Source of the DNA: Candidatus Hydrogenedentota bacterium
Lineage (GTDB): Bacteria > Hydrogenedentota > Hydrogenedentia > Hydrogenedentales > SLHB01
Assembly (NCBI GenBank): GCA_016215105.1
Contig: JACRLJ010000118.1
Location: 9,042 to 72,727, forward strand
DNA length: 63,686 nt
Reading direction: 5' to 3'
Positions 1 to 63,686 of the stretch are shown piece by piece. The notes under the pieces were generated by a model, which was not told the DNA's origin, searched no databases, and was given only the letters and a program-made list of their open reading frames with translations. Position 1 is the first letter of the stretch. Every line of letters starts with the position of its first letter. The translations under genes were made by a program, and so were the position numbers.

Positions 1-1583
1 ACTTCAAACCGTTTGACGGCAATGTGCGAGTGTGGGGCGAGCACGAGGCCGACCAAGCCGTCGGCGCCGGCGAAATCGCCCGTCCATGCGGTCGCGCCGT
101 GCAGCGAGACTTCGAGGCGGCCTTGCGCGGACTGACGCAATCGAATCTTTCGCAGGGGCGCTTGTGTGTGGGGTTGTTCGGCAAGGATGGAACGATTTCC
201 GTGTTCATCGACGCGTACGACACGCCATGCATCGGGCGTGAGTTCCAGCCCGTTATACCGCGTCAAGGACAATGGGTGCAGGGTCGCGTCGGCGGTGGGT
301 TTGTTCGGTCCGAGTGGGGCTTGGTACCCAAACACAAACGACGCGGTACCGTGTAGCTCAAATTCTGTATCCAGCGCGAATTCACCGTATGACTTCTTGA
401 GCAGCGCGAGGCTGCTCCCCTCGTGGGCGCTGGCGGCGAATCCGGCGTGGTACGGCTGTTTCCAAGGCCGTGCAGCGAGGTTGATGGTTCCCATACCCTG
501 CGGATCACGCGAGGGATACATGACGTGAAACGCATTCGTACGGTCGACGAAGCCGGTGAAGGTCTGTCCCCAAATGCCGTAGGCTTCGTTCTCAACCGGG
601 GCGGCATGCCACACCGAGCCGTCCTGGAACAGTTCCCACGCGTCCGGGTTCATGGCGTTCTCGGTCTTGACGCGGAACACGGCTTGGAAATTCCGATTCA
701 GCGCGACCGAGGTGGCCGGCGCGTAGATGTGGCCGTCGTGTTGAAACGCGGGATAGAACTCGAGCAGCGGCGGGTGGTACGTCAGCTCATCCACGCAGCG
801 CAGAAGCACCGGCGCCGAATACGGCCCTTCCGGATTGGACGCAGTCATCCCCATCAACGCCCAACTCATGTTGGGCCCGGAATCGGACATGGCCAACACT
901 ATCCAGTCGTGCTTCCGGCGCAGCAGCGTCGCCGCATACCCGCGCCGGTACTTACCCAGCATCGGAGCATGCGCGCTGGTCCGGTACACGGGTTCCGGCG
1001 TGCGATGATACGGCCCTTCCGGGTGTTCGGACCACGCGTACCCGATGCCGTTGTCCGCGCCGTTCGCGGGATTCATCGCGGTTTCCCAGGTGGAGTTGGC
1101 TGTGGCATAGTCATAGACCATGTGGTAGCGGCCGTTGGCGTACATCACCGACACATCCGGAGCATGCCCCACAGGGCTTACGTCTCCAGTAAAGAAGAAG
1201 GGTTCGGGAGGAAAAGTCGGCCCGAGGTCTTTCCAGGTTCGACCACGATCTTTCGACCGGTACACCGTGCAACCCATACTCGAGTGCGGTCCCATGGCGT
1301 AGCCTTTGGCGTACAGGCCCACGTAAACGAACCAATCGCCGCTCACAGGATCGTCGAACAGAAACCCGTTTACGGGCCATTCCCAGGGCGGCGCCCCGCG
1401 GTGAATGGGATTGCCCGTCGCGCGCTCAAAAGTGTCGAACGACGGATCGCCATACACAGGATGGCGAAGCCAGTCGTCGCGGTGTCCCGCTAATGCGTAA
1501 TCCATGGAATGCGCCATACCTGGCGAGCCTCCTGCCGCGGCGAGTACAAGTAACCACAAGCATTCCGTCATTTGAGGAATCAT
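1..1583 (-). CDS. Secreted beta-propeller glycoside hydrolase-like protein (3' end outside window)
   Basis: An open frame starts at an ATG ending at 1583 and runs without a stop off the left edge, giving at least 527 residues. It begins with a short hydrophobic stretch (LWLLVLAAAG) compatible with a signal peptide. Residues about 40-330 contain repeated aromatic/Asp-rich strands (DDPVSGDWFVYVG, RYHMVYDYA, HDWIVLAMSD, DGHIYAPATS) like the five-bladed propellers of GH43/GH32/GH117 enzymes, and the C-terminal part looks like a concanavalin/LamG-type sugar-binding sandwich. Catalytic residues cannot be assigned with confidence. It is divergent from the GH5 gene at 1762, so the pair probably belongs to polysaccharide use. 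The long plus-strand frame across the same DNA lacks any recognisable protein character. Confidence 0.7.
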   Translation of the reverse strand, partial: MIPQMTECLWLLVLAAAGGSPGMAHSMDYALAGHRDDWLRHPVYGDPSFDTFERATGNPIHRGAPPWEWPVNGFLFDDPVSGDWFVYVGLYAKGYAMGPHSSMGCTVYRSKDRGRTWKDLGPTFPPEPFFFTGDVSPVGHAPDVSVMYANGRYHMVYDYATANSTWETAMNPANGADNGIGYAWSEHPEGPYHRTPEPVYRTSAHAPMLGKYRRGYAATLLRRKHDWIVLAMSDSGPNMSWALMGMTASNPEGPYSAPVLLRCVDELTYHPPLLEFYPAFQHDGHIYAPATSVALNRNFQAVFRVKTENAMNPDAWELFQDGSVWHAAPVENEAYGIWGQTFTGFVDRTNAFHVMYPSRDPQGMGTINLAARPWKQPYHAGFAASAHEGSSLALLKKSYGEFALDTEFELHGTASFVFGYQAPLGPNKPTADATLHPLSLTRYNGLELTPDAWRVVRVDEHGNRSILAEQPHTQAPLRKIRLRQSAQGRLEVSLHGATAWTGDFAGADGLVGLVLAPHSHIAVKRFE

Positions 1584-1761
1584 CCTTATCGTTAGCAATG
1601 AGTTTGGCTTTGACGTCACCGAAAATCAATTCATGCGTTTGAGTCGGATTCGGCGCTCGCGGCGCATTTCATTGTGTTCGGCGGCTCTTGATGATTACTA
1701 TGTGGCAACGCCCGCGTAGGGGTTTCGTGATGGCGGACGCATTTAAGAAGGAGACCTCCAA

Positions 1762-3210
1762 GTGTTCAGTCCATTGTGCGTGGTAATAGTCTCGGCGATG
1801 GTTGGCGCGCCCGAATACCTTTCTGTCGATGGGAAGGACATCAAGAACGCCTCGGGGGAGGTCGTTTCGTTGCGCGGGGTCAACTTCGGCAGTTGGCTCA
1901 TGATGGAAACGTGGATACCCAGCTTCGGGATTTCCGGCGAAGACCACTTGAAGCGTCTGGCCGCGGAGGCCGGTATCGCCAAGGAGTGGTTGGAAGCGGT
2001 GAAGAAGACCGGCGCCTTCGATGACGACGTCACCACGATTGCCGCGTACCGGGAACTGCAGAAGAAGAATCTGGCGCCGTTGGTTTCGTCCGAAAAGGCG
2101 CAAGCGTTCTGGGCTAAGGCGGCTCAAGAGCCGCCAATCATGGACGCCGTCACGTTGGACCGCGTATTGCGCCAGCGCTTTGGCGACGGGGGCGCGCAGG
2201 AAATCTGGGACGCGTTTCACGCCACCTGGTACACCGAATTGGATTTCAAACGCGCGAAAGAAATTGGGTTCAATTTCGTGCGGATTCCTTTTTGGTACCG
2301 GTGGTTCGAAGATGACAACCGTCCGTACGATTACAAAGCGTATGGGTTTCAATGGCTCGACAAAGCGGTCGGCTGGGCCAAAGCAAACGAACTTTATGTG
2401 CTGCTGGACCTTCATGGCGCGCCGGGATGCCAGAGCCCTTGGGAGCATACCGGCGAACTGAGCCGGGGGGAGTTGTTCAAGAATGAAGAGTGCCAGTTGC
2501 GCACGTACGCGCTTTGGAAAGCCATAGCGCGCCACTATCGTGACGAGCCCGCGGTCTGCGTGTATGGATGTCTGAACGAACCCTTTAGCGCTAAGGACGC
2601 CGCCGATTGGACACGCGTTCACGACGGTATCTACCAAGCCATCCGGTCCGAAGATTCCCGCCACATCATCATGATGGAGGATGGCTACAAGACGGATGAC
2701 CCGCCTTACAAGGAGCAAGGTTTCTTTCCCAAGCCGAGCGAGCACGGGTGGAAGAACGTCATTTATTCGATTCATTTCTATCAGACCGGCGACATGAGGG
2801 CGCACGAGAAGCGCGGGGCCGAGACCGTGCGCATTGCGGAAATGGAGCAGGGGCGCTGCGGTGTTCCTATGTACATTGGAGAGTTCAACAGCATTACGGA
2901 CTCGTCTGAGGCCATCAATGCCATGGGATACTATTGTTCGCTGTTCAATCGCAAGGGGCTGCATTGGTCGCCGTGGACGTTCAAGTACACCGGCGCCAGC
3001 GAGAAGTCCCTGTGGGGCGTCTACCAGTACGCAGGGAAGTGGGACATGCCTGACATTCACCGGGATTCGAAAGAAGCGCTGCTGAAGAAGATCGGCCGGC
3101 TTGCTGCGGACAACTTTGCTCCCCACGAAGGCTATGCGGCGGAACTACGGCGGCGGCTGCGCGAACCCGTGGTAAGCGCCAGTTCGGCCGCAACTACCGG
3201 GCACAAATGA
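1762..3210 (+). CDS. GH5-family glycoside hydrolase (cellulase/exoglucanase-like)
   Basis: A 482-residue retaining glycosidase of clan A. The GTG start is chosen because a strong AAGGAG lies about nine bases upstream; the first 16 residues are hydrophobic and may be a signal peptide. Visible motifs: RGVNFGSWLMMETW near the N-terminus, FNFVRIPFWYRWF, LLDLHGAPG, the acid/base CLNEP (Glu273) and the nucleophile YIGEFN (Glu374). These follow the GH5 (beta/alpha)8 barrel order. An unusual helical insert of about 100 residues (roughly 45-150) sits between the first barrel motif and FNFVRI. The substrate is not visible; beta-glucans or mannans are usual for the family. It is transcribed away from the propeller gene on the left. 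Confidence 0.85.
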   Translation: MFSPLCVVIVSAMVGAPEYLSVDGKDIKNASGEVVSLRGVNFGSWLMMETWIPSFGISGEDHLKRLAAEAGIAKEWLEAVKKTGAFDDDVTTIAAYRELQKKNLAPLVSSEKAQAFWAKAAQEPPIMDAVTLDRVLRQRFGDGGAQEIWDAFHATWYTELDFKRAKEIGFNFVRIPFWYRWFEDDNRPYDYKAYGFQWLDKAVGWAKANELYVLLDLHGAPGCQSPWEHTGELSRGELFKNEECQLRTYALWKAIARHYRDEPAVCVYGCLNEPFSAKDAADWTRVHDGIYQAIRSEDSRHIIMMEDGYKTDDPPYKEQGFFPKPSEHGWKNVIYSIHFYQTGDMRAHEKRGAETVRIAEMEQGRCGVPMYIGEFNSITDSSEAINAMGYYCSLFNRKGLHWSPWTFKYTGASEKSLWGVYQYAGKWDMPDIHRDSKEALLKKIGRLAADNFAPHEGYAAELRRRLREPVVSASSAATTGHK

Positions 3211-3429
3211 CGAGATTTCGTCAGCCTGACAGAATCCAATCGGCGCCCAGCGAGTATGCGGCTAACCCGGCCGCCCAAACTCACAAAACTTCGCTAAGCA
3301 AACTGCGAGAACACGCCAAAAATGACGGAAAAGGACCATCTACGTCACTTTGGATCCTTTGGCGCCAAAGCTGCTCCTATGCCATCAGACCTCGCGTGAG
3401 CGGCGCGGGGACGCAAAGGAGTATCCGGT

Positions 3430-3951
3430 ATGAACAGTGAATGGCTCTATGAAATCGACGACTACGGTGAGACGCCTCTGACGCGCGTAGCCAAGAGCGG
3501 ACATATGGAAGTGTCCAACATTCTATTCTTCCAAGGGATCGAAGACGCCCTGAAAGGAATACTGGACCTTCCTCCGCTCCATCGCGCAGCGTATTGGGGA
3601 TATGAAGATGGTGTGAAAGAATTGCTCAACGACGGCGCCGACCCGGGCGCGGTGGACGTGCAAGGCGAGACGCCGCTGCACAAAGCGGCTCGGTTGGGTA
3701 ATAAGGAAGCTGCGATCGCGTTGATCGAAGGCGGCGCGGAAGTGGATGCGCCCAACGCGCTCGGTATGACTCCGCTGCATTGGGCGGCCCTGACCGGCCA
3801 GCTTCAGCTTGTCGAACTGCTTCTCGAACAAGGCGCCAACGTGTTTTCGCGTGATTGGGTGTCCGGCGGAATGACGCCGTTGGACTTTGCGCGGCTGATG
3901 CGCTACACGGACATTTGTGATGTTCTCAAACGTCACGCGTCAATCTGGTAA
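3430..3951 (+). CDS. Ankyrin-repeat protein
   Basis: A 173-residue protein made almost entirely of ankyrin repeats: ETPLTRVAKSGHMEV, PPLHRAAYWGYEDG, ETPLHKAARLGNKEA, MTPLHWAALTGQLQLVELL and a capping MTPLDFARLM unit. No signal peptide or membrane segment is visible, so it is probably cytoplasmic and binds a protein partner. The start is supported by AAAGGAG a few bases upstream of the ATG. It ends 21 bases before the convergent DUF1501 gene. The partner cannot be inferred from the neighbours. Confidence 0.85.
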   Translation: MNSEWLYEIDDYGETPLTRVAKSGHMEVSNILFFQGIEDALKGILDLPPLHRAAYWGYEDGVKELLNDGADPGAVDVQGETPLHKAARLGNKEAAIALIEGGAEVDAPNALGMTPLHWAALTGQLQLVELLLEQGANVFSRDWVSGGMTPLDFARLMRYTDICDVLKRHASIW

Positions 3952-3972
3952 TCCGATCATGGCGGTAGACGG

Positions 3973-5424
3973 TTACGCGAGCAGCTTGTGGATAACGTTT
4001 CCCGTCCCATCGTTGAGATGAATGTCCTGGTCCTGGCGCCGGTACACGAGGCGTGAGTGGTCGAGACCGAACATGCGCATCATTGTCGCATGTAAATCGG
4101 CAATGTGAATCGGGTCTTCGACGATATTCCAACCCAGATCGTCAGTTCTCCCAATGACCTGCCCGCCTTTAATCCCCCCTCCCGCCATCCAGATCGTGAA
4201 TGCGGAGGGATGGTGATCGCGACCGGTATCAGGCTGAGTTCCAGGGCGGTTTTCACCAAGCGGTGTGCGCCCGAATTCCCCGCCCCAAACTACCAGGGTC
4301 GTATCGAGCAGTCCCCGCTGCTTCAAGTCCCTAATCAGCGCGGCGACCGGCTGGTCAGTCACTGCGCAATTGAATTCCAGCCCCGCGTCGAGTCCGCTGT
4401 GGTGGTCCCACGACGCGTGGTACAGATTGATGAAGCGCACGCCGCGTTCGACGAGCCGTCGCGCCAAGAGGCAGTTCGCCGCAAACGCGCGGAACTCGTC
4501 TTGTCGTCCGCCGCGTGCGCCGACAATCGCGCTATGGCGGCGATTCACGCCGTACATATGCAGCGTGGCTTGGCATTCATGGGAAAAGTCGAGGAGATCC
4601 GGCGCGGCGGCTTGCGAGCGAAAAGCAGATTCGTAGGCGCTGATACTCGCACCGAGGTGTGGGTTGAATGCGCGAGGCGGAAAGTCAGGCGACACGGTTT
4701 GTGGATTGTTGAGATTCGGCGTCGTGTCGTCAGCATAGCGCAACGGGACACCTTGGCACGCGGGTGGCAGGAATCCGCTGCTCCAGTTTGACGCGCCACC
4801 ACTCGTGCCTCGTCCCGCGCTGAGCACGACATAGCCGGGCAGATTCTGTGATTCGCTGCCGAGGCCGTAGTTGAGCCATGCGCCGACCGTAGGGCGGCCG
4901 AAGGTCATCGCACCGGTGTTCATCATGAGTTGACCGGGGTGATGATGGAGCGCGTCAGTCCGCATCGAGCGGATAAGACAGATGTCGTCCGCGCAGGCGC
5001 CGGTATGCGGCAGGAGATCGGAAAGCTCCATTCCGCATTGCCCGTAACGCCGAAATTTGCGTGGGCTGCCCATGAGGACGGCCGTTTCCCTCTGAATGAA
5101 CGCAAAGCGGGCTTTTTCCGTGAAGGAAGCGGGCGGCTTCTGGCCGTGAAGCTCGTTCAGTTTCGGCTTCGGATCAAACAGGTCGATCTGACTGGGGCCA
5201 CCTTCGAGGAAGATAAAGATACAAGCCTTGGCCGTTGGCGCGAAGTGCGGCGCCGTGGTGGCGAGCGGATTGGCTAGTCGCGATTGTGCGGCCGGGGCTT
5301 CGGCGTGCGCCGCGAGTCCGTCACCCATGAGCAACGACGCCAGAGCAACGCCACCGATTCCGCTCGCGGATGCGGCCAGGAACTCGCGGCGGGACCTCAG
5401 AATGCGTTCGCGAATCGGGTCCAT
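3973..5424 (-). CDS. DUF1501 Tat-exported protein (sulfatase-like fold)
   Basis: 483 residues. The ATG at 5424 is preferred to an upstream in-frame codon because AGGAGAG precedes it and it places a Tat signal (RSRREFLAAS followed by a hydrophobic Ala/Gly stretch) at the N-terminus. The body has DUF1501 features: FIFLEGGPSQIDLFDPKP, the HHPGQLMMNTGAM region, and GGEFGRTPLGE with a DHHPSAFTIWMAGGG segment near the C-terminus, where metal ligands of the alkaline-phosphatase-like fold are expected. In planctomycetes the family is usually paired with DUF1549/DUF1553 cytochrome-like proteins; that partner is absent here. The substrate is unknown. Confidence 0.85.
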   Translation of the reverse strand: MDPIRERILRSRREFLAASASGIGGVALASLLMGDGLAAHAEAPAAQSRLANPLATTAPHFAPTAKACIFIFLEGGPSQIDLFDPKPKLNELHGQKPPASFTEKARFAFIQRETAVLMGSPRKFRRYGQCGMELSDLLPHTGACADDICLIRSMRTDALHHHPGQLMMNTGAMTFGRPTVGAWLNYGLGSESQNLPGYVVLSAGRGTSGGASNWSSGFLPPACQGVPLRYADDTTPNLNNPQTVSPDFPPRAFNPHLGASISAYESAFRSQAAAPDLLDFSHECQATLHMYGVNRRHSAIVGARGGRQDEFRAFAANCLLARRLVERGVRFINLYHASWDHHSGLDAGLEFNCAVTDQPVAALIRDLKQRGLLDTTLVVWGGEFGRTPLGENRPGTQPDTGRDHHPSAFTIWMAGGGIKGGQVIGRTDDLGWNIVEDPIHIADLHATMMRMFGLDHSRLVYRRQDQDIHLNDGTGNVIHKLLA

Positions 5425-5512
5425 CTGCACTCTCCTGAAGCCGACAGAATACCGCGACTGGGCCGCCTCGGAAAGACGCGCCCTGCCATCCTTTTCTTCG
5501 TCCAATCTTGCG

Positions 5513-7471
5513 TTACGAGCCGGGTATCGCTTTCAGCATAAGTTCCGCAACGCGTTTCGCGAAGCCACCGGGATCAGGTAGCTGGCCATCTTCAGCGAGG
5601 ACTGCTTGTCCGTAGAGCAGTTCAGCGTAGTCCCCTAGTTCGGGCGCGTTCTTGTCTTTCGCGAAAACGTCGTTCAGTTTGGCCAGAATGGGATGGTTCG
5701 GGTTAATCTCGAGAATCCGCTTGACCTTGGGCATTTCCTGATTCATCGCCTTCATCATCATTTCGAGTTGCGGCGTCGGGTCAAACTCGTCGCTCACGAG
5801 GCAGGCCGGAGACGATGTTAGGCGTGTGGATAGCCGCACTTCTTTGATGTACTCATCCAGTTTGGATTTGAGGCATTCGAGGAGGGAACCGAACTCTTTT
5901 TCCTTATCCTTGCGCGTTTCCTCGGACTTCTTCTTTTCCTCGTCCGTGCCGAGATCGACAGCCCCTTTGCCCACGGAGTGGAATTGCTTGCCCTGGAACT
6001 CGAACACGGACTGGACCCACACTTCGTCCACGGGATCGGTCAGCAGGAGGACTTCATAGCCTTTGTCCCGAAACGCTTCAAGATGCGGAGAATTCTCGAC
6101 CGCGCGGCGCGATTCCCCCGTAATGAAATAGATCTTGTCCTGCCCTTCTTTCATGCGCGACACGTAATCCTTCAGGAAGGTCAAGTCCGCGGGCGAGTTT
6201 GTGGACGGGCATTGGAGCAGTCCCAGAAGCTTTTCGCGATTCTCGGCGTCTTGGAACAAGCCTTCCTTCATGACGCGGCCGAATTCGCCCCAAAACTTCT
6301 CGTAAACGCCGGTGTCTTGATCGCGCATCTGACCGAGCGTATCGAGAACCTTGCTGATGAGTCCCTTGCGCATGCGCTGAATCTGGCGGTTTTGCTGCAG
6401 CAGCTCGCGCGAGACGTTGAGCGAGAGGTCCTCCGAATCCACGACGCCGCGAATGAAGCGGAGATAGTCCGGGAGCAAGTCCTTGCAGTCGTCCATGATG
6501 AACACGCGGCGCACGTACAGGTGAATTCCGCGGTGGCCTTCCCGCATGAACAGGTCGTGCGGCGCCTTGGACGGAATAAACAGGAGCACGCGGTATTCGA
6601 GTGTGCCTTCGATCTTGGCGCGAATGGTCTTTAGCGGGTCCGTCCAATCGTGCGAGATGTGTTTGTAGAACTCGTTCAGCTCGTCTTGTGACACCTCGTC
6701 TTTATCGCGCAGCCAGATCGCCTTCATCGAGTTGAGCGTTTCGATAGTGGTGACGGTCTTTTCCTCGGCGCCCGGCTTGGGTTTGCCGTCGTCATCCCGT
6801 TCCACTTCTTTTCGCTCGATGGACATTTTGATGGGGTAGGCGACGAAGTCGGAGTACTTCTTGACGATATTGCGTACGGTCCACTCGGCGGTGTAGTCGT
6901 GAAGGCCATCCTCGTGATCGGCAGGCTTCAGGTGGAGCGTCACCGAAGTGCCGCATTCCGCGCGTTCGGTCTCCTCAAGGGTGTACGTGCCGTCCCCGGT
7001 GGACTCCCATCGCGTCGCCTTGTGCTCGCCGGCGCGGCGGGTGACCAGGGTGACTTTGTCGGCGACCATGAAGCTGGAGTAGAACCCGACTCCGAACTGG
7101 CCAATCAACTCCGGAGCAACCGCCTTGTCCTTGCTCGCCTGAAGGGCCTTCATGAACTCTTTTGTGCCCGATTTGGCGATGGTGCCTACCAGCCGAATCA
7201 ACTCATCCCGGCTCATCCCGATACCGTTGTCCACCACAGTGATGGTGCGCGCCTTGGAATCGGTCTCGAGCAAGATGTGCAGTTCCTGCCCTTCAGACAG
7301 CAGCTCGGGCTTGGACAGGGCCTCGAAGCGAAGCCTGTCCAGGGCGTCAGAACTATTCGATATGAGTTCGCGAAGGAAGATGTCTTTGTTCGAGTAGATC
7401 GAGTGGATCATCAGATCCAGCAGTTGCCGGGTTTCGGTTTGGAACTCGTAGGTCTCTACCGCCGTGCTCAT
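5513..7471 (-). CDS. htpG: Chaperone HtpG (Hsp90)
   Basis: 652 residues, close to the usual bacterial Hsp90 length. The ATG at 7471 follows AGGAGG and gives the typical opening ETYEFQTETRQLLDLMIHS. ATP-binding (Bergerat) motifs are present: the ELISNSSDALDRLRFE helix, VDNGIGMSRDEL, and IGQFGVGFYSSFMVADKV. The middle domain has GVVDSEDLSLNVSRELLQQN with the catalytic-loop Arg, and the C-terminal dimerisation region follows. The acidic charged linker is short (about residues 220-240). It is a cytoplasmic ATP-dependent chaperone. It appears monocistronic: the next minus-strand gene begins only after its 3' end. I saw no CIRCE element upstream. Confidence 0.97.
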   Translation of the reverse strand: MSTAVETYEFQTETRQLLDLMIHSIYSNKDIFLRELISNSSDALDRLRFEALSKPELLSEGQELHILLETDSKARTITVVDNGIGMSRDELIRLVGTIAKSGTKEFMKALQASKDKAVAPELIGQFGVGFYSSFMVADKVTLVTRRAGEHKATRWESTGDGTYTLEETERAECGTSVTLHLKPADHEDGLHDYTAEWTVRNIVKKYSDFVAYPIKMSIERKEVERDDDGKPKPGAEEKTVTTIETLNSMKAIWLRDKDEVSQDELNEFYKHISHDWTDPLKTIRAKIEGTLEYRVLLFIPSKAPHDLFMREGHRGIHLYVRRVFIMDDCKDLLPDYLRFIRGVVDSEDLSLNVSRELLQQNRQIQRMRKGLISKVLDTLGQMRDQDTGVYEKFWGEFGRVMKEGLFQDAENREKLLGLLQCPSTNSPADLTFLKDYVSRMKEGQDKIYFITGESRRAVENSPHLEAFRDKGYEVLLLTDPVDEVWVQSVFEFQGKQFHSVGKGAVDLGTDEEKKKSEETRKDKEKEFGSLLECLKSKLDEYIKEVRLSTRLTSSPACLVSDEFDPTPQLEMMMKAMNQEMPKVKRILEINPNHPILAKLNDVFAKDKNAPELGDYAELLYGQAVLAEDGQLPDPGGFAKRVAELMLKAIPGS

Positions 7472-7836
7472 GATGCCTCCTGTTTGGATCGAATACCATT
7501 GCCTCCAGCGCGGGTAACGTGGAGGTCGCTGACGAAGTAGCGCCATCGGCGGCTCAGCCGCAATAGGCGCCTTACATCCTGAAAGTCATCGAATCTGTGG
7601 CCCCCTAGTATAGAAAAAGCAGCGGCAAAATGCGATCTTTTGTCCGATTTCGATAGGGTGAGAGCGTCCGGCGAAGGAAGTACTACTGTATTCACCGGAC
7701 AATGATCTACAATGAACTCGTAACGGTCGAGCGTGCCGGCATAATGGAGGCGCCGATCGGGATACGGAATTTGGCGCCGTGCGCGAAGAAACCAGCCTAA
7801 GGCGGTTTAGCCGCAGTTGCAGAGTCAAGGGTATGA
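7472..7836. other. Intergenic region between htpG and DUF2007 gene
   Basis: This gap must contain the htpG promoter on the minus strand and possibly a promoter for the DUF2007 gene on the plus strand. A TATACT hexamer on the minus strand lies near 7610, but no well-spaced -35 box accompanies it. No supported open frame or known RNA was found. Confidence 0.3.
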
Positions 7837-7889
7837 CTTCTTTGTCAGCAACATCTGCGCAAATGACATTGAAGTTGCTGACAAAGAAG
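7837..7889 (+). promoter_or_regulatory. Perfect 16-bp inverted repeat in front of the DUF2007 gene
   Basis: CTTCTTTGTCAGCAAC at 7837-7852 is exactly reverse-complemented at 7874-7889, separated by 21 bases. The right arm ends two bases before the AGAAGGAGGGG ribosome-binding site. As RNA it would form a strong hairpin next to the start site; as DNA it could be a protein-binding palindrome. There is no T-tract, so it is not a classical terminator. Confidence 0.6.
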
Positions 7890-7906
7890 CTAGAAGGAGG
7901 GGAACG

Positions 7907-8254
7907 ATGTATTGTCCAGAGTGCCGCCTCGAGTTCAATCCGGGTATTGTGGAGTGTTCAGACTGCCACGTTGCGCTTGTGGAGGAATTGCCTCCCGATC
8001 CCGCGCTCGAGGATATCGAGTTGTCTACGGTGTTCTTTACCGGCGATGAGGCCATTGCCGGATTGGCGGAGTCCCTGCTCCGAGGGGCGGGCATTGTGTA
8101 CATCAGCAAGGGCGAAGGCGCCCATGATCTGTTCGGGCTCTCGCCGATCGAGATTCAAGTGGACTCGCGCAGGGCGGAGGAAGCCCGTGACCTGCTGGCG
8201 CACCTGCCCCAGGGTAATCGGGTTCCGTCCGATGGCGGCGCCCCGGAAACATGA
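7907..8254 (+). CDS. DUF2007-type small zinc-ribbon protein
   Basis: 115 residues. The ATG at 7907 is chosen because of an excellent AAGGAGGGG and because the protein then opens with a zinc ribbon, CPECRLEF...CSDCH. The rest (TVFFTGDEAIAGLAESLLRGAGIVYISKGEG ... IQVDSRRAEEARDLL) matches the DUF2007 putative signal-transducing fold, an ACT-like ferredoxin-type domain that normally follows such a ribbon. The function is unknown in the family. Its stop overlaps the ATG of the next frame by four bases (ATGA). Confidence 0.8.
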   Translation: MYCPECRLEFNPGIVECSDCHVALVEELPPDPALEDIELSTVFFTGDEAIAGLAESLLRGAGIVYISKGEGAHDLFGLSPIEIQVDSRRAEEARDLLAHLPQGNRVPSDGGAPET

Positions 8255-8910
8255 GTCGGCAAGTGTTGTTCGCAGGTGTTCGTATTCCGTGGAGAGTGGC
8301 GGAAAGGGGTGCGGCAATGCTTAGGTTGGACCGGAATTCTTGTGATATATACACCGATTGGCTGACACTGACAGCAGGCGCCGTGACTGCCGTCTGTGTG
8401 TTCTATCTTGGTTTTAGCACAAGCCATCTCATATCCGTAGCTTTCCTTATTCCAGATGTCATACTCTATTGCTTGCCCTATGCGCTTGCGAGGCTAATAG
8501 GGCGACGCGTGCCAGTCCAGCTACAGAAGCAGTGGGTTATGACGGTGTCGTTGGTGGTTATCCCTGGGACATTACTAGTGCTTGTGTTCGCCTCAATAAT
8601 GTTCGGCGAGGAAAAACTCGACAGGACCATAGCGCACGAATTGGCAAGCCCGACCGGCGTCCTCGTAAAGACTCCCGACGGGAGCGGCATCTACACCGAA
8701 CGCACTGTTGATAAGATAATAGAAGAAAACCCTGTGGCTGGTACGCCATGGCATCTCTGGATTCTACTGCAACACTGGGTGAAGTTTGACCGGAGTGTAT
8801 ACCGTTGGGTAGTTTGCTTCCAAGTCGGTGGTCTTGCGTGTTTCTGGGGATACATGACCTCTTGGAAGAGAAAGCTGGGAGTGATAAGAGATAGCGCTGG
8901 AATTGAGTGA
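8251..8910 (+). CDS. Hypothetical membrane protein
   Basis: A 219-residue protein of no recognised family. Three to four hydrophobic segments are visible: around residues 38-62 (LTLTAGAVTAVCVFYLGF onward), 66-85, 100-120 (VSLVVIPGTLLVLVFASIMF) and a weaker one near 185-205. A polar loop with KTPDGSGIYTERTVDKI lies between the last two. The ATG overlaps the preceding stop by ATGA, but an ATG at 8317 with AAAGGGG upstream is an equally good start. Base composition is less GC-rich than the flanks, which hints at a younger gene. Confidence 0.6.
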   Translation: MSRQVLFAGVRIPWRVAERGAAMLRLDRNSCDIYTDWLTLTAGAVTAVCVFYLGFSTSHLISVAFLIPDVILYCLPYALARLIGRRVPVQLQKQWVMTVSLVVIPGTLLVLVFASIMFGEEKLDRTIAHELASPTGVLVKTPDGSGIYTERTVDKIIEENPVAGTPWHLWILLQHWVKFDRSVYRWVVCFQVGGLACFWGYMTSWKRKLGVIRDSAGIE

Positions 8911-8978
8911 GTCTGCCCCGATCTTGCGGCGGGAGCGGAAGTCGAGAGGCAGTAGTACAATAGGTGGCACTGAGGCAC

Positions 8979-9854
8979 ATGTCTGATAGGTTTACCGTCG
9001 AATCCGCCGATGAATTGGGTCCATTTCTGTTTGCGCGCCTGCCAGAGATGAAGCATACCAATATTCGAAATTTGGTCCGGTTCCGGGCGGTGACGGTCAA
9101 TGGGCGGGTCATCACCCGCTGCAATCACGCGCTCAACGCCGGGGACAAGGTCAAAATCACGTTCGGAAAACACCGGTCCACCGTACCGCGATTACCCGCG
9201 GGTCTGGAAATCGCGCACGAGGATTCGGCCGTGCTGCTGGTGAACAAGCCCGCCGGCCTTCTTACGGTGTCGACGGATTCCGAGCAGGATGAAACGCTGC
9301 ACCGGTATCTCGATGACTACATTCGCGTGACGGAGCCGAAGGGCGAAGGCCGTGTGTATCTGGTTCACCGGCTAGATAGGGAGACGTCGGGCCTCATCGT
9401 ATTCGCCAAGAACGCCATCGCGCGCCGAGAACTGAAGGAGAACTGGAAGCAGACCGAGAAGAAATATCTTGCGGTGGTTGATGGTGTCGTTGTGCAGACC
9501 ACCGGCACGATACGAAGCTACCTGGAAGAAGACCGGGCGCTCAAAGTGTTCAGCGGACCCAGAACCGATACCTCGAAGCTCGCGGTTACCCATTTCAAGG
9601 TTCTGCAAACCACGCGCCGGTACACGCTACTTGAACTAACACTCGAGACGGGACGGAAGAATCAGATACGAGTGCATTGCGCTGATATTGGCCATCCTGT
9701 CGTGGGTGACGCGAAGTACGGCGGACCAAGCAGCCCCGCGAAGCGGCTTGCGCTGCATTCGCACGTATTCGAGTTCGTACACCCGGTGACGAGACGGCGC
9801 ATGCGGTTCGAGAGTCCTTTGCCGGAGGCCCTCAAGAAGCTCATCTCCCGTTAG
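8979..9854 (+). CDS. RluA-family pseudouridine synthase
   Basis: 291 residues with an N-terminal S4-like RNA-binding domain (about 1-75, HTNIRNLVRFRAVTVNG) and an RluA catalytic domain carrying HRLDRETSG with the catalytic Asp133, then LLELTLETGRKNQIRVH and GHPVVGDAKYGG. It isomerises uridine in rRNA or tRNA; the exact target site cannot be read from sequence. A GTG at 8964 is an alternative start. Converges on the Idh/MocA gene at 9917. Confidence 0.92.
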   Translation: MSDRFTVESADELGPFLFARLPEMKHTNIRNLVRFRAVTVNGRVITRCNHALNAGDKVKITFGKHRSTVPRLPAGLEIAHEDSAVLLVNKPAGLLTVSTDSEQDETLHRYLDDYIRVTEPKGEGRVYLVHRLDRETSGLIVFAKNAIARRELKENWKQTEKKYLAVVDGVVVQTTGTIRSYLEEDRALKVFSGPRTDTSKLAVTHFKVLQTTRRYTLLELTLETGRKNQIRVHCADIGHPVVGDAKYGGPSSPAKRLALHSHVFEFVHPVTRRRMRFESPLPEALKKLISR

Positions 9855-9870
9855 GCGCTACGGCGCGCGC

Positions 9871-9901
9871 GTCTGACGAGTCCGACAGACTCATTAGAGT
9901 C
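9871..9901. repeat. Short 9-nt repeat tract (GTCYGACRR type) between convergent genes
   Basis: Two adjacent 9-mers, GTCTGACGA and GTCCGACAG, lie here, followed by a small palindrome GACTC-ATTA-GAGTC (9888-9901). The 9-mer matches the longer tandem array at 60327-60389. The palindrome could help end transcription between the convergent genes, but it lacks a T-tract. Confidence 0.5.
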
Positions 9902-9916
9902 AAGACAGATTCCGCG

Positions 9917-11065
9917 CTACACCTTCGGGACCTTCTCCCACGTTCCGGTCTTCTGCGCTTTCAACGCCGCTTCGAGCACGGCCTGGGTCTTGGCGCCGTC
10001 CAGAATATCCGGCGCGGACGGCTTTCCGTTCACCACATTGTTGACGAAGGTGTACAAGCAATGCACGTGGAAGCGTTCCCACCCGATCGTGTTCTTTGGA
10101 CCGGGCAGGGACGCCGGCTTGGGATAGCGCGCGACGCATTCAATGGCTTTGAATCCGCGTTCGCCGCCGTAGACGCCTTCGGGAAGGGTCTGGTCGTAGA
10201 ATTCGAGGTAGTTGGGTTGCATGAGGTTGAATCGGATGGCGCCCTTGCTACCATGCGCCTCGAACCGGATTTCGTCTTGCACACCAGTCGCCAGGCGCGA
10301 CGACTCGAGTGTTCCGATGGCCCCGCTGGCAAGCCGGAAGGTCAGGATGGAGATATCGTCCACCTCGACACGCGCTTTGCGTGACGGGTCTTCCTTGGTT
10401 GGACGTTCTTTGATGAATATTTCGGAAAGATGCTGTACCTCGGCGAAGTCTCCGAGCAGATGCCGCGTAAGATCGATGACATGTGAACTGAGATCGAAGA
10501 GCGCGCCTCCCAGTCCGCTTTGGGCGGTGTCCAGGCGCCAGGAAATCGGCCGGTTCGGGTCCACATAGCCCGCGTGAAGATAACATACGCGCGCGGAATA
10601 GATCGTACCTAATCGCCCGTCGTCGATCAGTTCTTTGGCGCGCAACAGCGCCGGGACAAAGCGGTACTGAAAGGTCATTTGCGTTATGAGTTCGGGATGC
10701 TTCGCCGCTGCGGCCGCCATAATCCGGGCATCATCAAGAGTTGTGCAAAGGGGTTTGTCCATGTAAACGTGCTTGCCGTGCTCGAGGGCGGCCAGCAGCA
10801 CATCCTTGTGTGACGCGTTTGGTGTACAGCAATTGATGATGTCAATATCTTTCCGCGCGCAAAGCTCGCGGAAGTCGGCGCACCCGAATCCAAATCCCCA
10901 CTCGTTAACCGCGCGTTTCCAACTGGACTCGGTATGGGTCGCTACTCCGGCGAGCTCGATGCGCGCCGGCGCCGGGTCATAGTAGAAAGGTAAAGAGCGA
11001 TACGCGTGGGCATGCACTTTGCCCATGAAACCGTGGCCAACAATGCCAACTCGTAACGTTTTCAT
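9917..11065 (-). CDS. Gfo/Idh/MocA-family NAD(P)-dependent oxidoreductase
   Basis: 382 residues, cytoplasmic (no signal). The N-terminal Rossmann motif GIVGHGFMGKVHAHAY binds NAD(P); NCCTPNASHKDVLLAALEHGKHVYMDKPL supplies the conserved EKP-type lysine (Lys104, here in DKP). The C-terminal alpha/beta domain has GGALFDLSSHVIDLTRHLLGD with the usual Asp-x3-His pair. Family members oxidise sugars, inositols or sugar acids; the substrate is not determined. AGCAGG precedes the ATG. Monocistronic on the minus strand. Confidence 0.9.
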   Translation of the reverse strand: MKTLRVGIVGHGFMGKVHAHAYRSLPFYYDPAPARIELAGVATHTESSWKRAVNEWGFGFGCADFRELCARKDIDIINCCTPNASHKDVLLAALEHGKHVYMDKPLCTTLDDARIMAAAAAKHPELITQMTFQYRFVPALLRAKELIDDGRLGTIYSARVCYLHAGYVDPNRPISWRLDTAQSGLGGALFDLSSHVIDLTRHLLGDFAEVQHLSEIFIKERPTKEDPSRKARVEVDDISILTFRLASGAIGTLESSRLATGVQDEIRFEAHGSKGAIRFNLMQPNYLEFYDQTLPEGVYGGERGFKAIECVARYPKPASLPGPKNTIGWERFHVHCLYTFVNNVVNGKPSAPDILDGAKTQAVLEAALKAQKTGTWEKVPKV

Positions 11066-11330
11066 CCTGCTTGAGATCTCCGAGGCGAGGGCGCATTATA
11101 CTCAGAAGCGTTTCCAATCGCACGCAGCACAGGCGGGGTTCGGAGGCGCCGGACCTGCGCGGCGCGGGTAGACTGGATAGAATAGCTCCGGTGAGGACAC
11201 TATTGCTCAGTGCAAATATGTAGCAGTCACCAGTGTCTCGGTTCTGAGGCGCCTCCACGAGGGGGTATTGTCTATCTATAACAGTTGTGATATCAATTGG
11301 TTAGAAGTTGTGGCCCGCAGTGCTGTAGCG
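11066..11330. other. Intergenic region upstream of the PFOR operon
   Basis: About 265 bases between the divergent Idh/MocA gene and the sigma-54-like promoter. It would be the natural place for activator-binding sites (80-200 bases upstream of the promoter), but I could not identify a convincing palindromic pair by eye. No supported coding frame. Confidence 0.3.
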
Positions 11331-11345
11331 TGGCACTGAACTTGC
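11331..11345 (+). promoter_or_regulatory. Sigma-54 (-24/-12) promoter, near consensus
   Basis: TGGCAC-N5-TTGC matches the RpoN consensus at every core position, with the invariant GG and GC separated by exactly ten bases. A transcript would begin near 11357, about 54 bases before the ATG of the small gene at 11411, which overlaps the PFOR start by ATGA. Such a promoter would need a bEBP; one is encoded at 40112-41854. Confidence 0.6.
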
Positions 11346-11410
11346 GATTCCCAGAGTAGGCCCCTGCTGTTGTGGGGTGCGTCAATAGCGGCAGAATTCG
11401 CACAGAGACT

Positions 11411-11896
11411 ATGAAACTTTCCGACATAGAGAGAGCAATGCGCGATAACGGAGTCAATTTCCGTATGGATTTCTGCGGGACGGATACGATTGTATCCGAC
11501 TACGCGCGGGTCCTCACGCGGCACTGGAAGACGCTGTCCAGCCGCGTTGTGGATTTCGTTGCGGGGGACGCCACGGGGGACACGCAGGGGCACGATGGTT
11601 TAGGGGCGGGCCGGAAAATGGTTGGATCGAGCCGCATTTTCGCAAGTAATTTGGGAACGCCGGTGGTGACTAGAGCAATACGCGCGTTACAGGGAGATGT
11701 AGCGCGTGACGGCGAGCTCGATTCCCTGGTTTCGCAGCCCCTAAGCTATCGTGATTCAGAGGTGTGTGAGGATGCTGAGTACTGTGTCATCGCCGCGTTT
11801 CGCGCGGCCCAAACGAACGCCAAGACGTTTCTTTCCACTTTGGACATTGGGTTGAGAACGCCGTGGGAAACGGCGGCTACAGGTGTTGATCTATGA
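11411..11896 (+). CDS. Hypothetical protein, translationally coupled to the PFOR gene
   Basis: 161 residues, no recognised family. The opening MKLSDIERAMRDNGVNF looks protein-like. Two facts support the gene: its stop overlaps the ATG of the PFOR gene (ATGA), and a near-consensus sigma-54 promoter lies about 65-80 bases upstream. Against it: no strong ribosome-binding site and no visible domain. There are three Cys (FCGTD, EVCEDAEYC) but no metal-site spacing. A GTG at 11372 would extend it. If real, a regulator or accessory protein of PFOR is conceivable, but that is a guess. Confidence 0.4.
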   Translation: MKLSDIERAMRDNGVNFRMDFCGTDTIVSDYARVLTRHWKTLSSRVVDFVAGDATGDTQGHDGLGAGRKMVGSSRIFASNLGTPVVTRAIRALQGDVARDGELDSLVSQPLSYRDSEVCEDAEYCVIAAFRAAQTNAKTFLSTLDIGLRTPWETAATGVDL

Positions 11897-14800
11897 AAGA
11901 TGAGAAGTCTGTGAAGTACCCCGGCGTACGCGACGCGATGGACGGAAATACGTCCGTCATTATGTGTGAACGCGAATCCAGCGACGGGGCGGGCGCCTAT
12001 CCGATAACACCGTCCACTCAGATGGGCGAGTATTGGGCCGAAGAGGCCGCCGCCGGTCATATCAACGTTTCGGGGCGTCCGTTGATTTTCATCGAGCCGG
12101 AAGGTGAACACGCTGCCGCCGCCGTGACAGCGGGCTTGTCCATGACCGGGTTGCGGGCGACGAATTTTTCGTCGGGTCAAGGCATCGCTTACATGCACGA
12201 GTCGCTGTATGCGGCCGTCGGCAAGCGGCTGACCTATGTGCTGAACATGGGGTGCCGCGCAATGACCAAGGCCACCCTGAACGTGCATGCCGGTCATGAT
12301 GACTATCACTGCGTGGACGACACCGGCTTCTTCCAGGTTTTTGGAAAGAATGTGCAGGAGGTGAGCGACCTGAACATCATCGCTCATAAGATTGCGGAGA
12401 TGTCACTCAATCCCGGCATCGTTGCGCAAGACGGCTTCCTGACGACCCACCTGATCGAATCGTTGATGCTTCCCGAGCGCGCGCTGATTGACGAGTACCT
12501 CGGACATCCGGACGACATCATTGATTGCCCGACGCCGGCGCAGCGCTTGATTTTTGGCGACAGGCGCCGCCGCATTCCGGAGCTTTGGACCGTGGACAAT
12601 CCGGTCATGGCGGGCGTGGTTCAAAACCAAGATTCCTACATGCAAAGCGTGGCGGCGCAACGCCCGTTCTTCTTCGATCACATCGTTGAAATGACCGAAA
12701 ACGCGATGGAGGAGTTCTATCAACTTACCGGCCGCCGGTACCAGCGCGTTGCGACCTACAAGGCGGACGATGCGGAATACCTCATTGTCGGCCAGGGCAG
12801 CGTTGTTCCGAGCGCCGAAGTGGTGGCGGATTACCTGCGCGAGACACGCGGTCTTAAAGTGGGCGTCGTGAATCTGACGATGTTCCGGCCTTTCCCGGGC
12901 GATTTGCTTGGTCAGCTCCTGAGGGGACGCAAGGGCGTGGTGGTGCTCGAGCGCACGGATCAGCCCCTGGCGGAGGATCTGCCGGTCATGCGCGAAGTGC
13001 GCGCGACCATGGCCAAGTGCCTCGAAAACGGCGTATCCGGAAATGGCTCCATGCCGTATCCCGGTTATGCGGCCTATTCGAAGCCCGGCGACCTTTCGCC
13101 TCTGTACTCAGGATCGTTCGGTTTGGGCAGCCGCGATTTGCAGCCCGAGGGTCTCATCGGCGCCGTGGAGAACATGCTGCCGAAGGGCAAGCACAAGAAA
13201 CTGTTCTACCTGTCGATTGATTTTGTCCACGAGAAGACCTTCTCGCCGAAACAAGAGTTCTACCAGGAACAGATTCTAGAAGGCTATCCCGCGGTACGAG
13301 ATCTTGCGATTCACGGTACCGAGAATCCGAACCTCATGCCGAAAGGCGCTATCACGGTCCGGTTCCACTCGGTCGGCGGCTGGGGCGCGATCACGACCGG
13401 CAAGAATCTGGCGATGACCTTGTTCGACGTGCTGGGGTATTACATTAAAGCCAATCCAAAGTACGGTTCCGAAAAGAAGGGACAGCCGACCACCTACTAC
13501 CTGTCAGCGGCTCCCGAACCAATCCGCATCAACTCGGAGTACTTTTACGTCGATGTCGTGCTATCGCCCGACCCGAACGTATTCGGCCACTCGAATCCGC
13601 TGGCCGGTTTGATCAAGGGCGGCGTCTTCATTATTCAGAGCGAACTGGAAGCGCCGGAAGACGTATGGCGCACGATTCCGCAGCGTTTTCAGAAGATCAT
13701 CGTAGACAATGAAATCCGGGTGTTTTACCTTGACGCGTTCAAGATCGCCCGCGAAGAAGCCACGGACGTCGAACTTCAGTTCCGCATGCAAGGTAACGCC
13801 TTCCAAGGCGCGTTCTTCCGCGCCTCGAACGTAATGGCGTCGGCCAACTTGACCGAAGAGACACTGTTCAAGGCCATCGAGACGCAGCTTCAGCACAAGT
13901 TCGGAAGCAAGGGCGCGCGCGTGGTCGAGGACAATCTGCGCGTAGTGCGCCGCGGATACGAGCAGCTTCGCGAAATCACGGCTAAGGCCGTTCTGACGGA
14001 TGAAACTGGCGGTGTTCGCAAGGCGGCCATAATGCCGATCATGCTCAAGCAGGAACCGGCAAGCGCCGCGCCGAATACCGATATTCACCGTTTCTGGGAA
14101 CAAACTGGAAACTTCTATCAGTCCGGTCAGGGCGGCGATAACCTTGCCGACCCGTTCATTGGTCTGAGCTGCATTCCCGCGGTTACCGGTATCTTCCGTG
14201 ACATGACCGCGATCCGATTTGACCATCCCGAATGGAATGCCGAGAACTGCACCGGGTGCGGCTCGTGCTGGACCGTATGTCCCGACTCCGCGTTGCCCGG
14301 ACTGGTGAACAAGGTATCCGAGGTGTTCGAGACCGTCGCGGCGCGTGTGGAAGACGCGGGCCACGCGATGCAACGGATTCGCAAGTTCCTCCCCGATCTC
14401 GAGGCGCGGTTGCGCGAGCTCATCGCCGCCGGGACGGAAAAGGATTCGGTACTGGGGCATGTGAGTTCCGCGCTGGAGGCCATCATGGCCAACAGCGGCC
14501 TGGACGAGGCGGGTCTCGGCGAACTACAGGCTGAAGTGGACCTGTTCTACAACGAGATTAAGGACTTCAAATTCGCGTTGACACGCCCTTTCTACACGCT
14601 CAAGGATCAGGATGATTCCGGCACGGGCGGCTTGCTCAGCATCACGGTTGACCCGTATACCTGCAAAGGGTGCATGGAATGCGTCGCGGTGTGCAATGAC
14701 AACGCGCTAAAGCCGGTCCGGCAGACCCCCGAGTCAATTGCTCAGTTGCGCAAGGGCTGGGAGTTTTGGCTCAAACTGCCGAACACCGCGCCCGAATACA

Positions 14801-16938
14801 TCCGCATCGAGGATCTGGAAGAGGGCGTTGGCGCCCTCCAGACGCTGTTGCTCGACAAGACGAACTACAAGTCGATGGCCGGTGGTGACGGCGCGTGCCT
14901 GGGCTGCGGCGAAAAGACCGTGATGCACATTTTCACGGCGACGGTCGAGGCGCTCATGCAGCCGCGCGTCAAGAAGCATATCGCCAAGCTCGAGGACCTC
15001 ATCACGCGCCTCGAACGGCATATCCGCTTGCGCATGGCGGAGACGATTGACGTGACGGATACCGAGGCAATCGGAAACGCGTTGACGGCTCTCAAGAACA
15101 AGGAGCTTACGCTAAGCAACCTTTCGTCGGCGCTGACGCAGACCAAAATCGCTAATTCGATTGACGCGGAGTGGCTGCGGCGGGTGACGAAACTGCTCGC
15201 GAAACTGCGCCAACTGAAGTGGTGCTACACCCACGGAGTCAGCGGCAAGGGCCGCTCCAACATGGGTATGGTGAACAGCACCGGCTGTACCTCCGTTTGG
15301 GGCTCGACGTATCCGTACAATCCGTATCCGTTCCCGTGGGCCAACCACTTGTTCCAGGACAGCACGTCAATGGCGATGGGGCTCTTCGAGGGGCACATGG
15401 CCAAGATGGCGGATGGGTTCCGGGCAATTCGTATGGCGGAACTCGAAATCGACGGACTGTTCAAGCCGGAAACGCACGACGAGTTCTTCAAATACTTCGA
15501 TTGGCGCCAGTTTACCGACGAGGAATTCCTGCTCAGCCCGCCTGTAGTCGCGGTCGGTGGTGACGGCTCGCTGTATGACATCGGTTTCCAAAACCTGTCG
15601 CGCATGATGATGTCCGGCAAGCCGATTAAGGTGATGTGCGTGGACACCCAGGTGTACTCCAACACCGGCGGTCAGGCATGCACCTCGGGATTCATCGGAC
15701 AGATTTCCGACATGGCCCAGTTTGGCAAGGCGCAAAAGGGCAAAGAAGAGATTCGCAAGGAGATCGCCCTGATCGGTATGGCGCACCGGACGACCTACAC
15801 GCTGCAGGCCACCATGGCGAATTCGTCACACCTGATCGAAGGGTTTATCGAAGGTCTGATGGCGCGCCGGCCGGCGCTGTTCAATATCTACACGCCGTGC
15901 ATGCCCGAACATGGGATTGGCGATGACTTGGGCAATCAACAGTCTAAGCTCGCTGTCGAATCTCGCGCGTATCCGATTTTCAAGTACCACCCGGATCATG
16001 GCAAGACGCCCGCGGAGTGCTTCAATCTCGAGGGCAATCCGTCGCTCGAGGACGCGTGGGTTCGGTATACGTTGAACTACATCGACGACGACGGCCAGCC
16101 GGCCGCGATGGAGTTGCCGCTGACCTTTGCCGATTTTGCGGCGACGGAGGCGCGTTTCCGCAAGCAATTCAAGAAGGCGCCCCGCGAGACCTGGAATGAG
16201 AACATGGTCCCGATGGCGGAGTTCCTGGGGTTGTCCGCCGACGACCGTAAGGGCAAGTACCCCTACGTGTGGGCCGTCGGCGCGAATAAGAAATTGATGC
16301 GGCTGATCGCTTCAAACGCCGTGGTGCAGTCCTGCGAAGAGCGCCAGGACTTCTGGATCATGCTCCGCTCGATTGCTGGTCTGGGCGCGACGATTGACGC
16401 GAAAGAGATCGCCCAAAAGGCCAAGATCGAGTTGGCGCAGAAGATTTCGAGCGCCCTGCTTCAGTTGGCGGGTGGCGACTCGTCTTCAATGGTGGCGATG
16501 CCCGCTGCTCCTGTTGCAGCCCCCGCTCCGGTTCAAGTTGCGCCCGTTGCTCCTGCTCCCGTGGCTGCCGCTCCGGCTCCCGCAAAGGCGCCTGCGAAAC
16601 CGGCGGCGCCAGCGGCGCCCGCGAAGCCAGCGGCTCCGGCAGCGGTTCCGGCCGCAGCCGCGCCCGCTCCGGCAGCGGGCGGAAACGGGTTTGTGGCGGC
16701 TTGGGTTGACAGCAAGGATTGCAACGCCTGCGGCGAGTGCATTCAGGTGAATCCGAAGATGTTCCAGTTCAACGCTAAGAAACAGGCTTTTGTCGCGAAC
16801 CCGACCGCTGGTCCGTTCAAAGATATCGTCAAAGCGGCCGAGAAATGCGCATCTCGCGTGATCCATACGGGTACGCCCGCGGATCCTTCCGAGAAGGGCC
16901 TCGAGAAGTTGTTGAAGCGCGCTGAGAAGTTCAAGTAA
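11893..16938 (+). CDS. nifJ: Giant pyruvate:ferredoxin oxidoreductase-like protein with fused C-terminal ferredoxin
   Basis: 1681 residues against roughly 1170-1200 for a standard single-chain PFOR. Order: alpha domain with YPITPSTQMGEYW, beta/transketolase-like domain II, gamma domain (RFHSVGGWGAITTGK), two [4Fe-4S] sites (Cys786/789/792/796 and Cys924/927/930/934), CLGCGE at 1002, TPP-binding domain with GGDGSLYDIGFQN (about 1224) and YSNTGGQAC (about 1253). Extra parts: about 70 residues between the two cluster motifs, a helical insert of about 100 residues (roughly 1020-1115) inside the TPP domain, an Ala/Pro linker (about 1531-1596), and a ferredoxin with Cys1610/1613/1616 and Cys1652. 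The expected reaction is oxidative decarboxylation of pyruvate to acetyl-CoA with low-potential electrons; the divergent substrate domain leaves other 2-oxoacids possible. Cytoplasmic. Confidence 0.9.
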   Translation: MKDEKSVKYPGVRDAMDGNTSVIMCERESSDGAGAYPITPSTQMGEYWAEEAAAGHINVSGRPLIFIEPEGEHAAAAVTAGLSMTGLRATNFSSGQGIAYMHESLYAAVGKRLTYVLNMGCRAMTKATLNVHAGHDDYHCVDDTGFFQVFGKNVQEVSDLNIIAHKIAEMSLNPGIVAQDGFLTTHLIESLMLPERALIDEYLGHPDDIIDCPTPAQRLIFGDRRRRIPELWTVDNPVMAGVVQNQDSYMQSVAAQRPFFFDHIVEMTENAMEEFYQLTGRRYQRVATYKADDAEYLIVGQGSVVPSAEVVADYLRETRGLKVGVVNLTMFRPFPGDLLGQLLRGRKGVVVLERTDQPLAEDLPVMREVRATMAKCLENGVSGNGSMPYPGYAAYSKPGDLSPLYSGSFGLGSRDLQPEGLIGAVENMLPKGKHKKLFYLSIDFVHEKTFSPKQEFYQEQILEGYPAVRDLAIHGTENPNLMPKGAITVRFHSVGGWGAITTGKNLAMTLFDVLGYYIKANPKYGSEKKGQPTTYYLSAAPEPIRINSEYFYVDVVLSPDPNVFGHSNPLAGLIKGGVFIIQSELEAPEDVWRTIPQRFQKIIVDNEIRVFYLDAFKIAREEATDVELQFRMQGNAFQGAFFRASNVMASANLTEETLFKAIETQLQHKFGSKGARVVEDNLRVVRRGYEQLREITAKAVLTDETGGVRKAAIMPIMLKQEPASAAPNTDIHRFWEQTGNFYQSGQGGDNLADPFIGLSCIPAVTGIFRDMTAIRFDHPEWNAENCTGCGSCWTVCPDSALPGLVNKVSEVFETVAARVEDAGHAMQRIRKFLPDLEARLRELIAAGTEKDSVLGHVSSALEAIMANSGLDEAGLGELQAEVDLFYNEIKDFKFALTRPFYTLKDQDDSGTGGLLSITVDPYTCKGCMECVAVCNDNALKPVRQTPESIAQLRKGWEFWLKLPNTAPEYIRIEDLEEGVGALQTLLLDKTNYKSMAGGDGACLGCGEKTVMHIFTATVEALMQPRVKKHIAKLEDLITRLERHIRLRMAETIDVTDTEAIGNALTALKNKELTLSNLSSALTQTKIANSIDAEWLRRVTKLLAKLRQLKWCYTHGVSGKGRSNMGMVNSTGCTSVWGSTYPYNPYPFPWANHLFQDSTSMAMGLFEGHMAKMADGFRAIRMAELEIDGLFKPETHDEFFKYFDWRQFTDEEFLLSPPVVAVGGDGSLYDIGFQNLSRMMMSGKPIKVMCVDTQVYSNTGGQACTSGFIGQISDMAQFGKAQKGKEEIRKEIALIGMAHRTTYTLQATMANSSHLIEGFIEGLMARRPALFNIYTPCMPEHGIGDDLGNQQSKLAVESRAYPIFKYHPDHGKTPAECFNLEGNPSLEDAWVRYTLNYIDDDGQPAAMELPLTFADFAATEARFRKQFKKAPRETWNENMVPMAEFLGLSADDRKGKYPYVWAVGANKKLMRLIASNAVVQSCEERQDFWIMLRSIAGLGATIDAKEIAQKAKIELAQKISSALLQLAGGDSSSMVAMPAAPVAAPAPVQVAPVAPAPVAAAPAPAKAPAKPAAPAAPAKPAAPAAVPAAAAPAPAAGGNGFVAAWVDSKDCNACGECIQVNPKMFQFNAKKQAFVANPTAGPFKDIVKAAEKCASRVIHTGTPADPSEKGLEKLLKRAEKFK

Positions 16939-17192
16939 GGAATTCCGTTTTCGCGAAGGCATAGGTGAACGTAGTGAACTACGAGCAACTGACGGGCATT
17001 GAATATTCCACGCGGCGCGCCGCGGTGGATGCCCCGCGCCTTCGCAATGACAACTGTTCCGCCGGGTACTCCCGTGTTGAGTGTCCTGCGTTTTTCACCA
17101 CTGGTGCAGTGCGTTGGAACCGCTTAGACGAAGCGCGAAGAGTTGTTCGTGCGGCGCCGGTGCGGTCCGTGCTGTCCCTTGAGCCCGCGGCA

Positions 17193-17377
17193 ATGGCGCG
17201 TTTGCGCCCTCCCTTGGCGCTCAAGATTATCTTCGCCCTCACACCGGTGGTGGTCTATTCTGTGCTCGCACTTGGAATGAGCGCCCTACTGCTCATCCTC
17301 ACCGCGACACTGGCCTGTGTCCTCACCGAACACCTCATCTGCCGCATCACAGGTAAGACCACCACCATCTACAATTC
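17193..17377 (+). pseudogene. RnfD/NqrB-like N-terminal fragment
   Basis: A frame from an ATG at 17193 reads MARLRPPLALKIIFALTP then two hydrophobic helices (VVVYSVLALGMSALLLILTA) and CVLTEHLICRITGKTTTIYN. This layout resembles the first two helices of RnfD/NqrB, including the TE..L..R..GK segment before the TI-DGSA loop. The similarity stops at TIYN, where a rho-independent terminator begins, and the rest of the about 320-residue protein is absent. I interpret it as a truncated remnant; a small genuine membrane protein is the alternative. It lies just downstream of PFOR, which is suggestive because Rnf complexes take electrons from ferredoxin. Confidence 0.45.
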
Positions 17378-17403
17378 CGCCGGTTTCGCCGGCGTCTTTT
17401 TTT
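17378..17403 (+). terminator. Rho-independent terminator
   Basis: CGCCGG-TTTCG-CCGGCG stem-loop (17378-17394) followed by TCTTTTTTT. It would end the transcript of the PFOR gene and the RnfD-like fragment. Confidence 0.75.
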
Positions 17404-17405
17404 CG

Positions 17406-17457
17406 CCAGGGGAGTCTCGCGCGTTGCTTTACCCATGCTTTGCCGAGTCTCCCCTGG
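17406..17457. repeat. Long hairpin-forming inverted repeat
   Basis: CCAGGGGAGTCTCG (17406-17419) and CGAGTCTCCCCTGG (17444-17457) pair at 13 of 14 positions around a 24-base loop. It directly follows the terminator. It could be a second transcription barrier for the convergent mtaB transcript, or the remains of a small mobile repeat. Confidence 0.5.
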
Positions 17458-17518
17458 TTCTTCCTCTGACCTGATCGGCCGTTTCCGGGCGCGGGGGCGC
17501 CGGTACGGGGCATTCTTT

Positions 17519-17606
17519 CGCCCCTCCGGGGCTGACACTGGGGCATGGGCTGGTCCCACGGCTTACGCCGTGGACTAGCATCTGACGCCCCTAACGGGGC
17601 TGGACA
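17519..17606. repeat. REP-like palindrome cluster
   Basis: Contains CCACGGC-TTAC-GCCGTGG (17556-17573) and GCCCC-TAAC-GGGGC (17587-17600), plus a further GCCCC/GGGGC near 17520-17532. The same two palindromes recur many times around the REP-associated transposases at 62.6-63.5 kb, so this is a dispersed copy of that family, positioned between the 3' ends of the PFOR and mtaB transcripts. Confidence 0.7.
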
Positions 17607-17661
17607 CCCAATTCAAACGAGATGATATGGCGGCGCGAGCACGAATCGCCGTGTGCGGCGA

Positions 17662-18891
17662 TTAGAGACCGTATTCGGCGGGGATGAACTTTTCTGCGTA
17701 GAGCGCGGTGTAGTGCGCGGCGCGGGAGTCGCCTAGGGCGAAGTATTCGTCGAGGATGGCGCGGGCGATGCGGAAGCAGGATGCGGGCGCCAGTACCAGC
17801 GCTTCGGCGCTCGTGTGAACGTCGGACTCGCTGAGAAGATTGCGCAACATGAGCGCGGACCCGCTTCGAGTGGCCTGATTCATGAGTTTGCAGTCGTACC
17901 AAAGGTTCTCGAGGCTGACCTCCGGCGTGTACCCGCCGAACAATTGCGCATAAGGAACCGACTCGTTACTCCAGAGATCGCAGCAGGACATGGCCACGTT
18001 ACCGATTGGGCTGGTATGGGCGCATGCGGCCGATTTGCCTTCCATGGAGATGGGGATGCCCGCGATGGCCTTCAGGATTGGGCCTTCATACGCGCAATCC
18101 TTGTCCGGACCCGTCGCGCCACATTCGAGGGCGACCAGCGACCGGGCGGCGCCCACCGCGCGCACCACGGCAGCCAGCACGGTTGGCACCATGTGTTTGT
18201 GCGCCAATTGCATCGCCGTGTTGGCGAAACCGCACGCGGCGTCACCGCCCGCGACCTTGCCGTGACGGCCGCAAATGTCCACGATACGCCGCCAGAGAAA
18301 GGCCATATCGTTCGATGCCAGCGTCCCCATCGCGAAGACGATATCGCCCGCGTTGCATTGGAGCAACGCCGAATCGTTGACTTCCTTGCCCCCGGTGCTT
18401 TCGATTGAAAGAATGTCTGAATAGGGGGCGCACCGCTCGAAGCTCTCGAACATGAGTTCGGTTTCGGCGCTGGTACGGTTGCGCGGCGGCCGGACACGGT
18501 CGCGGATATCGGCGACCGTAGTGCGCAAGGCGGAATGCACGCCCTTGGCCTCGAATTCGCCCATGACTTCGCGCGTGGCCCGGACGACTTTCTCACCCCA
18601 TTCCGGATTCAGCGTAAGCTCGAATACGAGCTCGATTTCGATGATTAGCGCGGGAACTCCCAAATCAAGCGCGCGTTGCAGCGTGCCGGCCGCCATGGTG
18701 CGATACAGCGTGACGACCTGCTCGAGTGTTTCCGCGCTGACTTCGCTGCCGTACGGAAGGATGTAGTTCACTTCCGGCATCGTTTGGCCTCCCCCGATGA
18801 CTATATGGGGGGTGAGCCTGACAGGCTTGGGGCAGGTCCCGAACAGCAAGTCGTCTTCGTGTTCGATTGCCAGCGTGGTGAAGGACTTCAT
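17662..18891 (-). CDS. mtaB: Methanol:corrinoid methyltransferase MtaB
   Basis: 409 residues. Matches MtaB along its length: IGGGQTMPEVNYILP, NPEWGEKVVRATREVM, ALRTTVADIRD, SIESTGGKEV, GGDAACGFANTAMQLA, CGATGPDKDCAYEGPILKAI, GIPISMEGKSAACAHTSP and SCCDLWSNESV. With the ATG at 18891, Glu164 and Cys220 fall exactly on the zinc-ligand numbering known for Methanosarcina MtaB, and Cys266 corresponds to Cys269 there. The enzyme moves the methyl group of methanol to the cobalt of MtaC. It is the last gene of a minus-strand set UroD-UroD-MtaC-MtaB. A homologue acting on another methyl donor cannot be excluded. Two upstream in-frame starts lack a ribosome-binding site. Confidence 0.85.
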   Translation of the reverse strand: MKSFTTLAIEHEDDLLFGTCPKPVRLTPHIVIGGGQTMPEVNYILPYGSEVSAETLEQVVTLYRTMAAGTLQRALDLGVPALIIEIELVFELTLNPEWGEKVVRATREVMGEFEAKGVHSALRTTVADIRDRVRPPRNRTSAETELMFESFERCAPYSDILSIESTGGKEVNDSALLQCNAGDIVFAMGTLASNDMAFLWRRIVDICGRHGKVAGGDAACGFANTAMQLAHKHMVPTVLAAVVRAVGAARSLVALECGATGPDKDCAYEGPILKAIAGIPISMEGKSAACAHTSPIGNVAMSCCDLWSNESVPYAQLFGGYTPEVSLENLWYDCKLMNQATRSGSALMLRNLLSESDVHTSAEALVLAPASCFRIARAILDEYFALGDSRAAHYTALYAEKFIPAEYGL

Positions 18892-19026
18892 AGGCCGTTT
18901 TCGCATCCAATCTACCTGCGGGTCATCCCGCAGGCGTGACAACGCGCGTTCACTTGGTCTACGTGCCAGGGCCTTCGCATGCGTCCCGGCGCGGACAGCC
19001 GCTGTCCGCGCCTTGCGTCGCGCGCG

Positions 19027-19695
19027 TTACGCGTAGACGGTGGACAGGTAATCCAGCGCGCCTTGCGGGTCTGGCGAATACGAATCGGCGCCGATCTTCC
19101 GGCAGAACTCTTCCGTCAACGGGGCGCCGCCCACGAGAATCTTCGTGCTGGGGCATTTCTCTTTGATGAGTTTGACGGTCTTCTCCATGTTGACCATGGT
19201 CATGGTCAAGAGCGCGCTCAGCCCGACGGCGCAGCCAGGATGTTCTTCAACCGCTTTCATGAACTTCTCGGGAGATACGTCCACGCCCAAATCGATGACT
19301 TCGAATCCGCCGCCTTCCATGACCATGCTGACAAGATTCTTGCCGATGTCATGCAAGTCGCCCTGAACCGTTCCCACCACAAACGTGCCCCGGTGCTTGG
19401 CTTCACCGGACTCGAAGTAAGGCTTCAGGTGTTTCATGGCGGCGGTCATCGCTTTCGCGGCCATCAACAGATCAGGAACAAACACTTCGTTGCGGCTGAA
19501 TTTTCCGCCGACTTTTCCCATGCCGATCATAAGGCCCTTGGTGAGAATGTCGTTCGCGGGCACCTTGTCCGCCAGAGCCTGCGCCGTCAGTTCGTCCGCG
19601 CCGTCTTGACCCTTGAGATCCGGCGGGTATGGCGACGTCTTGTTTACTTTGCCCCGCTCTACACACATCGCGATAGTCTCGACAATACTGCTCAT
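19027..19695 (-). CDS. mtaC: Methyltransferase corrinoid protein (MtaC-like)
   Basis: 222 residues: an N-terminal helical cap (about 1-95, ANDILTKGLMIGMGKVGGKF) and a B12-binding Rossmann domain with GDLHDIGKNLV (cobalt-ligand His115), GLSALLTMT and ILVGGAPLT. It carries the methyl group between MtaB and a UroD-type methyltransferase. The ATG is preceded by AAAGGAGGA. It lies 30 bases downstream of a UroD-family gene and 135 bases upstream of mtaB, in line with one transcription unit. Confidence 0.92.
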   Translation of the reverse strand: MSSIVETIAMCVERGKVNKTSPYPPDLKGQDGADELTAQALADKVPANDILTKGLMIGMGKVGGKFSRNEVFVPDLLMAAKAMTAAMKHLKPYFESGEAKHRGTFVVGTVQGDLHDIGKNLVSMVMEGGGFEVIDLGVDVSPEKFMKAVEEHPGCAVGLSALLTMTMVNMEKTVKLIKEKCPSTKILVGGAPLTEEFCRKIGADSYSPDPQGALDYLSTVYA

Positions 19696-19725
19696 GCGTC
19701 CTCCTTTCGGAAACCGGCAATTCGG

Positions 19726-20811
19726 TTACCGGTAGTTTCCCAACTCCATTCCACGTTGGACAAAGTACCTATAGCTCTCGTAATCCACCTGATCCGGTAT
19801 CGAATGGTCCGAATGCAGGACGTATCCAAAATTTCGTTTGACCTCGGGAATCTTCGCTGTCAACTCGCGGTTTATCGTGGCACGGTCGTTCGTATAGAGC
19901 ACCCGCACATCCATTCCGCCCATGAAAGACAAACGATCTCCGAAATCACGAAACAAGCCTAGCAGATCCATCCCCGCCTTCACTTCAATTACCTGAAGGC
20001 AATCCACGCCGGCCTCGATGATACCCGGCACGAGCGGCGCGACATACCCGCACGAGTGCATGATAACTGGCAGACCCTTGGCCCGTGCATAGTCGACCGT
20101 CCGGCGATGCGACGGCTGTATTATCTCACGATACATATCCAAAGATACAAATGGACGTTCCTTGAACCCCATGTCCTCGTAGAACCACACGCCATCGGGG
20201 TACCCTTCTTCCGAAAACAGGATGTCCATGAGATCCAGCGTGAGCTGAGTGTACGTATTTGTCATGTCTTTGATCCAGTCGGGATCCACCAGCATTCCCG
20301 TCAACATATGCTGATGGCCGCACACCGGATGCATCAACTCGAACACGTTTACCCCGGACCATGCAAAGAAGCGCTGGGCGTCCGCGGCGCGGCGCCGGGC
20401 CTCGCGGTAGGCCTCAAAGTTGATGCGGGCCCGATCCGGGGTCAGAAATGGCTTGATGTGTTCTTCCCAAGCGGCACGGTCCTGAACGAGAAAATCCACA
20501 TGCTCCGGTGTTGCATCGTGCAGCTTGTGCCGGCGCAGCAGCGCCCCGTTACCGTCCCGCACCAACTGTGTTTCGTCGGTCTCCTCGACGACCTCCGGGG
20601 TGAAATTGAGGCGCGCGACGAGATTAAACGGCCAGCACAACTGCAGGTCGTATCCAAAATGGTCTTCCATACTCTCGCCGGGTTGAATATGACCCTCGGC
20701 GACCCATTTCTTTTGGGTGTCGCCCCAAAAATGCTCGAACACCCCGATGCGGTCCACGGGCTGCCGCTTCAGGATGTTTTGAATTCGCTCGACTCCAGTC
20801 ATCTCGGACAT
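19726..20811 (-). CDS. UroD-family methyltransferase with HxC zinc motif (MtaA-like)
   Basis: 361 residues. The start at 20811 lies seven bases after the stop of the preceding gene; a longer open frame overlapping that gene is not used. It begins SEMTGVERIQNILKRQPVDRIGVFEHFWGD as in UROD/MtaA proteins. MHSCG (His252, Cys254) matches the first two zinc ligands of methylcobamide:CoM methyltransferases; it is the only UroD paralogue in this window that keeps them. The third Cys ligand is not obvious near the C-terminus (LHSDHSIPDQVDYE). Likely role: accepts the methyl group from the corrinoid protein and passes it to a thiol or to tetrahydrofolate. Bacterial acceptors differ, so the final acceptor is open. 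Confidence 0.8.
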   Translation of the reverse strand: MSEMTGVERIQNILKRQPVDRIGVFEHFWGDTQKKWVAEGHIQPGESMEDHFGYDLQLCWPFNLVARLNFTPEVVEETDETQLVRDGNGALLRRHKLHDATPEHVDFLVQDRAAWEEHIKPFLTPDRARINFEAYREARRRAADAQRFFAWSGVNVFELMHPVCGHQHMLTGMLVDPDWIKDMTNTYTQLTLDLMDILFSEEGYPDGVWFYEDMGFKERPFVSLDMYREIIQPSHRRTVDYARAKGLPVIMHSCGYVAPLVPGIIEAGVDCLQVIEVKAGMDLLGLFRDFGDRLSFMGGMDVRVLYTNDRATINRELTAKIPEVKRNFGYVLHSDHSIPDQVDYESYRYFVQRGMELGNYR

Positions 20812-20818
20812 GTGCGCC

Positions 20819-21955
20819 TCAGTATTTCGGTTCGCCGCCCACGTTGAACAATTCCCGTTTGCGGTCAAGGTAGTGAAGATAGTTTTCGAGGGAAACATCG
20901 GCCGGGACACGATGGTCCATGCCGGGGATGAATCCGCCTTGCTCGACATACGGACGCAACCGCTCGAGCTCCCGATCAGTGGCTTCTTTCGATTCCGACA
21001 CGAGGCGCTTGTCGACTCCGCCCCAGAGTTTGATGCGGCGGCCATATTTCTCGCGCAATGCGCACGGATCGGAGCCGCCATGGACCTCAACCGGGAACAT
21101 GGTCGTCAATCCATTGTCCAGAAACGTGTCCACGATGGGATTGATGTTTCCGTCTGTATCCGTCGTGTAGACACAGCAGCCGTGCGCTGTGAGGAGGTTG
21201 GCGATGCGGCGATACCACGGACCCGCAACGTCGCGGAATACTTCCGGGCTTACGATGGGGCCCATGTTGAAGCAGATGTCTTCCCAACCCATGGCAAAGT
21301 CCGCCTGGACTCGCGGCAGCGCCCGCGCCAACACGGTCACGATGCAGTTGCCGAACGTGTCGATGATTTCCCGGAACAGTTCCGGGTCTTCATACGGAAG
21401 CACGGCGATGTGTTCGAATCCGATGAGATTGCGCGCGATGCCTACGACACTGCCCGCGAAGACACCGATGGCGTCATGTTCATGATTGGCCTTGATGGAC
21501 GCCAGAGACTCCTCGAACGCGGTCCAGCGGCGCTCATCCGCCGGGTCCAGAGCCGCCTTAAACGGTTCCCACGACTTGCGGTCCTTTACGGGGTACTCCA
21601 GATAGTGGGGGATAGAGCGATCACCGTGTTTGTTGATTTCGGCCACGCACCCATACTCGTCGCGGTAGATAATGTGCTCGTCGTTTTCTTCCAAGACGGT
21701 GTGTTTGTACAAGGGCATTGGGCTGCAGTTCGTATTGACGGCGGGCCAGCTCTCGATACCGAAGTAATCGTACGCCGTCGCCTCGTTCACCACGTACTCA
21801 GGCAGGCCCTGTTCACGCCAAACTTCCAGCGTGCGGTCCCAGTATCCGAACTCGAAATTGGGCGGTTGAGCGACTTCCTGGAAGAACATGGTCCGCCGGA
21901 ACCGCTCTTTCAGGGTGAGCCCATCGGGCGATTCAACATGCGAGCCCGTCACCAT
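20819..21955 (-). CDS. UroD-family protein lacking the HxC zinc motif
   Basis: 378 residues from an ATG at 21955; a GTG 24 bases upstream is an alternative because neither start has a strong ribosome-binding site. The fold signature is present (LKERFRRTMFFQ, MGWEDICFNMGPIVSPEVF, GRRIKLWGGVDKR), but the position of the zinc HxC reads TTDTDGNI (about residue 263), so zinc-thiol chemistry is unlikely. First gene of the minus-strand methyltransferase set; it ends seven bases before the next UroD-family gene. The role could be a demethylase-like, substrate-binding or regulatory paralogue. Confidence 0.8.
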   Translation of the reverse strand: MVTGSHVESPDGLTLKERFRRTMFFQEVAQPPNFEFGYWDRTLEVWREQGLPEYVVNEATAYDYFGIESWPAVNTNCSPMPLYKHTVLEENDEHIIYRDEYGCVAEINKHGDRSIPHYLEYPVKDRKSWEPFKAALDPADERRWTAFEESLASIKANHEHDAIGVFAGSVVGIARNLIGFEHIAVLPYEDPELFREIIDTFGNCIVTVLARALPRVQADFAMGWEDICFNMGPIVSPEVFRDVAGPWYRRIANLLTAHGCCVYTTDTDGNINPIVDTFLDNGLTTMFPVEVHGGSDPCALREKYGRRIKLWGGVDKRLVSESKEATDRELERLRPYVEQGGFIPGMDHRVPADVSLENYLHYLDRKRELFNVGGEPKY

Positions 21956-22214
21956 GGGCGACGGCTTGATACTCACACGAGCTTCGCAACCCTCTACGCC
22001 GCTGGCGGATAAGATGCTCGTCCTGTTTCGCCGCAAAAACCTACCGAACCGCAACAGTAGACACAAGTTACATGCCAACGCACGGACACGAAGCCGGGTT
22101 GCGTTATCTGTCTCACTTGCACTAGCTTATGGCGTGATTTCGAGACTGTGCAGGTCCCCGGCGCTTCAAACCCGCCAGTACTGACTAGGACATAAGTGTT
22201 AGGTGATGTTACGT
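21956..22214. other. Divergent promoter region of the two methyltransferase transcripts
   Basis: About 260 bases between divergent UroD-family genes. On the minus strand TGGCATG-N4-TTGT (22063-22077) resembles a sigma-54 promoter, but its -12 GC is GT, so it is recorded only as weak. No cobalamin riboswitch hallmark was seen. No supported coding frame. Confidence 0.3.
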
Positions 22215-22276
22215 ACCGCCAAGCCGAGTGTCCGATCAATCCGAATCTGGCACGGGGATTGATTGCTCCTGGCGGT
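22215..22276 (+). promoter_or_regulatory. Nested inverted repeats in the leader of a UroD-family gene
   Basis: An outer stem ACCGCCA (22215-22221)/TGGCGGT (22270-22276) encloses a perfect inner stem ATCAATCC (22235-22242)/GGATTGAT (22256-22263). The structure ends 39 bases before the GTG start. It also covers TGGCACG-N4-TTGA (22248-22262), a sigma-54-like sequence that misses only the C of the -12 GC. It could be a structured leader or an operator. Confidence 0.45.
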
Positions 22277-22315
22277 GTGGTCCGGGATGCGGATAGGCAG
22301 ATAGGATGACGAATC

Positions 22316-23344
22316 GTGACCCCTCGTGAACGCGTGATCAAGACCCTTACGTTCAGCAATCCTGACCGCGTGCCGTACGATCTCTGGGCCCTGGCCGGGG
22401 TTGGCATGTTCCGCAAGGACGAACTCGAGGAGATGCGCCGCAGGTTTCCCGCCGACATGTGCGGTCCTGCGGTCAAGTATGGGGTGTCAGAGCGGGCCAA
22501 AGGCACGTCCACGCCTACTGTATTGAGTGAACCGTACTACGATGAATGGGGATGTGGCTGGACGTTGGCCGAGATCGGGGTATGTGGCGAAGTCAAGGAT
22601 CCGCCGCTGGCCGACTGGGGCAGCTTGGCTAAATTCACCGCGCCTTGGGAAGTGCTTAACGACGCCGATTTCAGCATGACCAACGGGAGCTGCGCGGACC
22701 GGACGAAATTCTATAAGGCTGGGACCGGCGTGCGTCCTTTTGAACGCATGCAGTTCTTGCGCGGGTCAGAGAATCTCTTCCTTGACTTAGCCTACCAACC
22801 TAGCGAGCTGTTTCAATTGCGCGATATCGTGCATGAGTATTTCGTCAAGGAAATCGAGCTTTGGGCCAGTACCGACGTGGATGCGGTAGGTTTTATGGAC
22901 GACTGGGGCGCCCAGAACAGTCTTCTTATCTCGCCGGACCTTTGGCGGTCCTTCTACAAGCCCCTCTACAAGGACTACTGTGACATCCTGAAGAAGGCGG
23001 GAAAGTACATTTTCTTTCACTCCGACGGCCATATTCGTGCGATCATCCCGGACTTGATTGAACTTGGTGTGGACGCCGTGAATTCTCAGCTCTTCTGCAT
23101 GGACATCGAGGAAATTGGCCGGGAATTCAAGGGGAAAATCACATTTTGGGGTGAGATCTGCCGGCAAAACATCCTGCCGTTTGGGTCGGTCGAGGACGTT
23201 CGGGCCGCAGTACGCCGTGTGCGCCGGGCTTTGGACGATGGCCGCGGAGGTGTTATGGCCCAGTGCGAATGGGGTATCCGTGACCCCCGCGAGAATATCG
23301 CGGCGGTGTTCGAGACGTGGTCCGAGCCACGTTCCGGACCGTAG
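22316..23344 (+). CDS. UroD-family methyltransferase-like protein
   Basis: 342 residues from a GTG; AGGA lies about nine bases upstream and an overlapping ATG frame stops at once. N-terminus PRERVIKTLTFSNPDRVPYDLW is typical of the UROD/MtaA family. The metal-motif position is HSDG (His235, Asp237 in place of Cys), and a later VMAQCEWGIRDPRENI could give a Cys ligand. It is divergent from the methyltransferase operon and sits upstream of the hydrogenase genes. The family suggests methyl transfer to or from a corrinoid, but the changed ligand leaves the reaction open. Confidence 0.8.
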   Translation: MTPRERVIKTLTFSNPDRVPYDLWALAGVGMFRKDELEEMRRRFPADMCGPAVKYGVSERAKGTSTPTVLSEPYYDEWGCGWTLAEIGVCGEVKDPPLADWGSLAKFTAPWEVLNDADFSMTNGSCADRTKFYKAGTGVRPFERMQFLRGSENLFLDLAYQPSELFQLRDIVHEYFVKEIELWASTDVDAVGFMDDWGAQNSLLISPDLWRSFYKPLYKDYCDILKKAGKYIFFHSDGHIRAIIPDLIELGVDAVNSQLFCMDIEEIGREFKGKITFWGEICRQNILPFGSVEDVRAAVRRVRRALDDGRGGVMAQCEWGIRDPRENIAAVFETWSEPRSGP

Positions 23345-23691
23345 GGCCTCGTGTCCCCGTCCTGGACCTTTTCGACGCCTCTCGGACACATTTGCGCATG
23401 ACAAATCTGCGCGGAATGACAGTCTAGGCTTCCCGACATGGTGCCATCTGCCCATCCTTGCGTCACAACGTGCTGCAATACGGCGAGTTACTTTCCCGTG
23501 GGCGTGAAACTATCTGGTGGCATGCTTCATGCGCGATCTGGGGCAACTGGACGATAGTCGAGTCGTCGGGTTGTCAAACGCGAGTGAACGGGGAAAACGG
23601 CTGGTTCGGCTCACACCTGCCCAGCGGGTACAGTTAAGGCCGCACGATCGAGTGGCTTCGATCGGCGCGCGACGCGAAAGGGAGGTCCCAG
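23345..23691. other. Intergenic region upstream of the hydrogenase operon
   Basis: About 350 bases with no supported coding frame. It holds the sigma-54-like sequence listed separately at 23518-23532 and the GGGAGG ribosome-binding site of the next gene. Composition is like the flanks. Confidence 0.3.
23518..23532 (+). promoter_or_regulatory. Sigma-54-like promoter candidate upstream of hydrogenase operon
   Basis: TGGCATGCTTCATGC has the GG-N10-GC spacing and differs from the consensus TGGCACG-N4-TTGC at two core positions. It lies about 160 bases before the TTG start of the first gene. The candidate in front of pta has nearly the same sequence (GGCATGCTTTCTGC). Sigma-54 control of hydrogenase genes is known in other bacteria (for example Ralstonia hox). 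Confidence 0.35.
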
Positions 23692-24153
23692 TTGGAGAGT
23701 CTCGAATCCCTCCTCGTTGCGCACCCCTTGCTGGCGGGCATGGACGCGCGGCATATCGCCCGCATAGCCGAGTGCGCCAGCCACGCGACCTTTGCCTCAA
23801 ATCAACATCTCTTTCGGGCGGGCGAAAACGCCGACGTGTGCTATCTCATCCGTCACGGCCATGTGTCCGTCGAGATTTATGACGCGCAGCGCGGGCCTAT
23901 CACAGTCCAGACTCTCGGGGAACCGAGCGCGCTCGGCTGGTCCTGGCTCATTCCTCCCTACAAATGGTGTTTCGACGCGCGCGCGATCGAGTTGACCCGA
24001 GTCATTTCTCTCAACACGGCCCGTCTACGAGTCCTGTGCGAGCAAGACCACGACTTGGGATATGAATTACTTCAGCGTTTTGCGCAGGTCATCGCCGAAC
24101 GTTTGCACGCGGCGCGATTTCAATTGCTTGATATCTACGGAGAACGCGCATGA
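23692..24153 (+). CDS. Cyclic-nucleotide-binding-domain protein without DNA-binding domain
   Basis: 153 residues. TTG start with GGGAGG six to seven bases upstream. One Crp/Fnr-type cNMP-binding domain covers most of the protein (HPLLAGMDARHIARIAECAS, LFRAGENADVCYLIRHGHVSVEI, LGEPSALGWSWLIPPYKW, RVISLNTARLRVLCEQDHDLGYELLQR). The chain ends right after the dimerisation helix, so the HTH domain of Crp/Fnr regulators is missing. It probably senses a ligand and acts on a partner protein. Position directly before hoxE suggests a role in hydrogenase activity or redox control; similar one-domain proteins occur next to hydrogenase genes in other bacteria. Confidence 0.8.
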   Translation: MESLESLLVAHPLLAGMDARHIARIAECASHATFASNQHLFRAGENADVCYLIRHGHVSVEIYDAQRGPITVQTLGEPSALGWSWLIPPYKWCFDARAIELTRVISLNTARLRVLCEQDHDLGYELLQRFAQVIAERLHAARFQLLDIYGERA

Positions 24154-24345
24154 AACGGGAAGATCCAGTTTTGTGCGGTGCGCCGCCTCGATCGATACGC
24201 CGGCGCGCGGCCGGGCGTGACCGGATTGCTGGAGCGTTCTTGCGGGTTTTCGTGAAGTACAATCGCGGGCGCTGGGGCGCCTGCGTGAACATAGAGGCTC
24301 GCGCGCGCGGCCTTCGCCGGGCGTTGCGGGCGAAAGGAGTTGGGC

Positions 24346-24849
24346 ATGCTGAGTTACTTGTTGAAGCAGCCTCCCGCGCCTCCGTCTGGGGACAAGCGTT
24401 GGAAGCTGGTCGGCGCGACCATGCGCCGGTATGGGTATGAATCGTATGCGCTGATCGAAACAATGCACGCTGTCCAAGAAGCGTTCGGCTTCCTGGACGA
24501 AGAGGCGCTTCGTTTTGTCGCGGCCTCATTGCGGGTTCCACTAAGCCGTGTGTATGGCGTGGCGACCTTTTACCACTATTTCACGCTGAAACCGCAAGGC
24601 CGTCATACGTGCGTGCTGTGTACCGGCACCGCATGCTACATCAAGGGGTCCTCCAAGAATCTCGCCGCCGTCGAGGACAAGTACAAGATCAAACCGGGCG
24701 ACACCACCAAAGACGATAATCTCTCCTTGTTGACGGCGCGGTGCCTGGGATCGTGCGGCTTGGCGCCTGCCGGCGTATTTGACGGAGAGGTCGTGGCCAA
24801 GCTCACACCCGATTTGGTGATGGGGCGGATTGCGAGGTGGATGCCATGA
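24346..24849 (+). CDS. hoxE: NAD-linked [NiFe] hydrogenase diaphorase subunit HoxE (NuoE-like)
   Basis: 167 residues. The ATG at 24346 follows AAAGGAG by seven bases. NuoE/HoxE fold with a thioredoxin-like [2Fe-2S] site: [10 protein letters not shown] and [14 protein letters not shown] supply the four cysteines. [22 protein letters not shown] is the usual helix-strand linker before them. It passes electrons between HoxF and other clusters. Its stop overlaps the hoxF ATG (ATGA). Confidence 0.93.
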
Positions 24850-26489
24850 CGCCTGAAGAACTCAACAAGCTCGCCGCAACTACGCGCAAACACCAACAGC
24901 AGTTCGCGCACCAGATCAATGTATGCGTCGGGACCGGATGCCAGTCGTCGGGCAGCGCGGCCGTACTCGAGGCGCTGACGGGCGAAGTGAAGAAGACCGG
25001 GGCGCAGAGTTCCTGCCTTGTCCGCGGTTCGGGATGCCGCGGGATGTGCGCCAGCGGGCCGCTGTTGTCGGTGGACCCCGAAGGCGTCCTCTACGGGCCC
25101 GTTACGGTCGAGGATGCGCCCGACCTCGTTCGCAGTCTGAGTGAGGGGAAACTCACGCGTCTCGTATGCGAATCGGACTCGCCGTTCTTCACGCGGCAAT
25201 GCCGTGTTGTGCTGGAGAATGCGGGACGGATTGACCCGGAACGGATTCAAGACTACATCGCAATGGAAGGCTACTCCGCGCTGGCGCGCGTTGTTACTGA
25301 GATGAGCCCTGGTGAAGTGCTCGAGGAGATTACGCGCAGCGGACTTCGCGGCCGCGGTGGCGCGGGATACCCGACGGGGTTGAAATGGAGTACGGTCGCC
25401 AAGGCCCGCTCGGAACAGAAGTACGTAATCTGCAATGGGGATGAAGGTGATCCGGGCGCCTTCATGGACCGCAGCGTAATGGAGGATGACCCCCACCGGA
25501 TTATCGAGGGCATGGCCATTGCCGCCTACGCCGTAGGCGCCAAGCAAGGCTATATCTACGTCCGCGCTGAATATCCGTTGGCCATCAAGCGTTTGAAGAA
25601 CGCCCTGGCCCAAGCCAAACGGGACGGATTTCTTGGTGACGGCATCTGCGGCAGTTCGTTCAGCTTTACCGTAGATCTGCGTCTGGGCGCCGGGGCCTTC
25701 GTATGCGGCGAAGAGACCGCGTTAATCGCCTCGGTGGAAGGCCGGCGCGGGATGCCGCGCCCGCGTCCGCCGTATCCCGCGGTAGCCGGACTCTGGGGCA
25801 AGCCGACACTCATCAACAATGTCGAAACGTTCGGAAACATCCAAAGCATCATCCGCAAAGGCGCCGATTGGTTTGCCACGATTGGCACCGAGCGGAGCAA
25901 GGGCACCAAAGTATTCGCGTTGACCGGCCGGGTAGCCAACTCCGGACTCATTGAAGTCCCAATGGGAATCACGCTGCGCGAAATAGTTTACGAAATTGGC
26001 GGGGGCATCCCGGAAGGACGCCGCTGCAAAGGCGTTCAGACCGGCGGGCCATCGGGCGGATGTATACCCGAAGCGCTGCTGGATAGACCCGTGGATTACG
26101 AGTCGCTTGCGGAGTTGGGTTCCATCATGGGCTCGGGAGGAATGATTGTTATCGACGAGACCTCCTGCATGGTGGATGTCGCCAAATACTTCATGGAATT
26201 CTGCATGACCGAGTCCTGCGGAAAGTGTGTGCCGTGCCGGACTGGCACGTCGCAGATGCACGATCTGCTGCACAAGATCACGGAAGGCGAGGCGAGCCTC
26301 GATGATCTGGACTTGCTCCAAGAGCTCTGCGAGGTGGTTCGAAACACCAGCCTGTGCGGCCTGGGACAGTCCGCCCCCAATCCGGTGCTCAGTACCTTGC
26401 GCTATTTCAAGGACGAATATATGGCTCATATTGTGGATAAACAGTGCCCGGCGGGCGTGTGTCAGATGCGGCACGCCGTGGAGGTATGA
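24846..26489 (+). CDS. hoxF: Hydrogenase diaphorase subunit HoxF (NuoF-like, FMN and NAD binding)
   Basis: 547 residues. An N-terminal thioredoxin-like domain has its own [2Fe-2S] cysteines ([10 protein letters not shown] and [12 protein letters not shown]). Then the NADH/FMN module: [30 protein letters not shown] and [14 protein letters not shown]. The C-terminal [4Fe-4S] motif is [12 protein letters not shown] with a distal Cys in [11 protein letters not shown]. It oxidises or reduces NAD(P)(H). Start at the ATG overlapping the hoxE stop; a GTG nine bases upstream is possible. Confidence 0.95.
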
Positions 26490-27208
26490 CTATGGCCTCG
26501 GCTGCTCATGTAGTTACTCTCACCATTGACGGACGCGATGTCAGCGCGAACGCCGACGATACCGTCCTCGAAGTAGCCCGTGAAAACGGCATATTCATCC
26601 CCCGGCTGTGCAATATCGACGGCCTGACTCCGGTCGGCGCGTGCCGGCTGTGTCTTATCGAGATCAAGGGCTCCCCGAAGCTCGTTCCCGCGTGCGTGGC
26701 GAAGGTTACGGAAGGCATGGAAGTTACGACAAAGTCGGAACGCCTGGATCGCTACCGCCGCGTAATACTCGAGATGTTGTTTGCGGAACGCAATCACATT
26801 TGTTCCGTTTGCGTATCCAATGGCCATTGTGAACTGCAGGCCCTGGCGCTCGATATCGGCATGACCCACGTCCGCGTGCCGTACCGCTACTTACGGGTCG
26901 GCATCGACGCGTCTCACGATCGATTCATTGTGGATCATAACCGCTGTGTCTTGTGTACCCGGTGTGTCCGCGTGTGTGATGAGATCGAAGGAGCGCATAC
27001 CTGGGATCTGCTGGGCCGGGGAACGAACTCCCGAGTTATCACCGACCTGCACCAACCCTGGGGGGAATCGGATACCTGCACCAGTTGCGGCAAGTGCGTC
27101 AACGTCTGTCCTACGGGCGCCCTCTCGATCAAGGGGCACTCGGTGGCCGAGATGTCCAAACGCAAACAGTTCCTGCCGTACCTGACGCTGATGAGGACTG
27201 AAAAATGA
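26486..27208 (+). CDS. hoxU: Hydrogenase diaphorase subunit HoxU (NuoG-like N-terminus)
   Basis: 240 residues. N-terminal plant-type [2Fe-2S] domain ([19 protein letters not shown] ... ACVAKV), then [12 protein letters not shown] of the His/Cys-ligated [4Fe-4S] cluster, then two ferredoxin motifs [11 protein letters not shown] and [14 protein letters not shown]. It wires the diaphorase to the hydrogenase half. Start and stop both overlap neighbours by ATGA, which indicates translational coupling. Confidence 0.95.
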
Positions 27209-27741
27209 CAACGAAAGCTAAAGTGGCGACGGTCTGGCTTGACGGATGTTCGGGATGCCATATGTCGTTTCTCGATATGGACGAACGTCTTGTGGGTCTG
27301 GCCGATAAGATAGAACTCGTATACAGCCCCCTCGTGGACAATAAAGTGTTTCCCGATGACGTGGACGTCACGCTCGTGGAGGGCGCAGTCAGCAGCGAGG
27401 ACGACTTGGCGAAGATTCGCAAGGTTCGCGCGCATACGAAAGTGCTGGTGTCACTGGGCGACTGCGCGGTGACCGGCAATGTGCCCGCCATGCGGAATCA
27501 CTTCGACACGATTGACGTGACAAACCGCGCGTATTTCGAGAATGCGGCGCTGCAACAGCAGTTGCCCTGCGAGGTAGTTCCGAAACTTCTTGACCGCGTA
27601 CGGCCCGTCCACGAAGTCGTAAAGGTGGACGTGCATATACCCGGCTGCCCTCCGCCGGCGGATGTGATCCATTTTGCCGTTGCGGAGATGCTCGAAGGCC
27701 GGCTGCCGGACCTGACTGGAAAGACCCGATTCGGAATGTAG
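27205..27741 (+). CDS. hoxY: [NiFe] hydrogenase small subunit HoxY
   Basis: 178 residues, the short form of small subunit with only the proximal cluster. Ligands visible: CSGC (Cys15, Cys18), LGDCAVTGN and [11 protein letters not shown]. There is no Tat signal, so it is cytoplasmic. Length and motif order match group 3d NAD-reducing hydrogenases. Confidence 0.95.
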
Positions 27742-27829
27742 GAGAAACCGTGTCGCCTGCGCGTTTTGGCCCATGGCCGAAGCCGCGGCGCAACCACTTG
27801 AAACACATACAATCGCAGGAGTTGACTCC

Positions 27830-29284
27830 ATGACGCGACAGATAGTTATAGATCCCGTGACCCGGATCGAGGGGCACGCAAAGATTACCATTCACCTCGA
27901 TGACGATGGCCGTGTGCAGAACGCCGAGTTCCACGTGACGCAATTCCGCGGATTCGAGAAGTTCTGCGAGGGCCGGCCCTTCTCCGAAATGCCGTCGTTG
28001 ATGGCGCGGATTTGCGGCATTTGTCCGGTCAGCCATCTTATCGCATCCGCCAAGGCGTGCGACGAATTGCTCGCCGTACAAATTCCCCGAACCGGTCAGT
28101 ATCTGCGGCGCTTGATGAACCTGGCCCAGATGGTTCAGTCACACGCGTTGAGTTTTTTTCATCTGGCGTCACCGGATCTCTTGTTGGGTATGGACAGCGA
28201 TCCGGGTAAGCGCAATATTTTCGGAGTGCTCGAAGCGCACCCGGAATTGGCGCGCGACGGTATCCAACTGCGGAAGTTCGGCCAGCAAATCATCGAGTGG
28301 CTGGGCGGGAAGCGCATTCACCCAGCGTGGGTGGTGCCAGGAGGAGTGAGCGCGCCGTTGACCGCTGAACGCCGCGACCAGATTCTCGCCACCGTGCCGG
28401 AGGCGCTCGAAATCGCGAAACGCACGATTAAGTGGTACAAGGGCGTCTACGAGAAGTTTCAAAGCGAGATCGCGACCTTTGCGAATTTTCCCTCGTTGTT
28501 CATGGGGCTTACCACCGAGAGGGGCAGGCTGGCCCTTTACGATGGCAAGCTGCGTTTCATGGATGAAGCTGGAAACATCATCGCGGATCGGCTCGAGCCC
28601 TCCCAGTACTCTGAGTACATCGAAGAAGCGGTTGAACCGTACTCCTATCTCAAGTTTCCGTACTACAAGCCCATGGGATATCCCGATGGCTGCTATCGTG
28701 TGGGGCCGCTGGCCCGCTTGAATATCTGCACCAATTGTGGAACCCCGATTGCCGACGCGGAGCTGACCGAGTTCCGTCAGATTCAGGAAGGCGCCGTTCT
28801 AAGCTCGTTCCACTATCACTACGCGCGGCTCATCGAGATCATATTCTGTCTCGAGCGGATGGAGATTTATCTCACCCACCCGGACATTCTCAGCAAGCAT
28901 GTGCGCGCGTTTGCGGGGCCGAACAGCCTTGAGGGCGTTGGCGTGACGGAAGCGCCGCGAGGAACGCTTATTCATCACTACCGGATTGACGAAAACGGAC
29001 TGATGAAGTGGGCGAACCTAATCATCGCGACTGGCCACAACAACGCCGCGATGAATCGCGGGGTGACCCAGGTGGCGAAGCACTACATCAAGGGCGCGAC
29101 AATACCCGAAGGAATGCTCAATCGGGTCGAGGCCGTGATCCGTACCTACGATCCGTGTCTGAGTTGTTCAACTCACGCCGTGGGCCAAATGCCGCTTCAC
29201 GTGCAACTCGTGGCCCCCGATGGGACGCTGGTTGCGGAGGCGCGCCGGGATGACCCCGATGGTGTTGGTGGTCGGATACGGTAA
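27830..29284 (+). CDS. hoxH: [NiFe] hydrogenase large subunit HoxH
   Basis: 484 residues from the ATG at 27830, which follows AGGAG by eight bases; an upstream ATG at 27773 lacks a site. The Ni-Fe centre ligands are all present: [10 protein letters not shown] (Cys62, Cys65) and DPCLSCSTH (Cys443, Cys446, with His449 at the processing point). The 35 residues after His449 are the C-terminal extension removed by Hox[13 protein letters not shown] marks the N-terminus. The sequence is of group 3d type (bidirectional, NAD-coupled). The catalytic site looks intact. Confidence 0.96.
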
Positions 29285-29708
29285 TCCGCTTCGGCAGGAT
29301 GACGGCGCTGGGTGGCAAGTGGCGCAGCGTGTCGAAGCGCTCCCGCCTAGCGGTACCGATGTGCGCGTGATAGTATGTCATCAGTTGACGCCTGAGCTGG
29401 CCGAGCCGCTATCCGCGTCGCGGCGCGCGGTATTCATTGATGCAGGCATTGAAGGCGCGCCGGGTTCGGTGGAGAGCCGTTCTATCGTGCCCGCCTCGGG
29501 TACGCCGCAATTCGGCGCGCACCGGTTCGGGCCATCGGAGCTGTTGGCCACCGCGCAGGCGTTGTTTGGCGCCAGTCCGGCGGCGTACTTGATCACGGTG
29601 AACGGACGGGATTTTGGCTACGGGTCCGAACTGTCGGAGCCTGTCAAAGACTCCCTGGACGCAGCGGCGGCTTTGGTTGTTGAACTGACCCATGCGGCGG
29701 AAAAGTAG
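29250..29708 (+). CDS. hoxW: Hydrogenase maturation endopeptidase HoxW
   Basis: 152 residues, overlapping the end of hoxH by 35 bases. [16 protein letters not shown] carries the first nickel-binding acidic residue of HycI/HoxW proteases, and FIDAGIEG the second (Asp). It cleaves the HoxH C-terminal extension after nickel insertion. Start chosen at the ATG with GGAGG upstream; the ATG nine bases later is also possible. Confidence 0.9.
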
Positions 29709-29714
29709 GCTTCC

Positions 29715-30113
29715 ATGCACGAATTCGGAATTGCCGACGCGATACTTGCCAAGACACTGGAAATCTCCGCGGCCAACGGTGGCGCGTCCGTGGAGAGGGT
29801 GCAGGTCCTGGTAGGCGGCCTTCGCCAATTGGTTCCGGAAATGTTGGAGTTCGCGTTCAACGCGTTAGCGGCGGAGACGGCCGCACGAGGCGCGGCGCTG
29901 GATGTCGAGTTGGCGCCGGTGCGAGTCGTGTGCCGGAACTGCGAGCACGCATTTGAACCGGATGACCTGTTTTGGACGTGTCCAGTGTGCGGGACCTGCG
30001 GCGCAAATGCGGTGACGGGCGATGAATTGATCCTGAAGAGCGTCACATTGGCCGATGTGGCGCCGGAGACTGCGAGCGCTCGGCCTGAGCCGTCAGGCGA
30101 GAAGGGACGATGA
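29715..30113 (+). CDS. hypA: Hydrogenase nickel incorporation protein HypA
   Basis: 132 residues starting with the diagnostic MHEFGIADAI, whose His2 binds nickel. The zinc domain is CRNC ... CPVCGTC (about residues 76-95). It works with HypB to load nickel into HoxH. The stop overlaps the hypB ATG (ATGA). The last 20 residues are a disordered extension. Confidence 0.95.
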   Translation: MHEFGIADAILAKTLEISAANGGASVERVQVLVGGLRQLVPEMLEFAFNALAAETAARGAALDVELAPVRVVCRNCEHAFEPDDLFWTCPVCGTCGANAVTGDELILKSVTLADVAPETASARPEPSGEKGR

Positions 30114-30781
30114 CCATGGAAATCCACGTTGTTCAGAAGGTCATGAAGGTCAACGACGAAATCGCCCAGGCGATACGGAGCCGGCTCGAAGCGGCCAGGA
30201 TTCCCGCTGTCAACCTGATGAGCGCGCCCGGCTCGGGAAAGACTTCCCTGATCGAGACCGCGATCCGTTCGCTGCGGGACACGGTCCGAATTGGGGTGAT
30301 CGAAGGCGATCCCGATACGACTCGCGACGCGGAGCGGATCGCGGCGTTGGGCGCGCCCGTTGTCCAGATCAATACCGCGGGAGGTTGCCATCTCGAAGCC
30401 AATCTCGTGAACCGGGCGCTGGACGATCTCGATCTTGACGCTCTCGATTTGCTCGTCATCGAAAATGTCGGAAACCTCGTGTGCCCGGTGGAGTTTGACT
30501 TGGGCGAAACCCGCCGCGCGGCCATTATCAGCATTCCGGAAGGCCACGACAAGCCGGCGAAATACCCGAAGCTTTTCCGGACGGCCGACGTCGTTATCCT
30601 TAACAAGATCGATTTACTTCCGTATGTCGACTTTGACGAACCGCGGTTTACCGGTGACGTGCGCGGGCTCAATCCCGACGCGTCCCTCTTGCGAGTATCC
30701 TGCCGAACGGGCGAGGGGGTCCTGGGGTGGCTGGATTGGCTGCGCGCGGTCGTTCAGCCAACGGCGCAGGTAGGGCGCTAG
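30110..30781 (+). CDS. hypB: Hydrogenase maturation GTPase HypB
   Basis: 223 residues. SIMIBI-class GTPase motifs: P-loop SAPGSGKTSL, GDPDTTRDAERI, GGCHLEANLV with the metal-site Cys/His, NVGNLVCP, and NKIDLLPY for guanine recognition. The His-rich N-terminal nickel store of some HypB proteins is absent. Supplies energy for nickel insertion together with HypA. Confidence 0.95.
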   Translation: MTMEIHVVQKVMKVNDEIAQAIRSRLEAARIPAVNLMSAPGSGKTSLIETAIRSLRDTVRIGVIEGDPDTTRDAERIAALGAPVVQINTAGGCHLEANLVNRALDDLDLDALDLLVIENVGNLVCPVEFDLGETRRAAIISIPEGHDKPAKYPKLFRTADVVILNKIDLLPYVDFDEPRFTGDVRGLNPDASLLRVSCRTGEGVLGWLDWLRAVVQPTAQVGR

Positions 30782-30783
30782 CT

Positions 30784-33153
30784 GTGGACAGCGCGCATGT
30801 CGAGCATGGGCAGAGCGAGCCCGGCTCCGGCGCGGCTGGGGCCAACGGGGACCGCGTACTTGCGCTGGACGTGCGCGGGGCGGTCCAAGGCGTCGGTTTC
30901 AGGCCCTTTGTATACCGGCTTGCCTCCACGCTTGGGTTAAGGGGCTATGTGACCAATACCGCGCAAGGGGTCATGATCGAAGTTGAAGGAGCGCGCGAAC
31001 GGTTGATGGAATTCCGGCGCGCCGTTGTCGAGAGCGCGCCGTCTCCGGCGTCCGTCGAGTCCATCATTGCGGAGTGGCGCAATCCGGCGGGCTATACCCG
31101 CTTCGAGATTCTCCACAGCGCTACCGCGGGAGAGAAGACCGCCCAGGTGTTGGCGGACATTGCCACGTGCCCTGCCTGTCTGGCTGAAGTGCTCGATCCG
31201 GGTAACCGGCGCTACCGCTACCCCTTTACCAATTGCACGCATTGCGGTCCACGATTCTCGATCATCGAGTCCATTCCCTATGATCGCGCCAACACCTCGA
31301 TGCGCGCGTTTGAGATGTGCCCGAAATGCCGCGAGGAATACGAGAACCCCGGAGATCGGCGTTTCCACGCACAGCCCAACGCATGCCCGGAATGTGGCCC
31401 GCGCCTCGAACTTTGGAACGATCGTGGCGGTATCGTGGCGCAACAGGACGACGCGCTGCGCGCAGCGGCGGAGGCCGTGCGGCAGGGACACATTGTCGCG
31501 TTGAAAGGACTGGGCGGGTTTCATCTTGTGGTGGACGCCCGGAACGACGAGGCCGTCGCCGCGCTTCGCATGCGCAAGCAGCGAGAGGACAAACCTCTTG
31601 CGCTGATGTTTCCCGATATGGAGTCCGTCCGGCGCCATTGTTCGGTTTCGCCGCTCGAGGAGCGCCTTCTCACGTCTTCCGCTGCGCCAATAGTCCTACT
31701 GCGCCGCGCCTACCATGATAGCCAAATGGCGCCTTCGATCGCGCCCGGCAATCCCTGCTTTGGGGGCATGCTGCCTTATACGCCGCTGCACCACCTGCTG
31801 ATGCGTGAGCTCGGATTTCCCGTCGTGGCTACCAGCGGAAACCACTCCGATGATCCCATTTGTATTGATGAGTGTGATGCGTTCGAGCGTCTCTTTGGCG
31901 TTGCCGACGTGTTCCTGACTCACAATCGACCGATCGTTCGGCCCGTGGATGATTCCGTGGTTCGTGTGATGATGGGCCGCGAGATCGTGCTTCGACGCGG
32001 CCGCGGGTACGCGCCCGCGCCTCTTCCCGGAGGCGCCGACGGAATCTCGGTGCTGGCCGTCGGAGGGCATCTCAAGAATACGGTGGCGGTGGTCAAAGGA
32101 GAGAACATCCATCTTAGCCAGCATCTTGGAGATTTGGAGACGGTCGCCGCTGTCACTGCGTTTGAACGCGCCATAGAGAGCGTGGAGGCCCTCTATGACG
32201 TCCGGCCCGAGGTGGCGGTATGTGACGCACACCCTGACTACCATTCCGCGCAGTACGCGCGCACAATGGGGATTCCGGTGGTTGAGATTCAGCACCATCA
32301 CGCCCACGTCGCCGCGTGCATGGCGGAGAATTCTCTGAACGGCCCGGTGCTCGGAGTGGCATGGGACGGGGCCGGTTTTGGGGAAGACGGCGCGACTTGG
32401 GGGGGCGAATTCCTGTCCGCGACACTGGACGCATTCCAGCGCGTCGCGCATCTGCGTGAATTCCGGTTACCAGGCGGTGACGCCGCATCGCGGGAACCGA
32501 GGCGCAGCGCGCTCGCGGTCCTATACGAAGTGTGGGGCGGAGCGGGTTTCGCGATGCGGGACCTTCCCAGCGTCGCCGAGTTTTCGGAGCCGGAACTGAA
32601 GCTCATCCGGACGGCCCTCGAACGCGGCGTCAACGCGCCACAGACCACCAGCGCGGGACGCCTCTTTGACGCCGTGGCGTCGCTGTTGGGCATTCGTCAG
32701 GAATCCCGCTTCGAAGGTCAGGCAGCGATGGAGTTGGAGCGGGCTATCGCCGAAGCGCCCTCCGGCCAAAGTTATCCCTTCGGTATAACCGCCGGCCCAT
32801 CAGGTCTGGTTGTGAACTGGGATCTGCTCGTCTCGTCTATCGTGGATGATATCCGCAAGCGGACGCCGCGAGGCGAGATAGCGGCGCGGTTCCACAACAC
32901 CTTGGCCGAAGTGATTGTCACGACTGCCCGCAGGACCGGCTTTCAGGAGATCGTGCTGACGGGCGGTTGTTTCCAGAACAAGTACTTGCTCGAGCGCGCC
33001 GTGAGCCGATTGACGGCGGAAGGGATGCAGGCGTTCTGGCATCGCCGTGTACCGCCGAACGACGGCGGAATTGCGTTCGGCCAAGCCGTCATCGCCGCGG
33101 AGCGGATACGAAGGTCACGCTGCACGGACCGGGAGATTCCGCCATGTGCCTAG
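30784..33153 (+). CDS. hypF: Carbamoyltransferase HypF
   Basis: 789 residues from a GTG two bases after the hypB stop; a longer frame reaching into hypB is less likely. Domains in order: acylphosphatase (VRGAVQGVGFRPFVYRLA), two zinc fingers (CPAC...CTHCGPR and CPKC...CPECGPR), YrdC-like domain (GLGGFHLVVDARNDEAV, KQREDKPLALM) and Kae1-like domain (HHHAHVAACMAENSL, WDGAGFGEDG, TGGCFQNKYL). It makes the carbamoyl group that becomes the CN ligands of the Ni-Fe centre and transfers it to HypE. Confidence 0.95.
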   Translation: MDSAHVEHGQSEPGSGAAGANGDRVLALDVRGAVQGVGFRPFVYRLASTLGLRGYVTNTAQGVMIEVEGARERLMEFRRAVVESAPSPASVESIIAEWRNPAGYTRFEILHSATAGEKTAQVLADIATCPACLAEVLDPGNRRYRYPFTNCTHCGPRFSIIESIPYDRANTSMRAFEMCPKCREEYENPGDRRFHAQPNACPECGPRLELWNDRGGIVAQQDDALRAAAEAVRQGHIVALKGLGGFHLVVDARNDEAVAALRMRKQREDKPLALMFPDMESVRRHCSVSPLEERLLTSSAAPIVLLRRAYHDSQMAPSIAPGNPCFGGMLPYTPLHHLLMRELGFPVVATSGNHSDDPICIDECDAFERLFGVADVFLTHNRPIVRPVDDSVVRVMMGREIVLRRGRGYAPAPLPGGADGISVLAVGGHLKNTVAVVKGENIHLSQHLGDLETVAAVTAFERAIESVEALYDVRPEVAVCDAHPDYHSAQYARTMGIPVVEIQHHHAHVAACMAENSLNGPVLGVAWDGAGFGEDGATWGGEFLSATLDAFQRVAHLREFRLPGGDAASREPRRSALAVLYEVWGGAGFAMRDLPSVAEFSEPELKLIRTALERGVNAPQTTSAGRLFDAVASLLGIRQESRFEGQAAMELERAIAEAPSGQSYPFGITAGPSGLVVNWDLLVSSIVDDIRKRTPRGEIAARFHNTLAEVIVTTARRTGFQEIVLTGGCFQNKYLLERAVSRLTAEGMQAFWHRRVPPNDGGIAFGQAVIAAERIRRSRCTDREIPPCA

Positions 33154-33398
33154 CTACTCCGGGACAAATCGAGAGCATTCAGGATAACGGGCCGCTGCAA
33201 CGTCAAGGCAAGGTCCGCTTCGGAGGAATCTGTAAGGAAGTCTCCCTGGCGCTTGTTCCCGAAGCGCAGGTCGGCGATTACGTGCTAGCGCACGCGGGTT
33301 TGGCCATTGGAATTGTAGACGCTGAGGAAGCCGCGAAAGTCTTCGAGTATCTGAGAGAGTTGGGTGATCTCGAAGAATTGGAGGGTACGGCGCCATGA
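33144..33398 (+). CDS. hypC: Hydrogenase maturation chaperone HypC
   Basis: 84 residues beginning [10 protein letters not shown]; Cys2 is the essential residue that binds iron and HypD. It overlaps the hypF end by ten bases and the hypD start by four. The small beta-barrel core ([31 protein letters not shown]) is complete. The start is fixed by the family's invariant N-terminus. Confidence 0.95.
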
Positions 33399-34513
33399 AG
33401 TTCGTGGACGAATACCGCGCCGCCGCGCCCGCCCGCCGGTTCTCCGAAGCGATACGGCAGCTCGTAACGCGGCCGCATACCATCATGGAAATTTGCGGCG
33501 GCCAGACGCATTCCATCGTCAAGTTCGGGATTGACGAACTCCTGCCAAAGACCATCACGCTGGTGCATGGACCCGGTTGCCCGGTGTGCGTAACGCCGTT
33601 GGAATTGATCGACAAAGCCCTGCTGATCGCCGCGCGGCCTGATGTCATCTTCTGCTCCTTTGGCGACATGTTGCGCGTGCCGGGGAGTCACGGCGATTTG
33701 CTTTCCCTGAAGGCGGCGGGAGGTGACGTGCGCACGGTTTACTCGCCATTGGACGCGGTGAACCTCGCGCGTGGGAATCCGGATCGGCGTGTAGTGTTCT
33801 TTGCCGTAGGGTTTGAGACAACCGCGCCGGTGAACGCTCTGGCTGTCGAACAGGCCCGCCTCGAAGGCCTCACCAATTTCTCCATTCTCTGTTCTCATGT
33901 TCTCGTGCCGCCCGCGATGGAAGCCATCCTCTCCTCCAAGCAGAATCGCGTTCAGGGCTTCCTTGCGGCCGGGCACGTGTGTACGGTCATGGGATACACC
34001 GAATACGAGCCGCTCGCGCGCAAGTACCGTGTGCCTATCGTTGTGACCGGCTTCGAGCCTCTGGATATCTTGCATGGCGTCTATCTCTGCGTGAAACAAC
34101 TCGAGGAAGGCCGCGCGGAGTTGGAGAATCAGTACAGGCGTTCGGTCAGCCGCGCGGGAAATGTGGCGGCGCAAGAGTTGATACGTAAGGTCTTCATGGT
34201 TACACCCCGTAAGTGGCGGGGGATTGGCGAGATCGCGCGGAGTGGACTTGGATTGCGTCCCGAGTACGCCGCGTTCGACGCCGAACTGCAGTTCGGTCTG
34301 AAAAGCATGGACACTGAAGAGCCGAGCGAGTGTATGAGCGGCCTGGTGCTACAGGGTCTCTTGAAACCAAGTGAATGTCCCGCGTTTGGCGCGGCGTGCG
34401 CGCCCGAGCATCCGCTCGGCGCGCCGATGGTCTCGTCGGAAGGCGCGTGCGCGGCGTACTACCGGTATCGCCGGGCGCGCCCAGTCTCTCCCGTGACGGA
34501 ACTCGTGACGTAA
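33395..34513 (+). CDS. hypD: Hydrogenase Fe(CN)2CO assembly protein HypD
   Basis: 372 residues. All three signature regions are visible: [27 protein letters not shown], and [22 protein letters not shown] and TGFEPLDIL follow. The C-terminal [4Fe-4S] cysteines are in [29 protein letters not shown]. Together with HypC it is the scaffold for the iron centre. ATGA overlap with hypC. Confidence 0.95.
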
Positions 34514-34521
34514 GGATTCAC

Positions 34522-35552
34522 ATGCAAACCGATAACGACGAATTCATTCTTTCGTGCCCGGCGCCGCGCGGACGTCATACGCAGATTCAGATGGCGCACG
34601 GCGGCGGCGGGACGTTGATGCGGCAACTGATCGAGACTGTGTTCCTGCCGGCCTTCGACAATCCCGCGTTGAATCAGCGGCACGACGCCGCGGTCCTGGA
34701 TGCCGGTGGAACGCGTTTGGCCTTTACCACGGATTCGTATGTGGTCCAGCCCTTGTTCTTTCCCGGTGGCGACATCGGTTCGCTGGCGGTACACGGTACA
34801 GTGAACGATCTCGCGATGGCTGGGGCGCGGCCGCTGTACTTGAGCGCGGGTTTTATCCTGGAAGAAGGTCTTGAAATGGACGTTCTTCAGCGGATAGCGC
34901 AGTCCATGCAAGAGGCGGCGAAGCGCGCCAACGTTCAGTTCGTCACCGGCGACACCAAGGTAGTCAATCGCGGCAAGGGCGACGGCATGTTTATCAACAC
35001 GGCGGGGATTGGCGTTGTGGAACTCGGCGTGGAGATTGGGCCGCTCCAGATTCAGGTGGGCGACGCGATTGTGATCAATGGTGATCTGGGCCGGCACGGT
35101 ATCGCGATCATGGCTACACGCGAAGGCCTGGAATTCGAGACGACGATTGAGAGCGACTCGGCGCCGATTGCGGACTTGGTGATGGATATGTTGACGGAGG
35201 GAATCGAGATCCATTGCATGCGCGATCTTACTCGTGGCGGTTTGGCCAGCGCCGCCAACGAGATTGCCGATACCGCCGGCAAATGTATACACCTCGAGGA
35301 GAGCGCGATTCCCGTTCGCGAGGATGTGCGCGGCGCCTGCGAGATCCTCGGCTTCGACCCGCTCTATGTCGCCAACGAGGGACGGGGGAGCGCGCTGTGC
35401 GTATCCTTCGCCGGCACGCCCTCGGCAGTGAGGCGTGCATCATCGGCCGCGTGGCCGCTGAACCGGCGAAGACGGTGACGCTAAAGAGCACAATAGGCGC
35501 GACGCGGATTGTGGACATGCTCAGCGGAGAGCAGTTGCCGAGAATCTGCTGA
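34522..35552 (+). pseudogene. hypE: hypE, interrupted by an internal deletion and frameshift
   Basis: The N-terminal 290 residues are normal HypE ([89 protein letters not shown]). Straight after NEGR, near 35386, the frame changes: the original frame runs to a stop at 35478 with an unrelated tail, while the +2 frame continues the family ([20 protein letters not shown] ... [11 protein letters not shown]) to 35552. Compared with usual HypE, about ten residues (of the LVAxVxPEDA type) are missing, so about 28 bases were lost rather than one. The essential C-terminal Cys of PRIC is thus out of frame. Either the hydrogenase cannot mature without another HypE, or this is an assembly error. Confidence 0.8.
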
Positions 35553-35613
35553 TCGCCATCCGAAATAGCCGTCCCTTCGCTCAGGCCACTTGATTAATGA
35601 ACGAAACAACCAT

Positions 35614-35654
35614 GCGCGGCTGGGACCGGTCCTTGGGACAGGTCCCAGCCGCGC
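35614..35654. terminator. Bidirectional-type terminator hairpin
   Basis: GCGCGGCTGGGACC (35614-35627) is perfectly reverse-complemented at 35641-35654 around a 13-base loop. On the minus strand it is followed by a T-rich stretch (GGTTGTTTCGTTC), so it best serves yceI, but it also sits 61 bases after the end of hypE on the plus strand and can stop both. Confidence 0.75.
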
Positions 35655-35665
35655 GAGACGGATTG

Positions 35666-36256
35666 CTACTTCTTGCCGCATTCAACTGCGACGGTGATCT
35701 TGACCTCGTCGCCGATGAGGGAAGCGCCGACCATCTTCGTCATGCCGTAGTCGCTGCGTTTGATGGTGAAGGTCGTTTCGAAGCCGACCAGCGCGTTTCC
35801 ATCCTTGTCTTTTCCAGTGCCCACCTGTTCCACCGAAACCGTGACGGGTTTCGTCACGCCGAGCAGCGTAAAGTCGCCTTTCACGTCAAATGTGGCGTCC
35901 CCCGACTTCTTGAACGAAGTACTCTTGAATGTCATCGCGGGGAATTTCTCAACGTTGAAGAAGTCCGCGCTTTCGAGGTGCTTGTCGCGCGCTTCGTTGT
36001 CCGTGTCAATGCTGGCGGTCTTGATTTCCATCTGGACCGCGTTCTTGGTAGCGTCCGCGGCATCCAAGGTGACTTCGCCGGAAAACTCCGTGAAGTGGCC
36101 GGTCACATTGCTTACGCCCAAGTGGCGGATTCGGAACTGGGCCGACGAATGCACCGGGTCCACCTTGTAGGTGTCCGCCGCCATCGCGGTGGACGCCACA
36201 GTCAGCGTCAGAGCGGCCAAGGATAGTATGCTACGCAGCAACGTTCGATTCATCAT
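35666..36256 (-). CDS. YceI-family periplasmic lipid-binding protein
   Basis: 196 residues. Signal peptide about 1-27 (LLRSILSLAALTLTVASTAMA with AxA cleavage). Mature part is the YceI lipocalin-like barrel: DTYKVDPVHSSAQFRIRHLGVSNVTGHF, ESADFFNVEKFPAMTFKS, GDFTLLGVTKPVTVSV. Binds isoprenoid or fatty lipids in the periplasm; the precise role is unknown in most bacteria. AAGGAG lies five bases before the ATG. The adjacent MarR gene on the same strand is the likely regulator. Confidence 0.92.
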   Translation of the reverse strand: MMNRTLLRSILSLAALTLTVASTAMAADTYKVDPVHSSAQFRIRHLGVSNVTGHFTEFSGEVTLDAADATKNAVQMEIKTASIDTDNEARDKHLESADFFNVEKFPAMTFKSTSFKKSGDATFDVKGDFTLLGVTKPVTVSVEQVGTGKDKDGNALVGFETTFTIKRSDYGMTKMVGASLIGDEVKITVAVECGKK

Positions 36257-36294
36257 TTGCACTCCTTCAGTCTTGGTTGTAAACCGTAGTTAAA

Positions 36295-36309
36295 TTGACA
36301 AGCTTTCAA
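36295..36309 (-). promoter_or_regulatory. Candidate MarR operator upstream of yceI
   Basis: TTGACAAGCTTTCAA has half-sites TTGAnA/TnTCAA, the style of many MarR-family operators. It lies about 40 bases upstream of the yceI ATG, where a repressor would block transcription. No second copy was found in front of the MarR gene. Confidence 0.25.
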
Positions 36310-36355
36310 TGCGTTCTTGCGTTAACAAATCTCGCCGCAGCGGCTTTCAGCGTCT

Positions 36356-36841
36356 TCACTCTCGCCGCCGGGCTTTCGCGAGCAGGCCGATCAACACCGT
36401 GAGTTCGGTTTCGTTCATGTGAGCCAACTGAGCCCGGTGCAGGTCCCGGACGGGCTGGTCCAGCGAGCCAAGCAGCTCTGCGCCGCGCTCCGTCAGTCGC
36501 ACCCAAACCACACGGCGGTCCGCGTCGCAACGTTTCCGGCTGACGTAGCCGGTCTTGACGAGCCTGTCCACCAGCCGCGTAACGTCGGGGTCGCGCGTGA
36601 CCATGCGCTCCGCGATCTTTTGGACTGGTACGCCGCCGGGACCGGCCCCGCGCAGAATGCGGAGAACGTTGTATTGAGGCATCGAGAGCGCATGCTGCGC
36701 GAACAGGCGCGCAAACCCGCCGGTGAACTGCTCATGTGTGCGGATGAGGCCGAGGTACGCCTCCTGCTCCTTGGACTCGAACACCTCCGGCCGTTCGGCA
36801 TTCGGCTCCGGTGAAGCGGCTTGTTTCTCTGTGTGCGTCAT
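36356..36841 (-). CDS. MarR-family transcriptional regulator
   Basis: 161 residues from the ATG at 36841; a TTG 15 bases upstream is an alternative. Winged-helix features are clear: ALSMPQYNVLRILRGAGPGGVPVQKIAERMV (helix-turn-helix), TRDPDVTRLVDRLVKTGYVSRKRCDADRRVVWVRLTERG (recognition helix and wing). The first 30 residues are polar and probably disordered. It precedes yceI by 100 bases on the same strand, so it probably controls yceI and itself in response to a small ligand. Confidence 0.9.
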   Translation of the reverse strand: MTHTEKQAASPEPNAERPEVFESKEQEAYLGLIRTHEQFTGGFARLFAQHALSMPQYNVLRILRGAGPGGVPVQKIAERMVTRDPDVTRLVDRLVKTGYVSRKRCDADRRVVWVRLTERGAELLGSLDQPVRDLHRAQLAHMNETELTVLIGLLAKARRRE

Positions 36842-37058
36842 TGTGTGTTGTAACACCTATCGTGCAAACAGTATTCCTGGAGCGGGGCACGAGCGGGCTG
36901 GGCGGCGGCTCAAGAGTGAAGCGCAATAACGCGATCCCAGTTCTGCCGATGTGCGTTGTAGAGAGGACTTTGGGGAAGCGACGGGGAAGGGAATGTGCCA
37001 CGGATTGCGGGGAATTGTACTGGTGAGGGAATGGGCTGGGCCGTTATCGCGGCTTAGA

Positions 37059-37466
37059 CTAGCCCACTGACTTTCCCGGCGCCGTGCGCCGGGGGACGGG
37101 CGCGGGGGACTTCTTGAGGACGGACTGGATCAGTTTGAAGAGGGACGAGGTGTCCACGGGTTTCATGACGTATGCAAGCTTGCCGGACTCTGCGGCGGTG
37201 CGTATTGTCGTTGGAGCTTGCGCGCCGGACATGGCGATCACGGGCATTTCAGGAAATTCCTCGCGCAGGATCTCGAAGGTGGTGACACCCTCCTGCTCGG
37301 GCATGACGATGTCGGTGATGACGAGGTCAGGGTGTTCGTTGCGGCAGATGTCAACACCGACGCGGCCATTCTCCGCGTCCCACACCTGATGGCCTTCCTG
37401 TTCGAGCAGGTAGCGCAGGGTGATCCGCAATACCGGTTCATCGTCTATGACAAGAATTCGGGACAT
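37059..37466 (-). CDS. Single-domain response regulator (CheY-like receiver)
   Basis: 135 residues. ILVIDDEPVLRITL has the acidic pair, PDLVITDIVMP the phospho-acceptor Asp, AMSGA the Thr/Ser switch, and AYVMKPVDTSSL the conserved Lys. There is no output domain; the last 15 residues form a Pro/Lys-rich tail. The ATG follows GGAGAG. It lies 24 bases after ackA on the same strand, so it is probably co-transcribed with pta-ackA and phosphorylated by a nearby kinase such as the one at 42056-43699. Confidence 0.92.
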   Translation of the reverse strand: MSRILVIDDEPVLRITLRYLLEQEGHQVWDAENGRVGVDICRNEHPDLVITDIVMPEQEGVTTFEILREEFPEMPVIAMSGAQAPTTIRTAAESGKLAYVMKPVDTSSLFKLIQSVLKKSPAPVPRRTAPGKSVG

Positions 37467-37490
37467 TGTCTCTCCGCCGGCCATGGGCGT

Positions 37491-38753
37491 CTAGTCCGCC
37501 GCGGCAGCTTGGGCGCTCGCGACGCGATCCTGCACCAAGCGGTACGTCTCGCGCGCGATAACCAATTCCTCGTTTGTGGGAATCACAAGCGCGGCCACCT
37601 TCGAGGCCGGCGTCGTAACACAGCGGGCATTGCAGATGTTTTTCTCCGCGTCCACGAACAGGCCCAAGTGGGTGAACGTGGCCAGGATGCGGGCGCGCAT
37701 AAACGGGTCGTTTTCTCCGATGCCGCCGGTGAACACCATGGCGTCGGCGCCGTTCATGACGGTCACGTACGAGCCCATGCGGCGCGCAGCGCGGTACGCG
37801 AACATTTCGAGCGCAAGGCTGCAGTCAGGATCACCGGCTACCATGTGGGCCTCGACATCGCGCATGTCGGTGTAGCCCGAAATACCTTCCATGCCGCTTC
37901 CCCGGTTCAGCGTCGCCTCCACTTCCTCGACGGACATGCCCAGTTCTTTGAGCATGAAAATGGGAATGTAGGGATCGAGGTCGCCGGGGCGGGTACCCAT
38001 CATGATTCCACCCAGCGGGGTCAAACCCATGCTGGTGTCAATCGAGCGGCCATATTCAACCGCCGTGATGCTGGAACCGTTTCCAAGGTGGCACGTGATG
38101 AGCTTGAGCTCGGTGATCGGCTTGCCCAAATGCTTAGCGGCCTCGAGCGCGACGTACTGATGCGACAAGCCGTGGAATCCGTACTTGCGAATACCGTACT
38201 TCTGATGAAACTCGCGGGGTATTCCGTATAGAAACGCTTTTTCCGGGATGGTGTGATGGAACGCGGTATCGAACACGGCGACCTGCGGCACTTCCGGGAA
38301 GATCGATGCGCACGCGCGGATGCCCATCAAGGCCGGCGGATTGTGCAACGGCGCGAGCCGCGCGCAGGCCTGAATGCCGTCGATCACGTCGCTGTCGATG
38401 ATGACCGAGCCCGTGAATCGCTCGCCACCATGCACGACACGATGACCGACACCAACGATTTCAGAGATGTCCTCCACGATATTGCAGGGGTGGCTGAGGA
38501 GGTGGCTGCACACCAAGTTGATTGCGGCGGCGTGGCCGGTATCTGTCTCGGCGGTATAGTCCGACGGATGCGCGAGTTGACACGACTTGCCGCCTTCTCG
38601 AGTACACTCGCATTTCACCGAGAAACCAGGCTGTCCGATGCGCTCCGCGGACCCTTTGGCGAGTACGCGGGGCTTGTCCGTAACTTCAAACAGCTTGAAC
38701 TTGACTGATGAGGAGCCGCTATTGAGTACCAGCACCTTATTGCATGTAGGCAT
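37491..38753 (-). CDS. ackA: Acetate kinase
   Basis: 420 residues. ASKHA-fold motifs: LVLNSGSSSVKFKLFE, VGHRVVHGGERFTGS, AVFDTAFHHTIPEKAFLYGIP, RKYGFHGLSHQYVA, CHLGNGSSITAVEYGRSIDTSMGLTPLGG and FTGGIGENDPFMR. Makes ATP and acetate from acetyl phosphate. Thirty bases downstream of pta. The region around residues 44-75 (CECTREGGKSCQLAHPSDYT) is slightly longer and Cys-rich compared with common AckA. Confidence 0.97.
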   Translation of the reverse strand: MPTCNKVLVLNSGSSSVKFKLFEVTDKPRVLAKGSAERIGQPGFSVKCECTREGGKSCQLAHPSDYTAETDTGHAAAINLVCSHLLSHPCNIVEDISEIVGVGHRVVHGGERFTGSVIIDSDVIDGIQACARLAPLHNPPALMGIRACASIFPEVPQVAVFDTAFHHTIPEKAFLYGIPREFHQKYGIRKYGFHGLSHQYVALEAAKHLGKPITELKLITCHLGNGSSITAVEYGRSIDTSMGLTPLGGIMMGTRPGDLDPYIPIFMLKELGMSVEEVEATLNRGSGMEGISGYTDMRDVEAHMVAGDPDCSLALEMFAYRAARRMGSYVTVMNGADAMVFTGGIGENDPFMRARILATFTHLGLFVDAEKNICNARCVTTPASKVAALVIPTNEELVIARETYRLVQDRVASAQAAAAD

Positions 38754-38783
38754 ACTGCTCGATCCTTTTCCGTATCCGGGCCG

Positions 38784-39815
38784 CTAGACGGCCGCGACCG
38801 GCGCGCTGACTTCAGCGGGGGTTAACCTCTGACTTTGCACTACCGTTACCGCCACGACTCCCTTGATGTCTTCCCACGTGCATCCGCGGGAAAGATCGTT
38901 TACGGGAAGCCGCAGCCCTTGGAGAATGGGACCGTAAGCGCTGGCGCCGCCAAGCCACTGCACGAGTTTGTAGGCAATGTTGCCGGCGTTGAGATCGGGA
39001 AACACGAGGACGCGCGCCTTGCCCGCCACCGGACTGCCCGGGGCCTTGCTGGCGGCCACACGCTCGGAGAGCGCCGCGTCACCCTGGAGTTCGCCGTCGA
39101 TGCGAATGGGGCTGTCCTCTCCGAAGCGGCTGCGAACCGCCTCGACGGCGAGCTTCGTGGCCTCGACAACCTTTTCCGTCAAGGGACTGTGCGCGGACCC
39201 CTTGGTGGAATAGGACAGCATCGCGACAACCGGCGGAATACCGAACGCGACGGCGGTCTTGGCGGTCTCGACGGCGATTTCGGAGAGCTGCTTTGCGTCC
39301 GGATCTTCTACAAGGCCGCTGTCCGCGAACAAATACGTGGTATCGCCGCAGGTCATGAAGAAGAAACTCGATACCAGCGACGCGTCGGGGGACGTCTTGA
39401 TGATTTGCAGCGCCGGACGCAGCGTGTATGCCGTGGAATGACACGCGCCGGCGACCATGCCGTCGGCCATGCCCCGGTTCAACATCATGATGGCGAAGTA
39501 GATGGGATCGCGCATCAGCTTGCCCGCCTCGTCGAGGGTGAGGCCTTTCGCTTTGCGCATCTCAAAGTACGCCTGAACGAACTCGGGGCCCGACGCCGAA
39601 GTGGCGGGGTCGACAATCTCGAACTGCGTGCGAATGTCCAGCGCCTTTAGTTTCTCCTGAACCTTTGCCGCGTCGCCGACGAGGATCACATGCGCGATAC
39701 CCTCGGCTTCAGCCGCGTGCGCGGCGCGTAACGTGCGTTCGTCCTCGGCTTCGGGCAAGAGTATGCGCCTGGGCGACCCTTTTGCCTGCGTTATGATATC
39801 TTCAACCAGTCCCAT
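38784..39815 (-). CDS. pta: Phosphate acetyltransferase
   Basis: 343 residues, the short form without the N-terminal DRTGG/P-loop region. Motifs: SPRRILLPEAEDERTLRAA, MLNRGMADGMVAGACHSTAYTLRPALQII, VAMLSYSTKGSAHSPL, DGELQGDAALSE, and LVFPDLNAGNIAYKLVQWLGGASAYGPILQGL. Converts acetyl-CoA and phosphate to acetyl phosphate. The ATG at 39815 follows GAGAGG; an in-frame upstream start adds 18 residues with no family match. Confidence 0.97.
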   Translation of the reverse strand: MGLVEDIITQAKGSPRRILLPEAEDERTLRAAHAAEAEGIAHVILVGDAAKVQEKLKALDIRTQFEIVDPATSASGPEFVQAYFEMRKAKGLTLDEAGKLMRDPIYFAIMMLNRGMADGMVAGACHSTAYTLRPALQIIKTSPDASLVSSFFFMTCGDTTYLFADSGLVEDPDAKQLSEIAVETAKTAVAFGIPPVVAMLSYSTKGSAHSPLTEKVVEATKLAVEAVRSRFGEDSPIRIDGELQGDAALSERVAASKAPGSPVAGKARVLVFPDLNAGNIAYKLVQWLGGASAYGPILQGLRLPVNDLSRGCTWEDIKGVVAVTVVQSQRLTPAEVSAPVAAV

Positions 39816-39913
39816 AGACTGCCTCTCTATAGTTATGTTGGCCCGCAATGCCGCATCCCCATTGGGCATGGCGCCATCCTAATTGTCCACTAACCGCACA
39901 ACAGAGTCGAATG

Positions 39914-39929
39914 AGCAGAAAGCATGCCG
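39914..39929 (-). promoter_or_regulatory. Sigma-54-like promoter candidate upstream of pta
   Basis: On the minus strand CGGCATGCTTTCTGC keeps the GG-N10-GC spacing but differs from consensus at three core positions. It lies about 100 bases before the pta ATG and shares 12 of 14 bases of its GG-to-GC core with the candidate before the hydrogenase operon. The sigma-54 activator gene ends 180 bases upstream. Confidence 0.3.
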
Positions 39930-40111
39930 AAGCAAAATCGGCCCCAAGCTCAGTTGTAACTACATTATTATAAATGACTTACGCTGTTTCCATTGCCGCG
40001 TGGGTGCTCTTCGCCCTAGACGCGCTACCGGCTAGAGACAGAAGTGAGCAGGACACTCTTGTATGGGGAAAGGCGGAATCATGTGCGAATCGCCCGATGC
40101 GGGACAGGGCG

Positions 40112-41854
40112 TTACTCGACCGGACGGCGAATCTGCATGCTGTTCATCTTCTGATAGAGCGTGTTCCGCGCCATACGCAGGATGCGCGCGGCCTTGGCGA
40201 CGTTCCAGTCCGTCTGGTTCAGGACCGAGATGATGCGGTCGCGGTCGGAAGTCCGGGCGCCGTCTCCGCCGGCCAGGTTCTCGATGCCAAGGGACCGTCC
40301 GAGTCCCAGCCCCTGCAGTTCGTGGGGGAGGTGCCGGGGAAGAATCAGCGAGTCGTGACATACGATAAACGCGCGTTCGAGGCAGTTCTCGAGTTCGCGG
40401 ACGTTCCCCGGCCAGGCATAGCGCATGAAGACTTCCATCGTTTCCGGGGCGCACCCGGTGATCTCGCGTTTTAGCGCCCGGTTAAACCTCCGGCAGAAAT
40501 GCTCGACCAACAGGGGGATGTCTTCGCGGCGCGCCCTAAGCGGCGGAATCTCGATGCGGACGACGTTCAGGCGGTAGTACAAATCCTGCCGGAACTCGCC
40601 GAGCTGAATCTTCCGATCGAGATCCTGGTTGGTGGACGCGATGACCCTCACGTTGGTCCGAATGGGCAGCGAGTCACCCACACGCTCGAATTCGCGCTCT
40701 TGCAGAACGCGCAGCAAACGCAGTTGCAGACGCGGCGATACGTCGCCAATTTCATCGAGCAGGATCGTTCCGCCGTCGGCGGCCTCGAACCGTCCGGCGC
40801 GATCTTTCACGGCGCCGGTGAAGGCCCCTTTGACGTGACCGAAGAGTTCGCTTTCGAGGATGTTCTCTGACAGCGCGGCGCAGTTGACCTTGACGAAAGG
40901 CCCCTTCGCGCGGTGGCTCTCGTGGTGAAGCGCGGCGGCCACCAGTTCCTTTCCAGTGCCGCTTTCGCCGTAGATGAGCGCGGTTGAATCGGTCTCCGCG
41001 AGTTCGCGCACCAGCACGAAGATTTCCTGCATCTTGCGGCTCTTACCGATGATGTCGCGATACTGCTGGGTTTCCGCGATCTGCTTTTCCAGGCGCGTCA
41101 AGCGGGTGACGTCGCGGATCATCATCACCGCGCCTTCAAAGGCTCCGCCCTCGCCGACCAGGGGCATGGTGTTGACGATAACAATGTTTTCCACGCCGTT
41201 ATCGCCGGGAAACGCGACGCGGCAATCGTCCACGGGCGCGTGGGTCTCCAGAGTCTGTTCGAGCGCTTTGCGCGCGGGATCGAGCTTGCCGGGCATGACC
41301 TCCGCAAACGGGCGTTTGGCGAGTTGAGCGGGTGGCAGCGCGAGTATCTCCGCAGCGGCGGGATTGGCCTGACGGACCCGCATTTCCGCGTCGACCGTAA
41401 TGATTCCTTCGTTGACGCTGTTGAATATGGCTTCGAGATCCCGCCGGTACATGTCCATGCGGGCGGCGTATAGATTTCGTTCATCCCGCAGCTTCTTGTG
41501 GTTTATGGACAGCCGGGCTACGCGCAGTAGCGCGTCCCGCGTGACGGGTTTGGCCAAATAGTCGAACGCGCCCAGGCGTACAGCCTCCGCGGCGCTTTCG
41601 ATGGTCGGTTCGCCGGTCACCATGACCACGGGGCATTCAATGCCCATATCGCGGATAGTGCGCAGCAGGTCAACGCCGGTTCGCCCGCCGAGAATGATAT
41701 CGGTGACCACGAGGTCAAAGTCTTCATGCTCGATCAGGTCTACCGCTTCGTCGTAGTCCTGGGCGGTAAACACCTCGTGTCCCTGTTCGGACAGGAATTC
41801 TTGAAATGTCAGCCGAAGCACTGCTTCGTCTTCGACGACAAGTACGCGGGCCAT
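40112..41854 (-). CDS. Sigma-54-dependent transcriptional activator (receiver-PAS-AAA-Fis)
   Basis: 580 residues. Receiver domain (VLVVEDEAVLRLTF, DLVVTDIILGG with phospho-Asp near 53, PVTRDALLRV); PAS domain about 125-255 (AIFNSVNEGIITVDAEMRV); AAA+ with Walker A GESGTGKE near 296, the sigma-54 contact loop GAFTGA near 342-347, Walker B GGTILLDEIG and an arginine-finger region; C-terminal Fis-type HTH (DWNVAKAARILRMARNTLYQKM). The PAS domain between receiver and AAA is less usual than in NtrC. It activates RpoN promoters. Its likely kinase gene lies 200 bases upstream on the same strand. Confidence 0.96.
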   Translation of the reverse strand: MARVLVVEDEAVLRLTFQEFLSEQGHEVFTAQDYDEAVDLIEHEDFDLVVTDIILGGRTGVDLLRTIRDMGIECPVVMVTGEPTIESAAEAVRLGAFDYLAKPVTRDALLRVARLSINHKKLRDERNLYAARMDMYRRDLEAIFNSVNEGIITVDAEMRVRQANPAAAEILALPPAQLAKRPFAEVMPGKLDPARKALEQTLETHAPVDDCRVAFPGDNGVENIVIVNTMPLVGEGGAFEGAVMMIRDVTRLTRLEKQIAETQQYRDIIGKSRKMQEIFVLVRELAETDSTALIYGESGTGKELVAAALHHESHRAKGPFVKVNCAALSENILESELFGHVKGAFTGAVKDRAGRFEAADGGTILLDEIGDVSPRLQLRLLRVLQEREFERVGDSLPIRTNVRVIASTNQDLDRKIQLGEFRQDLYYRLNVVRIEIPPLRARREDIPLLVEHFCRRFNRALKREITGCAPETMEVFMRYAWPGNVRELENCLERAFIVCHDSLILPRHLPHELQGLGLGRSLGIENLAGGDGARTSDRDRIISVLNQTDWNVAKAARILRMARNTLYQKMNSMQIRRPVE

Positions 41855-42055
41855 TGTCAAACATTCCTTTCATCGTGGCGCATGAGAATCGGGACAGCGG
41901 CTTCCGTGATTTCGCCCGGTAACGTGTTATCCTGGGAGACACACGCGATCATGACATTCCCTGCGCGTCGCATATCATACTAATTTGTCCCCCTCGATAT
42001 GAAGAGAGGTGTACGGCGCGCCAAAAAGACCCCCAAAGACGCCGCAAGCGGATTC

Positions 42056-43699
42056 CTAGGAACGCGGTTCCTCCAGAGACCAACTGTTCTTCAGCGGCAG
42101 ATCCACATGGAACCGCGTGAACACGCCCAATTCGCTCTCGATGGTAATCGTGCCGCCGTGATCTTTGACTATTCCATCGGAAACGGACAATCCGAGACCG
42201 GTTCCTTTGTCGCGCCCTTTGGTCGTAAAGAACGGATCGAACAGACGGTGCAGGTTTGACGGGGCAATGCCGCAACCATGGTCGTCGACCGTAAGGCGGA
42301 CGAAGCTGGCGCCGTTGTTCTGAATCTGCCGGGCCGAAATCGAGAGAATCTTGTCCGGATCGATTTCGGGGTAGCGCTCGTCAAGCGCGTGAAGCGAGTT
42401 GATGAGAAGATTCATCACGACCTGCTGCAACTGTTCACTCCGGCACTTCAGTTTCGGCAAGTCCTTGGACACGTCCACACGCAGGTCAACGTGGGACTTG
42501 ATGAGTCGCTTACGGCTCAACGAAAGCACCGCTTCGACGATATCGCACAAGCGGGCCGGACTATGCCGTTCTTTTTCCTGGCGCGAAAAGGTGAGCAGAT
42601 TGTGTACGATCCGGGCGATACGATCGGCTTCGGAGCGAATCAGCTCCGAGAATTGGCGCATTTTCGTTCCCGGCTCGGACTGCTGGATCAGAATGTCGGC
42701 GCAATTCATGATGCCGTTGACCGGGTTGTTGATCTCGTGACCCACACCCGCGGCAAGCTCGCCAATCGAGGCGAGTTTCGAGGCCTGGATCACTTTCGCC
42801 TCGGCTTCGCGCCGCTCGACGGTCTCGCCGAGCACGCTGGCGACGGCCTCGATGAGCCCGCGCTCCTCTTTGAGAAACGGCCCCTCGTCTTCGTCGGGCC
42901 GTTGTTCCAGGTAGAAGAACTCAATGCTACCCCGCTTGCGGCCCGCGACGATGATGTCTACGGTTAAGCGCCACGGCGTTTCATCGAAGGGACTTGCCAC
43001 GTAGACGGCGTCGTCGAACGTGAGACGCGCTCGAGCTATGTCCGGATACAGACACGCCGGTTCGACCAGCGTGACCACATCGGTAAAGATGTCGGTGAGG
43101 AACTCTCTGGAACGGATCGACTCTTCGACCCGGTAGAGACAAGTTATTTCGATGTTGCGCTTATTGAGATCGCGCAAAAGGCGATCTTTTTCTTCCTGCG
43201 CCTGCCGCCGCCGGGTAATGTCGTGAACGATCCCGGTAAAGATACGGCGGTCATCCAGAAGTACCTCGCTCACGGACAACTCAAACGGGAAGGTGCTGCC
43301 ATCCTTCCTCCGGCCGGTTACCTCGCGACCGATGCCGATAATCTTGGCCTTGCCCGTTGCGACATAGCTGTCCAGATACCCGTCGTGCTCGTCCCGGTAC
43401 GGTTGGGGCATAAGTACCGTTACGTTCTTGCCGAGCACCTCATACGCCTCGAATCCAAACAACCGTTCCGCGGCAGGATTGAAGAATTCGATCAGTCCCC
43501 GCTCGTTGATGATGATGATGCCGTCCACAGCGTTTTCGACGATGGCGCGAGTCCACGCGACATCGCCGGGCAGGAACTGCTCCGTGCGTTGGACGGGCGG
43601 AGAAATTACGCGCGGGCGCTGGGGGATCGAGGATGGGGCCGGATTAGCGGCCGCAGAGCCGGATTTACCTGCTCGAGAACGTTTTGGCGTCTGCGTCAA
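42056..43699 (-). CDS. Soluble PAS/GAF-like sensor histidine kinase
   Basis: 547 residues, TTG start with AGGAG eight bases upstream. No membrane helix is visible, so it senses inside the cell. PAS domain about 50-170 (AIVENAVDGIIIINERGLIEFFNPAAERLFG), a GAF-like region about 190-300 (CLYPDIARARLTFDDAVYVA, FLKEERGLIEAVASVL), HisKA with GELAAGVGHEINNPVNG (His321), and HATPase with LLINSLHALDE, DDHGCGIAPSNLHRLFDPFFTTK and GTGLGLSVS. Most probably phosphorylates the activator at 40112-41854. The PAS sequence resembles FixL/NtrB-like PAS domains, but I see no clear haem-ligand evidence. Confidence 0.95.
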   Translation of the reverse strand: MTQTPKRSRAGKSGSAAANPAPSSIPQRPRVISPPVQRTEQFLPGDVAWTRAIVENAVDGIIIINERGLIEFFNPAAERLFGFEAYEVLGKNVTVLMPQPYRDEHDGYLDSYVATGKAKIIGIGREVTGRRKDGSTFPFELSVSEVLLDDRRIFTGIVHDITRRRQAQEEKDRLLRDLNKRNIEITCLYRVEESIRSREFLTDIFTDVVTLVEPACLYPDIARARLTFDDAVYVASPFDETPWRLTVDIIVAGRKRGSIEFFYLEQRPDEDEGPFLKEERGLIEAVASVLGETVERREAEAKVIQASKLASIGELAAGVGHEINNPVNGIMNCADILIQQSEPGTKMRQFSELIRSEADRIARIVHNLLTFSRQEKERHSPARLCDIVEAVLSLSRKRLIKSHVDLRVDVSKDLPKLKCRSEQLQQVVMNLLINSLHALDERYPEIDPDKILSISARQIQNNGASFVRLTVDDHGCGIAPSNLHRLFDPFFTTKGRDKGTGLGLSVSDGIVKDHGGTITIESELGVFTRFHVDLPLKNSWSLEEPRS

Positions 43700-43964
43700 A
43701 CTACTGACTCCTAACAAATTCCGCCGCCGCGAGGCACGTAGAACACATCCTCGGGCAGTCGGTACACCGCATCGGAGCCCCTTGGTCAGGGATGCCGCAC
43801 ACGTATCCCACCCACCCGCGAATTACTCGTGGATGGCAGGGTCAAAAAGTTGTGGCCGTTGCCGCACACCCGCCAATTGGCTCAACGGGGATAGTAGCAT
43901 ATTTCCGCGCGCAATTTCAGCCTTTTCACGCGGCGTTGGTTCCTGACGATCTACTTGCCGGCCG

Positions 43965-45938
43965 CTATCGGGCGGCGGAATCCGCGCCGGTATTCCACAG
44001 TGCGAGAATACGCTTCTTCGCATCGTCTGTGGAGCTGGCGTACCCGGAGATTGCCTTTTCCAGGCCGTCGCACAGCTTCGCGGCGGTGTCGGCGTAACTT
44101 TTGTCCGCGGCGGCTTCCGACGCTGCGTCAGGCAGCGGCTTGAGCGCGCCGCTGGCGAGTTTCGCCGCGCGTTCATGGGCGGTGGCGACGCAATCGATGG
44201 CCAGGCGCGCGTGGGCGGCCTCATAGGTCTCGGACAAGCCGGCTGAGGCGAGCTTGTCGTAGAATGCGCGGATTCGCTTTGCCTTCGCGTCAACGGCGTC
44301 TAGCGCCGGAGCCGCAGGGCCGGTCACGGAACGAGGCGTGGCGACGGGGAGAGCGATCTGCTCCGTACGGGCTTTCGCGCCTCCCAAGCCGATCGAGATC
44401 TGCGCCAGATCGGGGGTCTTGTCGTATGCAAGGTGAACGGACTGCGCGTCGTGATCGGACCAGTCCTGGCCGTTCACCAACACGGACGTAATGGCGCCAG
44501 CGCCGGATGTCTGAAGGCAGAGTTTCTTCGCGCCGAACCGGGTAATTGTGGGCGGAATGTGGGGCACGACAGTAAGTCCGTCAGCGCGGTAGAGGTACTC
44601 GAATAGACCCCGAATGAGCCCAGCGGCCGGGCCGAAAGTATCGTAGCAAATATTGATGGGCTCTTTGGGCTGGTAGACGTCATTTCCGAAGTCCGTGAGT
44701 GGATTGTCCATACGGAAGCGCCTCGCAAACGTGAGCAACTGCTTCATGGACTTGCGGGCGTCGTCGTACTTGCCCATGCGGGAATAGGCCAGCATCATCC
44801 GGGCCTCGCAGGTGGACCAGTGTCCGCCGTTAACCCATGTCCCGAATTTCCAGATGCTTTCCAGCTTCTCGTACATGTCGTCGTAGCTGGGATAGTTCGG
44901 GATAATGAACGCGTGCGGGCGCAGTTGCGGGATCGCTTCAATTTTCGCGAAGATCTTCGCAGCTTGGACGTCATCCACCACGCGGAGCGCGATGGCGTCG
45001 TGATTGGGAGAGGCCTCGAAGTAACCGTGTTTCGCCGCGCCGAACACGCCGTGCTTCGTTCCGTCGGGATCGAGCGAGCGAACGAAATAGCCCTCGTCCG
45101 TGGTGACGTTGGCGAGGCCTTTCTTAGCCGCGTCACGGCGCTCGGTGTAGAGCGTGACCTTGTCCGGCGCTTTGGAGAGTTTTTCCAGTTCGATGAGCCG
45201 GTCGAGCGCGGCGATGTAAGTGACGGAGAGTCCGGTCAGATAGGCCTTGTCATAGGTCCCGTCGGGCTTGAGATAGCCCGCGTAGCTGGGCGCCAGCAGG
45301 TTGCCCGCCGGGCCCGCCAGAAACAGGTTGTTCTTCGGATCGCGCCGCGACTCGATGAAATTGGCCGAGCGTTCGAGCCTGGGCAAGTAATGCGCGATGG
45401 CCTTCGCGTCGCGGCTGATGAGCAACAACTCCGATTGCATCACCACACCCGCCGCGGTGAACTCCATACCCCAATCGTGGATGTCTACCTTGCCATCCCC
45501 TTGCCGGTAGTAAATGACTCCGGGCGCCGCCGCGTCGCACAGACAACCGTCGGGCGCCACATAGCCCTTGTCTCCCGCGTGCTTGCCGTCACCCATCTGG
45601 TCGAACCAAAGGTCCTGAGCGTTCTGGAGGAAGGTGACGTACGGCTCTTGATAGAACGGCAGGGCGCAGTAGGTCGGTCCGTAGCTGTTTTGTATCCACC
45701 ACGCGCCCCAGGTCGGGCCTTCGACAAAGCCGTTCCAGGTTGGGTTGTAAAGCATGGATATGTTCTGGAATTCCGCATTGGGGCTGAAACTCTGCCGGGC
45801 GTATTCGAGCAACTGGAAATACTCGGTGTCGCCGCGCCCTCGAAAATACGTGCCCTCGAATTTGTCGTCCGCCACCGCCGTTCCTCCCAGCGCGCCGCAA
45901 AGCAACGCCGTCGTCATTGCCAATCGTGCGAATGCCAT
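43965..45938 (-). CDS. Secreted six-hairpin (alpha/alpha)6-type glycosidase-like protein
   Basis: 657 residues from an ATG with GAGGG eight bases upstream; residues 1-23 form a signal peptide ending AVA. The central part (about 100-460) is rich in paired helices and aromatic motifs seen in amylo-glucosidase-like barrels: WNGFVEGPTWGAWWIQNSYGP, HDWGMEFTAAGVVMQSELLLI, DEGYFVRSLDPDGTKHG, WVNGGHWSTCEARMMLAYSRMG, NICYDTFGPAAGLIRGLFEYLY. A beta-rich domain and a helical Ala-rich tail (about 560-657) follow. The GH family and catalytic acids are not assigned. Monocistronic. Confidence 0.7.
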   Translation of the reverse strand: MAFARLAMTTALLCGALGGTAVADDKFEGTYFRGRGDTEYFQLLEYARQSFSPNAEFQNISMLYNPTWNGFVEGPTWGAWWIQNSYGPTYCALPFYQEPYVTFLQNAQDLWFDQMGDGKHAGDKGYVAPDGCLCDAAAPGVIYYRQGDGKVDIHDWGMEFTAAGVVMQSELLLISRDAKAIAHYLPRLERSANFIESRRDPKNNLFLAGPAGNLLAPSYAGYLKPDGTYDKAYLTGLSVTYIAALDRLIELEKLSKAPDKVTLYTERRDAAKKGLANVTTDEGYFVRSLDPDGTKHGVFGAAKHGYFEASPNHDAIALRVVDDVQAAKIFAKIEAIPQLRPHAFIIPNYPSYDDMYEKLESIWKFGTWVNGGHWSTCEARMMLAYSRMGKYDDARKSMKQLLTFARRFRMDNPLTDFGNDVYQPKEPINICYDTFGPAAGLIRGLFEYLYRADGLTVVPHIPPTITRFGAKKLCLQTSGAGAITSVLVNGQDWSDHDAQSVHLAYDKTPDLAQISIGLGGAKARTEQIALPVATPRSVTGPAAPALDAVDAKAKRIRAFYDKLASAGLSETYEAAHARLAIDCVATAHERAAKLASGALKPLPDAASEAAADKSYADTAAKLCDGLEKAISGYASSTDDAKKRILALWNTGADSAAR

Positions 45939-46173
45939 GGTTTCTACCCTCATCGTGTTCGGTTGAGCCCGCGCAGGATACCGCGCCATAGTACTCCACG
46001 GGCCCCGTCCCGCGAAATATCCGCGCACTCCCCCTTAACGGCAGAGTGTCTGAAGAAAGGGTCTCGAGTATAGGGCGTTTCGGCTAAGCGAAATGTCACA
46101 CGGCATGAAGGCGACTTTCGGCCGACGACCCGCGTTCGTTGTGACATATGGCGCCCGGTAATGGGTATCCGCG

Positions 46174-46572
46174 TTAGTGAATCCTCTTGAACAGAATGGA
46201 TTTTGCCGCCTTCTTATCAAATGTAAATGTGGTCTCACACCCCAAGTCTCGTCCGCATAGGCCGATCAGGATATCGGCAAGGTCGGAGGCCGTCGAGCGG
46301 CCCATGCGGATGAGTTCACGGACGCGGCCAGGAGCCTCAAATCGAAGTCCCTTCACGAGCAAGATCTGCTCCAGTGCGTCCAGAATCTCCGTTCGCGAGA
46401 ATTCATATCGTGAGTTGAGCACCCACATGGCCTCCAAGAGCACCGGGATGGGGATGAGCAGTGCCTCGCCGTTCTTCTCGGCGGCCGCGACCAGTTGGAC
46501 CGCCTTGTTCCGCATTGCCGGATCATCGTCGGTGATGAGGCGCACGAAAACGTTTGTATCCAGTGCGTTCAC
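46174..46572 (-). CDS. vapC: VapC-type PIN-domain ribonuclease toxin
   Basis: 132 residues. PIN acidic residues are in place: Asp5 (MNALDTNVFVRLI), Glu47 (LLEAMWVL), Asp97/Asp100 (SDLADILIG), and Asp in TFTFDKKAAK near the end. It would cleave RNA when free of antitoxin. The ATG overlaps the stop of the upstream antitoxin gene by ATGA, the classical antitoxin-toxin arrangement. Confidence 0.92.
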   Translation of the reverse strand: MNALDTNVFVRLITDDDPAMRNKAVQLVAAAEKNGEALLIPIPVLLEAMWVLNSRYEFSRTEILDALEQILLVKGLRFEAPGRVRELIRMGRSTASDLADILIGLCGRDLGCETTFTFDKKAAKSILFKRIH

Positions 46573-46811
46573 AGTTTGCCCGTCCTGAACGCTTCAGTGA
46601 TCGCTTGGTCCATCTCTTCAACAGTCGATTTGACCTTGGTCTTGAGTATTCCGGCCACGTCGGAAACACTCAAAGTCTTCGGATAAATCCTGATGGAACC
46701 ATCCGGTTCCGTCTCGATGTCAACGGTGTCACCGGCCCGGGCGTGCAGGCTCTCCAGAACGTCTTTCGGGACTGCGATCCGTCCGTTTCGAGTGATGTGC
46801 GCTGTTGGCAT
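46569..46811 (-). CDS. vapB: AbrB-type antitoxin (VapB)
   Basis: 80 residues from the ATG at 46811, preceded by GGGAG. N-terminal SpoVT/AbrB swapped-hairpin domain (HITRNGRIAVPKDVLESLHARAGDTVDIETEPDGSIRIYP), C-terminal helix that should wrap the toxin (VKSTVEEMDQAITEAFRTGKL). It binds VapC and the operon's own promoter. Confidence 0.92.
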   Translation of the reverse strand: MPTAHITRNGRIAVPKDVLESLHARAGDTVDIETEPDGSIRIYPKTLSVSDVAGILKTKVKSTVEEMDQAITEAFRTGKL

Positions 46812-47152
46812 GGCCGACACTCCCTATTCACGATGCCTAAATCGTTCTCCACAAGTTATTCATCATACCAGATTCGCATCTACCCGGATTCTCGCGAGGT
46901 AATCCAGTGGCGGACGTGCGCCCCGGTCCCGTTCGTGGCCTCGTCATCTCTCACTTCCTTGGCATTCCGTGCCCCGAAAGGCTGGTCACGCTGCGAATCC
47001 CCCAACACGCGCTTCTTGACCCCTTTCATGCCTCATGTTGCGACACGTACGTTGCCTTCCTGCGTCCATGATAGCACTTTTGAGAGCGGACGGCTCCGAT
47101 GAAAACAAGTTCGGGGCGCGACTCCCTCACTGGAGCGTCTTGCGCTTAGAAT
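46812..47152. other. Intergenic region between vapBC and the restriction genes
   Basis: About 340 bases that must hold the divergent promoters of vapBC and the restriction-modification pair. I found no convincing palindromic VapB operator, RNA or coding frame; composition is a little more AT-rich than the flanks near 46840-46870. Confidence 0.3.
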
Positions 47153-47632
47153 ATGAATGTGGGACGGAGCGTCGCCGTCTTGATCGCTCGCGGTCCCTTC
47201 ATCCATACTCTCGCCATTCAGACAGGAGTCGCACAACCACCTATGCCAGGCAGGTCCACCGCTGTAACCTCCGGAACCGAACTGCGCGACGATGTCGCCG
47301 CTCTTGGCCGCAAACTCGGTCTCGTAGTCGAGATCGAAGTTGCCGTCGGCCGGCGTATTTGGGGCGCGAAACGGCGCATTGATGTCGTCATGAAACATCC
47401 CGAAACGCGCGTCAGCTTGGGCGTCGAGTGCAAGTACCAGGGCGGGTCGGGCAGCGCGGAGGAAAAGATCCCCGCGACCCTCGAAGACATCAAGGCGTGG
47501 CCCATTCGCGGCATCGTCGTCTACTCCGGCGCGGGATTCTCGCCCAACATGCAAAGCTACCTGCTCTCCACCGGGATGGCCGTCGAATTTCCCGACGTCG
47601 AAAAGTGGTTAGAACTGTATTTCGGCCTATGA
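47153..47632 (+). CDS. PD-(D/E)XK restriction endonuclease-like protein
   Basis: 159 residues (129 if the ATG at 47243 is the true start; neither has a strong ribosome-binding site). The nuclease core is RRIDVVM ... LGVECKYQGG, giving Asp77, Glu92 and Lys94 with the expected spacing, followed by an amphipathic segment and IRGIVVYSGAGF. The downstream D12-class methyltransferase overlaps its stop by ATGA, so the two are a type II restriction-modification pair. The recognition site cannot be read from sequence. Confidence 0.75.
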   Translation: MNVGRSVAVLIARGPFIHTLAIQTGVAQPPMPGRSTAVTSGTELRDDVAALGRKLGLVVEIEVAVGRRIWGAKRRIDVVMKHPETRVSLGVECKYQGGSGSAEEKIPATLEDIKAWPIRGIVVYSGAGFSPNMQSYLLSTGMAVEFPDVEKWLELYFGL

Positions 47633-48483
47633 TGCGGCGCGCAAGTACACGAGTCACGCCCCGTCCGTTCCTCAAATGGGTCGGCGGCAAAGGCCAACTT
47701 CTTGAGGAATTGCTTGCCCGAGTTGACAAGGCGGGAGACTTCGGACGCTATCACGAGCCGTTCGTCGGGGGCGGGGCGCTCTTCTTTGAACTGGCGCGCC
47801 TGGGCCGCTTAGGCCGTAAGAAGGCCTTTCTTTCCGACACCAACAACAGTCTGATTGAGACCTACGAGGCGGTGAAGGAAGACGTCGATGCCGTCATCGC
47901 CCTGCTCCAAGATCACAAGAAGAAGCATTCGGAGCAATATTTCTACGAGGTTCGCGCAAGTGTTCCGTCCAAACTGATCGCGCGCGCGGCTCGCATCATC
48001 TATCTGAACAAAACCTGCTTCAACGGACTCTATCGCGAAAACAGCAAGGGCAAGTTCAACACGCCCTTCGGCAAGTACAAGAACCCTCTGATCTGCGACG
48101 AGGAGAACCTGCGCGCGGTATCCAAGGCGTTGTCCGTCGCCTCGCTCAAGAACCAGGCGTTTGATCACGTCCTGGAGGCGGCGAAGCCGGGCGACCTCGT
48201 GTACTTTGATCCCCCATACCACCCCATATCCAAGACCGCGTCGTTCACCAGCTACGACAAGAGCGGGTTCGGAGAAGACGCCCAACAGAAGCTCGCCGAT
48301 GTTTTCGCCGAATTGCACCACAAAGGCGTCCTGGTGCTGCTCTCCAACTCCTACACCCCGCTGATCCAACAACTCTACAAGGATCGTGGCTTCCGAATTG
48401 GCACCGTCCAGGCCACGCGTCTTGTCAATAGCCGCGCCGACCGCCGCGGCAAAATCAGCGAAGCCCTCATCCAGAACTTTTGA
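47629..48483 (+). CDS. D12-class DNA adenine-N6 methyltransferase (Dam/DpnM-like)
   Basis: 284 residues. AdoMet motif FLKWVGGKGQLLEELL at about 16-31, FVGGGALFFEL, FLSDTNNSLIETYEAV, NKTCFNGLYREN, and the catalytic DPPY (Asp194-Tyr197). This order is that of the D12 class, many of which methylate GATC, but target specificity is not established here. Translationally coupled to the nuclease gene. Protects host DNA from the partner. Confidence 0.95.
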   Translation: MMRRASTRVTPRPFLKWVGGKGQLLEELLARVDKAGDFGRYHEPFVGGGALFFELARLGRLGRKKAFLSDTNNSLIETYEAVKEDVDAVIALLQDHKKKHSEQYFYEVRASVPSKLIARAARIIYLNKTCFNGLYRENSKGKFNTPFGKYKNPLICDEENLRAVSKALSVASLKNQAFDHVLEAAKPGDLVYFDPPYHPISKTASFTSYDKSGFGEDAQQKLADVFAELHHKGVLVLLSNSYTPLIQQLYKDRGFRIGTVQATRLVNSRADRRGKISEALIQNF

Positions 48484-48619
48484 TTGCGAATTGGCCAGTG
48501 GGACGTTATGCGTCGCTATCGGTTGATTACGCTGAAGCCGCCTGCAATACTTGTCCGGTTTTGTGTCCTGATCTGAGGCAAGTCTCCGTGGGACGTACCG
48601 TCGTCCTAGAAAGGTACCT

Positions 48620-49945
48620 ATGGCTCGTATAGTTTTCATCGGCGCAGGGAGTTTGGGGTTTACACGGGGATTGGTTCGCGACGTACTGACGTTTCCGCTG
48701 CTGCGCGACGCCACCATCGTGTTGATGGACGTAAACAAGGAGCGGCTGGATTTCGCGCACAAGGCCGTCAAGACGATCATTGAGCGGGGAAAGTATCCCG
48801 CAAAGGTCGAGGCCACGCTCGACCGCAAGCAGGCGCTGAAGGGGGCCGACGCTGTCCTTTGCACCATTCTTAACGGCGGCGTGCAGGTCTGGCGGCACGA
48901 CATCGAGATCCCGAAGAAGTACGGCGTGGACACGAACGTCGGCGACTCGCGCGGTCCGAGCGGCGTGTTCCGCGCCTTGCGCACGATTCCCGTGATGGTG
49001 GATATCGTCCGCGACATGGAGAAATACTGCCCGAACGCTATCATGCTGAATTACACCAACCCGATGGCCATGCTGTGCCGCGCCATGCAGCGCGAGTCCT
49101 TCGTTAAGACGTCGGGCTTGTGCCACAGCGTTCAGGGCACGGCGCACATGCTCGCGAATTGGATCAAGACCCCCATGAGCGACATCACGTACGTCTGCGC
49201 CGGGATCAATCATATGGCGTGGTACGTCGAGTTCAAGAAGAAAGGCAAAGACGCGTATCCGCTTATTCGCGAAGCGATGAAGAACAAGAAGATCTACAAC
49301 GAAGAGCAGGTCCGCAACGAGATGTTCCTCGCCTTCGGTTATTACGTGACCGAATCCAGCGGACACAATTCCGAATACAACTGGTGGTTCCGGAAACGCC
49401 CTGATCTAATCAAGAAATACTGCACGACCGGCACCGGCTGGAACCCTGGCAAGTACGCCTACATTCTTGACGAATACCTCCGCCGCGAGAAGGAGTGGAA
49501 AAAGGACATCAAGAAGTGGTTTGACGACGGCGCGCCGATTTCGCTTGATCGCGGCGCCGAATACGCCGCGTACATTATCAATGCCTACATGGGCGGAGAA
49601 TCCTTCGAGTTCAACGGCAACGTGCGCAACACCGGTATCATTACCAACTTGCCTCCGGACGCCTGCGTCGAGGTGCCCGTTGTGGCCAACAAGCGCGGGT
49701 TCAACGCCATCCACGTCGGCGCATTGCCGATCCAGTGCGCTGCCCTCAACAACGTCACCATCGCAGTGGAAGAAATGGCCGTCGAAGCCGCCCTCACTGG
49801 CGACCCCACGCTCGTCTACCAGTCCATCTGTTACGATCCGCTGACGGCGGCGGTGCTGTCGCTCGCGGAGATCAAGAAGATGGTCGGCGAAATGCTCAAG
49901 AAGAACAAGGACTACCTGCCGACCTTCAAGAAGATCGAAATCTAG
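48620..49945 (+). CDS. GH4-family NAD- and Mn-dependent glycosidase (alpha-glucosidase/alpha-galactosidase-like)
   Basis: 441 residues. NAD-binding [53 protein letters not shown], then metal/active-site residues in GLCHSVQGT (Cys168-His169) and GINHMAW (His198). Family enzymes oxidise C3 of the sugar and then eliminate the aglycone; they are cytoplasmic. The C-terminal half continues with the usual [22 protein letters not shown]4 divides into several specificities and this one cannot be pinned down. A perfect terminator lies 62 bases after the stop. Confidence 0.92.
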
Positions 49946-50006
49946 GCGCGTCAGGCGCGGTTAGAGTGGTTTGACGCCGTCCTTACCCGCACGAAACGAG
50001 TACGTT

Positions 50007-50047
50007 GGGGACCGGCCGCAACTCGCGGCCGGTCCCCTGATTTATTG
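50007..50047 (+). terminator. Rho-independent-type terminator after the GH4 gene
   Basis: GGGGACCGGCCGC-AACTC-GCGGCCGGTCCCC is a perfect 13-bp stem (50007-50037) followed by TGATTTATTG. The T-tract is short, but the stem is very strong. Confidence 0.75.
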
Positions 50048-50057
50048 TGGCGCCATG

Positions 50058-50174
50058 GCCTTCAATAGATGGCTTCACCCTCCCTCTCGCCAAAGTACAC
50101 TGTAATACCGCAAGGCGACTTGCTAGACTCCTTGCCAAGTGAACCCATGCCCGCGGGTTCGGGGAACAACTCAC
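50058..50174 (+). repeat. 117-bp conserved block, copy 1 (upstream of HEAT-repeat gene)
   Basis: Aligns without gaps to 52922-53038. The last 57 bases differ at only five positions; the first 60 are more diverged. It contains ACTTG ... CAAGT and GAACCC-ATGCCCGC-GGGTTC, stems that the second copy also allows (with a G-U pair in one). It lies about 100 bases before the gene start and may be a structured leader or shared promoter. Confidence 0.65.
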
Positions 50175-50276
50175 TTTTCCCTTATTCTGCTATTCTGTTC
50201 CCTACTTTGGGCCCCCAAGATAAAACGTTGCCTATGTCAAGGCCATGTTGGAGGAGTACGAACGAGGAGAGGGATG

Positions 50277-52841
50277 ATGGGTGGCAGATGTTCGGCGGAA
50301 GATGTGTACCAGCGTGGCAGCGCGTGTCGCGTTGTATTACGTAGTCCAAGCACGATCCGAAACCTGTGTATCGAAATCCAAAACAAACCCCAATTCATTA
50401 ACGTTCGAAAAGTCCACAGAAGATTGTGCGCGTGGGCAGGCGCAAACTCAGGCGTCGTCGCGCTGGTCGTAACGGGCATGCTCGTCTTTCTCTTTCTAGA
50501 GCCGTCAAGTGCTCAAAAACTTGAATCCGGCGCCGCAAGTCTGGGATCACAGGTACCATCCGACACTGACATTGCCAAGACCGCTGCCACGCCGACCTCT
50601 AAGGGTATGGTGAAAGAGAGCTCGGGGTCGTCCTCGTTGCCTTTCCCGGATGTCAGAGCCTTGATGGCCGAGGCGCTTCCCGGACCCAGCGGGCATATGC
50701 CGATGGATAGACTCATTGCACTTGTGTCGGAGAATTACTTCAACGCAATGGGCACACGCACGTACCCTCCGAGCGACCCTGTACACTGGCTCTTTCTTGC
50801 TCACGACCCAAACGACAAAGAACTCTTCCGACCGCTTCTCGAATCGAAGAATGAACTCTTGGTAAGCGCAGCATGCCTCTACATGGGCCGAATCCACAAC
50901 CAGGAGAGCTTTGACAGCCTCGCCCGGCTTACGCAACACCCAAGTCCAGGCGTACGGCGCATGGCCGCCGAAGCGTTGGGCATGCTGGGTCGGCCCGAAG
51001 CAGTGCCAATCCTACTTAAGTTAAAAAATGATCCGAACAGCGACGTCCGCGATGGGCTGTCGTCCCAACTACGTCACCTTCCTGGCGAAGAGGCCTCGCA
51101 CGCCTTGCTGGACATCTACCTTCATGATGACAATTCTTTGCAGCGCGACTTTGCCTTGCAGAATCTCCGGGAGCGGCGAGACGTTTCGGTGTTCCCCGGC
51201 CTGGTCGCGTCGCTGGATACGGTTAAGGGAGTATATGACGCGGACATGATCCACATGACGCTCGCGGTCCTGTCTGGTCATGACATTCTGGGAGACTATC
51301 GCGACCCCGAGCGCCGCGCAGAGTTAAAAGAACAATGGCGCCGCTGGTGGGCAGATAACGGCGCCTCACACCCGCCAACTCACGTCCAACCCCAGCCGGA
51401 ATCTACGTATTGCGGCCTCGGGGTCGTTCTCACCTCGGCAGAACATCTATATCGGAACAATACCGTCCGAATCCAAGCGGAACCGGTCGGCGAGCGCGGT
51501 GGTGGCGTGCCGTTCATGATACCCGATGGCACTCCGCTGCTTGTGCCCGTTGATGACAAGGCCATTGACAACTTCGTTCAATACATAGTCTTTCAGAACG
51601 GGCGCGAGGTCGAACGCGGCGAAATCCCAGCACGCGGGTCTGGTGACCGTTACATGATTGTGCCGTTTGGACCTATAGCAAGAGGACTGACAATTCGTCC
51701 GAGCGCCTTCGAGACGCATCTGTCACCCGGGGACTACGAAGCGCAGATCGAGGTCCGCTCGCTGTGTACGGAACTGACCTACTTCGATTACCCGGGGAAC
51801 GTTTGGGGGAGTGGCGCCCGGGAAACGCAAGCGGAAGTCTTTACGCTGAAATCGAACCGCGTTCCTCTGGCGATTCATGCGCCTGCCGCTCTGTCATCGG
51901 AAAGCATGGACGAACTGGCTCGAATCATGGCCGAACCGTCGAACAAGTTCCGCAAGTGCGTATTATCCTACACGACCACGCAAGCGGGCGCCTTTACCGA
52001 AACAGTCGCGATCGAGTCTCCCGGCACGGCCTCATTTATACTGCGATCCGCCGACGCCGCAGCTTTACCCGTGGTGCTGGCCCATTTCGATGCCAAAGCA
52101 GCGACGTACGCACAATTGGAGTTTCTGATGGTTTGCGATGACCCACGAGCCAAAGCAGCGCTTGACGAGGTCAAGCGCGTTGGAGACGACCGAATGCGGT
52201 CTGTCCTGGAGCAGCGGAAACCGAAAGACGTTTCCGAATTGGTGGCCGCTGCAACGCTGGAAATTGGCGGCAAAGGCTGGTCGTGGTCTGAGAGCCGGAT
52301 CGCGTTGGAGGCGCTGGATGGGAAACTCGGGTCCGGAGATGTCGCGTTTGCCAAGGACTTGGTGAATGAGTTGGAGCAACGGCTTGCCGAAAAGCGCGAC
52401 CACCACGCCGGACGTCCTGGCGAATCGTTGTGGGGGGCGTTCCGCACGGAATTCTTTCTGGGCTGTATCGGTGATCCGGTTGCCGTACCTGTGTTGCGGC
52501 GCGCGGCGGAACTCTCGCGTCCCGAACGGGGGGACTGGGAGGCCAACAGCCAAATCATCCTGTTGCGCTGGTACGCTGCGGCCGCGTTGAAGTTGATTGA
52601 TGTGCAGGGTATGCCGGCGGCCACGCGAACGAAAGAAATAAAGAAATGGATCCGACATTGCTTCTCTTCCCCTGAAGAGCACTACATGGCTCGATCCCGG
52701 CTCCTTCCTTACCTTAGACAATTCCTCGGCGACGAAGGCCAATCGTTCTTTACAGAACTGGCCCATACGCTTCAAGATCCGTGGATGGTTTCAGATGCAA
52801 AGCGTTTAGCCCAGACAACGCCTCAGCAAACCGCTGGGTAG
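50277..52841 (+). CDS. HEAT-repeat protein with N-terminal membrane anchor
   Basis: 854 residues from an ATG seven bases after AGGAG (an ATG three bases earlier is equally possible). A longer reading frame starts inside the 117-bp repeat and is not used. One hydrophobic segment at about 56-77 (GVVALVVTGMLVFLFLEP) suggests a type II anchor or late signal. HEAT-like helical repeats follow (LLVSAACLYMGRIHNQESFDSLARL, GVRRMAAEALGMLGRPEAVPILLKL, DVRDGLSSQLRHL). After about residue 410 a beta-rich domain (IDNFVQYIVFQNGREVERGEIP) and a long helical C-terminal part are unrecognised. Probably a cell-surface or periplasmic scaffold; no enzymatic motif seen. Confidence 0.75.
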   Translation: MGGRCSAEDVYQRGSACRVVLRSPSTIRNLCIEIQNKPQFINVRKVHRRLCAWAGANSGVVALVVTGMLVFLFLEPSSAQKLESGAASLGSQVPSDTDIAKTAATPTSKGMVKESSGSSSLPFPDVRALMAEALPGPSGHMPMDRLIALVSENYFNAMGTRTYPPSDPVHWLFLAHDPNDKELFRPLLESKNELLVSAACLYMGRIHNQESFDSLARLTQHPSPGVRRMAAEALGMLGRPEAVPILLKLKNDPNSDVRDGLSSQLRHLPGEEASHALLDIYLHDDNSLQRDFALQNLRERRDVSVFPGLVASLDTVKGVYDADMIHMTLAVLSGHDILGDYRDPERRAELKEQWRRWWADNGASHPPTHVQPQPESTYCGLGVVLTSAEHLYRNNTVRIQAEPVGERGGGVPFMIPDGTPLLVPVDDKAIDNFVQYIVFQNGREVERGEIPARGSGDRYMIVPFGPIARGLTIRPSAFETHLSPGDYEAQIEVRSLCTELTYFDYPGNVWGSGARETQAEVFTLKSNRVPLAIHAPAALSSESMDELARIMAEPSNKFRKCVLSYTTTQAGAFTETVAIESPGTASFILRSADAAALPVVLAHFDAKAATYAQLEFLMVCDDPRAKAALDEVKRVGDDRMRSVLEQRKPKDVSELVAAATLEIGGKGWSWSESRIALEALDGKLGSGDVAFAKDLVNELEQRLAEKRDHHAGRPGESLWGAFRTEFFLGCIGDPVAVPVLRRAAELSRPERGDWEANSQIILLRWYAAAALKLIDVQGMPAATRTKEIKKWIRHCFSSPEEHYMARSRLLPYLRQFLGDEGQSFFTELAHTLQDPWMVSDAKRLAQTTPQQTAG

Positions 52842-52921
52842 CGAAGCGGTGTACAGTGTGGTGAGCAATCAGGCGCGGGTAAGTCGCCCCGGGTAACCAA
52901 CGCGCGCCAGCTCAAACGGAC

Positions 52922-53038
52922 GCCTTCCACGGCGCACGCCACTCTGCCCACCGATGAAGAACACTGTAACGACGTGAGACAACTTGTTAGACTCCTTGCC
53001 AGGTGAACCCATGCCCAATGGTTCGGGGAACAACTCAC
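52922..53038 (+). repeat. 117-bp conserved block, copy 2 (upstream of GH116 gene)
   Basis: Second copy of the block at 50058-50174, same length and no gaps. It ends 24 bases before the GH116 ATG. GAACC-CATGCCCAAT-GGTTC keeps the five-base core of the copy 1 stem. In both places the block lies between a gene's 3' end and the ribosome-binding site of a secreted-protein gene. Confidence 0.65.
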
Positions 53039-53062
53039 TCATCGAAGAGGAGAGGGGTCAAT

Positions 53063-56000
53063 ATGATAGGGAAGTGCATCTCCATCGTAATTGCGATAGG
53101 CGCCTGGGGAATCGTTGCGGCGCCGGCTCCTGCCGCCACCTGCTTAGGTCCTGGCTGTACCACGTGTGCGGAACTTCGGTTCGACTTCGAGTCGGGAGAC
53201 TTACAGGGGTGGGCGGTCGTGTCCGGCAAGTTCGACAAGATCATCGCCGACCGTGAGTGGCGCCGCAACACTCCCAACGTCCGATACAACCAGCAAGGCA
53301 AGTACTATCTCAACACTCTCGAGAAGTCCGGCGACGGGTACGACGACGCGATGACGGGGGTGATCGAGTCGCCGGTGTTCATCGTGGGCGGGCCAACCAT
53401 CTCCTTTCTTATCGGTGGCGGTTCGCGCGCAAGCACCCGCGTCGCCTTATGCACGACCGATGGACGCGAAGTGATTAGCGCCTCCGGCAAAGACTCCGAA
53501 CAAATGGACCGCGTGACGTGGAACGTCCGCGCGCTCATCGGAAAGAAAGTGTTTATCGAAGTCGTGGACGAGAACACGGCGGGGTGGGGCCACGTCACGT
53601 GCGACGATTTCGTGGCGCAGGGCGTGATTGACCTGGAGGCCACCAAGAAAGTTCGGAGCGCGTTCCCGGAACAACAAGCGCGGCGAGTCAAGGACGCTCA
53701 GCGTCAGGCCAAACAACAGGCCGGAGCAGGGGAAAAGCGCAAGGAGCGTCTCATGTCGGACCGTAATCTACGAAAAGGCGGCAAGCCTGCGGTATACAAG
53801 GACGAACGTCTCGAAGCCATCAGCATTCCCATTGGCGGAATCGGGGCCGGCTGCATCCAGATGGACGGCGCCGCCAAACGCACAATCTGGCAAATCTTCA
53901 ACAACCATCGGCTGGTCTCGGTGCCGGACAGCTTTTTTGCGATACGCGTGAAAGGATCGGATTCGGCGCCGAAGGTGCGGGCATTGCAGACCGAGCCCGT
54001 TGGACCATTTCCGGCGATGAAACAACTCACATTTCAGGGGGAGTATCCTTTCGGGCAGTACACCTTCCGCGATCCGAGCCTGCCCGTCGGAGTCCGCCTC
54101 GAAGCGTTCAGCCCGCTTGTTCCGGTCGATTTGAAGAACTCCGCAATCCCCTGCGCAGTCTTTCGCGTGACGGTCACGAACCGCAGCGGTCGGAGCGCGG
54201 ACGTCAGTCTGCTGGCCGCGCAGCAAAACGCGGCCGGCTACACCGCGGCGGAGCAAATTACGGGCCGCGCATCCAAGGACTACGGCGGGAATGTGAATCG
54301 TATCCTTCGCGAGAACGCAACGGCGATACTTCACATGTCGTCCAATGGTCCGAAAGACGCGGCCGGATACGGCGACATGGCGCTTACCGTGTCCAGCGGC
54401 TCCGACGTAGCCGGCTGCGCGCTGGACGGCGCCGCGAATTGGGATACCCAGGAGTCGTTACTAGCGAATTTCGCGAAAGACGGCGCGGTATCGGGCCCCA
54501 ATGAGTCTGGCCCATCTCCGCAAGGCCAGACGATTGACGGCGCGCTGTCAGCGCGTTTCTCGCTGGCGCCGGGCGCCGAGCGCACCGTTACGTTCCTGCT
54601 CACCTGGTGCTTCCCCAACGCCACTCACGGTGAGAACGGTTGGGGTGGCAAAGGGAACATGTATACCAACTGGTGGCCCAATGCCCTCGAATCCGCGCGA
54701 GACGTACAGCGCCGCCTGCCTGAATTGACCGAGCTGACGCGGCGCTATCACGACACCCTGTACGCTTCGAACCTGCCGCGCTGGCTTGTTGACCGTGTCT
54801 CGTCGCAAGTAGCCATTCTCCGGAGCCGAACCTGTTTCTGGACCAAGGAAGGCTATTTCGGCGCGTGGGAAGGATGCGGCGCTGCCACCGGGTGCTGCTT
54901 TGGGAACTGCGACCACGTCTGGCACTACGCGCAGGCGCCGGCGCGCCTGTTTCCGGAGTTGGGCCGCCTCATGCGCGATCAGGACTTCGCGCACCAATCG
55001 CCCGGAGGCGGGTTGGCCCATCGCCAGGCTCCAAAAATCGAGCCGGCCACCGATGGACAGTTTGGCGCGATCCTTGGCGCGTATCGTGAGTACCTCATGA
55101 GTTCCGACCGAGTCTGGCTCGACAAGAAGTGGCCCGCGATCAAAGCCGCCCTCGAATTTGCCGTCGCAACCTGGGACAAGGACGAGGACGGCGTCCTGAG
55201 CGGGAAACAATGGAACACGCTGGACGACGCCTTGGGCGGAAGCACCTCGTGGATGGGCACGCTCTACCTGGCGTCGCTGGCCGCATGCGAGAAACTGGCG
55301 AACGTGCAGGGAGATGCGGCGGCCACGCAACGTTACGCCCGCATCCGCCAATCGGGCCAAACTCTACAGGACCAAACGCTGTTCAATGGCGAATACTATA
55401 TTCAGATTCCCGACTCTGAACCGCGAAAGGATTACGGGCCGGGCTGTCACATCGATCAATTACTCGGCCAATGGTGGGCGCATCAAGTTGGTCTGGGCTG
55501 GCTCTATCCGCGCGACCACACCCGTACGGCGCTCGCGTCGCTGCTCAAGTACAATTTGCGCCCTGCGTTCTACGGCATCCAGCAGGTCCCGCGCCAGTTC
55601 GTCGCCGACGCGGACGGCGGCATGCAAATGATCACTTGGCCGCACGGTGGAAGGCCCGCGCCCGACCACTGCATTTACTACGGTGACGAGGTCATGAGCG
55701 GATTCGAGTATTCCGCCGCCGCGGAAATGATCCACGCGGGATTGCTCAAAGAAGGCTTCGCGGTGGTTCGCGCGATCAGCGACCGCTATGACGGCCGCCT
55801 GCGCACGAGGCTTACCGCGGGAGATACGGCGTCCTGGGGATACAGCGGAAATCCGTTCGGCGACGATGAGTGCGGCAAATTCTATGGCCGTGCGATGAGC
55901 GCGTGGTCGCTGCTAATCGCCTGCCAAGGCTTCGTCTATGACGGCCCGAACGGCATGATTGGATTTCATCCGGTATGGCGCCCGGAAGACCATGCCTCGT

Positions 56001-56281
56001 TCTTCACTGTTGCCGAAGGCTGGGGCCTGTTTACCCAAACACGGACCGCCCGTCAACAAACCGGCCGTCTCGAAATTCGCCGGGGGCAATTGCGCCTGAA
56101 TAGTGTGGTCTTGGACCTGCCCGAGAAGAAGACTCCCGGCCAAGTTACGGTGACCCTTGGGGGAAGGACACTTGAAAGCAGCATTTCCACGGAGGGGACA
56201 ACCCTAACGGTATCGTTCCCCAGCCAAGTCGCACTCAATGAAGGGGACAGTCTGGACCTTTCGGTGACACTGCGGCGATGA
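53063..56281 (+). CDS. Secreted GH116-family glycosidase (GBA2-like) with N-terminal sandwich domain
   Basis: 1072 residues. The ATG at 53063 follows AGAGGGG and starts a signal peptide (ISIVIAIGAWGIVAAPAPA) with CLGPGCTTC just after cleavage. A jelly-roll-like domain about 35-190 (DFESGDLQGWAVVSGKFDKI, IESPVFIVGGPTISFLIGG) precedes a Lys/Gln-rich linker, the GH116 N-terminal beta domain (ISIPIGGIGAGCIQMDG) and the catalytic barrel with GCCFGNCDHVWHYAQAPARLFP, TDGQFGAILGAYREYL, WNTLDDALGGSTSW and DEVMSGFEYSAAAEMI. Family enzymes cleave beta-glucosides or beta-xylosides. The added N-terminal domain is not part of GBA2. Confidence 0.88.
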   Translation: MIGKCISIVIAIGAWGIVAAPAPAATCLGPGCTTCAELRFDFESGDLQGWAVVSGKFDKIIADREWRRNTPNVRYNQQGKYYLNTLEKSGDGYDDAMTGVIESPVFIVGGPTISFLIGGGSRASTRVALCTTDGREVISASGKDSEQMDRVTWNVRALIGKKVFIEVVDENTAGWGHVTCDDFVAQGVIDLEATKKVRSAFPEQQARRVKDAQRQAKQQAGAGEKRKERLMSDRNLRKGGKPAVYKDERLEAISIPIGGIGAGCIQMDGAAKRTIWQIFNNHRLVSVPDSFFAIRVKGSDSAPKVRALQTEPVGPFPAMKQLTFQGEYPFGQYTFRDPSLPVGVRLEAFSPLVPVDLKNSAIPCAVFRVTVTNRSGRSADVSLLAAQQNAAGYTAAEQITGRASKDYGGNVNRILRENATAILHMSSNGPKDAAGYGDMALTVSSGSDVAGCALDGAANWDTQESLLANFAKDGAVSGPNESGPSPQGQTIDGALSARFSLAPGAERTVTFLLTWCFPNATHGENGWGGKGNMYTNWWPNALESARDVQRRLPELTELTRRYHDTLYASNLPRWLVDRVSSQVAILRSRTCFWTKEGYFGAWEGCGAATGCCFGNCDHVWHYAQAPARLFPELGRLMRDQDFAHQSPGGGLAHRQAPKIEPATDGQFGAILGAYREYLMSSDRVWLDKKWPAIKAALEFAVATWDKDEDGVLSGKQWNTLDDALGGSTSWMGTLYLASLAACEKLANVQGDAAATQRYARIRQSGQTLQDQTLFNGEYYIQIPDSEPRKDYGPGCHIDQLLGQWWAHQVGLGWLYPRDHTRTALASLLKYNLRPAFYGIQQVPRQFVADADGGMQMITWPHGGRPAPDHCIYYGDEVMSGFEYSAAAEMIHAGLLKEGFAVVRAISDRYDGRLRTRLTAGDTASWGYSGNPFGDDECGKFYGRAMSAWSLLIACQGFVYDGPNGMIGFHPVWRPEDHASFFTVAEGWGLFTQTRTARQQTGRLEIRRGQLRLNSVVLDLPEKKTPGQVTVTLGGRTLESSISTEGTTLTVSFPSQVALNEGDSLDLSVTLRR

Positions 56282-56463
56282 AGCTGTTCGCAACGTTTGG
56301 GGTTGCGGCGGGGCCGCAGCCGAGAGCAAAATAGGGTCACGGCCGTCTGCCTAGGCGTCGCGGCCGGGAGGTCGGCTGTCCCCAGCCGCCGGTCAGGGCG
56401 CCTTGATTGGTAATTGTGTTCTTGGGAGTGGAGTTTTCACAAAACGTGAGCGAGGTGAATCAA

Positions 56464-57792
56464 ATGGACATTTCCCGGCGGTCTTTTCTCGGTGCATCGG
56501 CGGCAGTTGTTGCGGGCACAATGGTCCGTGGCGCCGCTTTCGGCGCGAATGCAAAAATCGGAGTGTGCTGCATCGGCATAAATGGACGAGGTGGTTCGCA
56601 CATTAAGGCGTTTTCCGAGTCCGAAGCGTCGGAGGTCGTCGCGTTGTGCGATGTGGACAAGAAAGTGCTTGAGAAAGCCGGGGCTGCGCTCGCGGAGAAG
56701 ACCGGCAAGAAGCCGAAGCTGTACGTTGACATGCGTGAGGCTTTCGCGGATAAGTCCATCGATGCGGTGAGTATCGCGACCCCCAATCACTGGCATTCGC
56801 TTGCGACCGTGTGGGCCTGTCAGGCGGGAAAAGATGTCTACGTCGAGAAGCCCATGGCGCATAGTTTCTGGGAAGGCCAGCAGTGCGTCAACGCGGCGAA
56901 GAAGTTCAAGCGCATCGTCCAGCACGGCACCCAACAACGCTCCGACCCGAAGCGAATTCGTGACATGCAGTTGCTCCACGAAGGCAAGCTGATTGGGCCG
57001 GTCGTGCATGCGCGCGGCTATGTGTATAAGAATGGCAACCGGGTGGACATCGGCAAGGGAAAGCCCGGCAAGGCGCCCGAGAGCCTTGACTACAATCTTT
57101 GGCTTGGCCCTGCGAAGGAACGCCCCTGGATGGCGCGCGAAGGCGGCGACCCCGGCCTCCCCAAGGACGGCGGTCTGTTTGTCCACTACAACTGGCATTG
57201 GTTCTGGGATTTCGGCAACGGCGAAAGCGGAAATCAAGGTGTCCACGAGATGGACGTGGCGGCGTGGGCGGCGAACAAAGGTCTTCCGGTGCGCGTATCC
57301 AGCACGGGTGGCCGCTATAAATGGAAAGACGATGGCGAGACCCCCAACACGCAGGCCATGCACTTCACCTACGCCGACGGGACCATGTTGACCTTCGAGG
57401 TGCGCAATCTTGGATCGTTTCCGGAGGGGGGCGACGATGACTGCGCCAACAGCGCCTTCGGAACGGACGGCTATTGGGTGAAAGGCAAAGGGTTTTTCGA
57501 TTACAAACGCAAGCCGATTCCCGTTCCGGATAGCGCCGCGCTGCCTCCGTCAAAGGGTCCGTTCGAGAATTTCCTTGCAGCGGTGAAGAGCCGGAAGTGG
57601 GAAGACATCTACGGCAATCCCGAAGAAGCGTTCACTTCGTGCGCTCATATCCACCTCGGCAACATCGCCTATCGTCTTCAGAAGTCACTCGTGTTTGATC
57701 CCGCGGCCAGCAAATTCAAAGGTGACAGAAAAGCTACGAAGATGCTGAAGGACAACTATCGCAAGCCTTTTGTAGTGCCTGAGATTGCTTAG
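56464..57792 (+). CDS. Tat-exported Gfo/Idh/MocA-family oxidoreductase
   Basis: 442 residues from an ATG after GAGGTGA. The Tat signal is SRRSFLGASAAVVAG. Rossmann motif GVCCIGINGRGGSHI, then SIATPNHWHSLATVWACQAGKDVYVEKPMAHS with the EKP lysine. The C-terminal region has GGLFVHYNWHWFWDFGNGESGNQGVHEMDVAAW, typical of the planctomycete-type export subfamily, where NAD(P) is probably bound before export. Substrate unknown; neighbours (GH116, GH4) suggest sugar oxidation. Confidence 0.92.
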   Translation: MDISRRSFLGASAAVVAGTMVRGAAFGANAKIGVCCIGINGRGGSHIKAFSESEASEVVALCDVDKKVLEKAGAALAEKTGKKPKLYVDMREAFADKSIDAVSIATPNHWHSLATVWACQAGKDVYVEKPMAHSFWEGQQCVNAAKKFKRIVQHGTQQRSDPKRIRDMQLLHEGKLIGPVVHARGYVYKNGNRVDIGKGKPGKAPESLDYNLWLGPAKERPWMAREGGDPGLPKDGGLFVHYNWHWFWDFGNGESGNQGVHEMDVAAWAANKGLPVRVSSTGGRYKWKDDGETPNTQAMHFTYADGTMLTFEVRNLGSFPEGGDDDCANSAFGTDGYWVKGKGFFDYKRKPIPVPDSAALPPSKGPFENFLAAVKSRKWEDIYGNPEEAFTSCAHIHLGNIAYRLQKSLVFDPAASKFKGDRKATKMLKDNYRKPFVVPEIA

Positions 57793-57824
57793 AGCCTCTA
57801 CCCGCCGGGGTGGTCGGCGAAAAT

Positions 57825-57887
57825 GTAGCGCCGGCTTCCAGCCGGCAAAGTTCGATCCGTACATTGCCGGCTGGAAACCGGCGTTAC
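57825..57887. repeat. 24-bp inverted repeat (REP-like)
   Basis: Left arm 57825-57848 and right arm 57864-57887 are complementary at 22 of 24 positions around a 15-base loop; each arm itself contains GCCGGCTTCCAGCCGGC-type symmetry. It lies 33 bases after an oxidoreductase gene. A different family from the CCCACGGC palindromes. Confidence 0.65.
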
Positions 57888-57974
57888 GTCCGGCGAACAA
57901 CATGTTTTGTCAGAAGTTGTTGGGAGTTTGAGGCATTCTTCGAATCAGACGCGCGAATCTAAGGACGTAGACGG

Positions 57975-58928
57975 TTGCCAAAAGACGAGTCACTGGCACA
58001 TTCTGAAAACAGCCCCGGCGTAGTCTTGACGCGCCGGGGCTTCCTGTACACGCCCTTTGTCGCGCTTGCCGTGCAATTGGCGGGCGCGCGGGAGTCCTGG
58101 GGCGCGCTAAGGAAGCCGCTCCGATTCGGTATCGTCACCGACTGTCACTATGCAGACCGCGAGGCCAAGGGGTCTCGATGTTACCGTGAATCATTGCCGA
58201 AGCTCTGCGAATGCGTCGATCTGATGAATCAGCAGCGCGTCGAGTTTCTGATCGAACTCGGGGACTTCAAGGATCAGGATGATCCGCCCGCCGTCGAGCG
58301 GACCCTGGCCTATCTGCGCCGCGTCGAAACGGAATTCCGGCGCTTTCGCGGACGACGCTATCATGTCCTGGGCAACCACGACATGGACAGCCTGTCAAAG
58401 GCGCAATTCCTGGCCGAGATCAAGAACACCCGAATCCCCGCGAACCGCAGCCACTATTCGTTCAACGCCCAGGGCCTGCGCGGGATCGTGTTGGACGCCA
58501 ATTACAGCGGTGACGGCTCGGACTATGACCGGGGCAAATTCGACTGGACGGACGCAAACGTCCCGAGCGCTCAACTGGCCTGGCTCGCGAAAGAGCTGGA
58601 CGCCGCGCCCAGCCCCGTGGTGGTCTTCGTTCACCAACGGTTAGATGGCGTCGGCGACGTGTTTGTAAAGAATGCGGCCGAGGTACGCGCGGTGCTGGAG
58701 CGGAGCGGCAAAGTACAGGCCGTGTTTCACGGCCACCATCACGATGGCGCGTACAGCAAAATCAACGAGATTCACTACTATACGTTGAAAGCGGTCGTCG
58801 TGGGTTCCGGCGCCGAGAGTAATTCCTACGCCGTCGTCGAGATTACCCCCGCCGGCGCGATGACGATCACGGGGTTTCGCCGGGCGGTCAGCGCGGAATT
58901 CGCGCCGCGTCCTTCGGGGCTCGGTTAA
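57975..58928 (+). CDS. Tat-exported calcineurin-like metallophosphoesterase
   Basis: 317 residues, TTG start with AAGGA upstream. The Tat-like motif TRRGFLYTPFVALAV begins near residue 19. All five metallophosphoesterase motifs are present: DCHYAD (DxH), ELGDFKD (GDxx), LGNHDMDS (GNHD), VFVHQRLDG and FHGHHHDG (GHxH). Two-metal phosphatase or phosphodiesterase acting outside the cytoplasm; substrate not visible. Related proteins occur beside glycan-degradation genes in planctomycete-like bacteria. Confidence 0.92.
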   Translation: MPKDESLAHSENSPGVVLTRRGFLYTPFVALAVQLAGARESWGALRKPLRFGIVTDCHYADREAKGSRCYRESLPKLCECVDLMNQQRVEFLIELGDFKDQDDPPAVERTLAYLRRVETEFRRFRGRRYHVLGNHDMDSLSKAQFLAEIKNTRIPANRSHYSFNAQGLRGIVLDANYSGDGSDYDRGKFDWTDANVPSAQLAWLAKELDAAPSPVVVFVHQRLDGVGDVFVKNAAEVRAVLERSGKVQAVFHGHHHDGAYSKINEIHYYTLKAVVVGSGAESNSYAVVEITPAGAMTITGFRRAVSAEFAPRPSGLG

Positions 58929-58940
58929 CGCGCCACAAAA

Positions 58941-59420
58941 CTACCCCGTGATCTTTCCCGCGTGGACTTGGCATATCGCGATCGCCAGAGCATCGGCCGC
59001 GTCATCGGGTTTGGGAAGCTCATCGAGGTTCAACAGAATCTTTACCATCTCCTGGACCTGACGCTTCGCGGCCTTGCCATAGCCCACGACGGCGTTCTTA
59101 ACTTCGAGGGGACTGAACTCGCCGATGGGTTTGCCTGCCAGCGCCGCCGTGACGGCGATCACGCCGCGCGCCTGCGCGACCGAGATGCCCGTCGTGACGT
59201 TCTGGGAGAAGTAGATCTTCTCGATGGCGACCGCGTCGGGATGGTGAAGGTCGAGCAGACGCTGGCACTCTTCGAAAATGGTCTTGAGACGTATTGCGAA
59301 AGGCGCGCCGGCTGGGGTCGCGATGACGCCGTGCGCCACGTGATGGAGCCGAGACCCCTTGTTCTCGACCACGCCGTAGCCCGTGGTCGCGGTGCCCGGG
59401 TCAAACCCAAGGACACGCAT
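58941..59420 (-). CDS. ruvC: Holliday junction resolvase RuvC
   Basis: 159 residues. Catalytic acids Asp7 (FDPGTATTG), Glu67 (AIEKIYFSQN), Asp140 and Asp143 (DDAADALAIA) are all conserved in the RNase H-like fold, at nearly the same positions as in E. coli RuvC. It cuts four-way DNA junctions with RuvAB. GGGAGG precedes the ATG. The gene lies 42 bases after yebC; yebC-ruvC linkage is common in bacteria, though ruvA and ruvB are not here. Confidence 0.97.
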   Translation of the reverse strand: MRVLGFDPGTATTGYGVVENKGSRLHHVAHGVIATPAGAPFAIRLKTIFEECQRLLDLHHPDAVAIEKIYFSQNVTTGISVAQARGVIAVTAALAGKPIGEFSPLEVKNAVVGYGKAAKRQVQEMVKILLNLDELPKPDDAADALAIAICQVHAGKITG

Positions 59421-59462
59421 CGAGAGGCCTCCCGCTATCCGCAGCGCGTCGTATACGCGCCG

Positions 59463-60212
59463 TCATTCCTCCATGGCCGCGGCCATGGCCTCATCAGAAA
59501 TGTCAAAATTGGCGTAGACGTTTTGCACGTCGTCGTGGTCTTCGAGTTGTTCCAACAGACGCAACACCGACGCGGCGGTCTTCCCCTCGCACTTTACCGT
59601 GTTCTTCGGCACCATTGTTTGCGTCGCGTTGTCTACTTTCAGGCCCATCTTCTGCAAGGCTTCCGACACCGCGTGCAGTTGGGTCGGGTCCGTCGAAATC
59701 TCGAACGCATCGCCGTCCGTGTCCACGTCCTCCGCGCCTGCCTCGATCGCCTTCTCGAATATCTCATCGTCGCTGCACGTCTTTTGAACGGTGATCACGC
59801 CTTTCTTCTCGAAATTCCACGAGACCGCCCCGCTCGCGGCCATGCTGCCTCCGCTGCGATCCAGCACGTGGCGAATTTCCGCGACGGTTCGATTCTTGTT
59901 ATCCGTGAGCACGTCAACAATCACCGCGACCCCGCCCGCCGCGTAACCCTCATAGCGCACGTCTTCGTATGTCACGCCGGGAAGCTCGCCGGTGCCTTTC
60001 TTAATGGCGCGGTCGACATTGTCGCTGGGCATGTTCTGGGCGCGCGCGGCCAGCAACACGGTGCGCAAGCGCGGATTGCCCGCGGGATCACCCCCGCCCA
60101 GCTTCGCGGCGACGGTGATTTCCTTGGCAAATTTCGAGAAAATCTTGCCGCGCTTGGCGTCCAACGCGCCTTTTTTGCGCTTGATGGTGCTCCATTTTGA
60201 GTGACCGGACAT
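59463..60212 (-). CDS. yebC: YebC/TACO1-family protein
   Basis: 249 residues. The ATG at 60212 gives the family start MSGHSKWSTIKRKKGALDAKRGK; longer frames upstream run into the 9-nt repeat tract. Conserved blocks: FSKFAKEITVAAKLGG, DPAGNPRLRTVLLAARAQNMPSDNVDRAI, YEGYAAGGVAVIVDVLTDNKNRTVAEIRHVL. The family was annotated as transcriptional regulators and is also linked to translation through difficult stretches such as polyproline. Likely first gene of yebC-ruvC. Confidence 0.96.
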   Translation of the reverse strand: MSGHSKWSTIKRKKGALDAKRGKIFSKFAKEITVAAKLGGGDPAGNPRLRTVLLAARAQNMPSDNVDRAIKKGTGELPGVTYEDVRYEGYAAGGVAVIVDVLTDNKNRTVAEIRHVLDRSGGSMAASGAVSWNFEKKGVITVQKTCSDDEIFEKAIEAGAEDVDTDGDAFEISTDPTQLHAVSEALQKMGLKVDNATQTMVPKNTVKCEGKTAASVLRLLEQLEDHDDVQNVYANFDISDEAMAAAMEE

Positions 60213-60326
60213 GGATAAACCGCTCCCGTATAGGCCGTTACAGCCGTGCTCATGGTTGTGTGAATTACGCGTTACTATATCAGAATCCCGCCATTGTGCG
60301 CAATGGCGATGCGCGTGTCCGCGCGT

Positions 60327-60389
60327 GTCTGACAGGTCTGACAAGTCCGACCGGTCAGACAAGTTGGACAGATCCGATAGGTTAGGCAG
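60327..60389. repeat. Degenerate 9-nt tandem array
   Basis: Seven consecutive 9-mers of the form GTCYGACAR: GTCTGACAG, GTCTGACAA, GTCCGACCG, GTCAGACAA, then three more diverged units. It lies between divergent yebC and a UroD-family gene. Two units of the same type occur at 9871-9888. The array is not CRISPR: units have no spacers. Confidence 0.75.
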
Positions 60390-60511
60390 TTGTATTCGAT
60401 TTGATTGCGCGGCGCTTCCCTTATACTCTGGCGGCGCCGGGGAATCCCGGAAAACTCTAGTGTTGCACACGTACATTTTGGGATCACTCTCGAACGAGAG
60501 ATGGGGTATTC

Positions 60512-61501
60512 ATGAAATCAGGACAGGACATTCGCGGGCAGGCAGAGACCCCACGGCAGCGCTTTATCGCCGCGCTCGAACGGAAACCGCTTACCGGCCG
60601 CGTGCCGCATTTCGAACTGGTGTTCTTTCTGACGATGGAGGCGTTCGGTAAGATCCACCCCAGCCAGCGCGGGTACCATCAGTGGCAGCAAATGACCGAA
60701 ACCGAGCGTCAGTTGCACCGCAATGAAATGGCGGACATCTACATCATGACCGCGCGGCGGTACGAGCACAGCGCCATTTTCCTGCACCCCAATCCCGGCG
60801 GCTGGGACGAGACGTTCCGGCTGATCGATCTCGTGCGCGAGAAATCCGGGGACGAGTTCTTCCTGATGCTGCACGGCGACGCGACCTACGGCATTCCGAA
60901 CGGCGACAAGATGGTCGAGTTCTCGACGTGGCTTTACGAACATTGCGACGAGGCCAAGGACGAGGCCCAGCGCAACGTGGACAATCAACTTGATGACGCG
61001 CGGAAAGTGGCCGAGCACGGCGGTCTGGATGGATTTGCGCTGTGTAGCGACTACTGCCTTAATACCGGCCCCTTCCTCAGCCCAGAAATGTTTTCCGAAC
61101 TCGTGACGCCCTACTTGAAGCAGGTAGTCGCGGGGCAAATGGAACTGGGCTTCTACGTCATCAAACACACCGACGGCAACATCATGCCGATTCTGGACCA
61201 GTTGGTCAGCGCGAAACCGCATGCGCTGCACTCGCTCGATCCGCAAGGTGGGGTGGACATCGCCGAGGTCAAACGCCTCTACGGCGATCAGCTTTGCCTC
61301 ATCGGCAATGTCAACTGCGGCCTCCTGCAATCCGGCACGGAAGACCAGGTCATCGAATCCGCCCGCTACTGCCTGCGCCACGGCATGCCCGGCGGCGGTT
61401 ACATCTTTTCCACAAGCAACTGCGCCTACACCGGCCTCCCCCTCGGGCGCTACGAGCTGATGTGGAAAGTCTGGCACGAGGAAGGGATATACTCAGCATA
61501 A
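60512..61501 (+). CDS. UroD-family methyltransferase-like protein
   Basis: 329 residues. N-terminus PRQRFIAALERKPLTGRVPHFEL is UroD-like; the fold continues through GFALCSDYCLNTGPFLSPEMFSELVTPYLK and LIGNVNCGLLQSGTEDQV. At the zinc-motif position it has KHTDGNI (His219, Asp221), like the paralogue at 22316. Not next to a corrinoid protein, so its methyl donor or substrate must be encoded elsewhere. GAGAGATGGGG precedes the ATG. Confidence 0.85.
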   Translation: MKSGQDIRGQAETPRQRFIAALERKPLTGRVPHFELVFFLTMEAFGKIHPSQRGYHQWQQMTETERQLHRNEMADIYIMTARRYEHSAIFLHPNPGGWDETFRLIDLVREKSGDEFFLMLHGDATYGIPNGDKMVEFSTWLYEHCDEAKDEAQRNVDNQLDDARKVAEHGGLDGFALCSDYCLNTGPFLSPEMFSELVTPYLKQVVAGQMELGFYVIKHTDGNIMPILDQLVSAKPHALHSLDPQGGVDIAEVKRLYGDQLCLIGNVNCGLLQSGTEDQVIESARYCLRHGMPGGGYIFSTSNCAYTGLPLGRYELMWKVWHEEGIYSA

Positions 61502-61621
61502 ACGTGGCGCAAACGGATCGGAAGGGCCAACGTTCCCACCGTAGGCGCGACACGAACGGGACGGGAGGGCGGACGTAATCATCCGCCGGGCTTCGCGGAC
61601 CGGCACGCGAAAGGCGCACAC

Positions 61622-62581
61622 ATGAACCCTGAACACACTGCCAGTTCGTTGTTGGAGCGCATCGATAGGAATCGGATCGAGCATTGCATCCGCTACCTCG
61701 CGCAGGACCCGTTGCCGTGCCGGCGGCTGAATTACACCGTGCCGGGCCGCGACAAATGCACGCTGTACGAAGCGGACGATTTCATCCGCGGCGAACTGCG
61801 GAACTGCGGCTACCCGATTGAAGAGACAGCCGTCGAAGTGCAGGCATTCGGAAGGGATGTGACCAAACCCCTCGCCCACCAATATACCGGGCCAAATCCG
61901 AGCGATCCCTGGTACACTGCCTACAACCTTTGCGCAAAGAAGACCGGAATCGTTGCGCCGGAGGAAGTCGTGGTCGTGGTGGCGCACAAGGATTCTCAAA
62001 GCTGGATGGATTGCGGCCCCGGCGCGTATGACAACGCTTCTGGTACCGCCGCGGCGCTCGAGATCGCGCGCGTTCTGAGCGAATATCCCTCCCATCGCAG
62101 CCTCGGGTTTCTCTTCTGCAATGAGGAACATACTCCCTGGACCAGCGTCGTGGCCGCCCAAGAATTAGCCGCATCGTCGCTGAAGACCGTCGCGGCGCTC
62201 AACTTGGATAGTCTCGGCGGAAAATCGGAAGAGGATATTCGCGCCGGCATAAAGACGTGCTCGACACGATTCACTACGCCCGAAGGCGAAGTGATTGCGG
62301 ATCTCATGGGGCGCCTAAACTACGAGCGCGGCATTGGTTTGACACACCGCAAGTACCGCTGCGAACGCCCCAATGACGACGACGGCTCCTTCGTCAACGC
62401 GGGCATTCCCGCCGCCGTCATGGTCGTCGGGTCATTCCCCTACGCCGATCCCAACTATCACACGGAGAACGACACCTTCGCCAACGTGGACATACAAAAC
62501 GTCTATCTGTCCGCCCAGCTCGCGCTGACCACAGTCCTCCACCTGGATCGCCATGGCGTGAACACCGGATACCTCAGCTAG
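61622..62581 (+). CDS. M28-family zinc peptidase
   Basis: 319 residues without a signal peptide. Two-zinc ligand set: His122 (VVAHKDSQ), Asp137 bridging (GAYDNASGTAA), catalytic Glu168-Glu169 (CNEEHTPW), Asp196 (LNLDSLGG) and His280 (YHTENDTFANVD). Aminopeptidase-type exopeptidase; the substrate may be peptides or a cyclase-type amide. No obvious partner gene. Confidence 0.9.
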   Translation: MNPEHTASSLLERIDRNRIEHCIRYLAQDPLPCRRLNYTVPGRDKCTLYEADDFIRGELRNCGYPIEETAVEVQAFGRDVTKPLAHQYTGPNPSDPWYTAYNLCAKKTGIVAPEEVVVVVAHKDSQSWMDCGPGAYDNASGTAAALEIARVLSEYPSHRSLGFLFCNEEHTPWTSVVAAQELAASSLKTVAALNLDSLGGKSEEDIRAGIKTCSTRFTTPEGEVIADLMGRLNYERGIGLTHRKYRCERPNDDDGSFVNAGIPAAVMVVGSFPYADPNYHTENDTFANVDIQNVYLSAQLALTTVLHLDRHGVNTGYLS

Positions 62582-62623
62582 TGTATTGAGTCACAGATGA
62601 ATCCGACGCGTCCCACATGTCAA

Positions 62624-62729
62624 GCGCCGCAATAGCCCCGGCAGGGGCGTTAGAAGGTAGCCCACGGCGTGAGCCGTGGGCACGCGTCGCCCCGCCGTTA
62701 GCCCCGGCAGGGGCGTAAGAACTCCTGCC
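62624..62729. repeat. REP-like palindromes downstream of transposase copy 1
   Basis: Two hairpin types alternate: AGCCCCGGCAGGGGCGT and CCCACGGC-GTGA-GCCGTGGG. The block repeats, with single-base changes, next to copy 2 at 63430-63533. REP-type palindromes beside a Y1 transposase match the known RAYT/REP association. Confidence 0.8.
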
Positions 62730-63182
62730 TCACTCCCAAAGATATTTCGGATCGTATTCGATTCCGTGACGCTTCAATAGCGCCACTTATTCCTCTTCGA
62801 ACGAAACCGTCTTGTGATGTTCTTCCTGTGTCTGGATGTATTGGAATAGCTTCTGCCGGTTCGATTCGCTCACGCTGAATAGGCCGTAACCGGATTGCCA
62901 TGCGAATTCCGTGCGATGGGGCCATCTCTCATGCACCCAACGCGACGAATTGGTCTTGAGCACGCGGAGCACATCCGCGGGCGTTCTCGTGGCGGGCATT
63001 CCCACGAGTAGATGCACGTGGTCGATCATGCCGTTGACGATGATGGGTTTCCCGCCCAATTCGCGAATGATTCCGCCCATGTACGCAAACAGGTCGGACC
63101 GGATTTCCTCGGCGATGTACGGTTTGCGGCGCTTGGTTCCGAAGATCATGTGGGTGAGGAGATTCACGAAGCTGTGCGCCAT
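62730..63182 (-). mobile_element. REP-associated Y1 (IS200/IS605-like) transposase, copy 1, truncated by a nonsense codon
   Basis: The open part (63182 to the TAA at 62787-62789) encodes 131 residues with HUH motif DHVHLL (His55, His57) and catalytic Tyr115 (QYIQTQEEHH). The frame beyond the TAA still reads VALLKRHGIEYDPKYLWE and ends at a TGA at 62730, which matches the usual C-terminus of the family and the intact C-terminus in copy 2. So one codon (Tyr TAC to TAA) removes about 19 residues. The nuclease core is intact, so it may or may not still act. Single-strand DNA transposase that processes REP hairpins. Confidence 0.85.
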
Positions 63183-63227
63183 TTTTTCCGCCCATTCCAG
63201 GGCCGCCCAGTGTCGAGGTTGCCCCCG

Positions 63228-63533
63228 TTTTGCCCATGGCTCGCGCCGTGGACTACTTTCTTACGCCCCATCCGGGGCTAACCGGTGTTGGGATGGTTCT
63301 CCTTTTCCCACGGCTTACGCCGTGGGCTACCTTCTTGCGCCCCATCCGGGGCTACAAAGACAAGTGTGCATTGTTCAGGCGATATCCGGTTTCCCACGGC
63401 TTGAGCCGCGGGTACACATCGTCCGCCCCCCTCCGCCAGCCCCGGTAGGGGCGTCAGCGGGTAGCCCACGGCGTGAGCCGTGGGCACGCGTCGCCCCGCC
63501 GTTAGCCCCGGTAGGGGCGTAAGAACTCCTGCC
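63228..63533. repeat. REP-like palindrome cluster between the two transposase copies
   Basis: At least six palindromes of the CCCACGGCnnnnGCCGTGGG and GCCCCnnnnGGGGC types in both orientations (for example CCCACGGC-TTAC-GCCGTGGG near 63319-63338). The part at 63430-63533 is a near-copy of 62640-62729. Confidence 0.8.
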
Positions 63534-63686
63534 TCACTCCCATAGATATTTTGGACCGTATTCGATTCCGTGACGCTTCAGTAGCGCCACGTATTCATCC
63601 TCGAACGAAACCGTCTTGTGATGTTCTTCCTATGTCTGGATGTATTGGAATAGCTTCTGCCGGTTCGATTCGCTGACGCTGAATAG
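63534..63686 (-). pseudogene. REP-associated Y1 transposase, copy 2 (5' end outside window), with in-frame TAG
   Basis: Reads the same as copy 1 up to the catalytic Tyr (LFQYIQT), then a TAG at 63630-63632 replaces the Gln codon just after it (Gln119 in copy 1 numbering). After the TAG the frame is open to the normal C-terminus (FEDEYVALLKRHGIEYGPKYLWE, TGA at 63534-63536). The offset to copy 1 is 804 bases, so a whole unit with its repeats seems to be tandemly duplicated. Confidence 0.85.

Follow-up and report, generated by a model that had tools for sequence, protein, structure and literature searches.

A multi-phylum PFOR family with a tethered ferredoxin, usually encoded within rnf operons

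The stretch of Hydrogenedentota DNA analysed here (63,686 nucleotides, henceforth the window) encodes a PFOR-like protein that an earlier note, made from the sequence, had read as an enzyme with two helical inserts and a ferredoxin of its own at the end of a long linker. The locus thereby raises the question of whether such an enzyme passes its electrons to a tethered carrier and, if so, to which partner the carrier would deliver them.

Architecture of the PFOR-ferredoxin fusion protein

As shown in Table 1, the open reading frame (ORF) is intact over 1681 residues and ends in a ferredoxin, as the note had claimed, and all expected Fe-S ligands are present. The POR_N, PFOR_II, POR and TPP_enzyme_C domains of the PFOR superfamily all score above the Pfam cut-offs, and Pfam also matches the Fe-S domains and a Fer4_15/Fer4_13-type C-terminus. 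A frameshift or artefactual fusion was ruled out, since many independent genomes, complete megaplasmids included, share this architecture. The best NCBIfam family is TIGR02176 (single-chain PFOR), and the best solved relatives in the PDB are the PFORs of Moorella and D. africanus; because the TIGR02176 score of 400.7 bits falls below the cut-off of 911.35, we regard the protein as a PFOR relative that lies outside the standard equivalog.

Table 1. Features of the fusion gene and its immediate downstream flank, in window positions
Feature	Position	Strand	Basis
PFOR-ferredoxin fusion protein, 1681 aa	11893..16938	+	Intact open ORF, ATG start; Pfam/NCBIfam/PDB matches; relatives 1630-1680 aa
POR_N domain, residues 33-260, TPP-binding	11989..12672	+	Pfam, above cut-off
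PFOR_II domain, residues 294-375	12772..13017	+	Pfam, above cut-off
POR gamma-type domain, residues 495-690	13375..13962	+	Pfam, above cut-off
Fe-S motif 1, Cys 786/789/792/796	14248..14280	+	Kept in 78/78 members and 8 standard PFORs
Insert 1, four predicted helices, residues ~808-889	14314..14559	+	No counterpart in standard PFORs; AlphaFold2
Fe-S motif 2, Cys 924/927/930/934	14662..14694	+	Family alignment
CxxC (1002/1005), putative TPP-proximal cluster, completed by Cys 1132 and Cys 1336	14896..14907	+	Family alignment
Insert 2 in TPP domain, predicted helical, residues ~1006-1113	14908..15231	+	Alignment and AlphaFold2
TPP_enzyme_C domain, residues 1217-1331	15541..15885	+	Pfam, above cut-off
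Ala/Pro-rich linker, predicted disordered, residues 1529-1597	16477..16683	+	pLDDT < 50; family-variable
Tethered ferredoxin domain, Cys 1610/1613/1616/1652	16684..16935	+	Alignment, PDB profile, model
rnfD remnant, about RnfD residues 25-89	17214-17405	+	11/11 RnfD queries, E down to 4e-9

The 78 full-length family members were compared with eight standard PFORs: E. coli YdbK and seven enzymes encoded by genomes of the same order. The 12 cysteines predicted to form the three [4Fe-4S] ligand sets of the PFOR part are invariant in 78/78 members and align with those of all eight standard PFORs. Equally invariant (78/78) are T39, E72 and R122 of the POR_N domain, which align with invariant, identical residues of the standard PFORs at positions that we take to be the substrate- and TPP-contacting ones. 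The family resembles the single-chain PFORs (NifJ/YdbK; D. africanus 1b0p, Moorella thermoacetica 6cin) in the order of its domains, in its TPP domains and three [4Fe-4S] ligand sets, and in the YPITPS motif and aligned active-site residues. Unlike these enzymes, the window protein falls below the TIGR02176 cut-off, and its family is only about 25% identical to standard PFORs, carries two helical inserts and a linker with a ferredoxin, and is found in rnf operons. The low identity and the sub-threshold TIGR02176 score would also suit a 2-oxoacid oxidoreductase whose substrate is not pyruvate; we consider this quite improbable, given that pyruvate enzymes head both the NCBIfam and the PDB matches, that the aligned T, E and R (whose contact role is taken from general knowledge) are invariant and that a separate KorAB-like 2-oxoacid enzyme is encoded nearby at several loci.

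The stretch between the two Fe-S motifs, counted so as to include the last Cys of motif 1 and the first of motif 2, measures 122-131 residues in the family versus 47 in the standard PFORs, so that the extra segment previously described between these motifs is real but is longer than thought, at about 80 rather than about 70 residues. The estimate of about 100 extra residues in the TPP domain held, with 125-130 residues from the CxxC to the NxTGC motif compared with 26 in standard PFORs. Both inserts are missing from all standard PFORs compared, which speaks against their being common in known enzymes. An AlphaFold2 model (residues 742-1681, 46-row alignment, monomer, cofactors absent) predicts both to be helical, as had been proposed, with four high-confidence helices in insert 1, and a helix of 46 residues followed by shorter helices in insert 2. 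When this fragment model was compared with PFOR crystal structures by fold search, E was ~1e-13 with a TM-score of about 0.34, and scores this low mean that its domain packing is not to be trusted.

The linker, predicted to be disordered, has the length of about 65 residues given for it in the note, whereas its Ala/Pro character is particular to the window protein: across the family linker length varies widely and A, G, P and S are the most abundant residues. An Ala/Pro linker is E2-like and could suggest that the enzyme is instead a lipoyl-type 2-oxoacid dehydrogenase, equipped with a genuine swinging lipoyl arm. We give this a practically negligible chance and exclude it by domain content, since Pfam matches no lipoyl or E2 domain in the 1681-aa protein and the module carried by the linker is a ferredoxin, its ligand set complete in 78/78 members.

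The four cysteines of the CxxCxxC...C site that the note had recognised are kept in every one of these members. In a profile search, the best PDB match of the tethered domain is D. africanus FdI (E 4.5e-10), and its model (mean pLDDT 88) matches 1fxr with an rmsd of 0.8 Å over 58 columns. With a CxxCxxC motif, a remote Cys that is not followed by Pro, and a predicted ferredoxin fold, the domain has the features of a putative FdI-type single-cluster ferredoxin; the Cys pattern is characteristic of ferredoxins with a single [4Fe-4S] cluster, D. africanus FdI among them (PMC10052474). FdI (1fxr/1dax) shares the single-cluster fold and is itself a partner of PFOR, with which it forms a weak, transient complex (PMC10052474); unlike FdI, the tethered domain is covalently joined to the enzyme and has an extra C-terminal helix. 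A split version occurs in a related genome that is without the fusion (G008; L032 2384-5350, minus strand), where PorD, PorA and PorB genes are followed by the gene of a stand-alone ferredoxin that shares 54% identity with the tethered domain. Here, gene neighbourhood links the same ferredoxin with this enzyme type. The putative role of the tethered ferredoxin as an electron carrier thus receives strong comparative support from the 78/78 ligand sets, the likeness to FdI and the split version.

Fusion of a PFOR to its own electron acceptor is also a feature of the pyruvate:NADP+ oxidoreductase (PNO) of Euglena and Cryptosporidium, a eukaryotic PFOR fused to a flavoprotein reductase. The principle is shared; the acceptor there is a flavoprotein reductase and here a ferredoxin, and no flavin/NADPH reductase domain of the PNO kind was matched by Pfam in the 1681-aa protein.

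A widespread family and its rnf operon setting

A scan of GTDB genomes yielded at least 568 confirmed relatives. The best 80 of these belong to the window's own group, Hydrogenedentota, and to Bacteroidota, Pseudomonadota, Acidobacteriota, Calditrichota, Myxococcota, Planctomycetota, Verrucomicrobiota and Kiritimatiellota; the family spans at least nine phyla and hundreds of species, aerobes among them. Its spread inside Hydrogenedentota was judged from 30 relatives and the best 80 contigs of the scan, and no viral relatives were confirmed in the search. Complete members have about 1630-1680 residues and are 53-72% identical to the window protein, the Gemmatirosa (Gemmatimonadota) homologue being 53% identical; among the 78 aligned full-length members the mean identity is 63% and the minimum 60%. 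In a quick tree, a very long branch separates the family from the standard PFORs, and phyla are partly intermixed, which is compatible with transfer. The two inserts, an identity of 25% and the depth of the split in the tree ruled out an ordinary PFOR that merely has an odd linker. As judged by sequence comparison, this is a distinct, deeply separate PFOR family, and membership in so large a multi-phylum family is a point that the earlier note overlooked.

The note also missed the partner suggested by the genomic setting. By neighbour clustering and direct search, rnfC is the gene directly downstream of the PFOR gene in 69 of the 74 loci with enough flank. Three of the five exceptions seem to stem from the scoring rule (rnfC adjoins the PFOR gene in L107 and lies at +828 in L084, and rnfD lies at +1363 in L052), which leaves L077 and the window as the apparent true exceptions. 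Under a strict rule, rnfB is directly upstream in 38/74 loci, and in Bacteroidota it is at the operon's end; rnfD, G, E and A come after rnfC, often with a ferredoxin-NADP reductase (FNR) gene as well. RnfB, C, D, E and A of these operons score above their NCBIfam cut-offs, and RnfG slightly below. Persicobacter psychrovividus and Gemmatirosa kalamazoonensis carry the same operon on megaplasmids. At the loci of standard PFORs from the same order, rnf genes were found in 0/7 (flanks of 49 bp to 16 kb). In two relatives (L131 in G016 and L132 in G011), rnfB and rnfC are adjacent with no PFOR gene between them, and this junction looks like an empty slot for the long PFOR. The neighbouring genes of the relatives thus resemble the Rnf complex (RnfBCDGEA, ferredoxin:NAD+ oxidoreductase), and differ from its usual form in that a PFOR gene lies between rnfB and rnfC. 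Since the PFOR gene is normally located within an rnf operon, Rnf is its likely partner, and the position beside rnfC suggests a direct hand-over of pyruvate electrons to the Rnf ion pump.

Two further observations concern these neighbourhoods. A conserved protein of ~120 aa is encoded directly upstream of the PFOR gene, mostly in Bacteroidota, where other phyla have rnfB (L055, L057, L058, L060-L063, L066, L068, L069, L073, L075, L078, L087, L092). KorA/KorB-type 2-oxoacid:ferredoxin oxidoreductase genes are found near the PFOR-rnf operon, at L066 roughly 6.3-9.2 kb beyond the end of the PFOR gene and likewise at L050, L052, L054, L056, L069, L095 and L109, which suggests a broader ferredoxin-based central metabolism in those bacteria.

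No description of a PFOR-ferredoxin fusion or of a PFOR within rnf was found among open-licence PMC papers, and the terms ‘PFOR’, ‘fusion’ and ‘supercomplex’ are absent from a 2025 Rnf review. The modules are known; their conserved assembly is new and apparently undescribed.

The window copy beside a decayed rnf operon

The window protein is a family member by sequence, encoded outside an rnf operon. Beyond its stop codon, at a distance of 275 bp, lies an rnfD remnant (Table 1), the sole match to TIGR01946 in its own genome. No rnfB remnant was found upstream of the PFOR gene. An rnf operon elsewhere was ruled out in this genome, which has no RnfC above the cut-off, no RnfE match and no RnfD other than the remnant; the genome is 95% complete, and the chance that an operon was missed is small. 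On this evidence from sequence, the locus is the relic of an rnf operon that the genome has lost, a further point on which the earlier note is silent. A second case of rnf decay may be G025, where the end of a long-PFOR gene (L035 1-1384) is followed by a gene for a 397-aa RnfC homologue without Fe-S motifs and where the one RnfD-like match is sub-cut-off.

Conservation of the PFOR core is 0.646 in the window protein and 0.630-0.660 in sister genomes that have Rnf, and, since the core is conserved as in the sisters, the window PFOR is probably still used. With rnf decayed here, the shuttle would most likely serve an acceptor other than Rnf, such as the lone homologue of the operon FNR (52% identical, encoded elsewhere in the genome), a Hox-type hydrogenase encoded 7.4 kb downstream, or free ferredoxin. 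The hydrogenase region (24340-34513, plus strand) contains HoxE-, NuoF/HoxF- and HoxU-like genes, VhuG- and VhuA-like [NiFe] hydrogenase subunit genes, and genes for a maturation protease, HypF and HypD; it may be a hybrid NAD-linked hydrogenase operon and a possible electron outlet. Between it and the PFOR gene, a methylotrophy-type cluster occupies 17662-23344, with a gene for the methanol:corrinoid methyltransferase MtaB (minus strand) and two MtaA/URO-D-like genes.

A proposed leashed electron carrier and its alternatives

Considering the rnf operon context, the reading we hold to be probable is that the enzyme is a PFOR of a distinct family whose FdI-type [4Fe-4S] ferredoxin acts as a flexibly linked, dedicated acceptor that shuttles electrons to Rnf or FNR. 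By homology, pyruvate would be converted to acetyl-CoA and CO2 on TPP, and electrons would pass through the proximal cluster and then on through the Fe-S domain with its two clusters. The tethered ferredoxin would swing in, accept one electron, swing out and dock on Rnf, probably on RnfB, or on the FNR of the same operon; Rnf would then transfer the electron to NAD+ and pump ions, or the whole chain would run in reverse for pyruvate synthesis. The leash would raise the local concentration of an otherwise weakly binding partner and reduce leakage of low-potential electrons. In a synthetic precedent, which involved a hydrogenase rather than a PFOR, ferredoxin on a flexible linker likewise steered electrons, and linker lengths in the intermediate range gave a nearly five-fold rise in pyruvate-driven hydrogen production (PMC2847965).

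Against delivery to Rnf, the window member keeps its tether without Rnf and with a core as conserved as in its Rnf-bearing sisters, and gene linkage is compatible with mere co-regulation. The same two points, co-regulation being sufficient for a shared operon, would fit a C-terminal ferredoxin that is a fixed extra wire or fourth storage cluster, with free ferredoxin or flavodoxin as the true carrier. This is unlikely in our view, since the linker is predicted to be disordered and varies widely in length, and the domain, complete as a ferredoxin, is of the same kind as the free partner of PFOR.

Somewhat less doubtful, though still unlikely, is that the same link operates in the opposite direction, with Rnf drawing on NADH and the ion gradient to supply the tethered ferredoxin with electrons so that the enzyme serves as a pyruvate synthase in acetate/CO2 assimilation. 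Many hosts are aerobes or phototrophs, in which pyruvate oxidation would be expected of PDH; genes of the PDH E1 type are present in the window genome, and Rnf is known to run backwards to feed nitrogenase in Azotobacter (PMC12174285). However, neighbour clustering revealed no carbon-fixation genes as conserved operon partners, and in aerobic cells a PFOR can be used to oxidise pyruvate (PMC8887894).

Returning to the shuttle, a tentative extension of it, to which we give slightly less than an even chance, is that PFOR and Rnf form a physical supercomplex that the leashed ferredoxin never leaves, with the helical inserts as docking surfaces. If true, this would be a pyruvate-driven ion pump or, reversed, a pump-driven pyruvate synthase, in hundreds of species including aerobes. 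The family is represented in isolates, and the decayed operon of the window is a natural loss-of-partner case. The presence of the family in aerobes such as Algoriphagus and Gemmatirosa raises the question of how PFOR operates there. Ferredoxin is usually treated as a freely diffusing currency; a family that keeps it on a leash, encoded beside rnfC, suggests a channelled transfer of low-potential electrons into an ion pump.
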